Source: Tepidiforma thermophila (GTDB lineage: Bacteria; Chloroflexota; Dehalococcoidia; Tepidiformales; Tepidiformaceae). From it: DNA of 64,000 nt. The position numbers and the translations under genes were made by a program. The stretch lies in the NCBI RefSeq assembly GCF_002563855.1, contig NZ_PDJQ01000001.1, forward strand, positions 248,001 through 312,000, given 5' to 3'. Of the stretch, positions 1 to 64,000 are shown piece by piece; position 1 is the stretch's first letter, and each line of letters opens with the position of its first letter. The notes under the pieces are model-generated. The model had not been told where the DNA came from, made no database searches, and saw nothing but the letters and a program-made list of their open reading frames with translations.

Positions 1-330
1 GAGATGGGACCGCACCTCGTATTCTGGTGGCGGATGATGCCGGTCTCGTTCGATTTTGCGGCGTATGCGGCCGGGCTGACGGGGATGTCGTTCCGGCTGT
101 TTACGACGCTGGTGTTCCTCGGCTCGATTGTGCCGACGACGGTGGTGGTGGCGTTCGGAGACTCGTTCGGGAAGTCGTGGGAGGCGCAGGTGGTCTCGGG
201 GGCGCTGATCGTGGTGGCGCTGGCTGTGCCTTCGACGGTGTTCTTCCTGCGCTACCGGAAGCAGCTGCCGCCGCCGCGGGAGTGGGTAGGGCGGATGCTG
301 AGCACGGGGGACCCTACGCCGGGGGCGTAG
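1..330 (+). CDS. VTT-domain (TVP38/TMEM64-type) membrane protein, 5' truncated by window edge
   Basis: The C-terminal part of an integral membrane protein. The reading frame is open to the first base, so the gene starts outside the window. The visible segment has the pattern RMMPVSFDFAAYAAGLTGMS, which matches the conserved core of VTT (SNARE-associated/DedA-like) proteins, where an Arg-x-x-Pro turn is followed by an Asn/Ala-Tyr-Ala-Ala-Gly-Leu segment. One hydrophobic span follows (about residues 35-52 of the visible part) and another near residues 65-82, then a charged cytoplasmic tail ending at the TAG. Family members are thought to move lipids or small solutes across the membrane; the substrate cannot be read here. 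Confidence 0.7.
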   Translation, partial: EMGPHLVFWWRMMPVSFDFAAYAAGLTGMSFRLFTTLVFLGSIVPTTVVVAFGDSFGKSWEAQVVSGALIVVALAVPSTVFFLRYRKQLPPPREWVGRMLSTGDPTPGA

Positions 331-1558
331 CCGGGCGTTCGCGGGCCGCGAGCCGCTCGAGGACGCGGTCGAGGATGAGGTGGGCCACGGCGTACTTGGA
401 GAGGAGGGGAAACTCTTCGACGCGGCCGTCGTCGTGAAAGATGACGACCTGGTTGGTTTCGGTGCCGAAGCCGGAGCCGGGGGCGCTGACATCGTTGGCG
501 ACGATGAAGTGGAGGCGCTTGGCGGGGAGCTTCTGGCGGGCGTACTCGGCGAGGTTGCGGGTCTCGGCAGCGAAGCCGACGCGGATGCCGCCGCCGGGGA
601 TGCTGGCGATGATGTCGGGGTTTTGTTCGAGTTCGATGACGAGGCGCTCCTGGCCGGGCGCCTTTTTGATTTTGTGGTCGGCCGGGCTGGCGGGTCGGAA
701 GTCGGCGGGGGCGGCGGCCATGATGATGGCGTCGGAATCGGCGGCGGCCTGCTCGAGGGCGACGAGCATTTCGCGGACGGTCTGGACGTCGACGCGATGG
801 ACGCCCCAGGGGGTTTCGAGGGCGACCGGGCCGGCGACGAGGGTGACGAAGGCGCCGCGGTCGCGGGCGGCTTCGGCGATGGCGAAGCCCATCTTGCCGG
901 TGGAGCGGTTGCCGACGAAGCGGACGGGGTCGATCGGCTCGTGGGTGCCGCCGGCGGAGACGACGATGCGGCGGCCGGAGAGGTCGCCGGAGCGCTGGCC
1001 GAGGAGCAGGCGGAGTGCGCCGAGGATTTCGGGCACTTCGGCGAGGCGGCCGGGGCCGGTGCGCCCGCTGGCGAGGCGGCCGATCATCGGCCCGACGACT
1101 TCGACGCCGCGGTCGCGGAGGATGGCGATGTTCTCGCGGGTGGCGGGGTGCTCCCACATCTGGCTGTCCATGGCGGGGGCGACGAGAACGGGCGCCGCAG
1201 TGGCGAGTGCGGTGAGGGCGACCATATCGCCGGCGAAGCCGTGGGCGAGGCTGGCGAGGCAATCGGCGGTTGCCGGGGCGATGACCATGGCGTCGGCGCG
1301 GCGGGCGACTTCGACGTGGGCTTCGGTTTCGGCGGCGTCGAACATGTCGACAACCACGTCGCGGCCGGTGAGCGATTTGAAGGTGAGCGGCGCGATGAAG
1401 CGGGTGGCGGCGGGGGTCATGACGACTTCCACGTCGGCGCCGGACTGGCGGAGTTTGCTGGCGAGGTCGGCGGCTTTATAGCAGGAGATGGAGCCGGTGA
1501 CGCCGAGGACGATGTGGCGCCCCTGCAGGGGGAGGTCGCGCGGGGTGAAGTCGGACAT
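314..1558 (-). CDS. coaBC: Bifunctional phosphopantothenoylcysteine decarboxylase / phosphopantothenate-cysteine ligase
   Basis: CoaBC carries out two steps of coenzyme A synthesis: CTP-dependent joining of cysteine to 4'-phosphopantothenate, then FMN-dependent decarboxylation to 4'-phosphopantetheine. The protein has 414 residues, the usual length. The N-terminal flavoprotein half begins with GVTGSISCYKAADLASKLR and carries the PAMDSQMWEHPATREN segment with the PXMNXXMW-type motif. The C-terminal CoaB half has SAGGTHEPIDPVRFVGNRST and GKMGFA, the nucleotide-binding signature. I chose the ATG at 1558 (MSDFTPRDLP); the frame is open further upstream but those codons lie inside coaX. It starts 17 bases after the coaX stop, so both are probably on one transcript. 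The last 17 bases overlap the convergent VTT gene. Confidence 0.95.
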   Translation of the reverse strand: MSDFTPRDLPLQGRHIVLGVTGSISCYKAADLASKLRQSGADVEVVMTPAATRFIAPLTFKSLTGRDVVVDMFDAAETEAHVEVARRADAMVIAPATADCLASLAHGFAGDMVALTALATAAPVLVAPAMDSQMWEHPATRENIAILRDRGVEVVGPMIGRLASGRTGPGRLAEVPEILGALRLLLGQRSGDLSGRRIVVSAGGTHEPIDPVRFVGNRSTGKMGFAIAEAARDRGAFVTLVAGPVALETPWGVHRVDVQTVREMLVALEQAAADSDAIIMAAAPADFRPASPADHKIKKAPGQERLVIELEQNPDIIASIPGGGIRVGFAAETRNLAEYARQKLPAKRLHFIVANDVSAPGSGFGTETNQVVIFHDDGRVEEFPLLSKYAVAHLILDRVLERLAARERPATPPA

Positions 1559-1575
1559 GGGCGGACCCCCGGTGG

Positions 1576-2349
1576 TCAGTCGCGGTCGCGGTTGAGTTCG
1601 TAGATGAGGCGGAGGCCGATGAGGGTGAGGTCGCCGTTGACGATATCGATGCAGTCGGTTTCGGAGGCGACGAGGGAGGCGAGGCCGCCGGTGGCGACGA
1701 CGGGGGGATTGCCGCCGAGTTCGCGCTTGAACCGGGCGACGAGCCCTTCGACGAGGCCGACGTAGCCGAAGAGGATGCCGGATTGCATGGCGTGGACGGT
1801 GTTCTTGCCGATGGCGGCCGGGGGACGTTCGAGCTGGACGCGGTAGAGCATGGCGGCGCGGGAGAAGAGGGCTTCGCTGGCGATGCCGATGCCGGGTGCG
1901 ATGGCGCCGCCGAGGTAATCGCCCTGCTCGTTGACGGCATCGAAGACGGTGGCGGTACCGAAATCGACGACGATGACCGGGGTGCCGTAGAGGCGGCTGG
2001 CGGCGACGGCGTCGATGATGCGGTCGGCGCCGAGCTGGCGGGGGTTGTCGTAGAGGATGCGGACGCCGGTGCGGAGGCCGTGGCCGACGAGGAGGGGTTC
2101 GACGCGGAAGTACTTGCGGCAAACCTGCTCGAAGGTGGGGATGAGCGGGGGGACGTCGCAGCCGATGATGCAGGCGGTGACGGCGCGGGCATCGATATCG
2201 CTGTAGTCGAGGAGGGAGAGGATGAGGACGCCGTATTCGTCGGGGAGTTTTTCGCGTTCGACGCCGATGCGCCAGGTATCGACGAGGGTTTCGCCGTCCC
2301 AGAGGCCGATGTGGATGGAGGTGTTGCCGATATCGAAGGCGAGGAGCAT
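1576..2349 (-). CDS. coaX: Type III pantothenate kinase
   Basis: CoaX phosphorylates pantothenate, the first committed step of coenzyme A synthesis, and unlike CoaA it is not inhibited by CoA. The 257-residue product starts MLLAFDIGNTSIHIGLWDG, the ASKHA-fold phosphate 1 motif (DIGNT). Further on are GADRIIDAVAASRLYG and VDFGTATVFDAV, the other two conserved nucleotide and substrate motifs, and GGAIAPGIGIASEALF. The ATG at 2349 gives the canonical N-terminus; longer frames upstream run through GA-rich repeat DNA and are not credible. It is followed directly by coaBC, a functional pairing in the same pathway. Confidence 0.95.
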   Translation of the reverse strand: MLLAFDIGNTSIHIGLWDGETLVDTWRIGVEREKLPDEYGVLILSLLDYSDIDARAVTACIIGCDVPPLIPTFEQVCRKYFRVEPLLVGHGLRTGVRILYDNPRQLGADRIIDAVAASRLYGTPVIVVDFGTATVFDAVNEQGDYLGGAIAPGIGIASEALFSRAAMLYRVQLERPPAAIGKNTVHAMQSGILFGYVGLVEGLVARFKRELGGNPPVVATGGLASLVASETDCIDIVNGDLTLIGLRLIYELNRDRD

Positions 2350-2410
2350 GGGGGTAATGAACCGTCCTGGCTTCGGGCCATGGGTGGCGGTCCCGGTGCC
2401 GGGGGCAGGA

Positions 2411-2830
2411 TAGCTGAAAGAGGGAGGAGGGAGAAGGGAGGGAAGAGGGAGAAGGGAGGAGGGAGCCCCGCCCGGCACACGCCCTGCCCCACCGAGGAAG
2501 GGGGAAAAAGGGAGGAGGGAGCCCCGCCGGCACCCGCCCGGCCCCGCCGAGGGAGGAGGGAAAAGGGAGGAGGGAGCCCCGCCCGGCACACGCCCTGCCC
2601 CACCGAGGGAGGAGGGAAAAGGGAGGAGGGAGCCCCGCCCGGCACACGCCCTGCCCCACCGAGGGAGGAGGGAAAAGGGAGGAGGGAGCCCCGCCCGGCA
2701 CACGCCCTGCCCCACCGAGGGAGGAGGGAAAAGGGAGGAGGGAGCCCCGCCCGGCACCCGCCCGGCACACGCCCTGCCCCGGGGAGCCGGGAGCTTGGAG
2801 CTTGGAGCTTTGAGGTGGGAGGTGCGAGGT
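2411..2830. repeat. GA-rich intergenic tandem repeat, about 56-bp units
   Basis: Between the divergent coaX and recQ genes lies low-complexity DNA with nearly all purines on the plus strand, broken by a pyrimidine-rich block. A unit of about 56 bp (GGGAGGAGGGAAAAGGGAGG followed by AGCCCCGCCCGGCACACGCC) recurs with period 56-58 between about 2460 and 2760, with agcccc at 2575, 2631, 2687 and 2745. After it come short GGAGCTT repeats (2781-2815). The long open frames across this stretch on both strands are a result of the composition, not genes. The same style of DNA returns at 5050-5300 and 51810-51880. Confidence 0.85.
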
Positions 2831-2984
2831 GGGAGCGGGGAGCGGGCAGGATGCGGGCGCATGCCCGGTCGGGCTTCGAGCTCCCGGCTCCAGGCCGGGG
2901 AAGGGGAGGCCGGGGACGCGGCAGGCTTCAAGCCGGGGCGGAGGGACGGCGGGGCGGAACGGGGCGGGTTTCGCACAGGTGTTC

Positions 2985-2990
2985 TATACT
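2985..2990 (+). promoter_or_regulatory. -10 element for recQ, leaderless
   Basis: TATACT ends eight bases before the GTG at 2999, so transcription should begin at or within a base or two of the start codon. No Shine-Dalgarno sequence precedes the GTG, in keeping with a leaderless mRNA. Confidence 0.6.
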
Positions 2991-2998
2991 GGGGCGCT

Positions 2999-5050
2999 GT
3001 GCCGGGTGAACTGCTGGGAAGGGCGCGGGCGGTGCTCCGCGATGTGTTTGGCTACGGGAGCTTCCGGCCGGGGCAGGAGGCGGTGATCGCCGATGTGCTG
3101 GCCGGGCGGGATACGCTCGTCGTGATGCCGACCGGCGGCGGCAAGAGCATCTGCTACCAGGTGCCTGCGCTGGCGCTGGAGCGGGGGCTGACGCTCGTGG
3201 TGTCGCCGCTGCTGGCGCTGATGAAGGACCAGGTCGATGCGCTGCGGGCGATGGGAGTGCCGGCGGCGGCAATTACCTCCATGCAGGGGGCCGACGAGCA
3301 GCGGGCGGTGCTCGCGGCCTGCGCGCAGGGGCGGGTGCGGCTGCTCTACGTGGCGCCGGAGCGGTTCCAGTCGGGCGCGTTCCTTGCGGCGCTGCGCGGG
3401 CTGGAGGTCGCGCGGCTGGCGGTCGACGAGGCGCACTGCATCAGCCAGTGGGGGCACGATTTCCGGCCGAGCTACCGCGACCTGGGGCCGGTGCGGGAGC
3501 GGCTCGGGTTTCCGCCCACAGTGGCGCTGACAGCGACGGCTGATCCGCTGGTGCGGCAGGACATCCTGGAGCGGCTGCGGCTGCGTGAGCCGGCGGTGCA
3601 CGTGGCGGGGTTCGACCGCCCGAACCTGCGGCTGGAGACGCTGCGGGTCGGAAGCCTCGGCGAGAAGGCGGAAGCCGTGGCGGAGGAGCTGGCGGGCCTG
3701 CGGGGGGCTTCGGCGATTGTCTACTGCGCGACGCGGCGGAGGACGGAGGACCTGGCCGCCGAGCTGCAGCGGCGCGGCATCCGCTGCGCGGCCTACCACG
3801 CGGGGATGGCGGACGCCGACCGGCGGCGGGTGCAGGACGCCTTCGCGCGGGATGCGGTGCGGGTGATCGTGGCGACGAACGCGTTCGGGATGGGCATCGA
3901 TAAGCCGGACGTGCGGCTGGTGGTCCACCACGACCTGCCGGATTCGCTGGAGGCGTACTACCAGGAGGCAGGGCGTGCCGGGCGGGACGGGGACCCGGCG
4001 CGCTGCCTGCTGCTCTACAGTCCGCGGGACCGGAGCCTGCGGGAGTACTTCATCGACATGGCGCACCCCTCGGCGGAACGGGTGCTCGAGATCTACCGGG
4101 CGCTGGCGGCGGCCGAGGGGCGACGGGTGCACGTGCGCGACCTCATGCGGGAGGAGGACGAGCCGGGGTTCAATGCGGCGGTGCGGGCGCTGGTTGAGTC
4201 GGGGGTGGCGGTGAAGCAGGGATGGACGCTGGCCGCGACGCGGCCGGACGGCGAGGGGCTGATCGATACGGCGATGCTGGAGGCGCACCGCGAGCACTCG
4301 TTCAGGAAGCTCGACGCAATGGAGGCGTACGCGCAGTCGCGGACCTGTCTGCGGGCGCGCGTGCTGCAGTACTTCGGGGAGACGCCGCCGCCGTCGTGCG
4401 GGAACTGCGGGCCGTGCCTCGCGGGGGAACGCGGCGGCGAGGCGGGCGGCAGGCCGGCGGCCGGGGAGGCGCTCTTCCAGGAGCTGCGGGCGATCCGCCG
4501 GGCGCTGGCTGAGGCGGATGGGGTGGCGCCGTACATCGTGGCCTCGGATGCGGTGCTGCGGGAGATAGCCCGGCGGCGTCCGCGGAACCGGGCCGAGATG
4601 CTGGCCGTGCCGGGCATGGGGCGAATGAAGTTCGAACGGTACGGGGAGCAGTTCCTCGCGGCGACGCGGGCGGCGGCGGGTTCGGTGCCGCCGCGGCCGG
4701 CGGCGCCGGGGCGCTTCACCCGGCCGGCGGTGCGGGAGGCGGCGGCATTCGCGCCGACGGTGCGGGAGACGCTGTCGCTGTACGCCGACGGCCTGCGGGA
4801 TGTCGGGGAGATGGCGAAGGCCCGGGCGATGGCGCCGGCGACAATTGTGAGCCACCTGGCGGAGCTGATTGCGGCGGGGGCGATTCCGTCGCTCGAGGGG
4901 CTGGTGGCGCCGGAGAAGGTGGAGCTGGTGCGGGCTGCGGCCGGCGGGCAGCCCATAGGGTCGTTGAAGCCGCTGAAGGAGCGGCTGGGGGATGCGGTGA
5001 GCTACGACGAGCTGCACCTGGTGCGGGCGTGGCTGTCGCGGAGGCGGTGA
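2999..5050 (+). CDS. recQ: ATP-dependent DNA helicase RecQ
   Basis: A 3'-5' DNA helicase for recombination and replication-fork repair. The 683-residue protein has Walker A MPTGGGKS at residues 43-50, the DEAH box in VDEAHCISQWGHDFRPSYRD, motif VI in QEAGRAGRDGDPARC, and the RecQ zinc-binding cysteines (C, then SCGNCGPCL). An HRDC domain follows (about 490-560, ALFQELRAIRR to MGRMKFERYGEQFL), then a helix-turn-helix C-terminal domain (about 590-683). The start is the GTG at 2999, giving MPGELLGRARAVLRDVFGYG; the frame is open to 2795 but that part is repeat DNA. A second, very different RecQ-like helicase lies at 32411. Confidence 0.95.
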   Translation: MPGELLGRARAVLRDVFGYGSFRPGQEAVIADVLAGRDTLVVMPTGGGKSICYQVPALALERGLTLVVSPLLALMKDQVDALRAMGVPAAAITSMQGADEQRAVLAACAQGRVRLLYVAPERFQSGAFLAALRGLEVARLAVDEAHCISQWGHDFRPSYRDLGPVRERLGFPPTVALTATADPLVRQDILERLRLREPAVHVAGFDRPNLRLETLRVGSLGEKAEAVAEELAGLRGASAIVYCATRRRTEDLAAELQRRGIRCAAYHAGMADADRRRVQDAFARDAVRVIVATNAFGMGIDKPDVRLVVHHDLPDSLEAYYQEAGRAGRDGDPARCLLLYSPRDRSLREYFIDMAHPSAERVLEIYRALAAAEGRRVHVRDLMREEDEPGFNAAVRALVESGVAVKQGWTLAATRPDGEGLIDTAMLEAHREHSFRKLDAMEAYAQSRTCLRARVLQYFGETPPPSCGNCGPCLAGERGGEAGGRPAAGEALFQELRAIRRALAEADGVAPYIVASDAVLREIARRRPRNRAEMLAVPGMGRMKFERYGEQFLAATRAAAGSVPPRPAAPGRFTRPAVREAAAFAPTVRETLSLYADGLRDVGEMAKARAMAPATIVSHLAELIAAGAIPSLEGLVAPEKVELVRAAAGGQPIGSLKPLKERLGDAVSYDELHLVRAWLSRRR

Positions 5051-5334
5051 GGGAGGAGGGAGGAGGGAGCCCCGCCCGGCCTCGCCGCTGCCCCGAGGGA
5101 GGAGGGAGGAGGGGGCCCCGCAGCTGCCCTTGCCGCCGCCCTGAGGGAGGAGGGAGCCCCGCCCGACCTCGGTGCCGCCCCGAGGGAGCTGGGAGCTGGG
5201 AGCTGGGAGCTGGGAGCTGGGAGCTGGGAGCTGGGAGCTGGGAGCGAGTGTGGCCGGCGCTTTCGGCCTGTCAAGCTTCAAGCTCCCAGCTTCCAGCTGG
5301 GGGGACGGGTGGCCGGCTGGCGGCGGCGCACCCC
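5051..5334. repeat. GA-rich intergenic DNA with about nine copies of GGGAGCT
   Basis: Directly after the recQ stop come GGGAGGAGGGAGCCCCGCCC segments like those upstream of recQ, then an unbroken run of GGGAGCT heptamers at about 5184-5245 (close to nine copies), then AGCTTCAAGCTCCCAGCTTCC, partly inverted. No gene is credible here. The G-runs could form quadruplexes on the plus strand. Confidence 0.85.
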
Positions 5335-5868
5335 TCATCCTTCGTCGACGCGGCGGTACTCTTCGACCATACGGCGGCGGCGTTCGAGGACGTCGGCAAG
5401 GGTTTCGCCGAGGGCGGCTTCGAGGCGGCGGACGCGGGCGAGGTCGTGGGCGGCCCAGCCTTCGAGGTAGGCGGCGACGGTGACCGGTTCGCCGGCGAGC
5501 AGGCCGCGGCGTTCGAGGTGGCGCGGTTCGAGTGCGCGGACGATGGCGAGGGTGGACTGGCGGTGGAGGGCGAAGTCGGCGAGGATGTGCTCCTTGCGGT
5601 CGCGGGTGCGGTGCCGGCCGGCCGGCCAGGCGGCGCGGTCGAGGACGTGGAGGACGGGTTCGGGCTCGGCGAGCATGCGCTCGAGCCCGGGGCGCAGGGC
5701 GAGGACTTCTTCGTCGCGGAACCAGGCGAGCCAGAGGCGGGGCGTCCAGCCCTCGCGGTCGGCGTCGTCGAGGCGGGCGTCATCGGCTTCGGCGACGAGG
5801 TGGGCGAGGGTCGTGGGCGTGCTGGCGAGGACGGCGAGGACGTCGGCAAGCGGCTGGGGGAGAGTCAT
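5335..5868 (-). CDS. DinB-like (DUF664-type) four-helix protein
   Basis: A 177-residue soluble protein. It has the spacing of DinB/YfiT-like proteins: an N-terminal helix with HLVAEADDARLDD, a tryptophan-rich WTPRLWLAWFRDEE segment, the mid-protein helix HILADFALHRQSTLAIVRAL, and GWAAHDLARVRRLEAALGE near the C-terminus. These proteins are usually metal-binding four-helix bundles, often thiol transferases, but the substrate is unknown here. The His residues at LAHL, RQ and AAHDL would be the metal ligands by analogy. It is convergent with recQ across the GA-rich repeats and divergent from the hydrolase at 5919. The family call rests on overall pattern, not on a unique motif. Confidence 0.6.
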   Translation of the reverse strand: MTLPQPLADVLAVLASTPTTLAHLVAEADDARLDDADREGWTPRLWLAWFRDEEVLALRPGLERMLAEPEPVLHVLDRAAWPAGRHRTRDRKEHILADFALHRQSTLAIVRALEPRHLERRGLLAGEPVTVAAYLEGWAAHDLARVRRLEAALGETLADVLERRRRMVEEYRRVDEG

Positions 5869-5905
5869 AGGGAGAGGGTAGCAGGTGCGCTGCGGGCCGC
5901 CGGGC

Positions 5906-5911
5906 TAGACT
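5906..5911 (+). promoter_or_regulatory. -10 element for the alpha/beta hydrolase, leaderless
   Basis: TAGACT ends seven bases before the ATG at 5919. There is no Shine-Dalgarno sequence between them, so the transcript should start at the initiation codon. Confidence 0.5.
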
Positions 5912-5918
5912 GTTCGCT

Positions 5919-6818
5919 ATGAACGAAGGAATGCGAACTGACGCGCCCCGCGCCTTCCGGGTGCCGGGCGACGGGGTTGAGCTGCAGGCGTACGAATGGG
6001 CCGGCGCAGAGCCGGCGGTGTTCTTCGCGCACGCGACGGGGTTCCATGCGCGGTGCTGGGACGAGGTGATCCGGCGACTGCCCGGCGTCCGGGCGATCGC
6101 CGTCGACATGCGCGGCCACGGGCTGAGCGACAAACCGGAGCCGCCGTACCGGTGGTCGCACTTCGGGCGCGACGTGGCGGCGGCGGTCCGGGCGCTGGGG
6201 CTGCGCGGCGCGCTGGCGGTCGGCCATTCGAAGGGCGGGTACGCGGTGACGCGGGCGGCGGCGCTGGAGCCGGGCGCGTTCGGGGCGCTGCTGCTGGTGG
6301 ACCCGGTCATTGGGCCGCGCGGCTTCCGCCGTGAGATGGCTGAGGACGAGCACTTCGCCGCCCGGCGCCGGAACGCGTGGAGTTCGCCGGAGGAGATGTT
6401 CGAGCGGTTCCGCGGACGGGAGCCGTTTTCACGGTGGGACCCCGGGGTGCTGCGCGACTATTGCACCTATGGGCTGGTGCCGAACCTGGAGGGGGAGGGC
6501 TACGTGCTGGCGTGTCCGCCACGGATCGAGGCGGCGGTCTACGCGGGCGCTTATTCGGACCCGGAGGGCGACGACGTGTACGACGCGATTGCGCGGGTGA
6601 CGGTGCCGGTGCGGGTGCTGCGGGCGCGGCAGCGTTTGGCGGATGCGCCGATGGACATGAGCGGCTCGCCGACGTCGCCGGACCTCGCGCGGCATTTCGT
6701 CCGCGGGGAGGATGTGCCGGTGCCGCAGTACTCGCACTTCATCCCGATGGAGGACCCCGGCTTCGTTGCGGGGCAGGTGCGGGAGATGCTGGCACTGCTG
6801 GCGCGCGGAGCGGACTGA
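5919..6818 (+). CDS. Alpha/beta hydrolase
   Basis: A 299-residue serine hydrolase of the alpha/beta fold. The oxyanion strand is HATGFHARCWDEVIRRLPG (about residues 36-54), followed by AVDMRGHGLSDKP and the nucleophile elbow GHSKGGYA (Ser near residue 105). The last His is in YSHFIPMEDPGF close to the C-terminus, the expected place for the catalytic histidine. Substrate is not readable; close relatives act as esterases or C-C bond hydrolases. It starts from a leaderless promoter and is followed 27 bases later by dapB, which has its own -10 element. Confidence 0.85.
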   Translation: MNEGMRTDAPRAFRVPGDGVELQAYEWAGAEPAVFFAHATGFHARCWDEVIRRLPGVRAIAVDMRGHGLSDKPEPPYRWSHFGRDVAAAVRALGLRGALAVGHSKGGYAVTRAAALEPGAFGALLLVDPVIGPRGFRREMAEDEHFAARRRNAWSSPEEMFERFRGREPFSRWDPGVLRDYCTYGLVPNLEGEGYVLACPPRIEAAVYAGAYSDPEGDDVYDAIARVTVPVRVLRARQRLADAPMDMSGSPTSPDLARHFVRGEDVPVPQYSHFIPMEDPGFVAGQVREMLALLARGAD

Positions 6819-6833
6819 CCGGGCGGAAGGGGC

Positions 6834-6839
6834 TACAAT
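6834..6839 (+). promoter_or_regulatory. -10 element for dapB, leaderless
   Basis: TACAAT ends six bases before the GTG at 6846, which places the transcription start at the first codon. There is no Shine-Dalgarno sequence. Confidence 0.6.
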
Positions 6840-6845
6840 CCGGCC

Positions 6846-7625
6846 GTGACTGAGCTCTCGGTGGTGATCAGCGGGACGGGCCGGATGGGCCGGCAGGTTG
6901 CGGCAGCGGTGCTCGCGGAGCCGGGCATGACGCCGGTGGCGTACATCGATGCCCTGGCCGAGCGCGGGGCGATGGACGGCATCCCGGTGTTCCGGGAGGC
7001 CGGGGTCGGGCTGGACGAAGCGAAGCCGCACGTGGTGGTCGACTTCACGAACGCGGCGTGGACGCCGGTCATCGCAAAGGCGGCGCTGGAGCGGGGCATC
7101 CCGCTCGTGATCGGGACAACGGGGCTGAGCGCGGAGTTCATGGGGTGGCTGGAGGCGGAGACCAGGGCGCGGGGCGTGGGGGCGGTGGTTGCGGCGAACT
7201 TCGCGATCAGCGCGGTGCTGATGATGCATTTCGCGAAGCAGGCGGCGCGGTTCTTCGACCACGCGGAGATTATCGAGCTGCACCACGACGGGAAGGCGGA
7301 CAGCCCTTCGGGAACGGCCAAGGCGACGGCGGAGGGGATGGTGGCGGCGCGGGGCCGTCCGTTCGTGCACCCGGAGCCGGAGGTGGAGACGGTGGCCGGC
7401 GCGCGCGGGGCGGAGCTGGGCGGGGTGGCGATCCACGCGGTGCGGCTGCCGGGGCTGGTCGCACACCAGGAGGTGATCTTCGGCGGGCAGGGCCAGCTGC
7501 TGACGATCCGGCAGGACAGCACCGGGCGGGATTCGTTTATGCCGGGGGTGCTGCTGGCGATTCGCGAGGTGCTCGGGCGGCGTGAGCTGGTGGTGGGGCT
7601 CGACCGGCTGCTCGGGCTGGCGTAG
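6846..7625 (+). CDS. dapB: 4-hydroxy-tetrahydrodipicolinate reductase
   Basis: DapB reduces 4-hydroxy-tetrahydrodipicolinate with NAD(P)H in the lysine and diaminopimelate pathway. The 259-residue protein opens with the Rossmann motif SGTGRMGRQV, has DFTNAAWTPVIAK, TTGLSAEF and the substrate signature ELHHDGKADSPSGTA (about residues 139-160), and ends with the dimer strand. The start is a GTG, set by the Rossmann strand right after it. It has its own leaderless promoter. No other lysine gene lies in the window. Confidence 0.95.
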   Translation: MTELSVVISGTGRMGRQVAAAVLAEPGMTPVAYIDALAERGAMDGIPVFREAGVGLDEAKPHVVVDFTNAAWTPVIAKAALERGIPLVIGTTGLSAEFMGWLEAETRARGVGAVVAANFAISAVLMMHFAKQAARFFDHAEIIELHHDGKADSPSGTAKATAEGMVAARGRPFVHPEPEVETVAGARGAELGGVAIHAVRLPGLVAHQEVIFGGQGQLLTIRQDSTGRDSFMPGVLLAIREVLGRRELVVGLDRLLGLA

Positions 7626-7636
7626 CAGCGGGCCGT

Positions 7637-8059
7637 TCAGGCGCCGCGGCGGAAGAGGTGAGCGGGGCCGTAGAGCCCGAGCCGCTCGGCCGCGATGCGC
7701 GCCTGGCCGGCGTTGAAGCGGCGGCGGAGGGCGGCGACGAGCGGGGCGAGCGCGCGGGCGGCCTGGGGGTCGCGTTCGAAGCGGAGGCGGACGATGAGCC
7801 CGCCGAAGGGGTCGGGGTCGACTGCGACGACCTCCGCGGGGAGGTCGGCGCTCCAGTCGCCGCCGGGCGTCTCGAGGCGGAGGACGAAGTGGTCGGCTGC
7901 GGGCACCGGCTGGCGGATGGTCACCGCGGCGCCGGCCATGGAGATATCGATGAGCGCGCCCTCGGCGATGACGGTGCCGCCGGCAAGGAGGCGGCAGGGG
8001 AGGTCGGCGGGCACGCGCGGGGCACGCCGGCGGGAGGCGACGCCGTTGAACGTCTCCAC
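7637..8059 (-). CDS. PilZ-domain protein
   Basis: A 140-residue protein that is essentially one PilZ domain, the receptor fold for cyclic di-GMP. The two ligand motifs are visible: RRRAPRV near residue 9 (RxxxR) and DISMAGAAV near residue 46 (D/NxSxxG). The GTG at 8059 gives METFNGVASRRRAPRV; the frame is open upstream through the end of the acyl-CoA synthetase, so this start is chosen on domain boundary. It lies just after the acyl-CoA synthetase on the same strand with about 46 bases between. It probably adjusts motility or envelope behaviour in response to c-di-GMP; the partner is unknown. Confidence 0.8.
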   Translation of the reverse strand: METFNGVASRRRAPRVPADLPCRLLAGGTVIAEGALIDISMAGAAVTIRQPVPAADHFVLRLETPGGDWSADLPAEVVAVDPDPFGGLIVRLRFERDPQAARALAPLVAALRRRFNAGQARIAAERLGLYGPAHLFRRGA

Positions 8060-8105
8060 ACTCTGAGTTTCGGACGGGACTGCGCCGGCATTCAGGCCGG
8101 CGGCG

Positions 8106-9677
8106 TCAGTTGACCTGGCGTTCTCGGCCGGCCCAGTACGGCGCCCGGAGTTCACGCTTGAGGATCTTGCCGGAAGGATTGCGCGGGAGCGCTTCGGCGA
8201 AGTCGATGGACTTGGGTACCTTGTAGCCGGCGATCCGTTCGCGGGCGAAGGCGATGAGCTCTTCGGGTGTGACGTCCATCCCGGGCTTTTTGACGACGAT
8301 CGCCTTGACGGCTTCGCCCCATCTCTCGTCGGGGACGCCGATGACGGCGACATCGGCGACGGCGGGATGGCCGAAGAGGGCGGATTCGACCTCGGCGGGG
8401 TACACGTTTTCGCCGCCGGAGACGATCATGTCTTTGACGCGGTCGTAGATGTAGACGTAGCCGTCGGCGTCCATGTAGCCGGCGTCGCCGGTGTAGAACC
8501 AGCCGTCGCGGATGGCTTTGGCGGTCTCCTCCGGGAGGTTCCAGTAACCCTTCATGACCTGTTTCGAGCGGCAGATGATTTCGCCGACCTGGCCGAGCGG
8601 CACATCGCGGCCTTCGGGGTCGACGATGCGGACTTCGACGCCGGGGAGCGGCTTTCCGCAGGAGCGCATGCGGGGGTTGCCGTTCGGGTCGTGGTCCTCT
8701 GGCGGGAGGTAGGTGACGGTACCGGTGGTTTCGGTGAGGCCGTAGAGCTGGGCGAACTGGCACTTGAAGGTGGCGACGGCATTTCGAAGCAGGTCGAGCG
8801 GGATGGGGGAGGCGCCGTAGGCGATGAACTGGAGGCTGGAGAAGTCGGTCTCCTGGACGCCGGGCGTCTGGAGGAGGAAGAGCATGACGGCGGGGACGAA
8901 GAGGGCACGGGTGACGCGGTATTCGGGGATGACCCTGAGGATTTCGGCGGGGACGACGTCGCGGAGGACGATGTCTTTGGCGCCGGCGTAGAGGCCGACG
9001 ATGCCCCAGCCGCTGCCGGCGATATGGAAGAGGGGCATGACGACGAGGTTGACGTCGTTTTCGGACCAGCGGGGACCCCATTCGCGGACGGCGCCGGGGA
9101 GGAGGGCGAAGAAGTTGCCGTTGGTGAGCTGGGCGCCCTTGGGGTGGCCGGTGGTGCCGCTGGTGTACATCTGGATGGCGACGTCGTCCTCGCCGCTGGG
9201 GATGCGGGGGTCATCGGCGGGCTGGGCGTCGCGCCATTCGGGGTAGTGCTCCCAGCCTTCGTGGGGGGCATCGATGGCGATGACCTTCTTCACAGTCCGG
9301 AGTTCGGGGAGGACCTTTTCGATGACGGGGAAGAAGTCCTGGCCGACAAAGAGGGCTTCGGCCATGGCGTCATTAATAACGTAGGCGACTTCGGGCGGGG
9401 CGAGGCGCCAGTTGACGGCGACCATGACCTGGTTGGCCTTGGCGGCGCCGAAGAGGACTTCGAAGAAGCGGTCGGAGTTTTTATCGAGGTAGGCGACGCG
9501 GGCCTGGGGGCCGAGGCCGGCGGCGATGAGGCCGTTGGCGACGCGGCTGGCGCGCTCGTCGAGTTCGCGGTAGGTGGTTTCGCGGCCCTGGTAGACGAGG
9601 GCGACGGCGCTGGGGCGGGCGGCGGCGTGGGCGCGGGTGATATCGGCGAGGCAGGCGATATCGATGTCGGTGGTCAC
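8106..9677 (-). CDS. Acyl-CoA synthetase (AMP-forming, fatty-acid type)
   Basis: A 523-residue ANL-superfamily ligase that activates a carboxylic acid with ATP and CoA. Motifs in order are the P-loop YTSGTTGHPKGAQLT (about residue 171), AQLYGLTETTGTVTYLPP (about 300), GWFYTGDAGYMDADGYVYI and YDRVKDMIVSGGENVYP, and NPSGKILKREL near the C-terminus with the catalytic lysine. The length and the motif set fit long-chain fatty-acid CoA ligases of the FadD3/FadD13 type; chain-length preference cannot be told. The start is a GTG. It fits with thiolase, enoyl-CoA hydratase and acyl-CoA dehydrogenase elsewhere in the window. Confidence 0.9.
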   Translation of the reverse strand: MTTDIDIACLADITRAHAAARPSAVALVYQGRETTYRELDERASRVANGLIAAGLGPQARVAYLDKNSDRFFEVLFGAAKANQVMVAVNWRLAPPEVAYVINDAMAEALFVGQDFFPVIEKVLPELRTVKKVIAIDAPHEGWEHYPEWRDAQPADDPRIPSGEDDVAIQMYTSGTTGHPKGAQLTNGNFFALLPGAVREWGPRWSENDVNLVVMPLFHIAGSGWGIVGLYAGAKDIVLRDVVPAEILRVIPEYRVTRALFVPAVMLFLLQTPGVQETDFSSLQFIAYGASPIPLDLLRNAVATFKCQFAQLYGLTETTGTVTYLPPEDHDPNGNPRMRSCGKPLPGVEVRIVDPEGRDVPLGQVGEIICRSKQVMKGYWNLPEETAKAIRDGWFYTGDAGYMDADGYVYIYDRVKDMIVSGGENVYPAEVESALFGHPAVADVAVIGVPDERWGEAVKAIVVKKPGMDVTPEELIAFARERIAGYKVPKSIDFAEALPRNPSGKILKRELRAPYWAGRERQVN

Positions 9678-9824
9678 GCGGGGCTCCGGTGATCGTGGTG
9701 GCAGGGGATCGTGCCAGCTGGCGGGCCGGCTGGCAAGGCGGGGTGCGGGGCGGTTCGGGCGAGGACGAGCCGCGGGCGCCCGGGGTGTTGCCGGGCGCCC
9801 GCGGGAGGATGGGTGCGACGCGGC

Positions 9825-11447
9825 TCAGGCGCGGCGGCGGGCGAGGGCCAGGAGGCCGAGGCCGGAGGCGAGGAGGACGAGCCCGGCCACGAGCGGCCAG
9901 CCGGCAAGCCCGGCTGCGGGCGCGCCGGTGCCGGTGGCGGGCGGCCGGGGCGTTGGCTGGGCCGTGACATCGCCGGCGATGCTGGTTACCGACGGGGTAG
10001 GCGACGCGGTCGGCGAAGCGGTTGGCTGCTCAATCGGCGCCGGCGGGGCGGGCGTCGGGGACGGGTTCGGCGTCGCCGGCGGGGGTGTCGGGGTGGGCGT
10101 GGCCGGCGGCGGCGGGGGCACGCAGCGCGGGTCCGCCGGGTCGACGCACGGCGGGTTGAAGTCGCGGATGTTGAGGAACTCCACCGTCACGGTTTCGCCG
10201 CCCCGCGGCTGGACCGTCTGCGTCACGAACTGCGGCGTCCAGCCGGGCTGGAGCGTCTCCGTGATGGTGTAGCTGCAGCCGATCGCCGGCGGAAGGTCCG
10301 GGAATTCGACCACGCCGTCGTCGCCGGTCGTGCCGGCCAGCGGTCCGACACCGCAGCCTTCGAGCGTGAACTGCCAGCCTGCGCCGGGAGCTTCGAAACC
10401 GACCACGTTGAGGGTCTTGAGGACGCGGATGGTGACCGGGCAGCGGGCCGGGTCGCCTTTGAGGATGACGGAGGCTGAGGCCTCGAGCCTGACGTCGACC
10501 TTCGGGTACGTCGAGTACGGCATCGTCTCGGCGAGGAGATGCACCATGGCAGTGTTGGAGATGACCTGGTCCTCGCAGGTGCGCTGCGGAAGCTGCGCCG
10601 GGCGGACGCGGAAGCGGATTTCGAGACCATTGACGTCGTCAGTGAACGCCTTGCATTCGTCGTTGCGCAGGGCGAACGACGCGAGGCCGTATTCGAACCA
10701 GGGCATGGGGGGCGTGCCGCAGCTGGCCTTGACGGCGTGCGGGCCGTCGATGACGGACACGCCGGGGTCGTAGAAGTTGATGTGCAGCGAGTCGGGCGTT
10801 CGCAGGCTGTAGGTGCTGGAGAGGACGATATCGAACGCGATGTCGGCCGGGTCATCGACGACCGGAATGACCGGCGTCTTGGTCAGCGAGAAGGCGTCGA
10901 GCTGTGCGGCGCTGCCGGTGCGGTTGATGATCGTGACGGTGCAGTCGGGGTCGTTCCCGGGGCCGGGATTCGGCTCCTTCAGCTCCTGGAGGGCGCAGGC
11001 GCCGGGGTAGAGGTAGAGGAAGGCGCCTTCGGCCGGAAGCGGCGCGGGGGTAGAAACGCTGCCGCCGCGCGGCTGGTGGGTGAAGAAGGCGGTCCAGGGG
11101 GCCTGGGGTTCTTCATAGATAAGGACCTTCGTCGGCGTGGCGAAGGTGAACTTCGCGCAGACAGCGCCATTGGGACCCGGGGTTGTGATGACCGGAGAAA
11201 AGTTGTCGCCGACGTACCCATCAGAGACCTTGATGGCGAACTTTGCTTCAGGCTCGAGACGGTCGACACCTTCGACCTGCTTGCAGACGAGGAGCGTGGC
11301 CTGTTCCGCCTGGACCGGGGCGACTCCTGGGCCATCGAGGACGACAGCCCGGGCTTTGGCGCCAAAGGCGGCAAGGGGAAGGAGGACCATGGCGACGAGT
11401 GCCATAGGACGGGTGAGGGAGCGACAAACTCCGATACTGGAGCGCAT
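9825..11447 (-). CDS. Secreted, C-terminally anchored surface protein with SpaA/prealbumin-like domain
   Basis: A 540-residue exported protein. A signal peptide (MRSSIGVCRSLTRPMALVAM then a hydrophobic run ending AFGAKA) is followed by about 330 residues I do not recognise, then a prealbumin-like domain ([20 protein letters not shown] to [11 protein letters not shown]), a Pro/Thr-rich stalk, and a sortase-like tail: PPATGTG, a 20-residue hydrophobic helix, and ALARRRA. The anchor differs from textbook LPXTG. The ATG at 11447 is the start because it opens the signal peptide. From RVLKTLN to the end it is almost identical, including at DNA level, to the next gene (11638-13395), so the two are a tandem duplication. 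No sortase gene is visible nearby. Confidence 0.8.
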   Translation of the reverse strand: MRSSIGVCRSLTRPMALVAMVLLPLAAFGAKARAVVLDGPGVAPVQAEQATLLVCKQVEGVDRLEPEAKFAIKVSDGYVGDNFSPVITTPGPNGAVCAKFTFATPTKVLIYEEPQAPWTAFFTHQPRGGSVSTPAPLPAEGAFLYLYPGACALQELKEPNPGPGNDPDCTVTIINRTGSAAQLDAFSLTKTPVIPVVDDPADIAFDIVLSSTYSLRTPDSLHINFYDPGVSVIDGPHAVKASCGTPPMPWFEYGLASFALRNDECKAFTDDVNGLEIRFRVRPAQLPQRTCEDQVISNTAMVHLLAETMPYSTYPKVDVRLEASASVILKGDPARCPVTIRVLKTLNVVGFEAPGAGWQFTLEGCGVGPLAGTTGDDGVVEFPDLPPAIGCSYTITETLQPGWTPQFVTQTVQPRGGETVTVEFLNIRDFNPPCVDPADPRCVPPPPPATPTPTPPPATPNPSPTPAPPAPIEQPTASPTASPTPSVTSIAGDVTAQPTPRPPATGTGAPAAGLAGWPLVAGLVLLASGLGLLALARRRA

Positions 11448-11637
11448 GCTGCGTTCCGGCCTCCTGGGAGAAACGGGATAGCTTGAGCCGTGCCAGCGGA
11501 CTGGACCGGGGCTGACTCGATCTGGACCGCCGTGCGCCCCGAGTCTTACACCCAATCGCGACATCCGTTGCCGTACAGCGAAAGTTTGGTGGACGGCGCG
11601 GGCCGAAATCCATAGGAATTCCGTGAAAATTTGCGAC

Positions 11638-13395
11638 TCAGGCGCGGCGGCGGGCGAGGGCCAGGAGCCCAAGGCCGGAGGCGACGAGGAACAGGCCGGC
11701 CGTGAGCGGCCAGCCGGAGTGACCTGCGGCGGAAGCCCCGCTGCCGGTGGCGGGCGGACGTGGCGTGGAGCCGGGTGCCGAGGCGCCGGCGATGGTGGTC
11801 ACGAACGGAGCTGGCGACGGGCTGGGTGATGCCGTGGGCTGCTCAATCGGCGCCGGCGGGGCGGGCGTCGCGGGCGGGGCAGGGGTTGCGGGCGGGGCTG
11901 GCGGGGTGGGAGGCGGGGGCGGGGGCACGCAGCGCGGGTCGGCCGGGTCGACGCAGGGCGGGTTGAAGTCGCGAATGTTGAGGAACTCCACCGTCACGGT
12001 TTCGCCGCCCCGCGGCTGGACCGTCTGCGTCACGAACTGCGGCGTCCAGCCGGGCTGAAGCGTCTCCGTGATGGTGTAGCAGCAGCCGATCGCCGGCGGA
12101 AGGTCCGGGAATTCGACTACGCCGTCCGCGCCGGTCGTGCCGGTCAGCGGACCGACGCCGCAGCCTTCGAGGGTGAACTGCCAGCCCGCGCCGGGAGCTT
12201 CGAAGCCGACCACGTTCAGCGTCTTGAGGACACGAATGGTGACGGTGGGTGAGGCCTGGACGGGTGCACGCACCTGATCCGGGGTCGGGGTGGCGGTCGG
12301 GGTCGGGGTGGCGGTCGGGGTCGGGGTCGGGGTGGCGGTCGGGGTCGGGGTCAGGGTGGCGGTCGGGGTCGGGGTCAGGGTGGCGGTCGGGGTCGGGGTC
12401 GGGGTGGCGGTCGGGGTCGGGGTCAGGGTGGCGGTCGGGGTCGGGGTGGCGGTCGGGGTCGGGGTCGGGGTGGCGGTCGGGGTCGGGGTCGGGGTGGCGG
12501 TCGGGGTCGGGGTCAGGGTGGCGGTCGGGGTCGGGGTCGGGGTGGCGGTCGGGGTCGGGGTCGGGGTGGCGGTCGGGGTCGGGGTCGGGGTGGCGGTCGG
12601 GGTCGGGGTCGGGGGATCGTAGGCAACCCGGACGCAAATGACCGTCCGCTGACCGGCCTGAATTGCGAAGGTCGGCGCAGCTGCATTCCAGGAGGCTGCG
12701 TCCCCGGGTGGGCAGGCGGGCGAGGTTCCGTACGACCCGGCGGCCCAGCCAGTGGCGCTCCAGCCCGCCGGCAGTGTCGACGTCGCCAGGGCGTAACTTC
12801 CGGCAGCGAGGCCAACGGGCGCACCGAACGAGCCAACCGGGGCGCTCCAGCTGGCGACAGCGGTTGCACCCTGGTTGGAAGTTCCCGAGATGACGGCTGG
12901 CTCCGTCGGACTTGCTGATGCAGGGTCGAGCGCAGCGCCGACGATAAGGACGCCGCCGGTGAAGGTATTTCGGACGCAGACTTTCTGGTTACCGGTCCCG
13001 GGAGGGATGGCGCCCGAGGTGCCGATGTAGCCGCTCGCCGGGCAGGGATCGGTGGTTCGTGAAAGCACTTTATAGCCACCGAGGGTCCAGCCAGACGGCG
13101 GGGTTTCTTCGGTCACGATGTGCTCGAGGTTCTGCTGAACATTGAAGTCCTGGAAGAGCTGGCCAATCGACACCGACCAGGACGCGTCGGTACCGGAGCC
13201 GCCGCCGTTGGTGATGGTGCCGGTGAAGGTGGCAGGCGGGGCGATACCGTAGGTATCGATGATGACCTTCTCGACGCGAATGGTCCGGGTTGCAGTCGTG
13301 GCCCCGGCTCCGGTGGCCATGGCGGTGATGAGGATGGCGAGCAGCAAGGCCGCGGCGAGGGCGGCCAGCGAGGGACGTGGAGGCACCGGGCGCAC
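11638..13395 (-). CDS. Secreted surface protein with long Thr-Pro repeat stalk, paralogue of the 9825-11447 protein
   Basis: A 585-residue exported protein. It begins with a signal peptide (hydrophobic [20 protein letters not shown]), then about 230 residues with [20 protein letters not shown] and a fairly Cys-poor, Trp-containing beta-rich region, then about 110 residues of TPTPTATP repeats, then the same prealbumin-like domain, second Pro-rich stalk and PPATGSG-helix-ALARRRA anchor as its neighbour. The start is a GTG at 13395; no strong Shine-Dalgarno sequence is seen, so a start some codons later is possible. The 3' part (11638 to about 12240) closely matches 9825 to about 10440 in DNA. 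It is the last gene before the CRISPR array. Confidence 0.8.
12283..12612. repeat. Short tandem repeat encoding Thr-Pro stalk
   Basis: Plus-strand units of GGTGGCGGTCGGGGTCGG, with extra GGGGTC or GGGTCA insertions, repeat for about 330 bp inside the surface-protein gene. On the coding (minus) strand they spell TPTPTA and variants. Such arrays vary in length between strains by slippage, so the stalk length is probably variable. Confidence 0.9.
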
Positions 13396-13798
13396 TCCTG
13401 GCTGAGAGTCCGCTCTCGAGCCGGTCGCCGCTCACGACACCGCCTGGTACCCAGCCTTTGGGCGCCAACCCGGAAGCGGCGGGATTGTGGGGAGAGGGGC
13501 TGGAGGGTGTCAAGGGGGTTGCGGGGCGGAGACGGGCAACTGGCATTCCCGGAATTGCGATGTTGCATCTCCGGCGACGGTTAGGACGGACTGGATCTTA
13601 GCCAGGCAACGCGCCGGGCGGGGGCCCAGAGGGTCTGCTTACACACCGCGGCCTAACTGCTAGGCATATGAGGAATGGGGCTTGGACCGGACGAGAGGGC
13701 TGCCGGGGAGTCGCACACTCCGTTTGCCCACAACGGCACAGCGAGCGTCTCGTTCGGTAGGTACCCGAACGGCCGGTGCCAAAACCGAGGAGCGCTCC
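13396..13798. other. Gap between surface-protein gene and distal end of CRISPR array
   Basis: About 400 bases with no convincing gene. Short open frames on both strands have no recognisable features. It must contain the promoter for the surface-protein gene on the minus strand, but I see no clear -35/-10 pair. It is taken to be the leader-distal side of the array. Confidence 0.6.
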
Positions 13799-16700
13799 CC
13801 CTCAATGAAGCCACCATCTATTGATGGCGGAAACCGCTGGGCCGAGTCGATGCCCCGCACTTCGCCGAACAGCCCTCAATGAAGCCACCATCTGTTGATG
13901 GTGGAAACCGCTGGGCAGGCGTTCGCACGTGGCAGGGAGGAAGCAAGGCCCTCAATGAAGCCACCATCTGTTGATGGTGGAAACCGTCACTATCGGCGGC
14001 ACGATGTACACTCCTCGCGTCCCCTCAATGAAGCCACCATCTGTTGATGGTGGAAACCCCGTGGCCCCGCCCGGCGGCGCCCCGTACGTCAGCAGCCCTC
14101 AATGAAGCCACCATCTGTTGATGGTGGAAACCGACATCGGTGGCGCCGACTTGGACACCGGCAATGACCGCCCCTCAATGAAGCCACCATCTGTTGATGG
14201 TGGAAACGCCAGCACCTCCATCGCCTGGGGCACCTCAGAGGCTCTTCAATGAAGCCACCACCTGTTGATGGTGGAAACATTTCGTTGATGGTCAGGATGC
14301 CAGCAGTGCGCGCCCCCACAATGAAGCCACCATCTGTTGATGGTGGAAACGAGTTGTTGGCGCCGTAGCGTTTCGCGCGAGCCTGCCCTCAATGAAGCCA
14401 CCATCTGTTGATGGTGGAAACGCCCACTCGGCATCAGACAGGCGGCAGAGGCGCTCGATCCCTCAATGAAGCCACCATCTGTTGATGGTGGAAACTGACC
14501 CGACCACGTGGGTGGCCGTCATCCACGCGCCCCTCAATGAAGCCACCATCTTTTGATGGTGGACACAAGGGTGGCCTGCGGTCGACCATGACGAACGCGA
14601 TCCCTCAATGAAGCCACGATCTGTTGATGGTGAAAACCCACACGGGCCCTTCATCTTCCCCGTCGTGTACGCGCCCTCAATGAAGCCACCATCTGTTGAT
14701 GGTGGAAACCAAACATCGTGTCGCCGAGACCGACGTTGTACCGGTACCCTCAATGAAGCCACCATCTGTTGATGGTGGAAACGAGAAGTACGAGTTTGTG
14801 CCGAAGGGGCTTGACGGCCCCTCAATGAAGCCACCATCTGTTGATGGTGGAAACGACCGCCCACGCCGCCGCGAGCCCTGATGGCCCGGCGCCCCCTCAA
14901 TGAAGCCACCATCTGTTGATGGTGGAAACGACCGCCCACGCCGCCGCGAGCCCTGATGGCCCGGCGCCCCCTCAATGAAGCCACCATCTGTTGATGGTGG
15001 AAACCGCTGCGCGGCCGCCTTTTCGCCATCGTGTTGGAGAACGCCCTCAATGAAGCCACCATCTGTTGATGGTGGAAACGGCGGCGCCGCCGTCGAACCC
15101 GCGCGTCAACATCATCATCCCTCAATGAAGCCACCATCTGTTGATGGTGGAAACGGTCGCATCGCAAACGGGCGCGCGAAACCTACAGGGCCCTCAATGA
15201 AGCCACCATCTGTTGATGGTGAAAACTTTACGGGTTCGCCGTCATTGAACGGCTTCTCCTGGACCCTCAATGAAGCCACCATCTGTTGATGGTGGAAACC
15301 TTTTCCGGGAAATCGGCTCATCCCTTGAGGGCAAGAACCCTCAATGAAGCCACCATCTGTTGATGGTGGAAACCGGCTGCAAAGCGGTCGCGATCATTCC
15401 AGAGGGAGCAAGCTCCCCTCAATGAAGCCACCATCTGTTGATGGTGGAAACTCGAATGCGAACGGCTGCTTTCTGCATCCTGCTTATAGCCCTCAATGAA
15501 GCCACCATCTGTTGATGGTGGAAACTGGGGACCCTGCATACCGGGCACTCAGCCTTAATAGACCCCTCAATGAAGCCACCCTCTGTTGATGGTGAAAACA
15601 TCATGCGGTCATGGCCGAATCGCTAGCGGGCGCAACCTCAATGAAGCCACCATCTGTTGATGGTGGAAACCCGGACGGCAGGCCCGTGAGCGTCACCGAG
15701 TACGGCCCCTCAATGAAGCCACCATCTGTTGATGGTGGAAACCAGCGTCTCCGCGTCCCGCGGCGAACGTCCGACAACCCCCCTCAATGAAGCCACCATC
15801 TGTTGATGGTGGAAACTCCCCGCATCCCCGAGCGGCACCAGCAGCCTGACCCCTCAATGAAGCCACCATCTGTTGATGGTGGAAACGCCAGTTTGCGCGC
15901 GCGGCCGCGGCCGCCTGTTCGGCCCCCTCAATGAAGCCACCATCTGCTGATGGTGGAAACAGCCGCCCGGCTTCACGCGTACCTTACAAACTGAAGAGCC
16001 CTCAATGAAGCCACCATCTGTTGATGGTGGAAACTACCGCCTTCGGCGGCGCTTTCGGCAAGAGGCTTGGTCCCTCAATGAAGCCACCATCTGTTGATGG
16101 CGGAAACGGATCGCTTCCAGATTGTGATCCCATCGCCACACCACCCTCAATGAAGCCACCATCTGTTGATGGTGGAAACGAGCAGGTGCAGCTTGCAAGG
16201 CTGGCAATGGACCAGCGCCCTCAATGAAGCCACCATCTGTTGATGGTGGAAACCAGCCAGATGGCTGTGGGCTTGCCATCGCGGCGCTGGGCCCCTCAAT
16301 GAAGCCACCATCTGTTGATGGTGGAAACCTCAGGAGCCCGCGTGCGTGAGCTGGCCGGCCTTCTCCTCCCTCAATGAAGCCACCATCTGTTGATGGTGGA
16401 AACGGCGCTCGTCGAGCCGGGATGAGCACGGACGAGTACGTCCCTCAATGAAGCCACCATCTGTTGATGGTGGAAACTCGTATGTCGTGATCTGCACGGT
16501 GAAGCGCCGTGTGGCCCTCAATGAAGCCACCATCTGTTGATGGTGGAAACGCACGGCCACAACGTGATCCTGGGGGTGGGCAGCGTCCCTCAATGAAGCC
16601 ACCATCTGTTGATGGTGGAAACGCACGGCCACAACGTGATCCTGGGGGTGGGCAGCGTCCCTCAATGAAGCCACCATCTGTTGATGGTGGAAACCCGGCT

Positions 16701-19700
16701 GGTTGAGGGGGTTCCAGCGGCGCGGCATTTACCCTCAATGAAGCCACCATCTGTTGATGGTGGAAACACCGCGAGGACGCGGAGCGGCTGACCATCCGGA
16801 CCGCCCCCTCAATCAAGCCACCATCTGTTGATGGTGGAAACGAGCATGGCGGCAGGGTCTGCCATCGCGCAGGACATCGCCCTCAATGAAGCCACCATCT
16901 GTTGATGGTGGAAACCCGCGCCAGCCGTAGCAGCCTTGAACGACTGTTCGAGCCCTCAATGAAGCCACCATCTGTTAATGGTGGAAACTAAAGGGCGCGC
17001 GACGGCCGAACGACCCAGGCGAGCGCGACCCTCAATGAAGCCACCATCTGTTGATGGTGGAAACGGCAGCCTCGTGCGCTACAAAGGCGGCAAGCCGCGG
17101 ACCCCTCAATGAAGCCACCATCTGTTGATGGTGGAAACAGCTGGGCCATTTGGTCATTTCGTCGTCGAGCCCCGCGTCCCCTCAATGAAGCCACCATCTG
17201 TTGATGGTGGAAACCAGCCGCGGCGCCTCGGCCAGGGCCTCGGCGACGGAGCCCCCTCAATGAAGCCACCATCTGTTGATGGTGGAAACCTGACCTGCCC
17301 GCCGGGGAGTTCAAAGACCGGATCCACCCTCAATGAAGCCACCATCTGTTGATGGTGGAAACGCCAACCAGCGCGGCGAACCCCGGCCCCAGATCACCCC
17401 TCAATGAAGCCACCATCTGTTGATGGTGGCAACGATGTCGTCATGGTTCCTCATGGTCAGGTATCGGTGACCTCAATGAAGCCACCATCTGTTGATGGTG
17501 GAAACTGCCGGAAAACGTCCCATCCACGCCGGATAGCGTGCCGGTCCCTCAATGAAGCCACCATCTGTTGATGGTGGAAACCTCCCGCCCGGACGGCAAC
17601 CTGTCCCCGCGCACCGTTTCCCTCAATGAAGCCACCATCTGTTGGTGGTGGAAACTCGGGCAGCTGCGGACGAGGACCGTTTGGGAGCGCCGACCCTCAA
17701 TGAAGCCACCATCTGTTGATGGTCGAAACGGCAGTGAGTCCGGCAGCGATGATGGCTGCGGGCGGCCCTCAATGAAGCTACCATCTGTTGATGGTGGAAA
17801 CAAGTACTGCGCGGTTGCTGCGCTGGTCGCAGCGAAATCCTCCCTCAATGAAGCCACCCTCTGTTGATGGTGGAAACCCGCATCGATAGTCACGATTAGT
17901 TCAGGAATAGTGCAGACCCTCAATGAAGCCACCATCTGTTGATGGTGGAAACCTGTTGCCATGGCAGCGAGAGCTCATCAATGAGCTGTTCCCCTCAATG
18001 AAGCCACCATCTGTTGATGGTGAAAACAGGTTGTAGGTGGCAAAGGAAGCCGCCGAACCCATGATCCCCTCAATGAAGCCACCATCTGTTGATGTTGGAA
18101 ACTGGCAGCCGTACGCTCGGGGTAAGCCGATGACCGACCGCCCTCAAGGAAGCCACCATCTGTTGATGGTGGAAACTTCCGGGCCTGGGCGGCGAACATG
18201 CTGGAGTCCCTGATCCCTCAATGAAGCCACCATCTGTTGATGGTGAAAACTTGCTGCTTTTGCGCGCGCGGGCGAGACGGCCGAATTCGCCCTCAATGAA
18301 GCCACCATCTGTTGATGGTGGAAACGAGAAGATCATCGCCAAGACCCTGCCGCAGGCCCCGCCCCCTCAATGAAGCCACCATCTGTTGATGGTGGAAACG
18401 ACTTTTTCGAGGGGTGTATCTCCCTCCTCGGAACCCCCTCAATGAAGCCACCATCTGTTGATGGTGGAAACCGTGGAGGTCTACGAGGGCGAGTAGGCCG
18501 GAAGGCCTCCCTCAATGAAGCCACCAACTGTTGATGGTGGAAACGCCGAAAGTGCGGCCCTGCATATCGGTTCGGCGATTCTCCCTCAATGAAGCCACCA
18601 TCTGTTGATGGTGGAAACTTGGTCGAGAAAACCGCCGTTGATTTGTACAATAACGTCCCCTCAATGAAGCCACCATCTGTTGATGGTGGAAACGGGGCCC
18701 TGTGCCGATCGTTCGGGCTTGAAGCTGCACCCTCAATGAAGCCACCATCTGTTGATGGTGGAAACCCGCCTGTTTCAGGCAATCATCGGCAACTGAGGGG
18801 GAATGATCCCTCAATGAAGCCACCATCTGTTGATGGTGGAAACGTTTACGGCAGGGTCCAGGTGATCCTAGAGTATTCTTCCCTCAATGAAGCCACCATC
18901 TGTTGATGGTGGAAACGGGCTCGGGCGACGAGAAGGTGGCAGTGGTGGCTGGTGCCCTCAATGAAGCCACCATCTGTTGATGGTGGAAACGGCCTACCGT
19001 GCAGGGGGTGTACGGTGCCTAAGGCCCCTCAATGAAGCCACCATCTGTTGATGGTGGAAACGCGGGGGCGTGGCGAACCCGGACGAGAAGCTGACCGCCC
19101 TCAATGAAGCCACCATCTGTTGATGGTGGAAACGTGGATCAGGCGGACAGGGGGGGCGTGCTCCCTCCATGGCCCCTCAATGAAGCCACCATCTGTTGAT
19201 GGTGGAAACGCGGGGGCGTGGCGAACCCGGACGAGAAGCTGACCGCCCTCAATGAAGCCACCATCTGTTGATGGTGGAAACGTGGATCAGGCGGACAGGG
19301 GGGGCGTGCTCCCTCCATGGCCCCTCAATGAAGCCACCATCTGTTGATGGTGGAAACTCTGCCGCCAAACCGCCTACGGCCGAGACGGCGGTTTTCCCTC
19401 AATGAAGCCACCATCTGTTGATGGTGGAAACGACTGAGGATCTGCATCTGCCGGTGCTGCAGGTCGACCCTCAATGAAGCCACCATCTGTTGATGGTGGA
19501 AACCAGCGGTTGAGCGGCACACGGCTCACTAGACCGACGGCGGCCCTCAATGAAGCCACCATCTGTTGATGGTGGAAACTGGATGGCCCCCTCGCCTGCC
19601 AGCGACTGGCAGATGCGCCCTCAATGAAGCCACCATCTGTTGATGGTGGAAACCGCCGCGAGAGCCTGGGTTGCCGGGAGAACCATTACCCTCAATGAAG

Positions 19701-20602
19701 CCACCATCTGTTGATGGTGGAAACCCGAAATTTGCTACGGCGGGTTACTACGGCGGGTTGATCCCTCAATGAAGCCACCATCTGTTGATGGTGGAAACGG
19801 CGCGGCGTGCGGTATCTGTTCTTTGCTGCCGCCCCTCAATGAAGCCACCATCTGTTGATGGTGGAAACATTTTGATGCCGCCGCGCTTAGAGACCTTGCT
19901 CTTCTTGCCCTCAATGAAGCCACCATCTGTTGATGGTGGAAACTGCTGTGTTCCCGGGGGACACGATTGAGATCGATGCCCCTCAATGAAGCCACCATCT
20001 GTTGATGGTGGAAACTCGACGTCTTTCTCGCCAGGATGGAGCTGCTCGCCGACCCTCAATGAAGCCACCATCTGTTGATGGTGGAAACCGCGGGCAGGGC
20101 CGCCCGCCAGACCAACGAGCTCGCCGTCCCCTCAATGAAGCCACCATCTGTTGATGGTGGAAACGCGAGCCGAGATGCGAAAGCCGCGATAATTGGTTGG
20201 CGCCCTCAATGAAGCCACCATCTGTTGATGGTGGAAACGTGACCTTTGCCTTAGGCACCGGTGAACCCTCCGATCCCCTCAATGAAGCCACCATCTGTTG
20301 ATGGTGGAAACCACTCCGTGCTTCCTGATGGGAGGATCGTCGTGATGAACCCTCAATGAAGCCACCATCTGTTGATGGTGGAAACCCGACAGGCTGGCCC
20401 GGCACCTGCGCTCGCTCGGGTACCCTCAATGAAGCCACCATCTGTTGATGGTGGAAACGAGCACGACGGCATGTGCGGCCGCCATTTCTGGAGGGCCCTC
20501 AATGAAGCCACCATCTGTTGATGGTGGAAACTCGCTGGAACCGAGTATTAGCCACCCGATTTCTCCCCCTCAATGAAGCCACCATCTGTTGATGGTGGAA
20601 AC
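13799..20602 (-). CRISPR. CRISPR array, 93 repeats of 36 bp and 92 spacers, type I-G
   Basis: I counted 93 repeats by eye. On the plus strand each reads CCCTCAATGAAG, stem CCACCATC, loop TGTT, stem GATGGTGG, AAAC. Spacers are about 33-42 bases, with a repeat-to-repeat distance near 73.5. Repeats from 18583 to 20602 are all perfect. Point mutants occur only from 13799 to about 18545 (for example the first repeat, 14531, 14602, 15564, 16806, 17620, 17693, 18067, 18141, 18509). Decay marks the old, leader-distal end, so the leader is at the 20.6-kb side next to cas2 and the array is transcribed on the minus strand. In that orientation the segment after the hairpin ends in ATTGAGGG, which resembles the usual crRNA 5' tag AUUGAAAC. 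Some spacers are duplicated (14856/14930, 16551/16623, and a two-spacer block at 19062/19209). Confidence 0.97.
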
Positions 20603-20874
20603 GCTGGTCCCATGAAGCCCTGCAACGGGCCTCTCCCGAATTGGGAATGGACCGGAAGAAAGGGCTCGGCCGGGGGTGTTTCGAGCGCCCCTGGCTGATG
20701 CGGAGTCTCCGGGACCCGCCGGGCGCCTCCCGGGAGGATACCACGCCGCGGGAGGCGGCTGTCCAGATTCGATGTTGGTGCCTGTTAAGGTCCGCAGCCC
20801 GTTCGAGCGGTTCGAGTCTACCGGGTTCGTCAAGCTGGCGCTCGAAGGTGGCCGGGTGTGCGGCTGGCGGGAGC
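20603..20874 (-). promoter_or_regulatory. Probable CRISPR leader
   Basis: The 272 bases between the cas2 stop and the first perfect repeat hold no gene and sit where a leader is expected. I cannot point to a convincing promoter: on the minus strand a TTGACG (around 20830) has no -10 at proper spacing, and a TATCCT (around 20735) has no good -35. The call rests on position, gene orientation and the repeat-decay gradient. Confidence 0.6.
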
Positions 20875-21168
20875 TTAGTAGATTGCGGGGCCCTGCTGGG
20901 GGAGGTTTGGCGGGCGGCCGAGAATTTCGGGGACGACGGCGCGGCTGCTGGTGGGGACGCCGAGGTCGAAGATGGCGACGCTGTCGTCGTCGCGGTCGAT
21001 GAGTTCGAGGAGTTTGCGGCGGAGTTTTATGAGTTCGGGACGAGTGAGGTCGCAGAGGTAGACGGAGTCCTGGAGGCGGCTGCCCCAGCCGAGCATTTCG
21101 CGGTAGACGTCGCGGAGGCGGCGGTCATCGGCGATGTCGTAGGCGACGAGATACCGTCGGCGTTCCAT
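20875..21168 (-). CDS. cas2: CRISPR-associated endonuclease Cas2
   Basis: A 97-residue Cas2, the small dimeric partner that holds two Cas1 dimers together in the spacer-integration complex. It begins MERRRYLVAYDIADDRRLRD, with the conserved Asp of YDI after the first strand, then GSRLQDSVYLCDLTRPEL and DDDSVAIFDLG in the ferredoxin fold. The ATG at 21168 lies ten bases after the cas4-cas1 stop. The frame is open far upstream, but only this start gives a Cas2 N-terminus. It is the last gene of the cas operon before the leader and array. Confidence 0.95.
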   Translation of the reverse strand: MERRRYLVAYDIADDRRLRDVYREMLGWGSRLQDSVYLCDLTRPELIKLRRKLLELIDRDDDSVAIFDLGVPTSSRAVVPEILGRPPNLPQQGPAIY

Positions 21169-21178
21169 GGGCGTGTGC

Positions 21179-22882
21179 TCAGCGTGTTTCGAATCCGTGG
21201 TATGCGGGGAGTTCGCCGAGGAGGACTGCTGCGAGGAAGCGGGGCTGGAGGTCGAGGAGGCGCCGGTAGCTGAGGCGGTAGCGGAAGCGGGGGTGGGTGA
21301 TTTCCTGTTCGAGCCTGCGTTCGTAGATGCGGAGGAAGGTGCGGCGGCCGTCGTCGGTGAGGGTGTAGCCGGCGCCGATGCGACGGAAGTGGGCGGAGGT
21401 GATTTCGCCGTTGTTGAGGGCGGTGATGACGATGGAGTCGGCGATGAGGGGCCGGAATTCTTCGGCGAGGTCAAGTGCGAGGGCGGGCCGGCCGAATTTG
21501 GGCCGGTGGTAGAAGCCCCAGTAGGGGTCGAAGCCGATGAGCTGGGCCTGGACGGCCAGGTCTTTGGTGAGGAGGGTGTAGGCGAAGGAGAGGAGGGCGT
21601 TGACGGGGTCGCGCGGGGGGCGGCGGTTGCGTCCGCGGAAGAGGTCGCCGGGGGTGAAGGGGAGGTCGCGGCGGAGCATGGCGGGGAAGGCGTTGAAGTA
21701 GAGGCGGGCGGCGTAGCCTTCGATGCCGCGGAGGGCGTCGCTATTGGGGGCGAGGCGTGCGCGGGCGACGGCATCGGCGAGGAGTTCGAGGGTACGGTTG
21801 ATTTCCCAGCGGCTGTTGCGGCGGAGGAGGGTGCGCTGGTTGCGGATCTTGGCGATGACGAAGGCGCGGGCGAGCTCGAGGGCTTCGGCTTCGGTGAGGG
21901 TGAACTGGCGGCGCCGGAGCTGGATGTTTTTGCCCATGAGGCCGCTGGTGAGGCCGAGGAAGCGCCCGCCGCGGGTGAGCCAGGCGATGGGGGTTTCCTG
22001 TGCGAGGAGGGCGTGGAGGGCGCTGGTGGAGATGGTGACGGTGCCGAAGGCGGCGACGTGGCTGATGTCGATGGGGCGGATGCGGGTGGTTTCGCCGTCT
22101 TTGGTGGTGACGGTGAAGTGGTTGCCGTCTTTTCGGAGCTGGGTGCCGTAGCCGAGGAGGTAGAGGGGCCGGGCGGGGGGTTCGCGGGTGATGAGGGTGC
22201 GGGGGCGGGCGGCTCTGCGGTGGAGGAGGAGGTTGAGTTCGTCGGGCAGGCAGTAGCTGACGAGGGCACAGGCGGGGCACTTGGGGCTATCGACGAGGGG
22301 CGGTGGCGCGGCGGGCTGGCCGGCGGTTTCGCGGGCCTGTGCGATGACGGCGCGGGTGCGTGCTTCGAGGTCGGGGGTGATGGGGACGGTGACGCGTTCG
22401 TTGGTCTCGGCGAAGTAGATGACGCCTTCGCGGCACTGGTAGCCGGCTTCGCGGAGGAGGAGGGCCTGGATGGCGAGCTGGACCTGTTCGGGTTCCCAGA
22501 CGCGGGCGGGGGTGGGCGCGGGGCGGCCGCGTTTGTAGTCGACGGGGCGGGCGGCATCGTCGAGGAATTCGACGAGGTCGATTTTGGCGGTGACGCCGAG
22601 GGTTTCGGAGCTGAGTTCGAGGGCGCGGGCGATCTGGCGGACGCCGGGGCCGGGCTCGGGGGCGGTGCCGGCGGGGGTATCGACGCGGCGATGGAGGTCG
22701 GAGCCTTCGGCGGTGTCGTCGTTATCGGCCCAGAGGCCGCGGACCCATTCGAGGTAGAAGAGGCGCGGGCAGTAGACGAATTCGTTGACCATGCGCGCGG
22801 GGAGGAGGGGCGCGGGGTCGGGTTCGGGGACGGGGTCGACGTCGGCCGGGGCGGCGGCCGTGGGGTTTTCGAGGCTACTCAC
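21179..22882 (-). CDS. cas4-cas1: Cas4-Cas1 fusion protein
   Basis: A 567-residue fusion typical of type I-G systems. The Cas4 half (about residues 25-210) selects and trims protospacers next to the PAM. It has the first iron-sulphur Cys in FVYCPRLFYLEW and the last three in SPKCPACALVSYC, with a RecB-type VDYKRGRP motif between. The Cas1 half (about 225-567) is the integrase; its likely metal ligands are the Glu in RGIEGYAARLYF, the His in YWGFYHRPKFGRP and the acidic pair in LDLAEEFRP. It starts 18 bases after the Csb3-like gene and is followed by cas2 ten bases later, so it is part of one operon. An alternative internal start, MVNEFVYC, would drop about 30 residues. Confidence 0.95.
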   Translation of the reverse strand: MSSLENPTAAAPADVDPVPEPDPAPLLPARMVNEFVYCPRLFYLEWVRGLWADNDDTAEGSDLHRRVDTPAGTAPEPGPGVRQIARALELSSETLGVTAKIDLVEFLDDAARPVDYKRGRPAPTPARVWEPEQVQLAIQALLLREAGYQCREGVIYFAETNERVTVPITPDLEARTRAVIAQARETAGQPAAPPPLVDSPKCPACALVSYCLPDELNLLLHRRAARPRTLITREPPARPLYLLGYGTQLRKDGNHFTVTTKDGETTRIRPIDISHVAAFGTVTISTSALHALLAQETPIAWLTRGGRFLGLTSGLMGKNIQLRRRQFTLTEAEALELARAFVIAKIRNQRTLLRRNSRWEINRTLELLADAVARARLAPNSDALRGIEGYAARLYFNAFPAMLRRDLPFTPGDLFRGRNRRPPRDPVNALLSFAYTLLTKDLAVQAQLIGFDPYWGFYHRPKFGRPALALDLAEEFRPLIADSIVITALNNGEITSAHFRRIGAGYTLTDDGRRTFLRIYERRLEQEITHPRFRYRLSYRRLLDLQPRFLAAVLLGELPAYHGFETR

Positions 22883-22900
22883 ATAAATATGTTCGGCCTG

Positions 22901-23932
22901 TTAAGACCGATGGACAGCGGGGCGGTGCGCGGGCCAGAGGAGGATGGCGGGGCCGAGGGGGCCGTCGCCCTGGGTGCGGGTGCGGCGGGAGGAGCCGTAG
23001 ACGCCGGTGATGCCGAGGGCGCGGAGGCGTGCACCGCCGGCGATGCGGGGCGTTCCGCCGGGCGGGGCCAGGACGGCGAGGTCGGGATGGTTGAGGAGGA
23101 CGCGGACCGCGGGCGGGTCGAGCGGGGGGCGCCAGACGGGCCAGACGAGGGAGCGGCGCGTGGCGCCGGGGTAGAGCTGGACTTCCTGCCAGCCTGCGGT
23201 GCGGATACGGCCGTCATCGGCGAGGGGGAAGAAGCGGAAGGCCATGACGGCGAGCCAGGTGGGGGAGGGGGCACCGGCGTTGCTGGGGACGCCGGCGGTA
23301 CTGACGGGGGCTTCGCGGATGGCGCGGGCATCGAGGTTGGCGCCGGTATAGCCGTCGAGGCGCACCCAGCCGAGGAGGGCGTCCCCTGGCATGCCGGGCG
23401 TGGTGGCGACGTACCGGCAGGCCTGGTCGTAGTAGGAGTCGCGGAATTTCATTTGGCCGAACGGGGCGTTGAAGGGGGTCAGGCGCACGCGGCCATCGGG
23501 GCCGTCTTTATCGAGCGCACCGGGGGCCAGGAGGGCGGCGACCCAGCGGGCGAACCAGGGGTTGCCGGATTCCCACTGGCGGGCGGCTTCTTCGCAGGTG
23601 GCGCGAGCTGCTTCACGGGACATGCGCATGGGGTCGGCGCCTTTGGCGGTGTCTGCGGGGTGCCGGTTGCGGTAGGGGAATTCGGGCGGGCAGCCGGGGA
23701 TGGCGGCGTCTGCCTCGAGAAGGCGCCGGGCGACGGCGCGGAGGTCATCGGCGAGGTCGCTGGTGCCGGCGTAGGCGTCGGTGACGAAGACGGCGTAGGG
23801 TGCGGTGCCGCCTTCCCAGCGGAGGCGGAGGGGCTTGATTTCGCCCTGTTCGGAGAGGGCGAGGACGCCGAGGGCGGCGAGGAAGCCGAGGGGATCGTTG
23901 CCGCGGAGGGCGGGGGCATGGATGTCAGGCAT
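22901..23932 (-). CDS. Csb3/Csx17-like subunit in the Cas8 position of the type I-G complex
   Basis: A 343-residue protein beginning MPDIHAPALRGNDPLGFLAA. The segment GNDPLGFLAALGVL is shared by the Csb3 and Csx17 (Cas8g) proteins of type I-G systems. It probably forms the large or PAM-contacting part of Cascade, although it is much shorter than Csx17 proteins, so Csb3 is the closer fit. TPFNAPFGQMKFRDSYYDQA and LGWVRLDGYTGANLDARAIR are further conserved-looking blocks. Its ATG overlaps the cas3 stop by eight bases (ATGCCTGA), so translation is coupled. Which biochemical role this subunit has in the complex is inference. Confidence 0.75.
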   Translation of the reverse strand: MPDIHAPALRGNDPLGFLAALGVLALSEQGEIKPLRLRWEGGTAPYAVFVTDAYAGTSDLADDLRAVARRLLEADAAIPGCPPEFPYRNRHPADTAKGADPMRMSREAARATCEEAARQWESGNPWFARWVAALLAPGALDKDGPDGRVRLTPFNAPFGQMKFRDSYYDQACRYVATTPGMPGDALLGWVRLDGYTGANLDARAIREAPVSTAGVPSNAGAPSPTWLAVMAFRFFPLADDGRIRTAGWQEVQLYPGATRRSLVWPVWRPPLDPPAVRVLLNHPDLAVLAPPGGTPRIAGGARLRALGITGVYGSSRRTRTQGDGPLGPAILLWPAHRPAVHRS

Positions 23933-26915
23933 GGGGCGCTCCGGCTGGCAGCGGGCTGGCGGAACGGGGCGGCACCTCGCCGGGCCGGGCTTCGGCGCCG
24001 CGGGCGGCGAGTTCGGAGTCCTTCATATCGGCGAGGCGGACGATGGTTTCGAGGAGGGCGAGGCCCCACCAGCCGTAGCGCTGGTTGAGCTGTTCGAAGC
24101 GGGCGGGGTGTTCCCAGTCGACCTGGTAGCGCTCGCCGGGGACGGTTAGGGCGGCACCCTCGATTTCGAGGCTGGTGGGAGGCGCGTTTGCGTCGTCGAT
24201 GGGCGGGAGGAGGGGGCGGCCTCGGCCGTGGTGGGCGACGACGAGGTGGTGGACGAGGTCGAGGTCGACGCCGTCGAAGAGGTCGGGGCGGGCCTGGGCG
24301 AGGGCGCGGACGAGGCGGGCGGAGACGGCTTCGTGGCGGAACCCCTGGGGGAGGCCGGCGAGGCGGTGGGCGTTGCGGGCGACGGGGTCGCGGGGGTCGC
24401 GGCCGGACTTGGCGCGGGGGGTGCCGGCAAGGGCGGCCAGGGCATCGCCGTCGTAGAGGGCGGCCTGGAAGCGCGGTTCGGCTTTGCCGATGTCGTGGAA
24501 GCGGCCGGCGAGTTCGACGGCGCGGACAAGGTCCGGCGCGAGGCCGAGGCGCTCCGCGAAGTCGCGGGCGAGGCCGCCGACGCGGGTGCAGTGGTCGATG
24601 AGGGGCACGGGTTCGGAGGCTGAGAGCGATGTGGAGAGGGCGTCGTCGTCGGAGCGGTCGGCGCTGGTTGCGACATTGGCGTGCTCGACGAGGCGGACGA
24701 CGGGTTTGTCGGCTTCGGCGACGCGCCACTGGCCGGTCTCCGGGTCGCGTGCCGGGAGGAAGGCCTCCCAGCTTTTGTTGCGGATGCCCTCGGCGGCGTC
24801 GCGGTAGAGGTCGGCGAGGGGCTCGGGGACGAGGGAGGCGAAGGCCTCGCAGATGGCGGGCACGGTGCTGTCGAGGTCCTCCGGGTCGAGGCGGGCCCAG
24901 GCGTCGAGGATGCGGGCTTCGGCCTCCGGATCGGTGGCGTGGGAGAGGGCGATGGACGGCGCGAGGCGAAGGGAGCGCCGGCGGCGGGAGGGGGCGAGGT
25001 CGGCGACATCGGGCACTGGCCGGGGGGCGGCGGAGTCGTTGCGGCGGCCGTTCCATCCCCAGCGGTCGTGCCCGCCTTCGAGGCTGTCGACGACGATGGT
25101 GGCGTTTGGCTGGATCTCCTCGGGATATTTGAGGGGGGCGGGCGGTTCGTCGGGCCCGGCGTAGATGACAGCGCGGGCGACCTGGCCGTTCGCCTGGGGC
25201 TCGCTCCCGGCCTGCTCGGCGGCGGATTCGATATCGGCATCGATGGACTCGGATGGTTTGCCGGCGAGGAAGGCGCGCGCCTCGGCGAGGGGGACGGCGA
25301 CGGTCTCCCAGTCGCTGAGGGGGGCGAGATCGAGCCAGCCCGCCCACTCTCCAGGTTCGAGACCCTGGGGGAAGGCCCGCCATGCGATGTAGACCTGCGG
25401 GGCACCGCCGCGCTGGAATCCGTGGAGGAAGGGAGCGACGGGCTGGTCGACGGCAGGCAGGGGCGAGGTTTGGGCCCAGCGCTCAACGTGGGCGCCCAGG
25501 AGGACCGGTATGAACGGGGGTTCGATTTCGACGCCTGGGGGCGCCGCCTGCCTGAGCTGGAGGACTCCGCGGTATGAGAAATCCACGTTTTCGCCGGGGG
25601 AGACCTGCTCGAGGAGGTCGCGGGTCGACCTGGTAGCCGGGCCGTACACCGGGTCGTCGTCGTGGGTCTGCGGGCAGTAGATGACGGCGGAGGTTGCGGC
25701 GTGGGGTTCGCCCATGCGTCGGACCCGGCCGAAGCGCTGGATGAGAGATGCGAGCGGGGCGCACTCGGTCACGATCGCGTCGAAGTCGAGGTCGGCGCCG
25801 ACTTCGACCGTTTGGGTCGCGACAAGGTTGAGCGCGTCAGCGGGGGCCGGTGTCCCGCTGCCGAACCGGGAGAGGACATCGGGAACCAGCTGTTCCCGCT
25901 CGAATTCGCGGACGCGGCCGGTGAGGAGCCAGTTCGTGCCCGGGCGATGCTTCTCGAGGTGCTCGAAGGCTGACCGGGCGGCCTGCACGGTGTTGCAGAG
26001 CACGGCGTATCGGCCGGGCAGTTTGGAAAGGCTCGCCAGGCGTTCGGCGAGCTGGGCACCGAGGTTTCGGTAGCGCTCGATGCCTTTGCCGCGGACATCG
26101 ACCGACTCAAGACGGGCAGGTTTGGGGACGGACAGGCGTCGCCGCGCCACTTCGGCGGCCGCTGAACCTGCGGCCGTTTCGGTTTCCAGGGTCGCGGTTA
26201 GGCGGAGACCGCCGGCAAGAGCGGTGCGGGCTGTAGCGCTCATGAGGGTGAGCTTGAGGTGGGGAAGGCTGGCTTCGGCGGCGGCTCGCTGGAGCCGGCG
26301 GACCCGGTCGAGCGTTTCGGCCAGCGGCTCGGCGATGTGGGCTTCGTCGACGACGACCCAGGCGTCGAGCCCGCAGAGCGCGGCGTTGATCGGCGCCATG
26401 GACGGGGTGACGCCGTACCCGCGGAAGAGCAGCCGGGAGCCGAACTGGTCGACGGTGCTGACGACGACGGCGGGCTGGTGCGGGCGGTCGAGCCAGCGGG
26501 CATCCCAGGTGACGCCGCCGCGCATGCGGACGGCCTCGAGGGGCCGGGCATCGGCGCCGGCCAGGCCCTGCAGGGCGGCGGCGACGCGGGCAGCGACCGG
26601 GCCGGCCGGTGCGGCGGGGTCGAGCCGCTCGACGAGCCGGCGGGCGAGCTCGTAGGTGCTATCGACGATGACGCGGCGGTCAACGACGTAGACCAGTCGC
26701 AGCGGCAGCCGTCGCTCCGCTCTGCCTTCCAGTTCGGCGGCGAGTGCGAAGGCCCAGGCGATGATGACCGAGGTCTTGCCGAGGCCGGTGGGGACATCGA
26801 CCAGGGCTGGAGGGTTCCCGGTGCAGAGCTGCTCGGCGAGCCGGACCTGCCAGGGGAATGGCTCCCGGCCGGTCACCTCGCGGAAGAATTCCGGAAAGGC
26901 CGCTGGCTCAAGCAT
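23925..26915 (-). CDS. cas3: CRISPR-associated helicase-nuclease Cas3, type I-G form with C-terminal HD domain
   Basis: A 996-residue Cas3 that unwinds and degrades target DNA after Cascade binding. Domain order is the reverse of most Cas3 proteins. The SF2 helicase comes first, with Walker A DVPTGLGKTS at about residues 40-49, DEAH in WVVVDEAHIAEPLAETL, TLMSATARTAL, and motif VI around QRFGRVRRMGEP. The HD nuclease is C-terminal: LIDHCTRVGGLARDFAE, GRFHDIGKAEPRFQAAL, FRHEAVSARLV and HHLVVAHHGRGRP supply the metal-binding His and Asp residues. I chose the ATG at 26915, which overlaps the csb2 stop by eight bases (ATGCTTGA); the frame is open 21 codons further upstream inside csb2. Confidence 0.95.
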   Translation of the reverse strand: MLEPAAFPEFFREVTGREPFPWQVRLAEQLCTGNPPALVDVPTGLGKTSVIIAWAFALAAELEGRAERRLPLRLVYVVDRRVIVDSTYELARRLVERLDPAAPAGPVAARVAAALQGLAGADARPLEAVRMRGGVTWDARWLDRPHQPAVVVSTVDQFGSRLLFRGYGVTPSMAPINAALCGLDAWVVVDEAHIAEPLAETLDRVRRLQRAAAEASLPHLKLTLMSATARTALAGGLRLTATLETETAAGSAAAEVARRRLSVPKPARLESVDVRGKGIERYRNLGAQLAERLASLSKLPGRYAVLCNTVQAARSAFEHLEKHRPGTNWLLTGRVREFEREQLVPDVLSRFGSGTPAPADALNLVATQTVEVGADLDFDAIVTECAPLASLIQRFGRVRRMGEPHAATSAVIYCPQTHDDDPVYGPATRSTRDLLEQVSPGENVDFSYRGVLQLRQAAPPGVEIEPPFIPVLLGAHVERWAQTSPLPAVDQPVAPFLHGFQRGGAPQVYIAWRAFPQGLEPGEWAGWLDLAPLSDWETVAVPLAEARAFLAGKPSESIDADIESAAEQAGSEPQANGQVARAVIYAGPDEPPAPLKYPEEIQPNATIVVDSLEGGHDRWGWNGRRNDSAAPRPVPDVADLAPSRRRRSLRLAPSIALSHATDPEAEARILDAWARLDPEDLDSTVPAICEAFASLVPEPLADLYRDAAEGIRNKSWEAFLPARDPETGQWRVAEADKPVVRLVEHANVATSADRSDDDALSTSLSASEPVPLIDHCTRVGGLARDFAERLGLAPDLVRAVELAGRFHDIGKAEPRFQAALYDGDALAALAGTPRAKSGRDPRDPVARNAHRLAGLPQGFRHEAVSARLVRALAQARPDLFDGVDLDLVHHLVVAHHGRGRPLLPPIDDANAPPTSLEIEGAALTVPGERYQVDWEHPARFEQLNQRYGWWGLALLETIVRLADMKDSELAARGAEARPGEVPPRSASPLPAGAPHA

Positions 26916-28383
26916 CGCGCGGTCCGACCTCACGTGCTGCGGAGGTAGCGGGTGAGGTGACGGGGACGCAGAGGCCAAGGCCGTAATGCCGCATAGACCC
27001 GATGACCACCGGGCCCTCGACGGGCGCCGCGAACCGGAGGTAGAGGTGCCGGTACGGGCGGAAGCCTTCTTTGTGGCCCGGGCGGGTGGTTTCCCACGGG
27101 GCGAGGTCGAGGGCGCCGGGTACGGTCCCGTCGAACGGCCTGAGTGCGGACTGGAACTCCGTTGGCTCGGGGAAGCCGGAGTTCCGGATGGTCTGCCGGA
27201 TCAGCTCAGGAATCTCGGTGCGATCTTTCACAAAGCGGTCAAGCACGGCGGGATATGCTGTCACCCAGGTATCGGACGGCCGACTCCATCGCCAGGCCTG
27301 GAGCGCAAGCGGGGCACGACGTTGTTCGAGCGGCGTCAGCCGGCGCAACGAGAACTGGCCGAGGGAGGGTGAGGAGAGGCCGCGTTCGGCGGTTGCGCCG
27401 AGCGCCCACCAGAGGTCGCGGAGGTCGGCCGGCTCGAGTTCCGGGACGGCGACAGCCAGGCCGATGATGTGGCCATCAGCGTGGCGGTGGCCGACGAAGG
27501 GCAGGGCAAGGAAGGCGCACCGGGGGGCGTCGCCCGGGCCGTGCCCGTGCACGGCAGGGAGCGGCCGGGGGAGATTCGCCATGACCGCCTTGCGGAGCAG
27601 GTCGGTGAACTCCACGGCGTGCCGACCGTCGCGCTGGGGCCCCTCCAGGGCGAAGATGACCAGCTCGCGGTACGGCCCGCGGATGGTGGGAACATGTGAC
27701 TGGCGGACGAGCGGCCGGTAGTCGACGTAGGCGCCGATAGCCCAGGGGTCGCCTGCCTTTCCGGTGACCTTTCGCTCATGTGCGGCCCGCAATGCGGCAA
27801 GGGCGCCGTTGAACGGAGTGCGGACCGGATAGGTCGGCAGCCCCGGATCGGCCGTTGCTTCTTCCTGGGAGCTCGAGGGGACGAGGACACCCTCTTCCGG
27901 GAGGCTGGATTCGACCACTTCGACGATGACCGGGGATGTTGAGCGCCCGAGGTAGGGGACGCGGCGGCAGAGTGCCGCCAGGACGGCGCGCTCCGATTCC
28001 GAGAGCGCGTCATCATCCCAGGCGTACACGATGTCGCGGGAGCGCGGCACGAAACGGGCCCAGCCGCGAGCGCCGTTTTTCCTTCCAGGGAGCGTCGTGG
28101 CCGTATCTTTGCCTTCGACTTTGTTGGTCGGGACCCAGGCCTGACGTTCAAATGCCATCTCGGGAGCGTCGGCGAGCGCCGGTGGGTCGGCGACGATGGC
28201 GGGCGGCTTAAGCTGCTCGAGCTTTTCGAGCAGGGCGACCTCGGACGGGACGGCATGGTCGGCCACAGCAACGAGCGCTGAGTAGAGGCGCATCCAGGAG
28301 GGCGGCCACTCCGGAGCCCCCGGGTCATCGGGCGCCCCACCTTCGAAGGTATCGCCGAGGAGCTGACAGCGAAGAGCGAGCAT
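26908..28383 (-). CDS. csb2: Csb2, Cas5-Cas6 fusion of type I-G
   Basis: A 491-residue protein matching the GSU0054/Csb2 family. It starts MLALRCQLLGDTFEGGAPDD, with the EWPPSWMRLYSALVAVA block that is typical of the Cas5-like N-terminal RAMP fold. Later come ARGWARFVPRSRDIVYAWDD and HVPTIRGPYRELVIFALEGP, and a C-terminal region with PVVIGSMRHYGLGLCVPV, the glycine-rich RAMP motif expected for the Cas6 half. In type I-G this fusion caps the crRNA and cuts the repeat RNA. The ATG at 28383 lies two bases after the csb1 stop; a TTG two codons earlier would overlap it. The last eight bases overlap cas3. Confidence 0.93.
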   Translation of the reverse strand: MLALRCQLLGDTFEGGAPDDPGAPEWPPSWMRLYSALVAVADHAVPSEVALLEKLEQLKPPAIVADPPALADAPEMAFERQAWVPTNKVEGKDTATTLPGRKNGARGWARFVPRSRDIVYAWDDDALSESERAVLAALCRRVPYLGRSTSPVIVEVVESSLPEEGVLVPSSSQEEATADPGLPTYPVRTPFNGALAALRAAHERKVTGKAGDPWAIGAYVDYRPLVRQSHVPTIRGPYRELVIFALEGPQRDGRHAVEFTDLLRKAVMANLPRPLPAVHGHGPGDAPRCAFLALPFVGHRHADGHIIGLAVAVPELEPADLRDLWWALGATAERGLSSPSLGQFSLRRLTPLEQRRAPLALQAWRWSRPSDTWVTAYPAVLDRFVKDRTEIPELIRQTIRNSGFPEPTEFQSALRPFDGTVPGALDLAPWETTRPGHKEGFRPYRHLYLRFAAPVEGPVVIGSMRHYGLGLCVPVTSPATSAAREVGPRDA

Positions 28384-28385
28384 GC

Positions 28386-29570
28386 TCAAGCCTCGGCGTC
28401 TTCGAGGCCCCGGGCAGTGAGGACGTTACGGATCACCTCGGCGAGTGGCCCCGATGGCGAGAGAACGACGGGCTCGGGCGACCACTGAACGCCGGCAGCG
28501 GCGAGGCGCTCGCGGGCGAGGTCGACCAGCTGCAGCGCATCATCCGTTGTGAGCTCCAGCGGCTCGGTCCGGGCGCCGCGCTGGACCCATTCCATGGACT
28601 CGCTGCGCAGGACGAGGTCGGAGCCGGAGCGAAGGTGGATGCCGGCGCCGCCGAAGGCGAGCCGGTCGCCGGCGAGGGCGAGTGCTGCAAGCGCAGTCCG
28701 ACCGGCGCGGTTTATCTCTTCGTCGCGGAAGCGGAGCTGCGCGAGCCCGATAAGCGAGAGGACACCGAGGCGGGAAATGCTGCGGACGGCAACACCACCG
28801 ATGGATTCATTCGGCGCAGCCGGAATCATGCCGTGGCCGAGTTGATTGAGTTTGTCTTTCTCCTCCTTGCCGGTCTGTTCCTTCTTCTTCTTAGTTTCGG
28901 TCTCAAATGGCCTCCATGCTTTCCTGTCCACCACATCTTCGCCTGGCAGATTTAGCGGGTCGCCTTTCGTTGCAGCGCGCTTTCCTCGCATCGGCTCCCA
29001 GCCAATCATCTCCGAGGTGTAAGAGCGTGCCAGTTTTAGCGCCAAATCCCTGTTCTTAAGATGGGAATCCCATAATCCGTAAACAAGATCCGTTGGCACG
29101 TGGATTAAGAGGGGCGTCAGGTCATCGACGGATGCCTGATCAAGCTCCTTACCCATCGGCGTAACCAAGAAGGGAGTTCCACCGACCACACTGTCCAGGA
29201 AGTAGGCGTCGCGGCTGCGGTGCGGGGCGGCCAGGTTCGAGAGTTCAATCGTCACGCCATCGTGGGTGAACCGCATGAGGAGGCGGGGCAGCCCGAGCCG
29301 GTCGGCCACGCGGTCGAGGGCGGCTTCGCACCGGTTGGCCTGGGACTGGTAGGAGTCGAGGACGACGACCTCCACGGGGGTGCCTTCGGGCGACCAGCGG
29401 CGCTCAAAGTGGTAGCGCGTCCCATTGCTCTCCATGTAGGTCGGAGGGAAGACCTTGGCGCCTGTCCCGGCCTGCGGTTCGTACTCGGCGCGGATGCGGA
29501 TTGCCGCATCGTCGTTCTGGAGCGTCACCGCCGCTGCGAGCCGTTCGTACAGTGCATCGAGATCCGCCAT
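28386..29570 (-). CDS. csb1: Csb1, Cas7-type backbone subunit of type I-G
   Basis: A 394-residue protein of the GSU0053/Csb1 (Cas7) family, the subunit that coats the crRNA spacer. It starts MADLDALYERLAAAVTLQND and has IRIRAEYEPQAGTGAKVFPP, VVVLDSYQSQANRCEAALD, VELSNLAAPHRSRDAYFLDS-like and FLVTPMGKEL blocks characteristic of the family. The ATG at 29570 is chosen because the family N-terminus begins here; a GTG two codons upstream is possible. It is the first gene of the cas operon. A 12-bp inverted repeat (29693-29704) lies about 120 bases upstream. Confidence 0.93.
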   Translation of the reverse strand: MADLDALYERLAAAVTLQNDDAAIRIRAEYEPQAGTGAKVFPPTYMESNGTRYHFERRWSPEGTPVEVVVLDSYQSQANRCEAALDRVADRLGLPRLLMRFTHDGVTIELSNLAAPHRSRDAYFLDSVVGGTPFLVTPMGKELDQASVDDLTPLLIHVPTDLVYGLWDSHLKNRDLALKLARSYTSEMIGWEPMRGKRAATKGDPLNLPGEDVVDRKAWRPFETETKKKKEQTGKEEKDKLNQLGHGMIPAAPNESIGGVAVRSISRLGVLSLIGLAQLRFRDEEINRAGRTALAALALAGDRLAFGGAGIHLRSGSDLVLRSESMEWVQRGARTEPLELTTDDALQLVDLARERLAAAGVQWSPEPVVLSPSGPLAEVIRNVLTARGLEDAEA

Positions 29571-29782
29571 GTGCACGGCAATCCTTTCGAGACTCCTCAA
29601 GACTCCCGGCCGGGCCGGCGGGCCGGCGGGGCCGGTCAGCGGCAGTCTACCCGGCCGGGCCGCGGCCCCGGAAGGCCTTTGCGCAAAGACGACGACAGGT
29701 GTCGCGAACGGACGCGAGGGGGAGCTGGAGCAAACGCGGATGCCGGGCGGGGCCGCAGGGCGGAGGCGTGGGGCGCCGGTGC
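29571..29782. other. Upstream region of the cas operon
   Basis: 212 bases between the unrecognised 199-residue gene and csb1. They include a CG-rich palindromic stretch around 29610-29670 and the inverted repeat CGACAGGTGTCG at 29693-29704. No gene is seen. This is the most likely place for a cas promoter or its operator, unless the operon is read through from the small genes upstream. Confidence 0.5.
29693..29704. promoter_or_regulatory. Inverted repeat CGACA-N2-TGTCG upstream of csb1
   Basis: CGACAGGTGTCG, one of five intergenic sites with CGACA facing TGTCG in the window. The flanks (GACGACAGG..TGTCGCGAAC) resemble those at 61569. It may be a repressor site; the regulator is unknown. Confidence 0.4.
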
Positions 29783-30382
29783 TCAGCCGGGGGTGCTGGA
29801 TTCGAGGTCGGCGAGCATCTGCTCCATGAGCTCCCGGCCGTAGGGGGTCGGGTCGAAGTGGATGAGGTAGAAGGTCCCGTCGTGCAGGCCGGCGTAGCGG
29901 GCGTTGCGCGTAAGCGAGGCGATGGCGAGCGGGCCGCGCCGGGGCAGGGGGACGAACTTCGTGCCGCCCTCCTCGAGCGCCATCCTGAAGTCGTCGTCGG
30001 TCTGGGCTGCGTACTGCAGGGCGATGGGGACAAGGTGATCGTCCGGCATAAGGTCGAAGAGCCTGGTCCAGGTGAAGAGGTCGTCGGCGCCGAGCACCTG
30101 GCATGCTTTGCAGGTCGTGGGCAGCTGCAGCCGGGCGGACCTGCCGGGCACCCTGCCGAACCAGCGGGCGTACTGGAGTTCGAGCGCGGCGCGGAGGCGG
30201 TGGAACCTGCGCCGCGGGCGCTGGTCCAGGCCGACTGCGTAGTGCTGGCCGCACGGCCAGATGAGCACCAGTTCGCCGGTCTCGCAGTGGGTGACGTAGT
30301 CGTGCGGCGGATGGTTGCGCGGGAGGTCGGTCTTCTCCCAGGCCCGGCGGAGCGGGCCGGCGCCGGAAATGGGATTCGTCAA
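29783..30382 (-). CDS. Unrecognised 199-residue protein upstream of csb1
   Basis: I do not recognise this protein. It reads MTNPISGAGPLRRAWEKTDL and contains two nearby cysteines (TTCKACQVLG, near residue 92) plus ETGELVLIWPCGQHYAVGLD and GTFYLIHFDPTPYGRELMEQ; it has no signal peptide or membrane helix. The start is a TTG at 30382, supported by an excellent Shine-Dalgarno sequence (AAAGGAGG, about six bases before it). The frame is open further upstream without ribosome-binding sites. It is on the cas strand, 212 bases before csb1 and downstream of two other unknown small genes. It may be a CRISPR accessory gene or an independent defence gene. Confidence 0.7.
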   Translation of the reverse strand: MTNPISGAGPLRRAWEKTDLPRNHPPHDYVTHCETGELVLIWPCGQHYAVGLDQRPRRRFHRLRAALELQYARWFGRVPGRSARLQLPTTCKACQVLGADDLFTWTRLFDLMPDDHLVPIALQYAAQTDDDFRMALEEGGTKFVPLPRRGPLAIASLTRNARYAGLHDGTFYLIHFDPTPYGRELMEQMLADLESSTPG

Positions 30383-31062
30383 ACAGCTCCTCCTTTCGTT
30401 GTGACGGATCGCGATTCGGTCGGATGCGGGCGCCGGGTTCGCCGCGGCGACCCGGCGGGTCCCCTGGGCTGCGGTGCTTTCTGGCTGGCAGGTCCCTGGC
30501 GAAGGCCAGGCCGGCGTTACGGGGACGGCGATTTGGCGGGCAGGCGGCGTACGGGCGCGGGGTTCAGGACGGCGGGTCGGACCGGGGAGCGGGGACGGTG
30601 CGAAGGCTCGTGGGGACCTTATTGGCAACCTCCATGGGAGAACAGCTCCGGCGGGGGAGCTTGCGGCGATGCGGGCTGCGACGGGCCGGTCGTGGCGGGT
30701 GGACGAGGGGCGGGGTCGGGGCTTTCTCGCGAGCGCTCGCGGGGGCCCGGGCAGGGAGGCAGGGCAGGGGCTCCCGGGTGCAACCGGCGCCGGTGCACAG
30801 GCGGGTCTGCGCGGACCGCCTGCCGGCAACCCGGAGGCTGCGAGAGCGAACACGGGACTGCGGGCGGCACCTCCGAAATGAAGGGAATGGAGCGGCAACG
30901 GCAGGAGCTACGCGCGTGCGGGGCGGGCTACCGGCGGGTGGACGGCGTTTGGGAGTGTGCGGGCTGCGGGAGCCTGGCGACGGCGGGGGCGGAGACCGCC
31001 ACACGAGGGACTTTGCGATGCGGCGGAATCGCCGATCGGGTTCCACCCGCGCGCGCCACCGA
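30383..31062. other. 680-base gap without a convincing gene
   Basis: Between two unknown minus-strand genes. Long open frames exist on both strands but are composition-driven. The only point of interest is a plus-strand frame starting near 30879-30891 (MERQRQELRACGAGYRRVDG, then VWECAGCGSL) with a zinc-ribbon-like cysteine spacing. It runs antisense into the next gene and lacks a good ribosome-binding site, so I do not call it. Why the small genes are so far apart is unclear; an RNA gene or a decayed gene is possible. Confidence 0.4.
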
Positions 31063-31539
31063 TTACGGGTTTCCGGACGCGCGGCGGAGTTTTTCGGGAA
31101 AGACGTCGACCCAGGCCTTTGTGAGCTTTTCGGGTACGACGAGGTAGGTCAGGCTGCTCGGGCGATACCGGTCGACGGGCGTGTACTCGAGCCCGAGCAG
31201 GACGCAGCCATCGGGGACAGGCACCGGCTCCTTGAACACGAAGCCGCCCTGGTCCCAGTGGTAATAGAGGAATCGGACCTTGCGGAACGGCTTTCTTGCC
31301 TCGAAGAGGGTATACCCGCCCGGAGGGGCGCGAAGTTCGGGTATCGGGTTCCCTCCCGAGCGCACGAAGGCGAACAGGAGCGGCAGGGTGACGGGCACGC
31401 TGCAGCCGACATAGGTGGTCGGCACGATGCCCTCGGTGTCGGTGAAGGCGACCGTTGGCGAGTAGACCCCTCCCAGGTGCGGGTCGTCGCGCGGCCACTG
31501 GACCGGCCGCCTGATGAGCTCGAGAAAATCAGCGTCCAT
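31063..31539 (-). CDS. Unrecognised 158-residue protein
   Basis: I do not recognise this protein. It starts MDADFLELIRRPVQWPRDDP and contains YSPTVAFTDTEGIVPTTYVG, LPLLFAFVRSGGNPIPEL and LTYLVVPEKLTKAWVDVFPE. It looks like a soluble beta-rich protein with no obvious catalytic motif. The ATG at 31539 has a GAAGGAAG Shine-Dalgarno sequence eight bases upstream. It is the middle of three small genes on the cas strand, 117 bases after the 156-residue gene. Its clean reading frame, strong ribosome-binding site and codon use argue that it is real. Confidence 0.7.
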   Translation of the reverse strand: MDADFLELIRRPVQWPRDDPHLGGVYSPTVAFTDTEGIVPTTYVGCSVPVTLPLLFAFVRSGGNPIPELRAPPGGYTLFEARKPFRKVRFLYYHWDQGGFVFKEPVPVPDGCVLLGLEYTPVDRYRPSSLTYLVVPEKLTKAWVDVFPEKLRRASGNP

Positions 31540-31656
31540 CGCGTTCTTCCTTCGCCGGGTGGCCCCCGTGGGCTGCAGAGCCCGCACCGAGGGGCCCTGG
31601 ACCGGGCACTGCTGCAAGAGCTGACTGTCCCGGGCGGTGCCCGAGGCGGGCCGGCG

Positions 31657-32127
31657 TTACGGGCGGCGGTCGCCCGCGACGCCCTTGACATCCAGGTTTC
31701 GAGAAAGGGCGCCGGCGGCCTGCATCCGCTCGACCCAGCGAATGCAGCCCGGGACGGGCTGGGGGAACCAGGGCTCTCCGGGCCGGGTGCCGGGCCGGTT
31801 GCGGTACCAGCCGGAGCCCGGTTTGCCGCCAGCCACCAGGACCTCGATGTCGGTGGTACAGGTGCCAGCCGGGTAGTGCAGGGTGAGCGTGTAAACGGCC
31901 TGGAAGTCCGGCACGCGGAACCGGATGCCGGCAGCGATGAGCCGATTTTGGTCGTCGACCTCGATGAACGGCTCTGCCGTGTAGCCGACGGTTCCAGATG
32001 CTGCCCGTTCGAGGGCGCGAACGGCGAACCAAAGGCCATCTGGAGTGACGTACCCGTGTACCCTTCGTTCGGCGCGCGGGACGAGGCGGGACCGCAGGCG
32101 CGCAAGCAGATGGGCGGCGACGTTCAC
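31657..32127 (-). CDS. Unrecognised 156-residue protein
   Basis: I do not recognise this protein. It starts MNVAAHLLARLRSRLVPRAE and has AEPFIEVDDQNRLIAAGIRF and FQAVYTLTLHYPAGTCTTDI, which suggest a beta-rich fold. The C-terminus (GCIRWVERMQAAGALSRNLD) is helical. The GTG at 32127 is chosen on an AAGGAGG Shine-Dalgarno sequence six bases upstream. It is the first of three small minus-strand genes that precede the cas operon and is divergent from the large helicase gene, with 283 bases between them containing an inverted repeat at 32256. Confidence 0.7.
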   Translation of the reverse strand: MNVAAHLLARLRSRLVPRAERRVHGYVTPDGLWFAVRALERAASGTVGYTAEPFIEVDDQNRLIAAGIRFRVPDFQAVYTLTLHYPAGTCTTDIEVLVAGGKPGSGWYRNRPGTRPGEPWFPQPVPGCIRWVERMQAAGALSRNLDVKGVAGDRRP

Positions 32128-32255
32128 GTGTTGCCTCCTTGACGTCTGCCCCGGGGAGCGGAGATGACGGGCCGCGACGGGAGGTTCGCTGAGCCGGGCG
32201 GGCAGCCGCGGCGGGATGTCTGCGCACGAGCCGATAGCATTCTCGCATACGGCCG

Positions 32256-32270
32256 CGACACCTCCTGTCG
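32256..32270. promoter_or_regulatory. Inverted repeat CGACA-N5-TGTCG in divergent intergenic region
   Basis: CGACACCTCCTGTCG lies between the start codons of the 156-residue gene (minus) and the large helicase (plus), where it could act on both. It is one of five such sites in the window. Confidence 0.4.
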
Positions 32271-32410
32271 TTTGCGCGCAGGGATTGTCGGAGAAAATTC
32301 CGCGGGCGGGGAGCCGGGGTTTTGGGGGGCGGTGGGCACACATTTCTGGCCAGCCGAGCAGCGAAGTTGCTACTATCCCGTCCCAGGCTTGCTTTCGAGG
32401 CCCCAGAAGG

Positions 32411-35400
32411 ATGAACCCGACGTGTCCGCAGTGCGGAGCCCGCATGGTCGTAAGGACCGCGAGGTCGGGCCCTAGCGCTGGCGCGCAGTTCTGGGGCTGC
32501 ACGCGCTATCCGGAATGCCGAGGAACCCGCCCGTATGTGGACGAGAGCAACGGGGAGCGCGCGCAGACCCCGGCGTCGTCCCAAATGCGCCCCCGGGAAC
32601 AGAACAGGCCGTTCGGCGAGGCCGGAGGAGCGCGTCGGGGAGCCACTGATGACAGCCTGCTCGACGAACCCCTGGACGACCAGGACGATGTCGATCCCGA
32701 GGACCTTCCACACGAGGTCGAGCTCGAGCCACTTCGTCCGAACCTCCAGGTCCGACTGTTCCAGGCCGTCGGTCTGCCTCGAGAATGGGTCGAACGGATT
32801 CACGACGCCAGCGTGCCTCCGCGCCTGCGGCGCGCCGCCGCACAGTGGCGGCTCGACTGGCCGTTGCGGTCTTCGCCTGACACGGTCAGCCGGTTCGCGA
32901 GCGTCATCAGCGTGGTGGAGAAGATCCTTACGCGTGGGGCCCTGACAATCGTCGACCCGCAGGTTGAAGAAGCTCTGCCGGTGCCCGACCGAGAGACAAT
33001 CAGCAGCGAGGACATCAGGAAGACGGTTGAACTTCTTGCGGCCGACCCCACAATTCCACCGTCCTGGCCGCTGCACACGGAGGTGTGGGGCAAGGCGAAG
33101 CCCTTCGCGGAATGGTTCGACAACGGGGGCTTCGGGAGGCTCGGCTGGACGCTCGTTCCGGGGATGACGCTGAAGACGACCTTCCAGGAGGCCGGAGAGC
33201 GAACAAGCCACCACCTGCCCATCGTGCTTGCGCACCCCTCGGTCGAGCGCCTGACCGCGGTGACGTTGCCCGGCGATGGTTCAGCCGCTGCACCGACGAC
33301 GTCCGCATGGGCTCAGTGGCGAGAGATGGAGGTATTCCCGCTGCGTCCCGGTACGGACTACCACGGTCCGGACCCGGCTCTCGACCACCTGGCTACGCTC
33401 CTGGCAAAGGCGTCCGTGCCCAAGCCCACGCTGCCGGTCGTGCATCTCAGGCTGTCGCGCTTCGCACACCAGGTACAGATTGCGCTCCTCGAGGCATTTC
33501 GTGGCGGACTGCTTCCCGACGACGCGCCATGGAAGGTAGCCATTCAGCCACCTGAACGTCTGGTTCGAGAGCTTGAACCGGCAGAGCTGGAGCTGGTGCT
33601 CGCGCGAGCGGTGGAAGGTTTCGCGGAGCTGCTGGTGCGGGTCGCCTCACTTCACGGCGTTCCCCTGGGACGACCGGAAGTCAGCACTGCTGTCTTGCCA
33701 TCTTCACCTGCCGGGCCGGCCCAGGTGCTCATACGCGCCGGATTTTCGGGGCGAGTCCCGGTGCTCACGGGGGCTGCCGAGTTCGTGATTCACGACCTCC
33801 CGCTCGGACTCAATGTGGCACCGCCCGTCACGGCCGCACCACCGGTCCGCAGGCAGAATCCGCAGCGCGAAGACGCTGAGTGGATGCTGAACTACGTCTT
33901 CCGGAAGCCGTCGTTCTGGGAGGGCCAGTGGGAGACGGTCCGGCGCACCCTGGAGGGGAAGGACACCCTCGTGCTCCTGCCGACCGGTGCCGGTAAGTCC
34001 ATCGCCTTCCAGCTCGGCGCCATCTGCCTGCCCGGGATGTGCATCGCCGTGGCTCCGATCGTCTCACTCGTCGAGGACCAGCTGGACAACCTCGATCGGG
34101 TTGGCATCGACCGAGCCGTTGGCATAACGAGCAACATCAGCGACCGCCAGCAGCGCGAGGCGGCTGTAACGGCGGTCGGCAGGGGCTGGTACCTTTATTG
34201 TTATATCGCGCCCGAGCGGTTCCAGATTGCGTCATTCCGGGACGCGCTGCGGCAGGCGACAGCGACTGTGCCGGTGTGCTCGGTTGCCATCGACGAGGCC
34301 CACTGCGTTTCGGAGTGGGGGCATGACTTCCGTACGGCCTATCTCAACCTCGGCAGAATCGCCCGCGACTATTGCAAGTACGGAGACTTCGTCCCGCCGC
34401 TTATCGGCCTGACAGGAACCGCCAGCTATATCGTGTTGCGTGACGTCCAGCGCCAGCTGGGGATCCTCGACTACGACGCGCTTGTTACTCCGACCAGTTT
34501 TGACCGGAGAGAGCTTGCGTTCCACATCATGACCTGCAGGTCAGAAGAGAAGGCCGACAGGTTGATCGGCATTATGAACAGTTTGCCATCAAGGTTTGGA
34601 CTGGCATCAAATGGATTCTTCCAGCCACGAGGATCCAATACGACGTCGGGTCTTGTTTTTTGTCCGTACATCAACGGGAACTTCGGGATCTTGCGCTTTC
34701 AAAAAGAGATCCAAGAGAAGCTGCAGATTCACTCGGACGTTTACGCCGGGGGTCTCTCCAAACGAAAGAAGCGCCTGAGCGCGCACCGTTTCAAGCGGAA
34801 CGAGGTCCCGTTACTCGTATGCACGAAGGCCTTCGGGATGGGGATCGATAAGCCGAACATCAGATACACCATCCACACCGGGCTCCCTGCGTCGATCGAG
34901 TCGTACTACCAGGAGGCAGGGCGCGCCGGGCGAGACCGGCAGCGGGCCCTCTCGTTTATTGTGCTCTCGGATGACCGGCCCCAGGCGAACCGGCAGCTCC
35001 TTGACCCGAGCACGGATGTGACCGTACTGGCCCGGCACATCCAGCAGCGACGGTACGACGGCACCGACGATGACGTGACCCGCGCACTCTGGTTCCACGT
35101 CCAGGCGTTCCGGGGCAAGGAGCGGGACCTGGAGGTAACAAAGGCCACCCTGGGCTTACTCGGCGAGACCGGACAGGCCCGCGACGTGGTCATTGGCTGG
35201 CGCATGCCCCGAGGCCCGGGCGGGCAGGGCCTCATGCAGCAGCCGGGCCGCGGACAGGATGACGATGAAACTCAGAAGGCCATAGAAAAAGCGCTGCATC
35301 GCCTGGTGGTCATCGGTGTCGTCGCTGACTATACCGTCGACTACGTGCGGCGGGAGTTTCACGTCAGGCTGGCAGACACGGGCTACGAAGACGTGCGCGA

Positions 35401-36145
35401 ACATCTCCTGGCCTATATTGGTGATTACCAGGCCGGGCTGGTGCCCGCCTATGAGGCACGGGTAAACGCGCTGATGGGCCGTCGCTGGCGCGACTACCTG
35501 GTCGACGTATGTTCGCTACTGATCGACTTTATCTACGAGCATATTGAGCGCGCCCGGCGGCGCTCGCTGCGGGAGATGCTCGAGGCAGCGAGCCTGGGCG
35601 ACGGCGAGCGTCTTCGCGAACGCATTCTGAACTACCTGACGACGACGGAGTACGACGACTTCCTCGTAGGCATCATCCAGTCCACTACGGTGGCTGACGC
35701 CATGCAGCATGCTGAAGAGCTCCTCGACGTCGTCGTCTCGCCGAACGATGCGGAGCGCATCCGGGGGGCAGTGGCCCGGTATCTTACGTCCTACCCGGAT
35801 GTCCCGGTACTGCTGGCATTGCGGGCTGTTACCGAGGGGCTCTCCAGAGACCCGGACCGGGAGGATATTCGCCAGAACCTGACCGCAGCGATGAACTTCG
35901 CGAGGGACCGGTACGGCTACACGCCGGACGAACTCGTCGGGCTGGCCGGCCTTGCGATCAGGGCGATGGGTCGGCGGCCCGAGGTGGCACGCGACGCTGC
36001 CCTCGATCTCGTCGCGGCCATGCAGGGAGACGTTTCTTTTCTCCGGGGCCTGGCACGGGCAGTGCCTGCCTTTGCTGCCGTGCCGTACGCTATGCTCTCG
36101 ACGCGCTTGCTGGTTGAGCGCATTGACCGGGTGCTCGGGGTTTGA
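32411..36145 (+). CDS. Large RecQ-like DNA helicase with N-terminal topoisomerase-type zinc finger
   Basis: A 1244-residue protein. Residues 1-42 form a topoisomerase C4-type zinc finger: MNPTCPQCGARMVVRTA, then FWGCTRYPECRGTR. About 450 residues of unknown fold follow, with VERIHDASVPPRLRRAAAQW and FELLVRVASLHGVPLGRPE-like helical parts. The RecQ-type SF2 helicase starts near 500: Walker A LLPTGAGKSIAFQ (about 522), DEAH in AIDEAHCVSEWGHDFRTAYL (about 626), LTGTASYIVLRD, FGMGIDKPNIRYTIHTGLPA and QEAGRAGRDRQRALSF (about 834). About 380 further residues are not recognised. The ATG at 32411 begins at the zinc finger. The gene ends five bases before the coiled-coil gene. Such oversized RecQ-like helicases occur in defence clusters (DpdF and the Shango helicase are examples); which family this belongs to I cannot say. 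A stretch near 34560-34760 looks less GC-rich than its surroundings. Confidence 0.85.
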   Translation: MNPTCPQCGARMVVRTARSGPSAGAQFWGCTRYPECRGTRPYVDESNGERAQTPASSQMRPREQNRPFGEAGGARRGATDDSLLDEPLDDQDDVDPEDLPHEVELEPLRPNLQVRLFQAVGLPREWVERIHDASVPPRLRRAAAQWRLDWPLRSSPDTVSRFASVISVVEKILTRGALTIVDPQVEEALPVPDRETISSEDIRKTVELLAADPTIPPSWPLHTEVWGKAKPFAEWFDNGGFGRLGWTLVPGMTLKTTFQEAGERTSHHLPIVLAHPSVERLTAVTLPGDGSAAAPTTSAWAQWREMEVFPLRPGTDYHGPDPALDHLATLLAKASVPKPTLPVVHLRLSRFAHQVQIALLEAFRGGLLPDDAPWKVAIQPPERLVRELEPAELELVLARAVEGFAELLVRVASLHGVPLGRPEVSTAVLPSSPAGPAQVLIRAGFSGRVPVLTGAAEFVIHDLPLGLNVAPPVTAAPPVRRQNPQREDAEWMLNYVFRKPSFWEGQWETVRRTLEGKDTLVLLPTGAGKSIAFQLGAICLPGMCIAVAPIVSLVEDQLDNLDRVGIDRAVGITSNISDRQQREAAVTAVGRGWYLYCYIAPERFQIASFRDALRQATATVPVCSVAIDEAHCVSEWGHDFRTAYLNLGRIARDYCKYGDFVPPLIGLTGTASYIVLRDVQRQLGILDYDALVTPTSFDRRELAFHIMTCRSEEKADRLIGIMNSLPSRFGLASNGFFQPRGSNTTSGLVFCPYINGNFGILRFQKEIQEKLQIHSDVYAGGLSKRKKRLSAHRFKRNEVPLLVCTKAFGMGIDKPNIRYTIHTGLPASIESYYQEAGRAGRDRQRALSFIVLSDDRPQANRQLLDPSTDVTVLARHIQQRRYDGTDDDVTRALWFHVQAFRGKERDLEVTKATLGLLGETGQARDVVIGWRMPRGPGGQGLMQQPGRGQDDDETQKAIEKALHRLVVIGVVADYTVDYVRREFHVRLADTGYEDVREHLLAYIGDYQAGLVPAYEARVNALMGRRWRDYLVDVCSLLIDFIYEHIERARRRSLREMLEAASLGDGERLRERILNYLTTTEYDDFLVGIIQSTTVADAMQHAEELLDVVVSPNDAERIRGAVARYLTSYPDVPVLLALRAVTEGLSRDPDREDIRQNLTAAMNFARDRYGYTPDELVGLAGLAIRAMGRRPEVARDAALDLVAAMQGDVSFLRGLARAVPAFAAVPYAMLSTRLLVERIDRVLGV

Positions 36146-36150
36146 ACGGC

Positions 36151-36813
36151 ATGAGCATTGAAGAAGAGCTATCGAAGTTCGTCAGCCTCGAGCAGGTGGT
36201 GGCCGAGGCGGCTGAACGGCTTGAACGGCTTCGGGCGGAGACAGAGCACTATAGCGAGGCCGCAACCGCCCTAACGGACGTCGCCCAGGAGCTTCGCGGT
36301 CAGATTGGCACACTCACCGATGTGGTGGTCGCCATCGGCCGTCTTATCGAAGCGCTGAGGGAGGCAGATACGGCGGCGCTCCTCGCGGGCCAGCATGACA
36401 TCGCACGTCGTGTGGAGCTGCTTGGTGCCGAACTGACCCGGGGAATAGGTGTCTTCGATGAGGCATCGCGTGCAGCCGCCGAGCAGGCATCCAGCCTGGG
36501 GCTCGCGCTCGAACGCTACGAGGGCCAGCTCGCCGGGCTCGCGGCAGCTGTCGCAAATGCGAGGAGTGAGACTGTCGCGCGCCTGGACCGGCTGTCCGAG
36601 GAGCAGGAGGGGCGCCTCGCGCAAACGCGTGACGCGCTCCAGGCATCAGTGGAGGCGCAGCACCGGCAGCTGGACGCCGGGATCAGACAGGTGGCCGAGC
36701 TGGTCCGGCAGGCAAATTCACAGGTTCGCAAGGTCTGGACGACGCTGCTGGCCGGATTGCTCGTGGTCGGGGCGATATCGGCGGGCGCCCTGGTCGGGGT
36801 TTTCACCCGGTAG
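36151..36813 (+). CDS. Tail-anchored coiled-coil protein
   Basis: A 220-residue protein that is nearly all amphipathic helix (MSIEEELSKFVSLEQVVAEA onward), with heptad-like spacing up to about residue 195, followed by one hydrophobic helix (VWTTLLAGLLVVGAISAGAL) and a short FTR tail. It should sit in the membrane by its C-terminus with the coiled coil in the cytoplasm; the helical part resembles methyl-accepting-protein or SMC-hinge type coils only in a general way. The ATG lies five bases after the helicase stop, so the two are co-transcribed and the product is probably a partner of the helicase. Function unknown. Confidence 0.75.
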   Translation: MSIEEELSKFVSLEQVVAEAAERLERLRAETEHYSEAATALTDVAQELRGQIGTLTDVVVAIGRLIEALREADTAALLAGQHDIARRVELLGAELTRGIGVFDEASRAAAEQASSLGLALERYEGQLAGLAAAVANARSETVARLDRLSEEQEGRLAQTRDALQASVEAQHRQLDAGIRQVAELVRQANSQVRKVWTTLLAGLLVVGAISAGALVGVFTR

Positions 36814-36920
36814 GGCGGGTTCGGGACCAGGGTGCGAAGTGACGCGGGGGCGAGGCCGAGCGGGCAGGTCGGTCGCCTGTCCGGGAATGCTGCGCCTTGA
36901 GAAATCGGCAGGAGGATCCC

Positions 36921-37481
36921 GTGCCGTTTTATGCACGTTCGACCGGACCGAACGGCCAATGGCAGCCGCTTCGCGACCACCTGCTCGCCGTTGGCGAGCT
37001 GGCGGCGAGGTTTGCGGCCGAAGCCGGGCTCGATCCTGAGCCTGCTCGCTGGGCCGGACTTCTGCACGACCTGGGGAAATACTCCGAGGAGTTCCAGGAG
37101 CACCGGCTGCGACGCCGCGACTGGGTGGTCGAACACGCTGCGCACGGGGCGGCGTGGGCGGTGGAGCACAACAGTGTTGAAGCAGCATTTGCGGTCGCGG
37201 GGCACCATTCCGGGCTTCCGAATAAAGCTACGCTCGTCGAACTCCGGCATCGGCCGGAGCGGTGTCCGGTCGATGTGGGAACCGTGATGGAGCGGGCACG
37301 ACGGTTCGCGGCACTTGCCGAAAGCGAGGGTGTGTTTACGGGTGCTCCGCCGGCGACGCCAGTGCCGTTGTCGTACTCGACAGGGCTGGTAAAAGGCTCC
37401 TGCCATGGCCGTGTCAGACACCTCACCGTTCCCTTCGCTGCCGGTACAGCACGACTCTGGCGCCAGCTCAGCAATGTCTGA
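36921..37481 (+). pseudogene. HD-domain (Cas3''-like) fragment of a second cas3
   Basis: A frame of 186 codons. Residues 1 to about 130 have the HD nuclease signature of Cas3 proteins with N-terminal HD domains: MPFYARSTGPNGQWQPLRDH, the LLHDLGKYSEEFQ metal site, EHAAHGAAWAVEH and GHHSGLPNK. After about residue 130 (PPATPVPLSYSTG) similarity stops and the frame runs into unrelated sequence facing another broken gene. The GTG at 36921 has a perfect AGGAGG six bases upstream, so the start is intact. The helicase part of the protein is missing. It differs from the complete Cas3 at 23925, whose HD domain is C-terminal, so it comes from another CRISPR type, perhaps I-C. A complete standalone Cas3'' is less likely because the C-terminus looks random. 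Confidence 0.65.
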
Positions 37482-39647
37482 TGCCCCATATGTGCGGTGG
37501 ATACCTCTTCAATAGCAATTGAGGTATCGACCGTGGCGACCGTGGCTGGGCGCCCAACTGCGATTCCAGATGCAGAGAGGAGCTGCAGCTCGAAGTCATA
37601 GCTCGAAGCGGTGCCGTTGCGAAGGTGTCCAGAAACTCACCGACAGCGAATCTCGCATGATTTTGCTGTTTCGCCCTTGCTCGCCTGCTTTGGAGGAGCC
37701 TCCCCGGGCGCTGAACGAGCCGCAATTCGACGTCATAAGACGGGGGAACCCTGGCGAGCAGAACTGTGGCCTTCGTCGAAGCCAGGTCGTCAAGGCCGAA
37801 CCGGAGAGGGGTGTTTTCGCCTGGTGACTCCAAGCCGAGACCAGCCCAGCGCCATTGCGCGACGGCCAGGCGAATTGTCGCCGTCGTCTCCCGGCCGGTC
37901 GCGATGTCGCGGACGGTAAACGGGATTTTCCCGTTCCGGTTGCGGTCGTACAGCCGCCACCCGCCCGGAGGCGGTTCGACGAAATCACCTTCTTCGAGGA
38001 CGCTGATGCCGTCTCTGGTAGTGATGTCGACCGTTGAAACTGCCAGGTTTGGCCCTGCGACACCAGGATGCTCGTCGACCTGGAAGTCCATGTCAGGGAG
38101 CAGGTCAAGGATAAATTCCGCGCTGCGGCCGAGCGGCCCATTGACGCGGAGGTGCCACCTGCCAACGTCCCGGCCGGGGATCAGGTCCTCGAGGTGGAGT
38201 CGCACCCGACCGCCCACCAGTGACTCGGGCGAGAGTTCGGCAGCCGACAGCCTTCCCTGTTCCATGCCATCGCCGGAACGGACTGAGACTGTCCAGTCAG
38301 ACAGGTACTCGCCGACGTCACGACTCCCGGGAGGGCCGGGGAGGACGAGTGTGGGGAGTTTCGTCTCAAACGCCAGCGCGGCGTCGCCGTAGGGCTCCAG
38401 GCAGGCCGGCAGATCCGGGCAGTCCAGGGTCGGCTCTGCATCCGCGTCGACGAAGAGATCGTATGTTTTGCCCTGGATGGTCAATGCGATGTACGGCACA
38501 TCGTCGGGAAACTCGTAGGACCTCGCGACGATGGACCGCCATCGTGAGGCCGGCTCGCCAAGGTCCTCGACCGGGGCGATTTCTCCGTCAGGGCCCTTCA
38601 CGCGCATCCCATCGGGGGCGACGAGGAAGAAGTTCCGGGTGGAAAGGGTCCGGGTCCCGCTGATGGCTTTCAACGATTTCCCATGGAAGAGCAGGAACGG
38701 GCGCTCCGGCGATAGTCCCTCAAAGCTGCGAGACGTCAGCAACCCTTTTCAGTAAAGGCGAATAGCCGGATCGACGAGAAGGGCTCTTCGATCAGGAGCT
38801 CTTCGTACGGCGCTGACCTCCTCCAGCTTTCCTTCCAGGGCACATCGAACTGCGACCCCCCGGAGAGCTGTACCCTCCAGCGGACTAGCGGGCTGTCGAT
38901 ATAGGGGACTCGAAGCAGCATGCGAACGAATTCCGGGTCGAACACGAGGGAAGGGGCCGTCCATCTCTGACGAACCCTCCTCGGCTACTGTTCGCGTCCC
39001 ACAATCCATGCTATTACGTGGTCGACGAACCAGGAGGGGAGACCGGTATCTTCGATTCCATAAACAAGATCCATGGTGCGATGGACAACGTTTTCGGCCA
39101 CGCGCCCGCCATAGACGACGAACCTGTACACCGGAATTGGGATCCCGGCGTGATTTTCGATAAGCCGCTCGCGAATCTCCCAAAAGTCATATCCGTAACG
39201 TTGCGGGTCGATAATGCTGGGCCAGATGACGTGCTCCATGAAGGATGGAACCAGCGCCCGCGGAACCATGGCATGGGCGAAAATTGGCGTGACGTAAGGT
39301 AATGCACCTTCCTCAACGAGCTGTCGGAACGTTGGCAGATTATTCCGCTCAAGATAATCTGCGAACCACTGACCAAGTTCCGGCTGATTTATCTGGTAGG
39401 TTGGTGTATCTAAAAGCGCTCGAACTTTGGGCCAGTATTCATTTCCATCATATCGAAATTTGGCGACATTAACGAGTAACGCTGCCAGGCAGTGCGGGTA
39501 TTGCCTCTGCACGATATGAGTTGGCAGGCGACGTAGCTGATTGGCGATGTCAGTGAGCTCAGCTTCCTCGAGCGGAACTTCACCGATGAGGGTGTGCCGT
39601 GGAATTTCCTGGCTCAGACGCCGTTCGTATTCGGACAGGGTGGCCAC
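37468..39647 (-). pseudogene. Large unrecognised gene broken by an in-frame stop and a frameshift
   Basis: The first part (39647 to 38985, GTG start, MATLSEYERRLSQEIPRHTL to HVIAWIVGREQ) ends at TAG. The same frame continues without another stop from PRRVRQRWTAPSLVFDPEFV to IRLFAFTEKGC and ends at about 38736. From the AAAAGGG run there, the -1 frame carries on as LLTSRSFEGLSPERPFLLFH and stays coding-like to about 37600, after which the C-terminus (to 37468) looks random where it meets the cas3 fragment. Restored, the product would be about 680 residues. FVVYGGRVAENVVHRTMDLV is a notable block. A TATAAT at 39699-39704 is a possible promoter. It could instead be two genes, the second starting with the GTG at 38945 and carrying one frameshift. 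I do not recognise the family. A less GC-rich patch lies at 39360-39480. Confidence 0.6.
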
Positions 39648-39698
39648 GCTACCGGCTCCAGAGTCGACCGCACCGGGGACAGGCCCCGATTGGCACGG

Positions 39699-39704
39699 CA
39701 TTAT
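39699..39704 (-). promoter_or_regulatory. -10 element for the broken gene
   Basis: TATAAT on the minus strand, about 50 bases before the GTG at 39647. An inverted repeat (39732-39747) lies just upstream, where a regulator could block or recruit polymerase. Confidence 0.45.
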
Positions 39705-39731
39705 AGCGTGTTGGCTACCGGCTTGCGATAG

Positions 39732-39759
39732 CGACAGCAATCTGTCGCCAATTGGCGAC
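39732..39759. promoter_or_regulatory. Inverted repeats CGACA-N6-TGTCG and GTCGCCAATTGGCGAC
   Basis: Two overlapping palindromes: CGACA at 39732 facing TGTCG ending at 39747, and the 16-bp perfect palindrome GTCGCCAATTGGCGAC at 39744-39759. They lie upstream of the TATAAT of the broken gene, a normal position for an operator. Confidence 0.45.
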
Positions 39760-40031
39760 GGAACGGGCGGGGAAGGTGGTTGCACAGGCGGTTCAGGCTG
39801 CGGCGCCATGGCCCCGGGCCCGAAGCGCACGCTGCCAGCCGGTCGCGGCGCCGGAAGTTTTCGGTCCGTGCGGCGACTTGCCCGAAGCGACAGCTGCGAT
39901 GCTGTGGCCCGCCCCACAGGCCGGCCGGGCGATTGGGCGACGGGGGAGGGACGCTGCGGGGCTGCACGAGGGCGTCCCCGGCCAGGCTGGCTTCCTGCGC
40001 CGGCCAGCGCTTCGGGCTGGCCGCGGGAAGG
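39760..40031. other. Gap between defence region and tRNA-Thr
   Basis: No convincing gene. Long open frames in several frames have no recognisable features and look composition-driven. This marks the right edge of the defence region. Confidence 0.5.
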
Positions 40032-40060
40032 TTCACCGAAGCGGGGCGAAGCGGTAGGAT
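40032..40060 (+). promoter_or_regulatory. Promoter for tRNA-Thr
   Basis: TTCACC at 40032-40037, a 17-base spacer, and TAGGAT at 40055-40060, ending 12 bases before the tRNA 5' end. Confidence 0.5.
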
Positions 40061-40072
40061 TAGCGAAGGCGA

Positions 40073-40148
40073 GCCTCGATAGCTCAGCTGGTAGAGCGAG
40101 CGATTCGTAATCGCTAGGTCCAGGGTTCGAATCCCTGTCGAGGCTCCA
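40073..40148 (+). tRNA. tRNA-Thr (anticodon CGT)
   Basis: A 76-base cloverleaf with encoded CCA. The acceptor stem is GCCTCGA paired with TCGAGGC, the D arm is AGCTCAGCTGGTAGAGC, the anticodon stem is AGCGA/TCGCT around loop TTCGTAA (anticodon CGT, reading ACG), and the T arm is CAGGGTTCGAATCCCTG. The discriminator base is T followed by CCA. The defence region lies on its 5' side. I find no copy of the tRNA 3' end elsewhere in the window that would mark an attachment site. Confidence 0.97.
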
Positions 40149-40433
40149 GTTCCCCTGTGTGCTGCGCGCGCGGGCGCCAATGGCAGGGTGCGAATTTTGA
40201 CCCGATTTCGGCCTCGCGTTGAGTGTTCGCGGCGAGCACCGGCCCGACGTTCTCGAACGCCTCCCACGACGTGAACCCCGGCTCTTGACCTCGCGTACCG
40301 CGGCCACTCCGCGAATTCGAACGCCCGCGCAGCGCCGCAATTCTTCACCCCGGAACCGGGCCGCGCCTTTGCGCGCCTCACGGGCAACGGAAGCAGCGCG
40401 GCAGCGATGGGCGGCCGGCAATTCGGGATTCGC
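40149..40433. other. Gap between tRNA-Thr and the riboswitch promoter
   Basis: About 285 bases with no convincing gene; open frames here have no family features. No clear terminator follows the tRNA. Confidence 0.5.
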
Positions 40434-40463
40434 TTGACCCGCGCGGGCTGCGCCCGCTACGCT
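40434..40463 (+). promoter_or_regulatory. Promoter of the riboswitch-terC transcript
   Basis: TTGACC at 40434-40439 and TACGCT at 40458-40463 with an 18-base spacer. The transcript would start near 40470, right at the first base pair of the riboswitch. Confidence 0.5.
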
Positions 40464-40468
40464 CGATG

Positions 40469-40577
40469 GTGCAAGGGGGAGTAACCGGCACCCTACCCCG
40501 GGTGCATCTGCGGGCCGTCACCACGCGCTTCGGCGCCGGCCGCGGAGGCGAGGTTCCGCCGGGTGAGACCCTGGCAC
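40469..40577 (+). ncRNA. yybP-ykoY family Mn2+ riboswitch
   Basis: The aptamer carries the family landmarks: GGGGGAGTAACCGG near the 5' end, a long hairpin, the GCATCTGCGGGCCGTCACC internal-loop region, and GGGTGAGACC at the 3' side. The closing helix P1 pairs GTGC..GGG (40469-40477) with CCC..GCAC (40569-40577). The 3' strand of P1 is also the 5' arm of the terminator that follows, so Mn2+ binding should stabilise P1 and prevent termination, turning on the gene. The next gene is terC, a usual member of this regulon. Confidence 0.85.
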
Positions 40578-40608
40578 ATCCTGAACGAGGGATGCGGCCA
40601 GGGTTTTT
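40569..40608 (+). terminator. Intrinsic terminator acting as riboswitch expression platform
   Basis: CCCTGGC, then ATCC, loop CTGAACGAG, GGAT, then GCCAGGG followed by TTTTTT. Its first arm overlaps P1 of the aptamer, so the two structures exclude each other. Confidence 0.85.
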
Positions 40609-40629
40609 TGCTGGCCGCGAAAGGGTTCC

Positions 40630-41574
40630 GTGTCCGACCTGCTCCCGTGGCTCATCTTCGGCGGCATCGTTGCGGGGATGCTCGCGCTCGACCTCGGCGT
40701 CTTTCATCGCGAGGCGCATGCGGTCTCCCGGCGCGAGGCGCTCGCCTGGAGCGTCGCATGGATTGCGCTGGCGCTCGCGTTCAACGCCGGCGTGTTCTTC
40801 CTCCGCGGCAGCGATGCGGGGGTGGAGTGGCTAACGGGCTACCTGGTCGAAAAGTCGCTCAGCGTCGACAACGTCTTCGTCTTCCTGCTGATCTTCGGGG
40901 CGTTCGCGGTGCCGCCGGCGTACCAGCATCGTGTGCTCTTCTGGGGGATTCTCGGGGCAGTGGTAATGCGGGGGGTGTTGATTGCAGCGGCCGGGTTCCT
41001 CATCCACACGCTCCACTTCGTGATTTACGTGTTCGGCGCGTTCCTCATCTTCACGGGGCTCAAGTTCCTGAAGGACCAGGAGCACGCACCGGACCTCGAA
41101 ACGAACCGGTTTGTGCGACTGACGCGCCGGCTCTTTCCCGTGACGGCCCGGTACGAGGGGCAGCGGTTCTTCCTCCGGCGGGAGGGTGTGCTCTACGCGA
41201 CGCCGCTCTTCCTGGTGCTGGTGCTGGTGGAGAGCACGGACCTGGTGTTCGCGGTGGACAGCATCCCGGCGGTGTACGCCGTGACGGGCGACCCGTTCAT
41301 CGTGTTTACGTCGAACATCTTCGCGATCCTTGGGCTGCGGGCGCTCTACTTCGTGCTGGCCGGCTACCTCGGCGGCCTGCGGTTCCTGAAGCCGGCGCTG
41401 GCGGCCATCCTCGTGTTTGTCGGGACGAAGATGCTGCTGGTCGATGTGTACAAGGTGCCGTCGCTGGCAAGCCTGGCGGTGATCGCCGGGCTGCTTGCGG
41501 CGGCGCTGCTCGCCTCGTGGCGGTGGCCGAAACCGGCGCCCGCCGAAGTCCACCAACCGGCGGCGAACCGTTGA
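40630..41574 (+). CDS. terC: TerC/Alx family integral membrane protein, probable Mn2+ exporter
   Basis: A 314-residue membrane protein with about eight to nine helices. It has the family signature EKSLSVDNVFVFLLIFGAF (about residue 75) with the conserved Asp-Asn, and the second acidic block LVLVESTDLVFAVDSIPAVY (about 198), where Glu and Asp residues in membrane helices should bind metal. TerC/Alx/MeeF proteins export Mn2+, and a Mn2+-responsive riboswitch directly upstream supports that role here. The GTG at 40630 follows a GAAAGGG Shine-Dalgarno sequence. Confidence 0.9.
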   Translation: MSDLLPWLIFGGIVAGMLALDLGVFHREAHAVSRREALAWSVAWIALALAFNAGVFFLRGSDAGVEWLTGYLVEKSLSVDNVFVFLLIFGAFAVPPAYQHRVLFWGILGAVVMRGVLIAAAGFLIHTLHFVIYVFGAFLIFTGLKFLKDQEHAPDLETNRFVRLTRRLFPVTARYEGQRFFLRREGVLYATPLFLVLVLVESTDLVFAVDSIPAVYAVTGDPFIVFTSNIFAILGLRALYFVLAGYLGGLRFLKPALAAILVFVGTKMLLVDVYKVPSLASLAVIAGLLAAALLASWRWPKPAPAEVHQPAANR

Positions 41575-41689
41575 CCCGCCGCTTCCGCCTGTTCGGCTAC
41601 GATCGTGAGGTGTCAGCGACGGCACCGAACGCGGGCATATCACCGCCCGGGCAGCGACCCGGGGACAGGAAGGACAAGGGAGGAACCCC

Positions 41690-42397
41690 ATGTTGAAGCG
41701 GCTAGCCGCGATCTTCCAGGCCAAGGCGAATAAGGCCCTGGACCGGCTCGAGGACCCGCGCGAGATGCTGGACCTGAGCTACGAGAAGCAGGTCGAGATG
41801 CTTCGCGACGTGAAGCGGGGCATCGTCGAGGTGACCGCCGCGCGGCGCCGGCTGGAGCTGCAGGCGGAGGAGCTCCGGGCGAAGCTGCCGACCTTCGATG
41901 CGCAGGCCATGCAGGCGCTGAAGAACGGACGCGAAGACCTGGCGCGCATTGCGCTGGAGCGGAAGGCTTCGACACAGGCGCAGATTGAGAGCTTTGAGGC
42001 GCAGGTGGCGAACCTGCGGGCGGAACAGGAGCAGCTGGTCCAGGCGGAGCAGCGGCTCCAGGCGAAGGTTGAGGCGTTCCGCACCCGGAAAGAAGTCCTG
42101 AAGGCGCAGTACACGGCAGCGAAGGCGACGGTGCGGATCGGCGAGGCCGTGACGGGCCTCTCGGAGGAGATGACGGACGTGGGCTATGCCATCCAGCGGG
42201 CGGAGGACCGGACCGCGCAGCTGAAGAGCCGCGGCCAGGCGATCCAGGAGCTGCTGGAGAGCGGGGTGCTGGAGGATTCGCTCGGCGGGACGACGGGGAT
42301 CGACCGGGAGCTGGAGGCGCTGGGCCGGCAGGCGAGCATCGATGCGGAGCTGGAGCGGCTGCGGGCCGCGATGGCCGCGGGGAAGGCGAACCGATGA
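41690..42397 (+). CDS. pspA: PspA/IM30 family membrane-stress protein
   Basis: A 235-residue, almost wholly helical protein: MLKRLAAIFQAKANKALDRL with the amphipathic first helix, EDPREMLDLSYEKQVEMLRD, and a long Glu/Gln/Ala-rich coiled coil to about residue 180. PspA proteins are ESCRT-III-like and form rods and coats on stressed membranes. The ATG at 41690 has a GGGAGGAA Shine-Dalgarno sequence. It overlaps the next gene by four bases (ATGA), and three genes form one operon. Confidence 0.93.
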   Translation: MLKRLAAIFQAKANKALDRLEDPREMLDLSYEKQVEMLRDVKRGIVEVTAARRRLELQAEELRAKLPTFDAQAMQALKNGREDLARIALERKASTQAQIESFEAQVANLRAEQEQLVQAEQRLQAKVEAFRTRKEVLKAQYTAAKATVRIGEAVTGLSEEMTDVGYAIQRAEDRTAQLKSRGQAIQELLESGVLEDSLGGTTGIDRELEALGRQASIDAELERLRAAMAAGKANR

Positions 42398-42702
42398 TTG
42401 TGCGGCTGATGGGACGCGGCCAGTGGCGGCTCGATGATGCGCTCATCGACGAGCTGAACCGGATTGATGCGGCGCTGGATGATGACATCAACCGCGGGGA
42501 TGCGACCGAGTTCCGGGAGCACCTTGCGGCGATGCACCGGCTGATCGAGGAGCGCGGCGAGCCGCTGCCGGCGGACGAGATCGTCCCCTCGGACGCATTC
42601 GTGCCGCCGGTCGATTGTTCGCTCGAGGAGCTGCGGAAGCTGATGGACCCGGACGGGCTGATCCCGGGCGGCCCGGCAAGGGAGGCTGTCGATGGTCGAT
42701 GA
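42394..42702 (+). CDS. pspAA: PspA-associated protein PspAA
   Basis: A 102-residue protein beginning MIVRLMGRGQWRLDDALIDE, with the PLPADEIVPSDAFVPPVDCS block and a final DPDGLIPGG motif. These match PspAA, a small partner encoded directly after pspA in actinobacteria and some other high-GC phyla. It overlaps pspA by four bases and the zinc-ribbon gene by eleven, so translation of the three is coupled. Confidence 0.88.
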   Translation: MIVRLMGRGQWRLDDALIDELNRIDAALDDDINRGDATEFREHLAAMHRLIEERGEPLPADEIVPSDAFVPPVDCSLEELRKLMDPDGLIPGGPAREAVDGR

Positions 42703-42988
42703 GCTGTTTGAGGTGCTGGAGGAGCTGTTCGAGCGCCGAAGCAAGAAGAAAAAGAAGGAAAGGGAGAAGGAGGGGAAGGGCGGCGGAGGGCGGGACGGCG
42801 TCGCGGCGGCGCCGCCCGTCTTCTGCGTCGACTGCGGGGCGCGGAACGAGGGCGGTGCGCGCTTCTGCATGGAGTGCGGGAGCCTGCTGCCGAGCCCGGG
42901 GGAGGAGCTCCGCTGCCTGAGCTGCAATGCGCAGCTGCCGCTGAAGGCGAAGTTCTGCCCGCGGTGCGGGGCAAAGGCGGCGGTCTAG
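42692..42988 (+). CDS. Double zinc-ribbon protein of the psp operon
   Basis: A 98-residue protein. A short acidic helix (MVDELFEVLEELFERR) and a Lys/Glu-rich linker (KKKKKEREKEGKG) are followed by two zinc ribbons: FCVDCGARNEGGARFCMECG and RCLSCNAQLPLKAKFCPRCG. All eight cysteines are present. It probably binds zinc and mediates protein contacts in the PspA stress response; the partner is not known. Confidence 0.85.
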   Translation: MVDELFEVLEELFERRSKKKKKEREKEGKGGGGRDGVAAAPPVFCVDCGARNEGGARFCMECGSLLPSPGEELRCLSCNAQLPLKAKFCPRCGAKAAV

Positions 42989-42995
42989 GCCGGCG

Positions 42996-43145
42996 TCAGG
43001 GGGCGTCGATGGCGAATTCGATGTCGGAGCGTTCGCGGTGGTCTCCGCGGGCGCGTGAGCCGAAGAGGATGACGCGCCGGACGGCTGGGTGCCGGGCGAG
43101 GCGTTCGGCGAGCCAGTCGGCGACGGCGCGGGTGCGGGGGTCCAT
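42996..43145 (-). pseudogene. Truncated MNT-type nucleotidyltransferase, 49 residues
   Basis: A small frame on the minus strand with MDPRTRAVADWLAERLARHP then VRRVILFGSRARGD and RSDIEFAIDAP. The GSRARG and SDIE elements are the nucleotide-binding and first metal-ligand motifs of minimal nucleotidyltransferases (MntA/HepN-MNT antitoxin type). The frame ends right after them, while family members run on for another 40-50 residues with a third carboxylate. No HEPN partner is visible. It is therefore probably a remnant, although the short frame itself has no internal damage. Confidence 0.6.
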
Positions 43146-43183
43146 GTGCGTGAGTGTAGCGGAGGAAGCCGCGGCGGGGCGGT

Positions 43184-43918
43184 TCAGCGGATGGTGAAGG
43201 AGCCGGCGGCGATGGTGACGAATCCGATGGAGACCTGGTTGGTGGCCTTTACGGTGATGCTGTACGTTCCGGTCACCGGGTCACCGAAGGTGAGGAAGTC
43301 TCCCGGCCAGGCGAACTCCCGCGAATGGCCGTCCCAGTAGAGGTAGCCGGAGGCGGTCTGCGAGAAGCCGTTTGGAGGGTCGACTTCGACGCGTATGCGA
43401 AGCGGGTAGTCGAAATCGGCGAAATAGTCGGTCTGCACGGTGATGGTGAAGAGCGTGTTCCAGCGCCACCGGACGCACTCCACCCGGACCTTGAATCCGG
43501 GTGATGCCGGGATGTCGGTCCAGCCGGTGCAGGATTCGATGACGTCTCCGCCGGCGCGCGGGGGGTAGGCCGGGCCGGGCGGGGGCGCCGGCGGCCGCGG
43601 CGTGGGAGTCGGCGTCCGCGTCGGTGTTGCGGTCGGGGTCGGCGTCGGCGGCCGCGGCGTGGGAGTCGGCGTCCGCGTCGGTGTTGCGGTCGGGGTCGGC
43701 GTCGGCGGCCGCGGCGTGGGAGTCGGCGTCCGCGTGGGTGTTGCTGTCGGGGTCGGGGTTGCTGTCGGCCTGGGCGTGCGGGTGGGGGTGGGCGTAGCCG
43801 TCGGGGTAGCGGTCGGGGTGGGCGTGGGGGCCGGGTCGCTGACGAAGCCGCAGCCGGCCGCGCCGAGGGCAGCGGAAGCAGCAGCAAGGAGGGCCGCGAA
43901 GCGGATGCCCGGGCGCAT
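43184..43918 (-). CDS. Putative lipoprotein with Thr-Pro repeat stalk
   Basis: A 244-residue exported protein. The signal peptide [20 protein letters not shown] runs into AAGCGF, an acceptable lipobox with Cys at residue 22. A stalk follows (about 30-125) with three copies of a 19-residue unit ([19 protein letters not shown] type), then a beta-rich globular domain of about 110 residues ([20 protein letters not shown] to SFTIR) with two cysteines (ESCTG and VECVRW). Function unknown; it resembles other stalked surface proteins here in design only. An inverted repeat of the CGACA type lies 29 bases before the start. Confidence 0.75.
43608..43780. repeat. 57-bp tandem repeat, three copies, in lipoprotein gene
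   Basis: GGCCGCGGCGTGGGAGTCGG followed by CGTCCGCGTCGGTGTTGCGG and TCGGGGTCGGCGTCGGC, repeated three times with few changes. It encodes the 19-residue stalk unit. Confidence 0.85.
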
Positions 43919-43946
43919 GACGGCGAAAGATGGTAGCAGAGCCCGG

Positions 43947-43961
43947 CGACATCCCCTGTCG
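43947..43961. promoter_or_regulatory. Inverted repeat CGACA-N5-TGTCG upstream of the lipoprotein
   Basis: CGACATCCCCTGTCG, 29 bases before the lipoprotein start codon. One of five such sites. Confidence 0.4.
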
Positions 43962-44087
43962 CGCGCGGGGTGACGGGCGTGTTCAAACGAAGGCGATTCG
44001 CTTTCCGGGCAGGATCGCCTATCATGCACAGCATTGCGGGCCGGGGATGCCGGCCCAGCCCGGGAAACCCAGGAAGAAGGAACGCCC

Positions 44088-45392
44088 TTGGAACTTCAGA
44101 ACGTCGTCATCGTCGATGGGGTCCGCTCCGCGTTTGCGCGCGGCGGGCGGGGAAAGCTGGTGGCCACGCGCCTCGATGAGGCGGGGGCGCAGGTGCTGCG
44201 CGCGCTGCTCGAGCGGAACCCGAAGGTGCAGCCGCGGATGATCGAGGATATCGGCCTCGGGAACGTTGGTGGCGCCGGGGAGCTGGCGGGCATCGGCGCG
44301 GACACGATCGCGCGGCTCGCCGGCCTGCCCTCGGAGATCTCGGCCTTCGACACGAACCGGCAGTGCGGTTCGAGCATGGAGGTGCTGCACCGGATCGCGC
44401 AGTCGATCGCGGTGGGCGCGACGGAGGTCGGCATCGCCATGGGCGCGGAGCGGATGGGGCGGCAGCTCGGCGGCGGGCAGCGCGGCCCGACCACCCGGAT
44501 CACGGAGTTCAACCGGCGCCGGCTGGAGCAGACGCCGGAGCAGCGGAACATGGCTCCGGACCACTTCGAGAACTTCTCGGTGCCCTTCCCGGACGAGATT
44601 CTCGACTATTCGCCGGTGCTTTCGATGGTGCAGACGGCCCAGAACGTGGCCGAGGTGTACAACCTGAGCCGCGAGGAGCTCGACCAGTTCGCGGTCGACA
44701 GCCACCGGAAGGCGGTGGCCGCCTACGAGAAGGGCGTCTATAAGGACGAAATCATCCCGCTTGAGGTGGAGGACCCGGTCTTCGACGCCGAGGGCAACTG
44801 GGTGGAGTCGGAGCGCGGGCCGATGATCATCTTCGACCGCGACGAGTGCATCCGGCCCGGGACGAACATCGAGACGCTGAGCCAGCTGCCGCCGGTGAAG
44901 GGCATTGTGAGCCCGACCGGGCAGGAGCTGCGGATTACGGCCGGGAACAGCTGCCCGACGAACGACGGCATCAGCGCGGTGCTGCTGATGAGCGAGAGGA
45001 AGGCGCTGGAGCTGGGGCTGGAGCCGCTCGCCCGGATCAAGGGGTACGGCATTGCGGGGATCAAGCCGCAGGTGATGGGCCTCGGCCCGGTGCCCTCGAC
45101 GAAGAAGGCGCTCAAGTACGCCGGCATCGAGGCGGACCAGATCGACCGGGTCGAGTTCAACGAGGCGTTCGCGGCGCAGGTCATCCCCTCCTGCCGGGAG
45201 CTGGGCATCCCGCTGGAGAAGGTGAACGTGAACGGCGGGTCGATCGCGATCGGGCACCCGCTCGGTGCGACCGGCGCGCGGCTCGTACTGACGGTTGCGC
45301 ATGAGCTGCGGCGGAGCGGCAAGAAGTACGGCCTGGCGACGCAGTGCATCGGCGCGGGGATGGGCATCAGCACCATCATCGAGGCGCTGTAA
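44088..45392 (+). CDS. Thiolase family acetyl-CoA acyltransferase
   Basis: A 434-residue thiolase, which cleaves or forms beta-ketoacyl-CoA in fatty-acid oxidation or acetoacetyl-CoA synthesis. The nucleophilic Cys is in [14 protein letters not shown] (about residue 90), the NEAFAAQ block and the catalytic His in [14 protein letters not shown] follow, and the acid-base Cys is in [10 protein letters not shown] near the C-terminus. The start is the TTG at 44088, giving [20 protein letters not shown], with a GAAGGA Shine-Dalgarno sequence eight bases upstream; the frame is open further up without a start context. A TATCAT at 44020-44025 is a possible -10. Confidence 0.92.
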
Positions 45393-45421
45393 ACCGCCAC
45401 CTGGCTGCACTGGCAGCAATG

Positions 45422-45453
45422 CGCGGCGCCGGGGAGAGGTTCCCCGGCGCCGC
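45422..45453 (+). terminator. Terminator-like hairpin after thiolase
   Basis: GCGGCGCCGGGGA, loop GAGG, TTCCCCGGCGCCGC: a perfect 13-bp GC-rich stem, 30 bases after the stop. It is followed by GTTCGTT and not by a clean T-run, so termination efficiency is uncertain. Confidence 0.6.
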
Positions 45454-45576
45454 GTTCGTTGGCGCGGTGCGCCGGTCCGGTTCTGGACCTCGGCTTTACC
45501 TTCGTTAGGGGCTCTGACCTGAACGTATGGCGCCGTCAGCGAAGATAGGCGCCGAGGCTCCACGGGAGGTCTGCTC

Positions 45577-46338
45577 ATGAATCGGAAGCTGCTTCTCTTC
45601 GGCGGGGGCGGGCTGGCGGTGATCGCGGCGGCGGTCTTCGCCGCCTGGTTCTTCTACTTCCGGAGCGATGCGCCGGAGGAGGTGTCGCTCGAGGGAGCGC
45701 TCGAGACGGTACGGACGCCGACCGTGCCCGGGCCGACGGCGGCCGGTGCGACGCCGGCAGGCGGTGCGACGCAGCCGGCAGGCGGAAGCGCGAGCGGCGG
45801 CCTGGACGGGACGTGGACGGTGGCCACGGCAGGCGAGACGTTCGTGGGCTACCGGGTGCAGGAGGAGCTGGCGCAGATTGGGGCAGTGACCGCGGTGGGG
45901 CGGACGAGCGATGTGAAGGGTTCGGTGACCATTAAAGGGAACCGGGTGGAGCCCGGGAGCACCTTCACCGCGAATATGCAGGCGCTGAAGAGCGACCGTT
46001 CGCAGCGGGACAACGCCCTGCGCACGCAGGCGCTGGAGACGAACCGGTTCCCGACCTCGACGTTCACGCTGAAGGAGGCGGTGACGCTGCCGGCGTCGTT
46101 CGCGAACGGCGAGCCGCTGACGACGACGTTGAAAGGGAGCCTGGAGCTGCACGGGGTGACCCGCGACGTGGAGATCCCGGTGCAGGCGAAGCTGGAGAAC
46201 GGGCTGATCGTGGTGGTGGGGTCGCTCGAGATCAGATTCGCCGACTACGACATTGCGCAGCCGCGGGCGCCGATTGTCCTCAGCGTGGACGACAAGGGGG
46301 TCATGGAGATCCAGCTGGTGCTGCAGAAGCAGGGGTAG
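45577..46338 (+). CDS. YceI-domain protein with N-terminal membrane anchor
   Basis: A 253-residue protein. One N-terminal membrane helix (LLLFGGGGLAVIAAAVFAAW), an Ala/Thr/Gly-rich linker, then a YceI lipocalin-like domain (about 85-253): GTWTVATAGETFVGYRVQEE, DVKGSVTIKGNRVEPGSTFT, QRDNALRTQALETNRFPTST and LHGVTRDVEIPVQAKLENG are all family blocks. YceI proteins bind isoprenoid-type lipids in the periplasm or at the outer face of the membrane. The ATG has a GGGAGGTC Shine-Dalgarno sequence. Confidence 0.9.
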   Translation: MNRKLLLFGGGGLAVIAAAVFAAWFFYFRSDAPEEVSLEGALETVRTPTVPGPTAAGATPAGGATQPAGGSASGGLDGTWTVATAGETFVGYRVQEELAQIGAVTAVGRTSDVKGSVTIKGNRVEPGSTFTANMQALKSDRSQRDNALRTQALETNRFPTSTFTLKEAVTLPASFANGEPLTTTLKGSLELHGVTRDVEIPVQAKLENGLIVVVGSLEIRFADYDIAQPRAPIVLSVDDKGVMEIQLVLQKQG

Positions 46339-46350
46339 GGACCGGGCAGG

Positions 46351-47193
46351 TCAGGCGGAGATCAGGGCGACCCCGGCGAGGGCGAGGGCGGCGCCGGCGA
46401 GGCGCAGCCGGGTGAACTGCTCGCCGGCGACGAGGCGGGCGAGGACCAGAGTCTGGACCGGGTAGAGGGAGCCGAGCACCGAGGCAATTGCGACGTTGCC
46501 GCGGCTGGTGGCGAGGGCGAAGGAGAGGTTGGCGACGCTGTCGATGGCGCCGACCGAGGCCAGGCGGAGGCTGCGCCCGGCACCCGGCCAGCGGAGCCCG
46601 CCGACGAGCGCCCCGGCCGCAGCGGTGAACAGCGCCGCACCGGCCCGGGCCGAGAGGACGCCGACGAGGGCATCGCCATCGCTGGCGGACGCGCGGTCGA
46701 TGAGCAGGAAGAAGAGGCCGAAGCCGAGCGCTGCTGTGAGCCCAAGGGCGACGGGCAGCAGGTGGCGGCCATGGGTGAAGAGGCGCCCCTCGGCGGGGAG
46801 TGAGACGAGGGCGACGCCCGCGAGGGCGAGGGCGATGCCGGCAAGCGCTGCGGGCCCCGGCGCGGCCCCGGTAAGGATGGCGGCGGCGACCGGGATCACT
46901 GCACCGCAGGCGGAGAGCGGGGCGACGACGGCGGATTCGCCGAGGGAGAGGCCTTTATAGAGGGCGAGGCCGCCGAAGCTGGTGGCGAGGCCGGCGGTGA
47001 GCCCCCAGCGGACGGCGTCGGCGGAGGCACCGGGCCGGGCCACGAGGACGGCGAGGCCGAGAAGGAAGACGGCGGCCAGGTGGGAGGCGAGCCCGACGGT
47101 GAAGACGGGGAGCCGGCTGGTGAACCGGCCCCCGAGGAAGTCTGAGGTGCCCCAGGCGACGGCGGCGCCGAGGCCGAAGAGGATGGAGGTCAT
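46351..47193 (-). CDS. EamA/DMT family transporter
   Basis: A 280-residue membrane protein with about ten predicted helices in two five-helix EamA repeats. It begins MTSILFGLGAAVAWGTSDFL and has GLALYKGLSLGESAVVAPLS at the end of the first repeat and SRGNVAIASVLGSLYPVQTL near the end of the second, the usual repeat-end signatures. These proteins export metabolites such as amino acids; the substrate is not readable. It is followed downstream by the convergent YceI gene and preceded by gyrA on the same strand, 15 bases away. Confidence 0.88.
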   Translation of the reverse strand: MTSILFGLGAAVAWGTSDFLGGRFTSRLPVFTVGLASHLAAVFLLGLAVLVARPGASADAVRWGLTAGLATSFGGLALYKGLSLGESAVVAPLSACGAVIPVAAAILTGAAPGPAALAGIALALAGVALVSLPAEGRLFTHGRHLLPVALGLTAALGFGLFFLLIDRASASDGDALVGVLSARAGAALFTAAAGALVGGLRWPGAGRSLRLASVGAIDSVANLSFALATSRGNVAIASVLGSLYPVQTLVLARLVAGEQFTRLRLAGAALALAGVALISA

Positions 47194-47208
47194 GCGGGGC
47201 GTGCGCCG

Positions 47209-49869
47209 TCAGTCGCCGTTGGCCGCCTCGTCTCCGCCGTGCCCATCCCCGGCGTCATCGACATCGAGGCCGAGGGGGAGCGTCTCGTTCAGGGCGGCAT
47301 CGGGGTCGGCGCCGTTGCCGGAGGGGCGTGCCCGGCGGCGGCTCCCGGCCTGGCCGTCGTCCTCCATCATGAAGGCGGCGATGCTGGCGACGGCGTCACC
47401 CTCACCGACGCGCATCACGGTGACGCCCTGGGTGTTGCGGCCGATGCGGCTGATCTCGGAGACGCGGGTGCGGACGACGATGCCGTCGCGCGTGACGAGG
47501 AGGAGGTCCTGGCGAGGGTCGACCATGCGGCAGGCGGCGACGTTGCCGGTTTTCTCGGTGATGTTGAGGGTCTTGACGCCCTGGCCGCCCCGGCCCTGGA
47601 GGGGGTATTCGTCGATGGAGGTGCGCTTGCCGAAGCCGCGCTCGGAGATGATGAGGAGGTCGGAGCCATCGTCGGTGGTTTCGACGCCGACGACGTAGGC
47701 ACCGGGCCGCAGCTTCATGCCGCGGACGCCGCCGCTGGCGCGGCTGGCATCGCGCAGGTCGTCGATTTTGAAGCGGATGGCGAGGCCATCGCTGGAGACG
47801 AGGATGACGTGGGTTTCATTGGTGGCCAGGCGTGCGGCGATGAGCTGGTCGTTCTCATCGAGGTTGAAGGCGATCTTGCCGTTGCGACGGACCTCTTCGA
47901 ACTCGGAGAGGCGGGTCTTCTTGATTTCGCCGTTGCGGGTGGCGAGGAGGATGAAGTCGCGGTCGTAGGAGCGGACGGGCAGGATGGTGGTGACCCGCTC
48001 ACCGGGTTCGAGGTCGATGAGATTGACGATGGGAAGGCCCTTGGCCTGCTTCTTGGTGTCGGGGACGTCGAACGCGCGGAGGTGGTAGACCTTGCCGCGG
48101 TCGGTGAAGAAGAGGAGGTTGTCGTGGCTGTCGCAGACGACGAGCTTCATGACGGCGTCCTCTTCGCGGGTGGGGGCGCCGCGGGAGCCCCTGCCGCCGC
48201 GGCTCTGGCGGCGGAACTCGTCGAGGGGCATCCGCTTGATGTAGTTGCGGATGCTGAGGGTGACGACGGAGTCCTGGTGGGGGACGAGGTCTTCTTCGCG
48301 GAAGTCTTCGGGGTCGGCCTCGACGATTTCGGTGCGGCGGGGGTCGCCGTACTTCTTCTTCAGCTCCTTCATGTCGTCGCGGATGAGGAAGTCGATCTTC
48401 CGCGGGTTGGCGAGGAGGTCTTCGAGCTCGGCGATCTTCTTGATGAGCTCCTCGTACTCGTTGAGGATGGCCTGGCGCTCGAGGGCGGCGAGGCGGCGGA
48501 GCTGCATATCGAGGATGGCGCGGGCCTGGACCTCGGTGAAGGTGAAGGGGTTCCGCTGAGCGAGGGAGCGGATGGCGGCCGGGCTGTTGGCAGGCAGCCG
48601 TTCGAGCTGGACGAGCCCGACGCCCTGGAGGAGGTCGAGGGCGGCCTGGGCGGACTCGGCGGCGCGGATGGTGGCGATGACCGCGTCGATCATGTCGATG
48701 GCGCGGAGGAGGCCCTGGAGGATGTGCTCGCGCTCGCGGGCTTTTTCGAGCTGGTACTCGGTGCGCCGGCGGATGACGTTGCGGCGGTGGTCGATGAAGA
48801 GCTCGAGGGCGCGCTTCAGGCCGAGCCGGCGGGGGGCGCCGTCGACGATCGCCATCATGTTGATGGCGAAGGTGGAGCGCATGGCGGTGTGCTTAAAGAG
48901 GAGGTTCTTGACCTGCTGGACGGAGCCCTCTTTCTTGAGCTCGATGACGATGCGCATGCCGTTCCGGTCGGACTCGTCGCGGAGGTCGGCGATGCCTTCG
49001 ATTTTGCGGTCGCGGACGAGCTCGGCGATTTTTTCGATGAGCTGGGCCTTGTTCACCTGGTAGGGGAGCTCGGTGACGATGATGGCGGTGCGGCCCTTGC
49101 TCGATTCCTCGACCGTGGTGCGGGCGTGCATGGTGATGCGCCCGTGGCCTTCGCCGTAGGCGGCCCGGAGCTGGGCCTTGTCTTTGCCGACGAGGGCGAT
49201 GCCGTAGGTGGGGAAATCGGGTCCCTGGATGACGGTGAGGAGGTCATCGAGGGTGGTGGTTTCGGGGTTCTCGATGAGCATCGAGATGGCGTCGGCGATC
49301 TCGCCGAGGTTGTGCGGGGGGATGCTCGTGGCCATGCCGACGGCGATGCCGGAGGAGCCGTTCAGGAGCAGGTTCGGGATGCGGGAGGGGAGGATGGAGG
49401 GCTGCTCGTGGCGGCCGTCGTAGTTGGGTTCGAAATCGACCGTGTTCTGGTCGATGTCAGCGAGCATCTCCTCGGCGATCGGGGACATGCGCGCCTCGGT
49501 GTACCGCATGGCGGCCGGGGGGTCGCCATCGACGGAGCCGAAGTTGCCCTGGCCATCGATGAGGGGGTAGCGCAGGGAGAAGTCCTGCGCCATGCGGACG
49601 AGGGTGTCGTAGACCGCCTGGTCGCCATGGGGGTGGTATTTCCCCATGACATCGCCGACGGTGGCGGCGGATTTGCGGTAGGGGGTGCCGGCGCGGGCGC
49701 CGCCTTCGTACATGCCCCAGAGGATGCGGCGCTGGACCGGCTTGAGGCCGTCGCGGACATCGGGGAGGGCGCGCGAGACGATCACGCTCATGGCGTAATC
49801 GAGGTAGCTGGTGCGCATCTCCTGTTCGATTTCGACCGGGCGGACCTGTGAGGTTGGTTCGATGGACAC
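47209..49869 (-). CDS. gyrA: DNA gyrase subunit A
   Basis: An 886-residue type IIA topoisomerase A subunit. The winged-helix cleavage domain has [20 protein letters not shown], the catalytic Tyr in [10 protein letters not shown] (about residue 122), and [20 protein letters not shown]. The C-terminal domain has beta-propeller repeats with [17 protein letters not shown] (the GyrA-box region) and [17 protein letters not shown]. The GyrA-box core QSRGGRG is one residue off the usual QRRGGKG. The start is a GTG at 49869. A TACAAT on the minus strand (about 49915) gives a leader of roughly 40 bases. gyrB is not next to it. Confidence 0.95.
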
Positions 49870-50019
49870 GGGCGACTCCGGGGCGGGCGCGAACGGGGGA
49901 AATCGTTCAGTTCATTGTACCATTTTGGCGTTTAGCGGCCCCGGCCGGAGGGGCGCAGGGCCGCGGGGGCTCGCGAGCGGACGCGGTAGGGTGCGGCTCA
50001 GTGCGCGGAAGGGTGCGGC

Positions 50020-50907
50020 TCAGTGGAAGAGGCGGCGGTAGTGGGTGCTGGCGAAGAATTCGCGGAGGACGGCGGCGGCCGGGCCGGCCACGGGGATGGC
50101 GTCGAGCTCGGAGGGGTGCCAGTAGCGGAAGGCCTGCCCTTCGCGGACCTCGATGAGCGACTCGGGCAGGTCGGGGTCGTCGTAGTAGATGTGGTAGACG
50201 TGGGTGAGGGAGCCGGGCAGTTCGGCGGCGCGGTAGACGCGGAAGAGGCGGAGCGATTCGAGCAGGATTCCGGTTTCCTCTTCGAACTCGCGGAAGGCGG
50301 CGGCATCGGGCGGTTCGTCGGGTTCGACGAGGCCGCCGGGGATGGACCACTGGCCGGGGTAGCGCTCGGGGGGAAGGTCGGCATCGCGGAGCTGGAGGAG
50401 GGCGCGGCCCCAGCGGTCGAGGGCGATGATGCCGACGCCGACCCGGTAGGGCTGGAGCATGCCGACGGTGCCGCGGTAGGCATCGCTGGCGGTGAAGCGG
50501 GCGAGGAGCTGGCGGGTGCCGGGGTTCATGGGGAGGGCGGCGAAGGCCCGCGGGTGGTGGTACTGGAAATCGAGGCCTTCACGCACCTGTATGGCAGTGC
50601 GGGGCACGGGGTCATCAGCCACGAAGAGGTGGAGGCAGGAGGGGAGGAGGTCGGGGATTTGGTCGGTGGTGACCGTTTCGACGTAGCGGAGGCGCTGGAG
50701 GCGGACGCCGGTCTCCTCCTCGAATTCGCGGAGGGCGGTTTCGCGGGGGGATTCGCCGGGTTCGCGGCCGCCGCCGGGGATGGTCCAGCGGCCGATGCCG
50801 GCGGGCCAGACGTCGTCGTCGCGCTGCTGGAGGAGGATGGAGCCATCGGGCGCGACGAGGAGGACGGCGGAGCCTTCGCGGCCGGAGCCGGGCGCCTTGT
50901 AGGTCAT
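50020..50907 (-). CDS. Protein with two Nudix hydrolase domains
   Basis: A 295-residue protein made of two Nudix domains in tandem. The first (about 10-140) has the Nudix box GGGREPGESPRETALREFEE then ETGV; the second (about 155-290) has GGLVEPDEPPDAAAFREFEE then ETGI. Both keep the REFEEETG core with the metal-binding glutamates, so both may be active, though the second departs from the consensus at the Gly-Glu position (EPDE). Substrates are unknown; these enzymes hydrolyse nucleoside diphosphates linked to another group. It is divergent from the dam-like gene. Confidence 0.88.
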   Translation of the reverse strand: MTYKAPGSGREGSAVLLVAPDGSILLQQRDDDVWPAGIGRWTIPGGGREPGESPRETALREFEEETGVRLQRLRYVETVTTDQIPDLLPSCLHLFVADDPVPRTAIQVREGLDFQYHHPRAFAALPMNPGTRQLLARFTASDAYRGTVGMLQPYRVGVGIIALDRWGRALLQLRDADLPPERYPGQWSIPGGLVEPDEPPDAAAFREFEEETGILLESLRLFRVYRAAELPGSLTHVYHIYYDDPDLPESLIEVREGQAFRYWHPSELDAIPVAGPAAAVLREFFASTHYRRLFH

Positions 50908-50981
50908 ACCTTCACGGTAGCAGCCTGCGCTGCGGCCGGGGAATTGCCGAGGGCGGCCCGGGTAGGCCACGATGGTGGCCG

Positions 50982-51830
50982 ATGGCGACGCCCTTCCTGA
51001 AGTGGGCCGGCGGGAAATCGCGGCTAGTGCCGATGGTTGCGGAGGGCATCGCCGGGCTGGCGGTCGAGCGGTACATCGAGCCCTTCCTCGGCGGGGGCGC
51101 GATGTTCTTCGGGCTGCGGGCGCGCGGGCTGCGGGCGCCGGCGGTCCTCGCCGACGCGAATCCCGAGCTCATGGCGACGTTTGCTGCCGTGCGCGACGAC
51201 CCGGAGGCGGTGATTGCGGCGCTGCGGCCGCTGGCCGAGGCGTACCTCGCGGCGGGGCGGGAGGAGCGGCGCGAGCTGTACTACCGGGTGCGGGCGAGCG
51301 AGCCGGAGGGCCGGGCGGCCCGGGCGGCGCGGGTCATCTTCCTCAACCGGACGTGCTACAACGGGCTGTACCGGGTGAACCGGCAGGGGCGGTTCAATGT
51401 GCCGCACGGGCGGTACGTGCGGCCGCTGATTTGCGACGAGGCGAACCTGCGCGCATGCGCGGCGGAGCTGGCGGGGGCAGAGCTGCGCTGCGGGGACTTC
51501 GCCGAGGTATGCGCGGAGGCCGGCCCGGGAGATTTCGTTTACCTCGACCCGCCCTATCACCCGCTGAGCGCAACGGCGCGGTTCACGGCGTATACGGACC
51601 GGGCGTTCGGTTGGGACGACCAGGTGCGGCTGGCGGCAGCGGTCCGGGGGCTGGCGGCGCGGGGGGCGTGGTTCGCGCTGTCCAATTCGGCGCACCCGGC
51701 GATTGCGGCGCTCTACGAGGGGCTGCGGCCGCTGACGGTGCAGATGTCGCGGGCGATTAATTCGCGGGGTGACCGGCGGGCGCCGGTGGAGGAGTACCTG
51801 TTTTTCGGAGGGAGAAGGGAGAAGGGATGA
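50982..51830 (+). CDS. dam: Dam-like adenine-specific DNA methyltransferase
   Basis: A 282-residue N6-adenine methylase of the alpha (D12/Dam) class. It begins MATPFLKWAGGKSRLVPMVA, with the family's N-terminal WAGGK motif, then the AdoMet-binding PFLGGGAMFFGL (motif I) and the catalytic LDPPYHPL (motif IV, near residue 190). FLNRTCYNGLYRVNRQGRFN is the target-recognition neighbourhood typical of Dam and M.DpnII, so GATC is a reasonable guess, not a fact. No restriction enzyme is adjacent, so it is an orphan methylase. The last codons run into GA-rich repeat DNA (GRREKG). Confidence 0.88.
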   Translation: MATPFLKWAGGKSRLVPMVAEGIAGLAVERYIEPFLGGGAMFFGLRARGLRAPAVLADANPELMATFAAVRDDPEAVIAALRPLAEAYLAAGREERRELYYRVRASEPEGRAARAARVIFLNRTCYNGLYRVNRQGRFNVPHGRYVRPLICDEANLRACAAELAGAELRCGDFAEVCAEAGPGDFVYLDPPYHPLSATARFTAYTDRAFGWDDQVRLAAAVRGLAARGAWFALSNSAHPAIAALYEGLRPLTVQMSRAINSRGDRRAPVEEYLFFGGRREKG

Positions 51831-51880
51831 GGGAGGAGCCTGGAGGTTGGAGACGGGAGCGGGGAACGGGGAGTGAACGC
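51810..51880. repeat. GA-rich intergenic repeat, same family as around recQ
   Basis: GGGAGAAGGGAGAAGGGATG, then GGGAGGAGCCTGGAGGTTGG and GGGAGCGGGGAACGGGG. It resembles the DNA at 2411-2830 and 5051-5300 and encodes the last few residues of the methylase. Confidence 0.7.
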
Positions 51881-51902
51881 GAATCTCGTTCGGGTTTTGG
51901 GG

Positions 51903-51908
51903 TATACT
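51903..51908 (+). promoter_or_regulatory. -10 element for the P450 gene
   Basis: TATACT, 19 bases before the ATG at 51928, giving a leader of about 12 bases that holds GGAGG. Confidence 0.5.
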
Positions 51909-51927
51909 GGGTCGGCGGAGGTGGTCG

Positions 51928-53100
51928 ATGGTTGCTGCGCCGAATGTGAACGACCCGGCATTCCTGGAGAATCCGTTTCCGTCCTACGAGCTGGGGCGGG
52001 CGATGAGCCCGCTGGTCCTGCCGGACCGGGGCCTGGCGATGGTCTTCGGGTACGACGACTGCGTCGGGATCCTGAAGGACTGGGAGACGTGGTCGTCGCG
52101 GTTCCCGCCGCCGCCGGACGTGGCGGACCCGCCGGAGCCAACGATGCTGAATTCGGACCCGCCGCGGCACACACGGCTGCGGTCGCTGGTGAACCAGGCG
52201 TTTACACCGCGGATGGTGGAGCAGCTGGAGCCGCGCATCCGGGAGATTACGCGGGAGCTGCTGGAGCCGGCCCTCGAGGCGGAAGCGTGCGACCTGGTGG
52301 CCGCGCTGGCATACCCGCTGCCGGTCATTGTCATCGCCGAGATTCTTGGGATTCCGCCGGAGGACCGGGCGCAGTTCAAGGAGTGGTCGGACGAGGTGGT
52401 CGCGAGCCTCGGTACGGGGTTCGGGAGCGGGCGGCAGATCCGGGCCGAGGTGTTCGAGGAGATGCGGGAGTACTTCACCCGGATGACGGAAGAGCGGCGC
52501 CGGCATCCGCGGAACGACCTGATCAGCGGGCTGGTGGAGGCGGAGCAGGACGGCGAGCGGCTGACGTTCACCGACCTGCTGCAGATGCTGATCCTGCTGC
52601 TGGTAGCCGGGAACGAGACGACGACGAACCTGATCAGCAACGCGATGCTGAGCTTCATGGAGCACCGGGACGAGCTGGCGAAGGTGGAGGCGAACCCGGC
52701 GCTCATCCCCTCGGCGCTGGAGGAGGTGCTGCGGTTCAATTCGCCGGTGCAGGCGACGGCCCGCCGGCCCACGCGGGATGTGGAGCTGCGGGGCCGGACG
52801 ATCCCGGCGGGGATGGTGACGCTGGTGTGGCTGGCGGCGGCGAACCGCGACCCGGAGCAGTTCCCGGAGCCGCTGCGGTTTGATGTGACGCGCTCGCCGA
52901 ACCGGCACCTGGCGTTCGGGATGGGGATTCACTTCTGCCTTGGGGCGCCGCTGGCGCGGCTGGAGGCGCGGGTGGCCTACGAGGAGCTGCTCGGCGCGGC
53001 GACGGGATTCGAACGGACGACGGAGGGGCCGCTGCCGCGGGTGCCGACGTTCTTCATGCGCGGGGTGCTGGAGCTGCCGATTGCGTTCCGGCGGCGGTGA
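51928..53100 (+). CDS. Cytochrome P450
   Basis: A 390-residue soluble bacterial P450. The oxygen-activating I-helix motif is LLVAGNETTTNLI (about 227), the ExxR motif is in LEEVLRFNSPVQATARRP (about 270), and the haem ligand Cys is in FGMGIHFCLGAPLARLEA (about 335). These enzymes hydroxylate hydrophobic substrates with electrons from a ferredoxin; no redox partner gene is adjacent. The ATG at 51928 follows GGAGGTGG. Bases 53101-53135 directly after the stop are a copy of the end of the enoyl-CoA hydratase gene. Confidence 0.95.
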   Translation: MVAAPNVNDPAFLENPFPSYELGRAMSPLVLPDRGLAMVFGYDDCVGILKDWETWSSRFPPPPDVADPPEPTMLNSDPPRHTRLRSLVNQAFTPRMVEQLEPRIREITRELLEPALEAEACDLVAALAYPLPVIVIAEILGIPPEDRAQFKEWSDEVVASLGTGFGSGRQIRAEVFEEMREYFTRMTEERRRHPRNDLISGLVEAEQDGERLTFTDLLQMLILLLVAGNETTTNLISNAMLSFMEHRDELAKVEANPALIPSALEEVLRFNSPVQATARRPTRDVELRGRTIPAGMVTLVWLAAANRDPEQFPEPLRFDVTRSPNRHLAFGMGIHFCLGAPLARLEARVAYEELLGAATGFERTTEGPLPRVPTFFMRGVLELPIAFRRR

Positions 53101-53135
53101 GGGCTAGCGCTTGAGGCCGGGCGGGAGGTTGCGGT
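53101..53135. repeat. 35-bp direct repeat, left copy
   Basis: GGGCTAGCGCTTGAGGCCGG and GCGGGAGGTTGCGGT, identical to 54250-54284. On the minus strand it encodes the last residues of enoyl-CoA hydratase (NLPPGLKR and stop) without the gene. The copies flank the toxin-antitoxin pair. Confidence 0.95.
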
Positions 53136-53527
53136 CAGAGCACCCGGCGGGCTCGTCTATTTCTGCCCAGCACGAAGGCGAACGGCCGCGGCACGTCGCG
53201 TTCGACCGCCTGAAGCCATTCCCAGCGAATGAGGAGGAGCCGCAAGACCTCCCACCGCGGTGCCTGGCCGGTCTTCAGGAAGACGAGGCCGCAATTGCTG
53301 AGCCGTATGAGGTCAACCAGCGCGACACTCTGGAGGATTGCCGTGTCCTCGGATAGGCCGAGATAGCCGTGCTGGCCAACCCACCGAAGCCAGGCGGGGT
53401 CGGCCGCTCCCTGCTGGATGGGGCCGCCGCGCTTCGGCCGCTCAATATCCTCCGCACCGGGCACACCGATGTGGAGGAGCGCGCCGGGCACTTTCGTGCC
53501 CATGCTCTCGTCGAAGAAGAGCCTCAC
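53135..53527 (-). CDS. VapC45-like PIN-domain toxin
   Basis: A 130-residue protein that starts MRLFFDESMGTKVPGALLHI, with the first acidic residues (DES) at the end of the first strand as in PIN-like nucleases, and has GYLGLSEDTAILQSVALVDL (second acidic site) and a basic C-terminus. The length and the adjoining DUF433-type antitoxin point to the VapC45 branch. It should cleave RNA when free. The GTG start overlaps the antitoxin stop by four bases (GTGA). Its stop codon is at the edge of the 35-bp repeat. Confidence 0.7.
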   Translation of the reverse strand: MRLFFDESMGTKVPGALLHIGVPGAEDIERPKRGGPIQQGAADPAWLRWVGQHGYLGLSEDTAILQSVALVDLIRLSNCGLVFLKTGQAPRWEVLRLLLIRWEWLQAVERDVPRPFAFVLGRNRRARRVL

Positions 53528-54237
53528 GCTGCGATCCGGAGGGCAGCCTCAACGACCTCCCTGTCGAGTTCGAGGTCCTCAGCGATCCAGTCAATGCTCT
53601 CTCCGGCCCGTTTGAAGCGCCCGGCAATGACGTCCACCCTGAGATTCCGGCCGGCGATGGTCGGTCGGCCGACGGCGACTGCCGGGTCGACCACCACCTG
53701 GACCGCGCGGCCGGCCGGGAACCAGCGGAGTGCGAGCCGGTCGAGGGTCGTGTCGAAGTCGAACTGCTCGCCGAGCTCCTGAACCGAGTAGGGCAGTGCG
53801 AACTGTCCGCCGAGGTCGATGGAAAGCCGGCCCGGTCCGGGGTTGGCGCCCTCGAACTCGTGCATGATGTGGCCGCCCTCGTAGAACAGCCGCCGGCTGG
53901 CGAAGGGGTGCTCTATCCCCAAGGCGTGGCGAGCGAATTCATGGGCGACGCGGAGCCGCTGGAGGGAGATGCGGGCGACGCCGTCGCGGCCCTCGCGGAA
54001 TCCGCGGACGACAACGATTTCCGCCAGGTCCAAAAACGACAGCAATGGGCCTTCGTGCGGAACGACCGGCCGAAAGCCTCTTCCCCCGGGCGTCGTCGTT
54101 CGGCCGCGGAGCCACGCTCGAACAAGCTGCGGCGAGGCCCCCGCGAGCCGCGCCGCTTCCGTGATGGTGTAGCGGGGTTCGCGGCGAATCCGGTCGAGCA
54201 GATCAGCGTCGGGTTCAGGGATACGGTTCCAGTCCAC
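53524..54237 (-). CDS. VapB45-like antitoxin with N-terminal HTH and C-terminal DUF433
   Basis: A 237-residue protein. Residues 20-50 have a MerR-like helix-turn-helix (YTITEAARLAGASPQLVRAW). The middle (about 60-160) includes LLSFLDLAEIVVVRGFREGR and HEFARHALGIEHPFASRRLF. The C-terminus (about 165-235) is a DUF433 domain: VVVDPAVAVGRPTIAGRNLR and WIAEDLELDREVVEAALRIA. This arrangement is known in VapB45-type antitoxins, which bind the toxin and their own promoter. The start is a GTG twelve bases before the right 35-bp repeat, so most of the promoter must lie inside or beyond that repeat. Confidence 0.75.
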   Translation of the reverse strand: MDWNRIPEPDADLLDRIRREPRYTITEAARLAGASPQLVRAWLRGRTTTPGGRGFRPVVPHEGPLLSFLDLAEIVVVRGFREGRDGVARISLQRLRVAHEFARHALGIEHPFASRRLFYEGGHIMHEFEGANPGPGRLSIDLGGQFALPYSVQELGEQFDFDTTLDRLALRWFPAGRAVQVVVDPAVAVGRPTIAGRNLRVDVIAGRFKRAGESIDWIAEDLELDREVVEAALRIAA

Positions 54238-54249
54238 AATCTCCTCCGC

Positions 54250-54284
54250 GGGCTAGCGCTTGAGGCCGGGCGGGAGGTTGCGGT
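54250..54284. repeat. 35-bp direct repeat, right copy
   Basis: The original copy, identical to 53101-53135; it contains the last codons and TAG stop of the enoyl-CoA hydratase gene. Confidence 0.95.
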
Positions 54285-55152
54285 ACATGCCTTCGCGCCA
54301 GTCGATGGCGCCTTTGAGGCCGGTGCCGGCCTCCATGCTCTCGCGCATCCGGTCCTGCCAGGCGTAGCTGAAGCTGGTCATCTGGGCCATGGCGTCCATG
54401 TCGGTCGAGCTGCGCACCGACGAGTAGATGCCCATGTTCTCGTAGAAGCGGTTCATGTTGAGTTTGAGGATGGCGAGGTGGTCGGCGGTGGCGTTGGCGA
54501 GCCGGTCGGCGAGGGCGATGGTGTTCTCCTCGAGCTCCTCTTTCGGCCAGGCGTAGTTGATCATGCCGATCCGCTCGGCTTCGCGGCCGGAGATGGAGTC
54601 GCCGGTGTAGTAGAGCTCTTTCGCCTTGCGCATGCCGATGACGAGCGGCCAGATGACGCCGGTGCGGCTGGTGCCGAGGCCCCGGAGGCCCGGGTGGCCG
54701 AGCTGGGCGTCTTCGGCGGCGACGACGAGGTCGGCCATCATGGCGAGTTCGCAGCCGCCGGCGAGGGCGTAGCCGTGGACCTGGGCGATGGTCACCTTCG
54801 CCATGTTCCAGAAGTACAGGTGGATGTCGGTAATCTGCTGCATACCGGTGCGGATGCCCATGAGCAGCCGGCGGCCTTTTTCGTCGGTGGTGCGGTAGCG
54901 GCGAACGACGCCGTCGGCGCCGCCGCGGGGCGGGGCGAGGTCGTACCCGGCGCTGAAGGTGCGGCCGGCGCCGCGGACGATGATGACGCGGGCGGTGTCG
55001 TCGGCCTCGAGGTCGTGGAGGGCGTCCCAGAACTCGAAGAGGAGCTCCTGGGAGAGGGCGTTCATCTTTTCGGGGCGGTTGAGGGTGATGCGGGCGACGC
55101 GGCCGTCGGTCCCGACGCGGTCGATCAGGAGGTTTTCGTAGGCGCGGCTCAT
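54253..55152 (-). CDS. Enoyl-CoA hydratase/isomerase family protein
   Basis: A 299-residue crotonase-fold enzyme. The oxyanion-hole blocks are TFSAGYDLAPP (about 65) and QVHGYALAGGCELAMMADLV (about 120). ELYYTGDSISGREAERIGMI is the usual C-terminal block. The insertion GADGVVRRYRTTDEKGRRLL is longer than in short-chain hydratases. The exact acyl substrate cannot be told. A TATAAT (55161-55166, minus strand) lies eight bases before the ATG, so the mRNA is leaderless or nearly so. The last 32 bases are duplicated beyond the toxin-antitoxin pair. Confidence 0.88.
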   Translation of the reverse strand: MSRAYENLLIDRVGTDGRVARITLNRPEKMNALSQELLFEFWDALHDLEADDTARVIIVRGAGRTFSAGYDLAPPRGGADGVVRRYRTTDEKGRRLLMGIRTGMQQITDIHLYFWNMAKVTIAQVHGYALAGGCELAMMADLVVAAEDAQLGHPGLRGLGTSRTGVIWPLVIGMRKAKELYYTGDSISGREAERIGMINYAWPKEELEENTIALADRLANATADHLAILKLNMNRFYENMGIYSSVRSSTDMDAMAQMTSFSYAWQDRMRESMEAGTGLKGAIDWREGMYRNLPPGLKR

Positions 55153-55160
55153 GACCGGTG

Positions 55161-55166
55161 ATTATA
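55161..55166 (-). promoter_or_regulatory. -10 element for enoyl-CoA hydratase, leaderless
   Basis: TATAAT on the minus strand, eight bases before the ATG at 55152. It overlaps the stop codon region of the MFS gene upstream. Confidence 0.6.
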
Positions 55167-56403
55167 GGGAGGCGGGACGGAGCCGGCCGCCGGCGAGGAG
55201 GGCTGCGGCCAGGAGCGCGGCGAGGAGGGCTGCAGCGGCGCTGAAGGAGAAGGTTGCCTTCGGCCCAAAGGCATCCCAGAGGACGCCGGCGAGGAGGCTG
55301 GCGGCGAGGACGAGACCGCCGGTGACACCCTGGAAGAGGCCCAGCGCGGTAGAGCGCGCATCGGGGGGCGCCAGGTCGGCGATGAACGCTTTGCCGATGC
55401 CCTCGGTGGCCGCGATATACGCGCCGTAGAGCGGGAAGAGGAGCCAGGCGGCTGCGCCGGTGCCGGCGAGGGCAAACCCGAGGTAGACGGCGGCGAAGAC
55501 GAGGTAGCCGCCGACGATGACGGCGGGACGCGGGATGCGGTCGCTGAGGGCGCCGGCGGGGTACGACAGGAGCGCATAGACGGCGTTGTAGACGACGTAG
55601 GCGAGGACGACGGCCGTGGTGGTGAGGCCGAGGTCCTTCGCGCGGAGGATGAGGAAGGCATCGGAGGAGTTGCCGAGCATGAAGAGGCCGGTGACGCCGA
55701 GGAAGAGCCAGTAGGCCGGCGGGAGGCTGCGGAGGCCGGGGCGGGGGCCGTCGGCAGGTGAGCGGGCCGGAGCCGGGACTTCGGGCACGCGGGCGACGAC
55801 GATCACGGAGATGGCGGCGGGGATGAGCGCAAGGGCGATCGCCCAGCGGAGGTGCTCCTGGCCGACGCTGGCGAGGAATGCGAGGGCGAGGAGCGGGCCG
55901 AGTACGGCGCCGAGGGTATCGAAGGCGCGGTGGAAGCCGAAGATGCGCCCGCGGGTTTCGGGGGCAGCGACATCGGCGAGCATGGCATCGCGCGCGGGGG
56001 TGCGGATGCCCTTGCCGAAGCGGTCGACGGCGCGGCCGGCGAGGGCGAATCCCCAGGCTGGTGCGGCCGCGAGGATGAGCTTGCCGAGGGCTGCGAGGGC
56101 GTAGCCGGCGACGACGAACGGCTTGCGGGCGCCGGCGGCGTCGCTCCAGCGGCCGGCCAGGGGGCGGGTCGCGTAGGCGGTGGCCTCGGCGACGCCTTCG
56201 ACCAGGCCGACGGCGGCCACGGGCGCGCCGAGCGTGGCGGTCAGGAAGATCGGGATGAGCGGGTAGACGAGTTCGGAGGAGATATCGGCGAAGAAGGAGG
56301 TGAGGCCGAGGAGCCAGGCTGTCCGGGGGATGGCGCGAACGCGGGGAGGCACGCGGGCATGGTGCACGCGAGCCGGGGACGGAACAAGCGCCGGCGGTGT
56401 CAC
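55162..56403 (-). CDS. Major facilitator superfamily transporter
   Basis: A 413-residue protein with about twelve membrane helices in two halves. The first half has LTSFFADISSELVYPLIPIF, the MFS loop motif GRWSDAAGARKP between helices 2 and 3, and GRAVDRFGKGIRTPARDAML. The second half has LSYPAGALSDRIPRPAV. GKGIRTPARDAM is characteristic of a group of putative drug or metabolite exporters. The start is a GTG at 56403, and an internal Met is lacking nearby, so a later GTG or CTG is possible. Substrate unknown. Confidence 0.88.
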   Translation of the reverse strand: MTPPALVPSPARVHHARVPPRVRAIPRTAWLLGLTSFFADISSELVYPLIPIFLTATLGAPVAAVGLVEGVAEATAYATRPLAGRWSDAAGARKPFVVAGYALAALGKLILAAAPAWGFALAGRAVDRFGKGIRTPARDAMLADVAAPETRGRIFGFHRAFDTLGAVLGPLLALAFLASVGQEHLRWAIALALIPAAISVIVVARVPEVPAPARSPADGPRPGLRSLPPAYWLFLGVTGLFMLGNSSDAFLILRAKDLGLTTTAVVLAYVVYNAVYALLSYPAGALSDRIPRPAVIVGGYLVFAAVYLGFALAGTGAAAWLLFPLYGAYIAATEGIGKAFIADLAPPDARSTALGLFQGVTGGLVLAASLLAGVLWDAFGPKATFSFSAAAALLAALLAAALLAGGRLRPASL

Positions 56404-56431
56404 GCCTCAGCGCGGCGTTCGGCGACGGGCG

Positions 56432-56728
56432 TCAGCGCTCCAGGAGGGCGGCCGGTGGAGGGCTATCGCCTTCGACCCGGAGTGTGGTGGTCCGGTGGCC
56501 GGCGCCGCCGCGGATGGCGGCTTCGCGGACGATAGCGGTGCGGGTGGAGCGGCCGACGGTGAGTTCGACGCGGTCGCCGGGGAGGATGGCGGCAACGCCC
56601 TGGATGACGAGTTCGCCGGTCCAGGGTTCGGGGCCGCCGTTGCGGGCGAGCGAGGCGGCGACGCGGGTTTCGACGCCGTCGCCGAACGCCAGGCGGGCTT
56701 CACCCTGCCAGGTCGCGGTGGTGCTCAT
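56432..56728 (-). CDS. Small hypothetical protein, 98 residues
   Basis: I do not recognise it. It starts MSTTATWQGEARLAFGDGVE and has EPWTGELVIQGVAAILPGDR and TAIVREAAIRGGAGHRTTTL, a pattern of alternating strands like a small beta-barrel. No signal or membrane segment. The ATG lies eight bases downstream (minus strand) of a perfect 16-bp palindrome that may control it. Confidence 0.65.
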   Translation of the reverse strand: MSTTATWQGEARLAFGDGVETRVAASLARNGGPEPWTGELVIQGVAAILPGDRVELTVGRSTRTAIVREAAIRGGAGHRTTTLRVEGDSPPPAALLER

Positions 56729-56736
56729 GTCCGGAG

Positions 56737-56752
56737 CTTAGCACGTGCTAAG
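56737..56752. promoter_or_regulatory. 16-bp perfect palindrome, probable operator
   Basis: CTTAGCACGTGCTAAG, located just upstream of the 98-residue gene, with a TTGACT overlapping its minus-strand 5' edge as a possible -35. The half-site TTAGCAC is also the CIRCE half-site, but the nine-base spacer of CIRCE is missing, so a TetR-like regulator is as likely. Confidence 0.5.
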
Positions 56753-56879
56753 TCAACGCGGGGTAATGCGTAACACATCGTGACAGCGTTCATTCCGGAA
56801 GCTGGACGGGTGTTCAGCGGCTTTCCCGGTAGGGCGGGGTCGGGTGTAATCGGGCCAGACCTCTCGAGGGAGCGCGCCG

Positions 56880-57419
56880 GTGGAGACCTTCCTGCACATG
56901 ACGTTTGTGTGGCTGCACATCCTGGGCATTGCGCTGTGGGTGGGGCCGCAGGTGTTCCTCGCGGTGGTTTGGGGGCCGGCCTCGCGGCAGATTGCCGACC
57001 TGCCGACGCGGGTTGCGGCGATGCGGACGATTACGCGGCGGTTCGGCTACCTCGGCGGGTTCGGGCTGGCGCTGATCATCGTCGCGGGGACGTACCTGGT
57101 GTTTACGTGGCGGGACTACTACGCGATCCCGTCGGATGCGGAGTTCACGAGCCTGCGGTTCGGCGCCTGGTTCATCATCAAGATGAATGTGCTGATCGTG
57201 ATGCTGGCGGTGGTGGCGCTGCACACGTTCTGGGCTGGTCCGAGGCAGCTGCGGCTGTACGAGGCGAAGGCGCGGGGAGAGGCGGTGGACGAGGGTGCGC
57301 TGCGGCGGGCGCGGATGGTTTCGATGACGCTGAGCCTGCTGGGGCTGGTGCTGACGCTGGCGCTGATGGTGATGGGGGTGATGATCGGGACGAGCAGCTG
57401 GAGCCTGCAGGAGGTGTAG
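56880..57419 (+). CDS. Membrane protein, CopD/DUF4149-like, four helices
   Basis: A 179-residue integral membrane protein with four predicted helices: MTFVWLHILGIALWVGPQVF (1), YLGGFGLALIIVAGTYLVF (2), FIIKMNVLIVMLAVVALHTF (3) and LSLLGLVLTLALMVMGVMIG (4). The His residues in helices 1 and 3 are in positions used for haem or copper binding in CopD-like proteins. The start is a GTG at 56880. A TGTAAT near 56845 may be its -10. Confidence 0.75.
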   Translation: METFLHMTFVWLHILGIALWVGPQVFLAVVWGPASRQIADLPTRVAAMRTITRRFGYLGGFGLALIIVAGTYLVFTWRDYYAIPSDAEFTSLRFGAWFIIKMNVLIVMLAVVALHTFWAGPRQLRLYEAKARGEAVDEGALRRARMVSMTLSLLGLVLTLALMVMGVMIGTSSWSLQEV

Positions 57420-57490
57420 GGGGCGGGGCGCGGGGGGCGGGCCGGGGGTCTGCCCCGGCCCGCTTTGATCGGAACGGTCCGAGAACCCGG

Positions 57491-60400
57491 CTACGGGTTC
57501 ACGAGCCAGCTGACCGGGCTCGGGCCGGGGCGGATGGCGATGAAGTAGCTGACCCCCGTGCGGAGGGTGGTGAAGTCGTTGGCGCCGGGCACGTTCTCGG
57601 CGCCGGGGAAGTAGCCGCGCCAGCGCTGGGCTGCCGGGTCGAACGTCCAGATGGCGCTGATGCGGGCACGGATCGTGGGATTGGCCGCGAGCAGGGCGGC
57701 GATCGAGGCGTTATCGGGGCCGGCCCAGGCGATAAGGGTGTAGGTGGTGTAGAGGGTGTAGGTCGCGGGCCCGGGCGTGACGGTCGACGAACCGGTGCCG
57801 CCGGTGCCAGTATCGCCAGTGCCGGTCCCGCCGGTGCCAGTGCCGCCCGTACCGGTACCGCCCGTTCCGCCGGTGCCCCCCGTGCCAGTGCCGCCTGTAC
57901 CGGTACCGCCCGTTCCGCCGGTGCCCCCCGTGCCCGTGCCGCCCGTACCGGTGCCGCCCGTACCAGTCCCGCCGGTGCCGCCGGAGGGCGGAGGCGAGGG
58001 CGGCGCGAGGCAGGTAAAGTCGTCGGCCGGGGTGTTCGGGCTGGTGCCGTTGGCGGTGGTCACGCGGATGTCGACCTGGCCGGGCGCGCGGGCGGCCGGC
58101 CGGATGACGAGCGTGTTAGCGTTGATGTAGGTGACGGTCGCGGCGGCGCCGCCAAAGGTGACCGTGGCGCCCGAGGTGAAGGCGCTGCCGAGGATGGCTA
58201 CCTGCAGGTTGCCGTCGCAGATGCCGGAGCTGGGCACGATACCGGAGACCGATGGCGCGGCGGTGATGGGCGCCGGGGTTGAGCTGGCCGGCGGCGGCGT
58301 GCTCGCGGCCGCGCAGACCAGGTCATCGGCGGCGACATCGGGGGAGGTGCCTTCGATGGTAGTGACGGTGACACGGTAGGTGCCTGCCGGGAGCGATGGC
58401 GCGAGGACGAGGAGGGAGCCTTCGCCCCAGGAGAGCGCGAGCGGCTCGAAGGTCGCCTGGGTTGTCCCTACCCTGACGGTGAGGGCGGTGGCGGAATCGT
58501 AGGGATAGCGGGCGATGCGGGTGCCGCGGAGGACGAACCAGTGCTGGCCGTTGCAGGTGGTGGAGGGCGGGGTCAGCGAGGTGACCGCCGGGCCGGGGCC
58601 GTAGTAGAGGAAGTCGTCGTCGGTGCCTGAGGTGTCGCTGTAAAGGTAGTTGTACTCGGACGGCTGCACCCTGACCTGCACGCTGACGGGTCCGTAGGGG
58701 GCTGCCGGGCCGCCCAGCCGGGCAGGGGTAGTGCAGGTCAGTTCCCCGTCGTTCACCCGGACGAGGTTCGTGCACTCCTCGCCCAGGAGGGTAACGCGGA
58801 CGGTGCCCGGGCCGAAGTTGCGGCCGCGGATGGTGATGGGGGTGCCGCCCGTGATGGGGCCGGCGTTGGGGGTGACGGAGGTGACAACGGGCAGATGGTC
58901 GTTGTCTTCGATGGTGACCGTCACGGTTGACCGGGTGCCGAGGACAGCGCCGCCGGTGGGGTTGAAGAGTTCGAGAATAACCGTTTCGTTGGGCTCCCGC
59001 TCATCATCGTCGATGACGGTGAACTCGCAGTACTTCTCCGAGACGTCGCCATCTGCCCAGCTGAGGGTCGGCGGCGGGTCAGGGAACGTGTAGTCGGACC
59101 CTGGCGTGGCGGTGCCGCCGGGGGTGGCCACCCGGCACTGGACCGTTACCGCGCCCACGGCGCCGTCGCGGCGGTAGACGGCCACCCGGGTAGTGTTCCT
59201 ACCCTCCTGCGCGGAGCCCCAGTCGAAGGACAGCGAACCCGGGACGTCGTTGTCGCGGATGGTGACGGTGGCCTCAGCGTTCGAGGTGCTCACCCTGGCC
59301 CCGCCGGTCGGGTTTACGAGCTCAACAACAAAGGTCTCATCCGGCTCGTTCAGAACCGTGTCGTCGATGACGAGAAACGAGCAAGGTTTCGAACCGGACT
59401 CACCGCTGGTCCAGCTCAGCACCTGCTCTGCGAGGGTGAAGTCCGACCCTGGGGTGGCTGTGCCGGCGCCGCTCTTCACCCGGCAGGTCACGCTGACTGA
59501 GCCGGTGTTGCCTGAGCGATACACATATACGGAGCGCGTACCCTCGCCCTCAGTTACGGTCGCCCCGCCTACGGAGAACTCGCCCGGGACGTCGTTGTCG
59601 TAGATGGTGACGGTGGCTTCACCGTTCGAGGTGCTCACCGTCGCGCCACCGGTTGGGTTGACAAGCTCGACGACGAACGTCTCGGTCCCCTCCACAAGCG
59701 CGTCATCGACGACGGAGAACGAGCAGGATTTCGAGCTGCTCTCCCCCGTGTTCCAGGTGAGGGTCTGCTCCGCGAGGGTGAAGTCATCAGTCGGCGTGGC
59801 GGTGCCGGCGCCGCTCTTCACCCGGCAGGTGACGCTCACCGGACCAGCATTGCCCGAGCGGTAGACGAACACCGAGCCCGTACCGGCAGCCTCGGACACG
59901 CCAGTCCCGGAGACGGAGAACTCGCCCGGGACGTCGTTGTCGCGGATTGTGACAGTGGCCTCACCGTTCGTCGGGCTGATGATTGACATGCCCTGGGGAT
60001 CCACGAGTTCGACGACAAACGTTTCGCTGTCTTCGACCTCCTCATCATCAACGATTGTGAATGAGCAGGATTTAGTGGTCGGCCATTCTGACGGTATCCA
60101 TGTGAGCGTTTTTTGCTCAAACGTAAAGTCTACTCCAGGAGAAGCTGTCCCAGTGTCAGGCTTTAACCTGCAGGTGACACTAACCGCTTCAAGTGGCTGC
60201 CTCGAAATCGAAACGTAAATCTGGTGATTTTGCACCCCTTCTCGCACCTCTGCGGGCGATACAGAGAAGGTCGTGACCATCCAGTCTTCCGGGTCAATCA
60301 AGATCAGCGTGAACGTTGAAGGGCTTGCAATAGGCGCGCCGGACGCTTCAGCGAGCTCCAGTATGATGGTCTCTTCGCCTTCAGGAGCCCGGTCAAAGAC

Positions 60401-61459
60401 CAGCGTGACCCGGCACTCCTTAGCCTCTTCATCGCCATCGGACCAGGTCAGCGTTTGCTCTGCGAATTCGAAGTCCTCGTGATGGGTCGCGGTACCGAGT
60501 GCCGTGAGGCGACACTTGACCGACGCCTCACCAGCGCTCCCGCCGGTCCGAAACACCCTGACCCCCACTTCGGCGTTGTACTCGTCGAATCGACCGCTAG
60601 CTTGAGAAAACATGAATGCGCCGCGGTTGTCGTCGTCGAGCACGGAAACTTCCACCAACCCAATCCATGGGCCTCCAACGACACTCACCGAGATTTGCGC
60701 CCTCTCCGTCTGCTCCTCCTCGGGGTCATTCGTGAGCTCGAACTCGCAGGTAGCGAGGCGGCTATCGGCAAGGAACGACGCCGTGACCGTCGATGGGGTG
60801 TAGTCAGCGCCGGGCGTGGCATACGCTGAGGAGCTATTGCCGGTGCAGGTGACGTCCACCGCGGTGTCCGCCGGGCCCGCGCGGAGGACTGGGACCTTGA
60901 AGGTGGTATCCGTCCTCTCGCGCACGTAGTAGCCGTACGCGCCGAAGGCGTACGCGGGAGTCGTCGCGTCGTCATCGATGACGGAGACCGTGTGGTACCG
61001 GCCGGTCTGCGGGACGCGCGCGTTCGCAGGCGCGTACAGCTCCAGCCCGTAGCTGCGGATGGGCGACGGATCGGCAGCAGTGTTATTCGCCACGGCGAGG
61101 CAGGAACCCGCCGCGCCGGGCCAGTCGACGGTGCCCACGGTTTGGCCGGGCGCGAAGGTGACCGTGAGCGAGTAGGGCGGAGCGTAGAAATCGGCCGCGC
61201 CCGACGGTCCCTGAACCGTGACTGTCTGAGCTGTGGAGGTATCGCCCTCGCGGATGATTTTGATGCAGTGCGTGCCCCCGTCTTCCATGACGTTGGACCA
61301 GGGGGTTTCGAAACGGAAGGTAGTCGGCGTGGCGGACTGGGCACCGGCCTGGCGGGTCGCAGGCCCGGCAGCCAGCACGAATGCCACCGCAGCGAGGGCC
61401 GCCATCGCCAGCGCGGCCCACCGCCGCCGTCGTCCGATGGGGTGGAGTCGAGCAGTCAT
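57491..61459 (-). CDS. Large secreted protein with seven Calx-beta and three TIG domains
   Basis: A 1322-residue exported protein. A signal peptide (to about residue 40, AGPATRQAGAQ) is followed by seven Calx-beta repeats (about 45-870), recognisable by repeated EGTETFVVELVNPTGG- and TVTIRDNDVPGEFSV-like segments and a conserved Cys pair in several repeats (VTCRVKSGAGTATPG and SKSCSFSVVDD). Three TIG/IPT domains follow (VTSVTPNAGPITGGTPITIR and similar, about 870-1160), then about 70 residues of GTGGT repeats, and a C-terminal domain with TLIAWAGPDNASIAALLAAN and GVSYFIAIRPGPSPVSWLVN. Calx-beta domains bind Ca2+, so an adhesin or surface-layer role is likely. Two Calx-beta repeats are nearly identical in sequence. 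No anchor motif is seen at the C-terminus. Confidence 0.88.
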   Translation of the reverse strand: MTARLHPIGRRRRWAALAMAALAAVAFVLAAGPATRQAGAQSATPTTFRFETPWSNVMEDGGTHCIKIIREGDTSTAQTVTVQGPSGAADFYAPPYSLTVTFAPGQTVGTVDWPGAAGSCLAVANNTAADPSPIRSYGLELYAPANARVPQTGRYHTVSVIDDDATTPAYAFGAYGYYVRERTDTTFKVPVLRAGPADTAVDVTCTGNSSSAYATPGADYTPSTVTASFLADSRLATCEFELTNDPEEEQTERAQISVSVVGGPWIGLVEVSVLDDDNRGAFMFSQASGRFDEYNAEVGVRVFRTGGSAGEASVKCRLTALGTATHHEDFEFAEQTLTWSDGDEEAKECRVTLVFDRAPEGEETIILELAEASGAPIASPSTFTLILIDPEDWMVTTFSVSPAEVREGVQNHQIYVSISRQPLEAVSVTCRLKPDTGTASPGVDFTFEQKTLTWIPSEWPTTKSCSFTIVDDEEVEDSETFVVELVDPQGMSIISPTNGEATVTIRDNDVPGEFSVSGTGVSEAAGTGSVFVYRSGNAGPVSVTCRVKSGAGTATPTDDFTLAEQTLTWNTGESSSKSCSFSVVDDALVEGTETFVVELVNPTGGATVSTSNGEATVTIYDNDVPGEFSVGGATVTEGEGTRSVYVYRSGNTGSVSVTCRVKSGAGTATPGSDFTLAEQVLSWTSGESGSKPCSFLVIDDTVLNEPDETFVVELVNPTGGARVSTSNAEATVTIRDNDVPGSLSFDWGSAQEGRNTTRVAVYRRDGAVGAVTVQCRVATPGGTATPGSDYTFPDPPPTLSWADGDVSEKYCEFTVIDDDEREPNETVILELFNPTGGAVLGTRSTVTVTIEDNDHLPVVTSVTPNAGPITGGTPITIRGRNFGPGTVRVTLLGEECTNLVRVNDGELTCTTPARLGGPAAPYGPVSVQVRVQPSEYNYLYSDTSGTDDDFLYYGPGPAVTSLTPPSTTCNGQHWFVLRGTRIARYPYDSATALTVRVGTTQATFEPLALSWGEGSLLVLAPSLPAGTYRVTVTTIEGTSPDVAADDLVCAAASTPPPASSTPAPITAAPSVSGIVPSSGICDGNLQVAILGSAFTSGATVTFGGAAATVTYINANTLVIRPAARAPGQVDIRVTTANGTSPNTPADDFTCLAPPSPPPSGGTGGTGTGGTGTGGTGTGGTGGTGGTGTGGTGTGGTGGTGGTGTGGTGTGGTGTGDTGTGGTGSSTVTPGPATYTLYTTYTLIAWAGPDNASIAALLAANPTIRARISAIWTFDPAAQRWRGYFPGAENVPGANDFTTLRTGVSYFIAIRPGPSPVSWLVNP
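57785..57990. repeat. Tandem repeat encoding Gly-Thr linker
   Basis: GTGCCGCCCGTACCGGTACC and variants repeated for about 200 bp; on the coding strand it spells GTGGT and GGTGTGGT. A length-variable linker between the TIG domains and the C-terminal domain. Confidence 0.85.
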
Positions 61460-61568
61460 GGAGCCTCCAGGTCGCTCAGTTCATGCCCGGCTGGTGGCAG
61501 CCGGGGAGATGAATCGTAGCCACCGGGTGCATGCTGCGTCACGCATTTTTATGTCGCTCTAACGAAGA

Positions 61569-61583
61569 CGACAGGAATTGTCG
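61569..61583. promoter_or_regulatory. Inverted repeat CGACA-N5-TGTCG between divergent genes
   Basis: CGACAGGAATTGTCG between the Calx-beta protein (minus) and the methyltransferase (plus), 41 bases before the -10 of the latter. One of five such sites. Confidence 0.4.
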
Positions 61584-61623
61584 CGAACTGCCCGGGGGCG
61601 GGGCGCGGGGGGCGGCTTTCGGC

Positions 61624-61629
61624 GATAAT
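61624..61629 (+). promoter_or_regulatory. -10 element for the methyltransferase, leaderless
   Basis: GATAAT, six bases before the GTG at 61636. No Shine-Dalgarno sequence. Confidence 0.6.
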
Positions 61630-61635
61630 CCGGCC

Positions 61636-62283
61636 GTGGCACAGCAGGGTTCGGCGGTGCAGGCGGATTCGCAGGCAGGGGCGCAGGGCGCGCCGGCGCG
61701 ACGCCGTATCGTCATCGACCTCGGCTGCGGGCGGCGGAAGAAGCCGGGGGCCATTGGGCTGGATATCGCGCGGGTGCCGGGCGTCGATGTGATCGCCGAT
61801 GTGACGCGTCCGCTGCCGCTGAAGGACAGCTCGGTCGATGAGGTGTACGCCTCGCACCTGATTGAGCACGTGGACGATCTGATGGCGTTCATGGGGGAGG
61901 TGTGGCGGGTGTGCAGGCCGGGGGCGCTGGTGTACTTCCGCTTTCCACACGGTTCGACGCCGTTTCTGACGTGGAAGGACCCGACGCACCGGCGGGGGGT
62001 GTACCTGGCGATGTTCGAGTACTTCGACCCGACGACGCTGGACGGGCAGGTGTGGGGGTACTACCACCCGGCGAAGTTCAAGATTGAGCGGCGGCGGCTG
62101 CACTTCAATTTGAATTTCGATACGGTGCGCCCGGGGCGGGTGCGCGCGGTGGTGGGGTGGGTGCTGGACCGGCTGGCGAACCGGAGCGAGCGGTGGCTGT
62201 ACGTGTGCGAGCGGTGGTGGGGGAACTGGGTGGGGATGGAGGAGGCGGAGATCTGGCTGCGGGCGCTGAAGCCGGGGGGCTGA
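61636..62283 (+). CDS. Class I SAM-dependent methyltransferase
   Basis: A 215-residue protein. Motif I is RIVIDLGCGRRKKPGAIGLD (about 25-44), followed by VDVIADVTRPLPLKDSSVDE and VYASHLIEHVDDLMAFMGEV, the pattern of class I methyltransferases that act in glycan or lipid pathways. The segment GYYHPAKFKIERRRLHFNLN is conserved in this group. Substrate unknown. The start is the GTG at 61636 from a leaderless promoter; a longer frame upstream passes through the inverted repeat and is not likely. Confidence 0.88.
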   Translation: MAQQGSAVQADSQAGAQGAPARRRIVIDLGCGRRKKPGAIGLDIARVPGVDVIADVTRPLPLKDSSVDEVYASHLIEHVDDLMAFMGEVWRVCRPGALVYFRFPHGSTPFLTWKDPTHRRGVYLAMFEYFDPTTLDGQVWGYYHPAKFKIERRRLHFNLNFDTVRPGRVRAVVGWVLDRLANRSERWLYVCERWWGNWVGMEEAEIWLRALKPGG

Positions 62284-62355
62284 GGGGGCGGGGGGCCACT
62301 GCACGAATGCCCGGAATTGCGGAGTGCCAGGGCCCTGGTATCCTGGGCGGCCAGG

Positions 62356-63063
62356 ATGCGCCCGGGGGATATCGTCACGCACCAGGAGATGTGCGCGGCG
62401 GAGGGAGTGGGGATGCTGCAGCGGGGCATGTACTTCCGCGAGCCCCCAAACCACGGCGTCATCTTGATGTCCCTTCGGCCGAACGCGCCTTATGCCGATG
62501 CCGTCGAACCCGACGGGACCATCTGGTACGAGGGCCACGACGCGCCGCGCTCGGCGAAGACACCGGACCCAAAGCGGCTTGACCAGCCGAGGACTTCGTC
62601 CGCCGGCACCCTGACACAGAACGGGCGGTTCGCGGAGGCGGTCGAGCGGTTTCGCCAAGGCAAAGCTCCGCCGGCCCGGTTCCATGTCTACGAGAACCTG
62701 CGCAAGGGAATCTGGGTCTTTCGGGGCGCCTACCTTTTGACCGACTACCGTTTCGAGTGGTCAGCACGCGAGGGACGGAACGTCTTCCGTTTCCGGCTGG
62801 AGCCGGCCCTGGAAACGAGCGAGGCGTCGTGGATGCCGGAATCGAGCGCGAACCTGGAGGCAGAGCGGCGCATCCCTGGGTGGGTTCAGGCGGAGGTGTA
62901 CAAACGCGACCGCGGGCGGTGCGTGAAGTGCGGTGCGACGAACGACCTGCACTTCGACCACATCCTTCCGTACTCGAAGGGCGGTTCGAGCCGCGACCCG
63001 AACAACATCCAACTCCTCTGCGGGCGGCATAACCTGGAGAAGGGCGCGGGCTTCGGCGAGTAG
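62356..63063 (+). CDS. HNH endonuclease with possible modified-base-reading N-terminus
   Basis: A 235-residue protein. The C-terminal HNH nuclease (about 175-235) is complete: EVYKRDRGRCVKCGATNDLH, FDHILPYSKGGSSRDPNNIQ and LLCGRHNLEKG, with the paired CxxC and the catalytic DH. The N-terminal 160 residues begin MRPGDIVTHQEMCAAEGVGM and QRGMYFREPPNHGVILMSL, and have HVYENLRKGIWVFRGAYLLT. This resembles the SRA-like domains fused to HNH in ScoMcrA-type restriction enzymes, which cut DNA with modified bases. That reading is tentative. A TATCCT about 16 bases before the ATG is a possible -10. Confidence 0.8.
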   Translation: MRPGDIVTHQEMCAAEGVGMLQRGMYFREPPNHGVILMSLRPNAPYADAVEPDGTIWYEGHDAPRSAKTPDPKRLDQPRTSSAGTLTQNGRFAEAVERFRQGKAPPARFHVYENLRKGIWVFRGAYLLTDYRFEWSAREGRNVFRFRLEPALETSEASWMPESSANLEAERRIPGWVQAEVYKRDRGRCVKCGATNDLHFDHILPYSKGGSSRDPNNIQLLCGRHNLEKGAGFGE

Positions 63064-63145
63064 GGTTCGAGCCAGGCCACCCCCACGGGCCGGGGCGGAA
63101 GGCGGTATAGTTCGGGCCACACGAAGGTTCGGAGGCCCCTGCACC

Positions 63146-64000
63146 ATGCGGTTCCGGTATGACCCTGAGATTGAGGCGTTCCGCGAGGAGGTTCGCCAGT
63201 TCATCCGTGAGCACCTGCCGCCGGAGGAGGAGCGGCTCCGCCGCGGCTTCGAGGGCGGGTTCCGTTCGCCCGAGGAGGAGAAGGCGTACGTCATGGGCTT
63301 CCAGCGGAAGCTCGCCGAGCGGGGCTGGCTGGCGATGGCCTGGCCGAAGGAGTACGGCGGGGGCGGCGCTTCGCACATGAAGCAGCTCGTCTACAACGAG
63401 GAGATGGCCTACGCGCAGGCCCCGGTCGGCAATATGGGCATCGCCTGGGTGGGCCCGAGCCTGATGCTCTACGGGACGGAGGAGCAGAAGCGCACGTTCA
63501 TCCCCCGGATCGCGCAGGCGCAGGACTGGTGGTGCACGCTCTACAGCGAGCCGGGCGCCGGTTCGGACCTGGCGGCGCTGCAGACGCGGGCGGTGCGCGA
63601 CGGCGACGATTATGTCATTAACGGCCAGAAGATCTGGACCTCGGGCGGGCACCTGGCGGACTGGGGGTGGCTGGCGGCGCGGACGGACCCGGATGCGCCG
63701 AAGCACAAGGGGATCACGATGTTCATGGTGAACATGAAGAGCCCGGGGATTACGGTGCGTCCGCTGATCAATATGGCGAACCGGCACGGCTTCAACGAGG
63801 TGTTCTTCGAGGATGTGCGGGTGCCGGCGACGCAGGTGGTGGGGGAGGTGAACCGGGGCTGGTATCACATGGCGGTGGCGCTGGATTTCGAACGCTCCGG
63901 CATCCAGGCGTTCGCGGGCGGCCGGCGCTCGGTGGAGCGGCTGGTGGCGCTGGCGAAGGAGCGACCGGAGCTGGTCCGGCGGCGGCCGAGCATCCGGCAC
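63146..64000 (+). CDS. Acyl-CoA dehydrogenase, 3' truncated by window edge
   Basis: The first 285 residues of an FAD-dependent acyl-CoA dehydrogenase. It starts MRFRYDPEIEAFREEVRQFI and has the N-terminal helical domain, the FAD/substrate loop LYSEPGAGSDLAALQTRAVR and VINGQKIWTSGGHLADWGWL in the beta domain, then RHGFNEVFFEDVRVPATQVV and the start of the C-terminal helical domain. The sequence style fits the large acyl-CoA dehydrogenases used for branched, aromatic or steroid side-chain acyl-CoAs in high-GC bacteria. TATAGT at about 63107 gives a leader of about 30 bases. Confidence 0.9.
   Translation, partial: MRFRYDPEIEAFREEVRQFIREHLPPEEERLRRGFEGGFRSPEEEKAYVMGFQRKLAERGWLAMAWPKEYGGGGASHMKQLVYNEEMAYAQAPVGNMGIAWVGPSLMLYGTEEQKRTFIPRIAQAQDWWCTLYSEPGAGSDLAALQTRAVRDGDDYVINGQKIWTSGGHLADWGWLAARTDPDAPKHKGITMFMVNMKSPGITVRPLINMANRHGFNEVFFEDVRVPATQVVGEVNRGWYHMAVALDFERSGIQAFAGGRRSVERLVALAKERPELVRRRPSIRH

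Follow-up and report, generated by a model that had tools for sequence, protein, structure and literature searches.

A long RecQ-type helicase paired with a tail-anchored coiled-coil protein looks like an undescribed, mobile defence-type module

A long RecQ-type helicase and the small coiled-coil protein encoded after it, both found in a 64,000-nucleotide stretch of the genome of the thermophilic bacterium Tepidiforma thermophila (the window), look like an undescribed defence-type module. A sequence-only reading of this locus had named recurrence of the pair in unrelated genomes as support for a system, and the pairing proved strict. Across Chloroflexota, Rhodothermota, Bacteroidota, Pseudomonadota, Cyanobacteriota and viral contigs, the large helicase was found at 20 places, and at all 20 a coiled-coil gene came next, overlapping it or lying within ~100 bp. 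None of 36 control ORFs downstream of ordinary RecQ genes encoded a tail-anchored coiled coil. The pair is probably a mobile two-gene conflict module, and defence against mobile elements is the best, if unproven, reading of it. The features of the locus are given in Table 1.

Table 1. Coordinates of the helicase–coiled-coil pair and adjoining features in the window.
Feature	Position	Strand	Basis
RecQ-type helicase, 1244 aa, distinct long family	32411..36145	+	ORF, profile scores, tree
Topoisomerase-type C4 zinc ribbon (Zn_ribbon_Top1), aa 4-41	32420..32533	+	PF01396 40.4 bits, cut-off 32
Degenerate PD-(D/E)XK nuclease-like domain, aa ~218-337	33062..33421	+	Alignment with intact DUF559 domains; AF2 model; weak structural matches
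Helicase core of RecQ type, aa ~490-870, with Walker A motif LPTGAGKS (aa 523)	33878..35020	+	Profiles, AF2 model
Winged-helix-like element, aa ~950-987	35258..35371	+	AF2 model, secondary structure
Alpha-solenoid-like helical array, aa ~1065-1242	35603..36136	+	AF2 model, pLDDT mostly 80-95
Coiled-coil partner, 220 aa, C-terminal tail anchor	36151..36813	+	ORF, hydropathy, heptads
C-terminal transmembrane helix of partner, aa 199-217	36745..36801	+	KD 2.37
Segment replaced by Druantia-like genes in sister species; holds the pair and the cut-off Cas3'' gene	32317..37348		blastn
Cas3'' HD-nuclease gene, first part of a cas3, truncated at junction	36897..37348	+	TIGR01596 63 bits, cut-off 43.45; PF01966 47 bits
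Pseudogene; DruH-position first gene of a Druantia-III-like pair, truncated	37352..39701	-	78-82% identity to L031 1168-aa protein

The 1244-residue RecQ-like helicase with a topoisomerase-type zinc finger that had been claimed for this locus was upheld by the ORF, PF01396 and TIGR00614. With the RecQ-family profile TIGR00614 the protein scored 262.6 bits over its core (cut-off 219.8), and with TIGR01389, the housekeeping RecQ equivalog, 264.4 bits, which is under the cut-off of 640.2. In the tree the helicase is not placed within the RecQ group, and the split of the long family from ordinary RecQ has support of 100/99; in profile searches full-length family members reached 889–1437 bits and ordinary RecQ at most 387 bits, over the core only. 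The AF2 model of the core matched RecQ/BLM with a Z of 24 over 387 residues, and RecQ catalytic cores with their winged helix aligned across the winged-helix-like element. The C4 zinc ribbon is present in several relatives and lacking in others. New domains had been suspected in the flanks of the motor, and a nuclease module was found before it and a winged helix and alpha-solenoid after it; the modelled solenoid-like array is a possible partner-binding surface. The helicase is under selection, and its differences from the copy in a related Tepidiforma (L006) amounted to 0.32, 0.27 and 0.58 at codon positions 1, 2 and 3. As had also been read, the coiled-coil gene starts five bases past the helicase stop, and its product has a C-terminal hydrophobic helix and a heptad coverage exceeding 60 of 60 shuffles, in agreement with the claimed membrane-anchored coiled coil. 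The tail anchor was present in 16 of the 19 complete partners and absent in three.

By sequence, the N-terminal region of the helicase is a nuclease module, whose DUF559/PvuRts1I-like PD-(D/E)XK motif is intact in most relatives. DUF559 scored above its gathering threshold in 7 of 8 relatives, 12 intact family members share an invariant D/E/DG/H/R motif, and profile matches in the PDB included 3hrl (7e-9) and PvuRts1I (0.004). In the window protein, the motif residues conserved in these 12 relatives are substituted. Tepidiforma, including the window copy, has lost the catalytic nuclease residues, with helicase and partner persisting, and because its motif is degenerate the window copy is predicted to be unable to act as a nuclease. 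The AF2 model of its nuclease-like domain (pTM 0.84) has the predicted order alpha-beta-beta-beta-alpha-beta. The best structural matches of this domain were mostly PD-(D/E)XK nucleases, but weak (Z 3 to 5.3), and a Foldseek search of the N-terminal model against the PDB gave no match at E ≤ 0.001. The Thermomicrobium copy (L039), treated as an outlier, has the coiled coil, carries no DUF559 motif and is placed closest to the RecQ side in the tree.

Enterobacterial relatives bear on a different reading, in which the pair is a toxin-antitoxin or abortive infection system of the PsyrTA/RqlHI type. The helicase would then be a genotoxic effector restrained by its partner until infection; the restraint would come from the coiled coil, together with DprA in enterobacteria. 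In RqlHI, a genotoxic RecQ-PRTase protein is held back by a DprA-like protein (PMC4670107; PMC9122126). The copies in E. coli, Klebsiella and Raoultella have a DprA-like gene first in the operon (ShosA model, 227 bits) and a helicase fused to HAD and PRTase-like parts, the PRTase/ShosT match being weak in the E. coli relative. However, no DprA was found beside the window pair or in the annotated non-enterobacterial pairs examined, the window helicase gave no PRTase match, and most relatives have a nuclease rather than a PRTase. We consider this reading unlikely.

The helicase and coiled coil are mobile as a unit. In L006, an exact 4.5-kb insertion consisting solely of these two genes lies between perfect 43-bp direct repeats; the site is empty in three sister species, and the core repeat is single copy elsewhere. 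The long helicase is rare (7 of 400 Chloroflexota), and copies of the pair are carried by plasmids, with E. coli plasmids among the relatives. In the tree, the copy from a Rhodothermus plasmid clusters with one from Chloroflexota (99/97). Apart from L068–L070, matches in IMG/VR had the RecQ motor only, and the next gene, where readable, encoded no tail-anchored coiled coil; phage records searched with the window protein and the E. coli relative gave ordinary RecQ-core matches only. The plasmid copies, the integrase adjoining the copy on viral contig L070 and the movement as a compact pair without neighbours would also suit a selfish or accessory pair for DNA repair or replication, serving plasmids and islands in, for example, element maintenance, with no defence role. 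Against this, the patchy spread and the nuclease-helicase architecture resemble defence genes, and the host already owns an ordinary RecQ (window ~3032–4042), separate from the long helicase. We judge such a role to be improbable.

The pair lies, as previously claimed, between a cas operon and a tRNA gene: the upstream operon is type I-G (cas3g, csb2, csb1, cas4g/cas1g, cas2) and tRNA-Thr is at 40073. Homology to the sister species L031 (blastn) ends at 32316 and restarts at 37349, and on this comparison a cassette swap at the cas-tRNA site brought in the RecQ pair and the cut-off Cas3'' HD gene. The Cas3'' HD gene, which separates the pair from the broken gene, had been overlooked in the sequence-only reading. 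The large broken gene said to face the pair was confirmed on the minus strand. It is disrupted by a premature stop (near 38985) and by frameshifts (near 38745 and near 37622), and its 3' part is lost after residue ~784 of 1168 (numbered on the sister-species copy). A promoter of its own could not be substantiated, with no sigma-70-like site in 32000–40200 and 1.2 expected by chance. In L031 the 1168-aa protein adjoins, at the same site, a DruE-like helicase that scores up to 326 bits and is spread over two overlapping ORFs. The intact relative of the broken gene fits published DruH (1132 aa; PMC13316683) in size and position; PADLOC gave no match on the intact relatives. Of Druantia type III, the window retains a truncated DruH-position gene and lacks DruE. 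The adjacency of helicase, coiled coil and broken gene between cas and tRNA might suggest a single three-gene system, which we regard as very improbable: the broken gene pairs with a DruE-like helicase in the sister species, none of the loci examined has a relative of it beside the RecQ pair, and sister-locus homology breaks off precisely at the RecQ segment. Synteny with L031 marks it as a relic of a Druantia-III-like pair, and not the system component it had been taken for. That the helicase is DpdF of the Dpd (7-deazapurine) system can practically be dismissed. The PADLOC DpdF models do rank first on it, and one extends over the greater part of the E. coli relative (374 bits), but NCBIfam DpdF gave 144.9 bits against a cut-off of 550, in the motor region only, and DpdA was over its cut-off in none of 7 genomes, its own included.

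Defence genes near the pair comprise the type I-G cas genes in the window, TerY and a kinase (L008), a defence-type reverse transcriptase (L069), CARF-HEPN (L035) and type I R-M (L040, L041), and in several Chloroflexota the pair stands alone amid housekeeping genes. In a PADLOC scan of 76 neighbour and 75 control genes, a small sample of Chloroflexota loci and L008, specific matches came essentially from L008 alone, and the enrichment beside defence genes that had been proposed as a check did not emerge clearly. The earlier proposal of a phage-defence layout therefore holds in part: the pair is recurrent and covered by no named system, but the broken gene does not belong to it, three of 19 partners are anchorless, and enrichment is not apparent. 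A literature search, with subscription journals mostly outside its coverage, returned no paper describing a RecQ, DUF559 and coiled-coil module.

As a defence module, the pair may work as follows. The ancestral form of gene 1 would be a nuclease-helicase, in which an N-terminal DUF559/PvuRts1I-like PD-(D/E)XK domain precedes the RecQ motor, winged helix and alpha-solenoid, and gene 2 a small coiled coil, usually membrane-anchored via its last ~20 residues. The coiled coil might bind the solenoid or the N-terminal region of the helicase and hold or oligomerise it at the inner membrane, the entry site of phage and plasmid DNA. The motor would unwind DNA, presumably foreign or replicating, starting at ends or at single-stranded tails, and that DNA would be cut by the nuclease in most relatives. 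Because the nuclease of the Tepidiforma lineage is dead by sequence, the window copy would act without one of its own, by unwinding, by blocking replication or by passing DNA to another nuclease. We tentatively propose, at a little short of even confidence, an undescribed defence system of at least five bacterial phyla, in which a PD-(D/E)XK nuclease-RecQ helicase is tethered to the membrane by a dedicated tail-anchored coiled coil and from which Tepidiforma lineages dropped the nuclease, defending by the motor alone. Should the pair serve in defence, it would represent an additional compact, plasmid-borne two-gene system, one that ties a RecQ helicase to the membrane, and would explain plasmid pairs of a 'RecQ family helicase plus hypothetical protein' that annotation passes over or labels DpdF. 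The copies of Tepidiforma, whose nuclease is dead but whose motor and partner are conserved, could show naturally whether protection is possible by unwinding alone.

Compared with known systems, the window helicase shares the motor and winged-helix-like element of canonical RecQ, but is twice as long, with an N-terminal nuclease module, a C-terminal solenoid and an obligate coiled-coil neighbour. The DprA-linked RecQ or PRTase toxin systems PsyrTA, RqlHI and ShosTA also have a RecQ-type helicase, and their DprA and PRTase-like parts recur in the enterobacterial relatives; the pair differs in its nuclease domain and tail-anchored coiled coil, and the window copy has neither DprA nor PRTase. DpdF is likewise a RecQ-like helicase with a similar motor, whereas the window protein scores under the DpdF cut-off, has another partner and is accompanied by neither DpdA nor other Dpd genes. 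Druantia type III (DruH-DruE) is also a two-gene helicase system, and a DruH-position relic adjoins the window pair, but DruE is a YprA/DUF1998 helicase and DruH is ~1130 aa, and neither corresponds to the RecQ pair. Helicase-nuclease defence modules resemble most relatives in combining a motor with a PD-(D/E)XK nuclease; the pair is set apart from them by its RecQ motor, its small tail-anchored coiled-coil partner and, in Tepidiforma, a nuclease that appears to be inactivated.

A zinc-finger RecQ-like helicase and, five bases past it, a membrane-anchored coiled coil had been read from the sequence alone, and both descriptions held. In Pfam, the helicase carries a topoisomerase-type C4 zinc ribbon and a DEAD/Helicase_C motor, and it passed the threshold of a RecQ-family model. 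Five bases separate its stop codon from the ATG of the partner, which shows heptads almost throughout and a single hydrophobic helix at its C-terminus. The window's genome (G000) is one contig of 2.74 Mb, Tepidiforma-type, with close relatives within that genus. Since a separate normal RecQ with 39% motor identity lies in the same window, the long helicase is not the housekeeping enzyme. Differences from the copy in Tepidiforma KatS3mg064 (locus L006) were 0.32/0.27/0.58 at codon positions 1/2/3, showing that the helicase is still under constraint, least so in its nuclease-like stretch (0.55/0.41/0.53).

Coordinates of features in the window and in related loci
Feature	Locus	Position	Strand	Detail
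Normal RecQ	window	~3032-4042		
CRISPR array	window	13783-20600		~93 copies of ~36-nt repeat CCCTCAATGAAGCCACCATCTGTTGATGGTGGAAAC
Two unrecognised ORFs	window	31063-32105	-	csb1-helicase interval
Shared ORFs	L031 (sister G226)	~1135-2146		
RecQ-type helicase ORF	window	32411-36145	+	1244 aa
C4 zinc ribbon	window helicase	aa 4-41		Pfam
Coiled-coil partner	window	36151-36813	+	220 aa
Truncated Cas3'' HD gene	window	36897-37348	+	first part only, ends at junction
Broken gene	window	37352-39701	-	
BrxC/BrxD remnants	L006	4631-7592		frame broken
Inserted pair	L006	9940-14443		
43-bp direct repeat	L006	9897-9939; 14433-14475		perfect
Enterobacterial operon	L036	4666-10789		

By tblastn, genome scans and collection searches, the long helicase was found at 20 places in all: Tepidiforma or close relatives (n = 3; window, L006, L007), six further Chloroflexota (L020-L025), a bacterium without assigned lineage (L008), and plasmids from Rhodothermus (L035), Salinibacter (L037), Haliscomenobacter (L038), Thermomicrobium (L039) and enterobacteria (L036; near copies L040, L041). 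Two genomes (L116, L117) within the cyanobacterial phylum and three viral contigs (L068-L070) complete the set. The pair recurs in unrelated genomes, as the sequence-only reading had proposed to check: a small coiled-coil gene directly follows the helicase at 20/20 places. A C-terminal membrane helix is present in 16 of the 19 complete partners (absent in L023, L024 and L025); one partner of 20 is interrupted by a contig end. The same automatic test found a tail-anchored coiled coil in 0/36 ORFs downstream of ordinary RecQ versus 12/16 for the family members readable by script. Across 400 Chloroflexota genomes, members scored 889-1437 bits over their full length against the family profile and ordinary RecQ at most 387 bits, over the motor only; the long helicase is rare (7/400). 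In the motor tree, a 100/99 branch sets every member apart from ordinary RecQ, the Thermomicrobium copy lying closest to the split. The Rhodothermus plasmid copy clusters with a Chloroflexota copy (99/97), which indicates lateral transfer.

New domains had been expected on both sides of the motor, and were found. Ahead of it, 12 relatives share an invariant D...E-x-D...H...D...G...R pattern, DUF559 (PF04480) passed in 7/8 relatives, and the N-terminal-region profile matched two PDB sequences, 3hrl, an endonuclease-like protein (7e-9), and PvuRts1I, a restriction enzyme (0.004); the ancestral protein was thus a nuclease-helicase. The motif residues are gone in the window, L006 and L007, which retains E alone, and the module is degenerate in the window. 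AlphaFold2 still predicts the element order of a PD-(D/E)XK domain there (pTM 0.84). In a structural alignment over model residues ~124-243, the top rows included VC1899, Bax1, Cdn1, AbaSI and Can2, with weak Z scores (3-5), and plain Foldseek gave no significant match for this model. Because the motif is intact in L008 and L020, the closest non-Tepidiforma relatives, which branch immediately outside the Tepidiforma copies, loss within Tepidiforma is the simplest reading. The model of aa 475-1244 aligns with RecQ/BLM helicases (Z 24, 387 residues, rmsd 2.8); beyond this motor, a winged-helix-like element and then a helix-pair array up to the C-terminus are predicted, the latter a natural candidate surface for partner binding.

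The unit is mobile. In KatS3mg064, an insert of the two genes only is absent from G000, G226 and G400, three sister species in which its flanks are continuous. Direct repeats of 43 bp flank it; their 28-bp core is found twice in that genome, once in G400 (identical) and once in G000 (two mismatches). The insertion lies between perfect repeats although it has no integrase or transposase. BREX-like BrxC/BrxD ATP-binding cluster remnants (PF10923, PADLOC BrxD) also occur at this locus.

The window pair occupies another site, between csb1 and tRNA-Thr. Alignment with G226 ends at 32316 and picks up again at 37349; there G226 has a gene of 1168 aa together with one for a DruE-like helicase. In the window the former survives only as a broken part, a pseudogene without its helicase, and the rest is replaced by the RecQ pair and a partial Cas3''. 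Because this Cas3'' HD gene is cut off at the junction, the segment probably came from a site with the pair ahead of a cas3 gene. The truncated gene is not of the local type I-G cas3 and resembles the start of another cas operon brought in by the cassette. The two ORFs after csb1 gave no significant Pfam, PADLOC or NCBIfam match and are shared with G226 (DNA identity over this region, 78%).

Some pairs have known defence genes nearby: a long CRISPR array adjoining a type I-G set (cas4g/cas1g, cas2, cas3g with Cas3-extension, csb2, csb1) in the window, TerY and a linked kinase at L008, a defence-type reverse transcriptase at L069, a CARF-HEPN gene at L035 and type I restriction genes at L040 and L041. 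At L021, L023 and L039 the pair stands alone amid translation or respiration genes, and the enrichment beside defence genes that had been proposed as a check did not appear in a small control comparison of neighbours; both weaken the defence reading. We nevertheless favour an anti-mobile-element module, in which the motor, joined by a nuclease in most relatives, would act against mobile elements and the partner, usually membrane-seated, would hold or oligomerise the helicase. Of this picture, the pairing, the architecture, the loss of the motif and the mobility are demonstrated, whereas helicase-partner binding, membrane location and target are what we infer here.

The main rival is a toxin-type mode, because an enterobacterial form ties the pair to PsyrTA/RqlHI logic (PMC4670107, PMC9122126). 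This operon (L036, L040, L041) encodes DprA, then a 1558-aa HAD, PRTase-like, DUF559 and RecQ protein, then a tail-anchored coiled coil; its likeness to PsyrTA/RqlHI lies in the DprA, HAD and PRTase-like parts. It is rare, in 7/5426 complete E. coli genomes (4 on plasmids, 3 chromosomal). Identity of the long helicase with DpdF was ruled out, and the literature searched held no name for the pair. Relatives of the broken gene are open frames of 1157-1238 aa upstream of DruE-like helicases, placed by PADLOC in L031 and L033, with the same two-gene layout in L032 and L034. No PADLOC model matched these relatives, whose likeness to DruH is one of size and position. As a two-gene unit, they resemble Druantia type III in size, gene order and helicase type; the overlapping genes of that system encode DruH of 1132 aa and DruE of 1667 aa (PMC13316683; YprA family study, PMC12458937).
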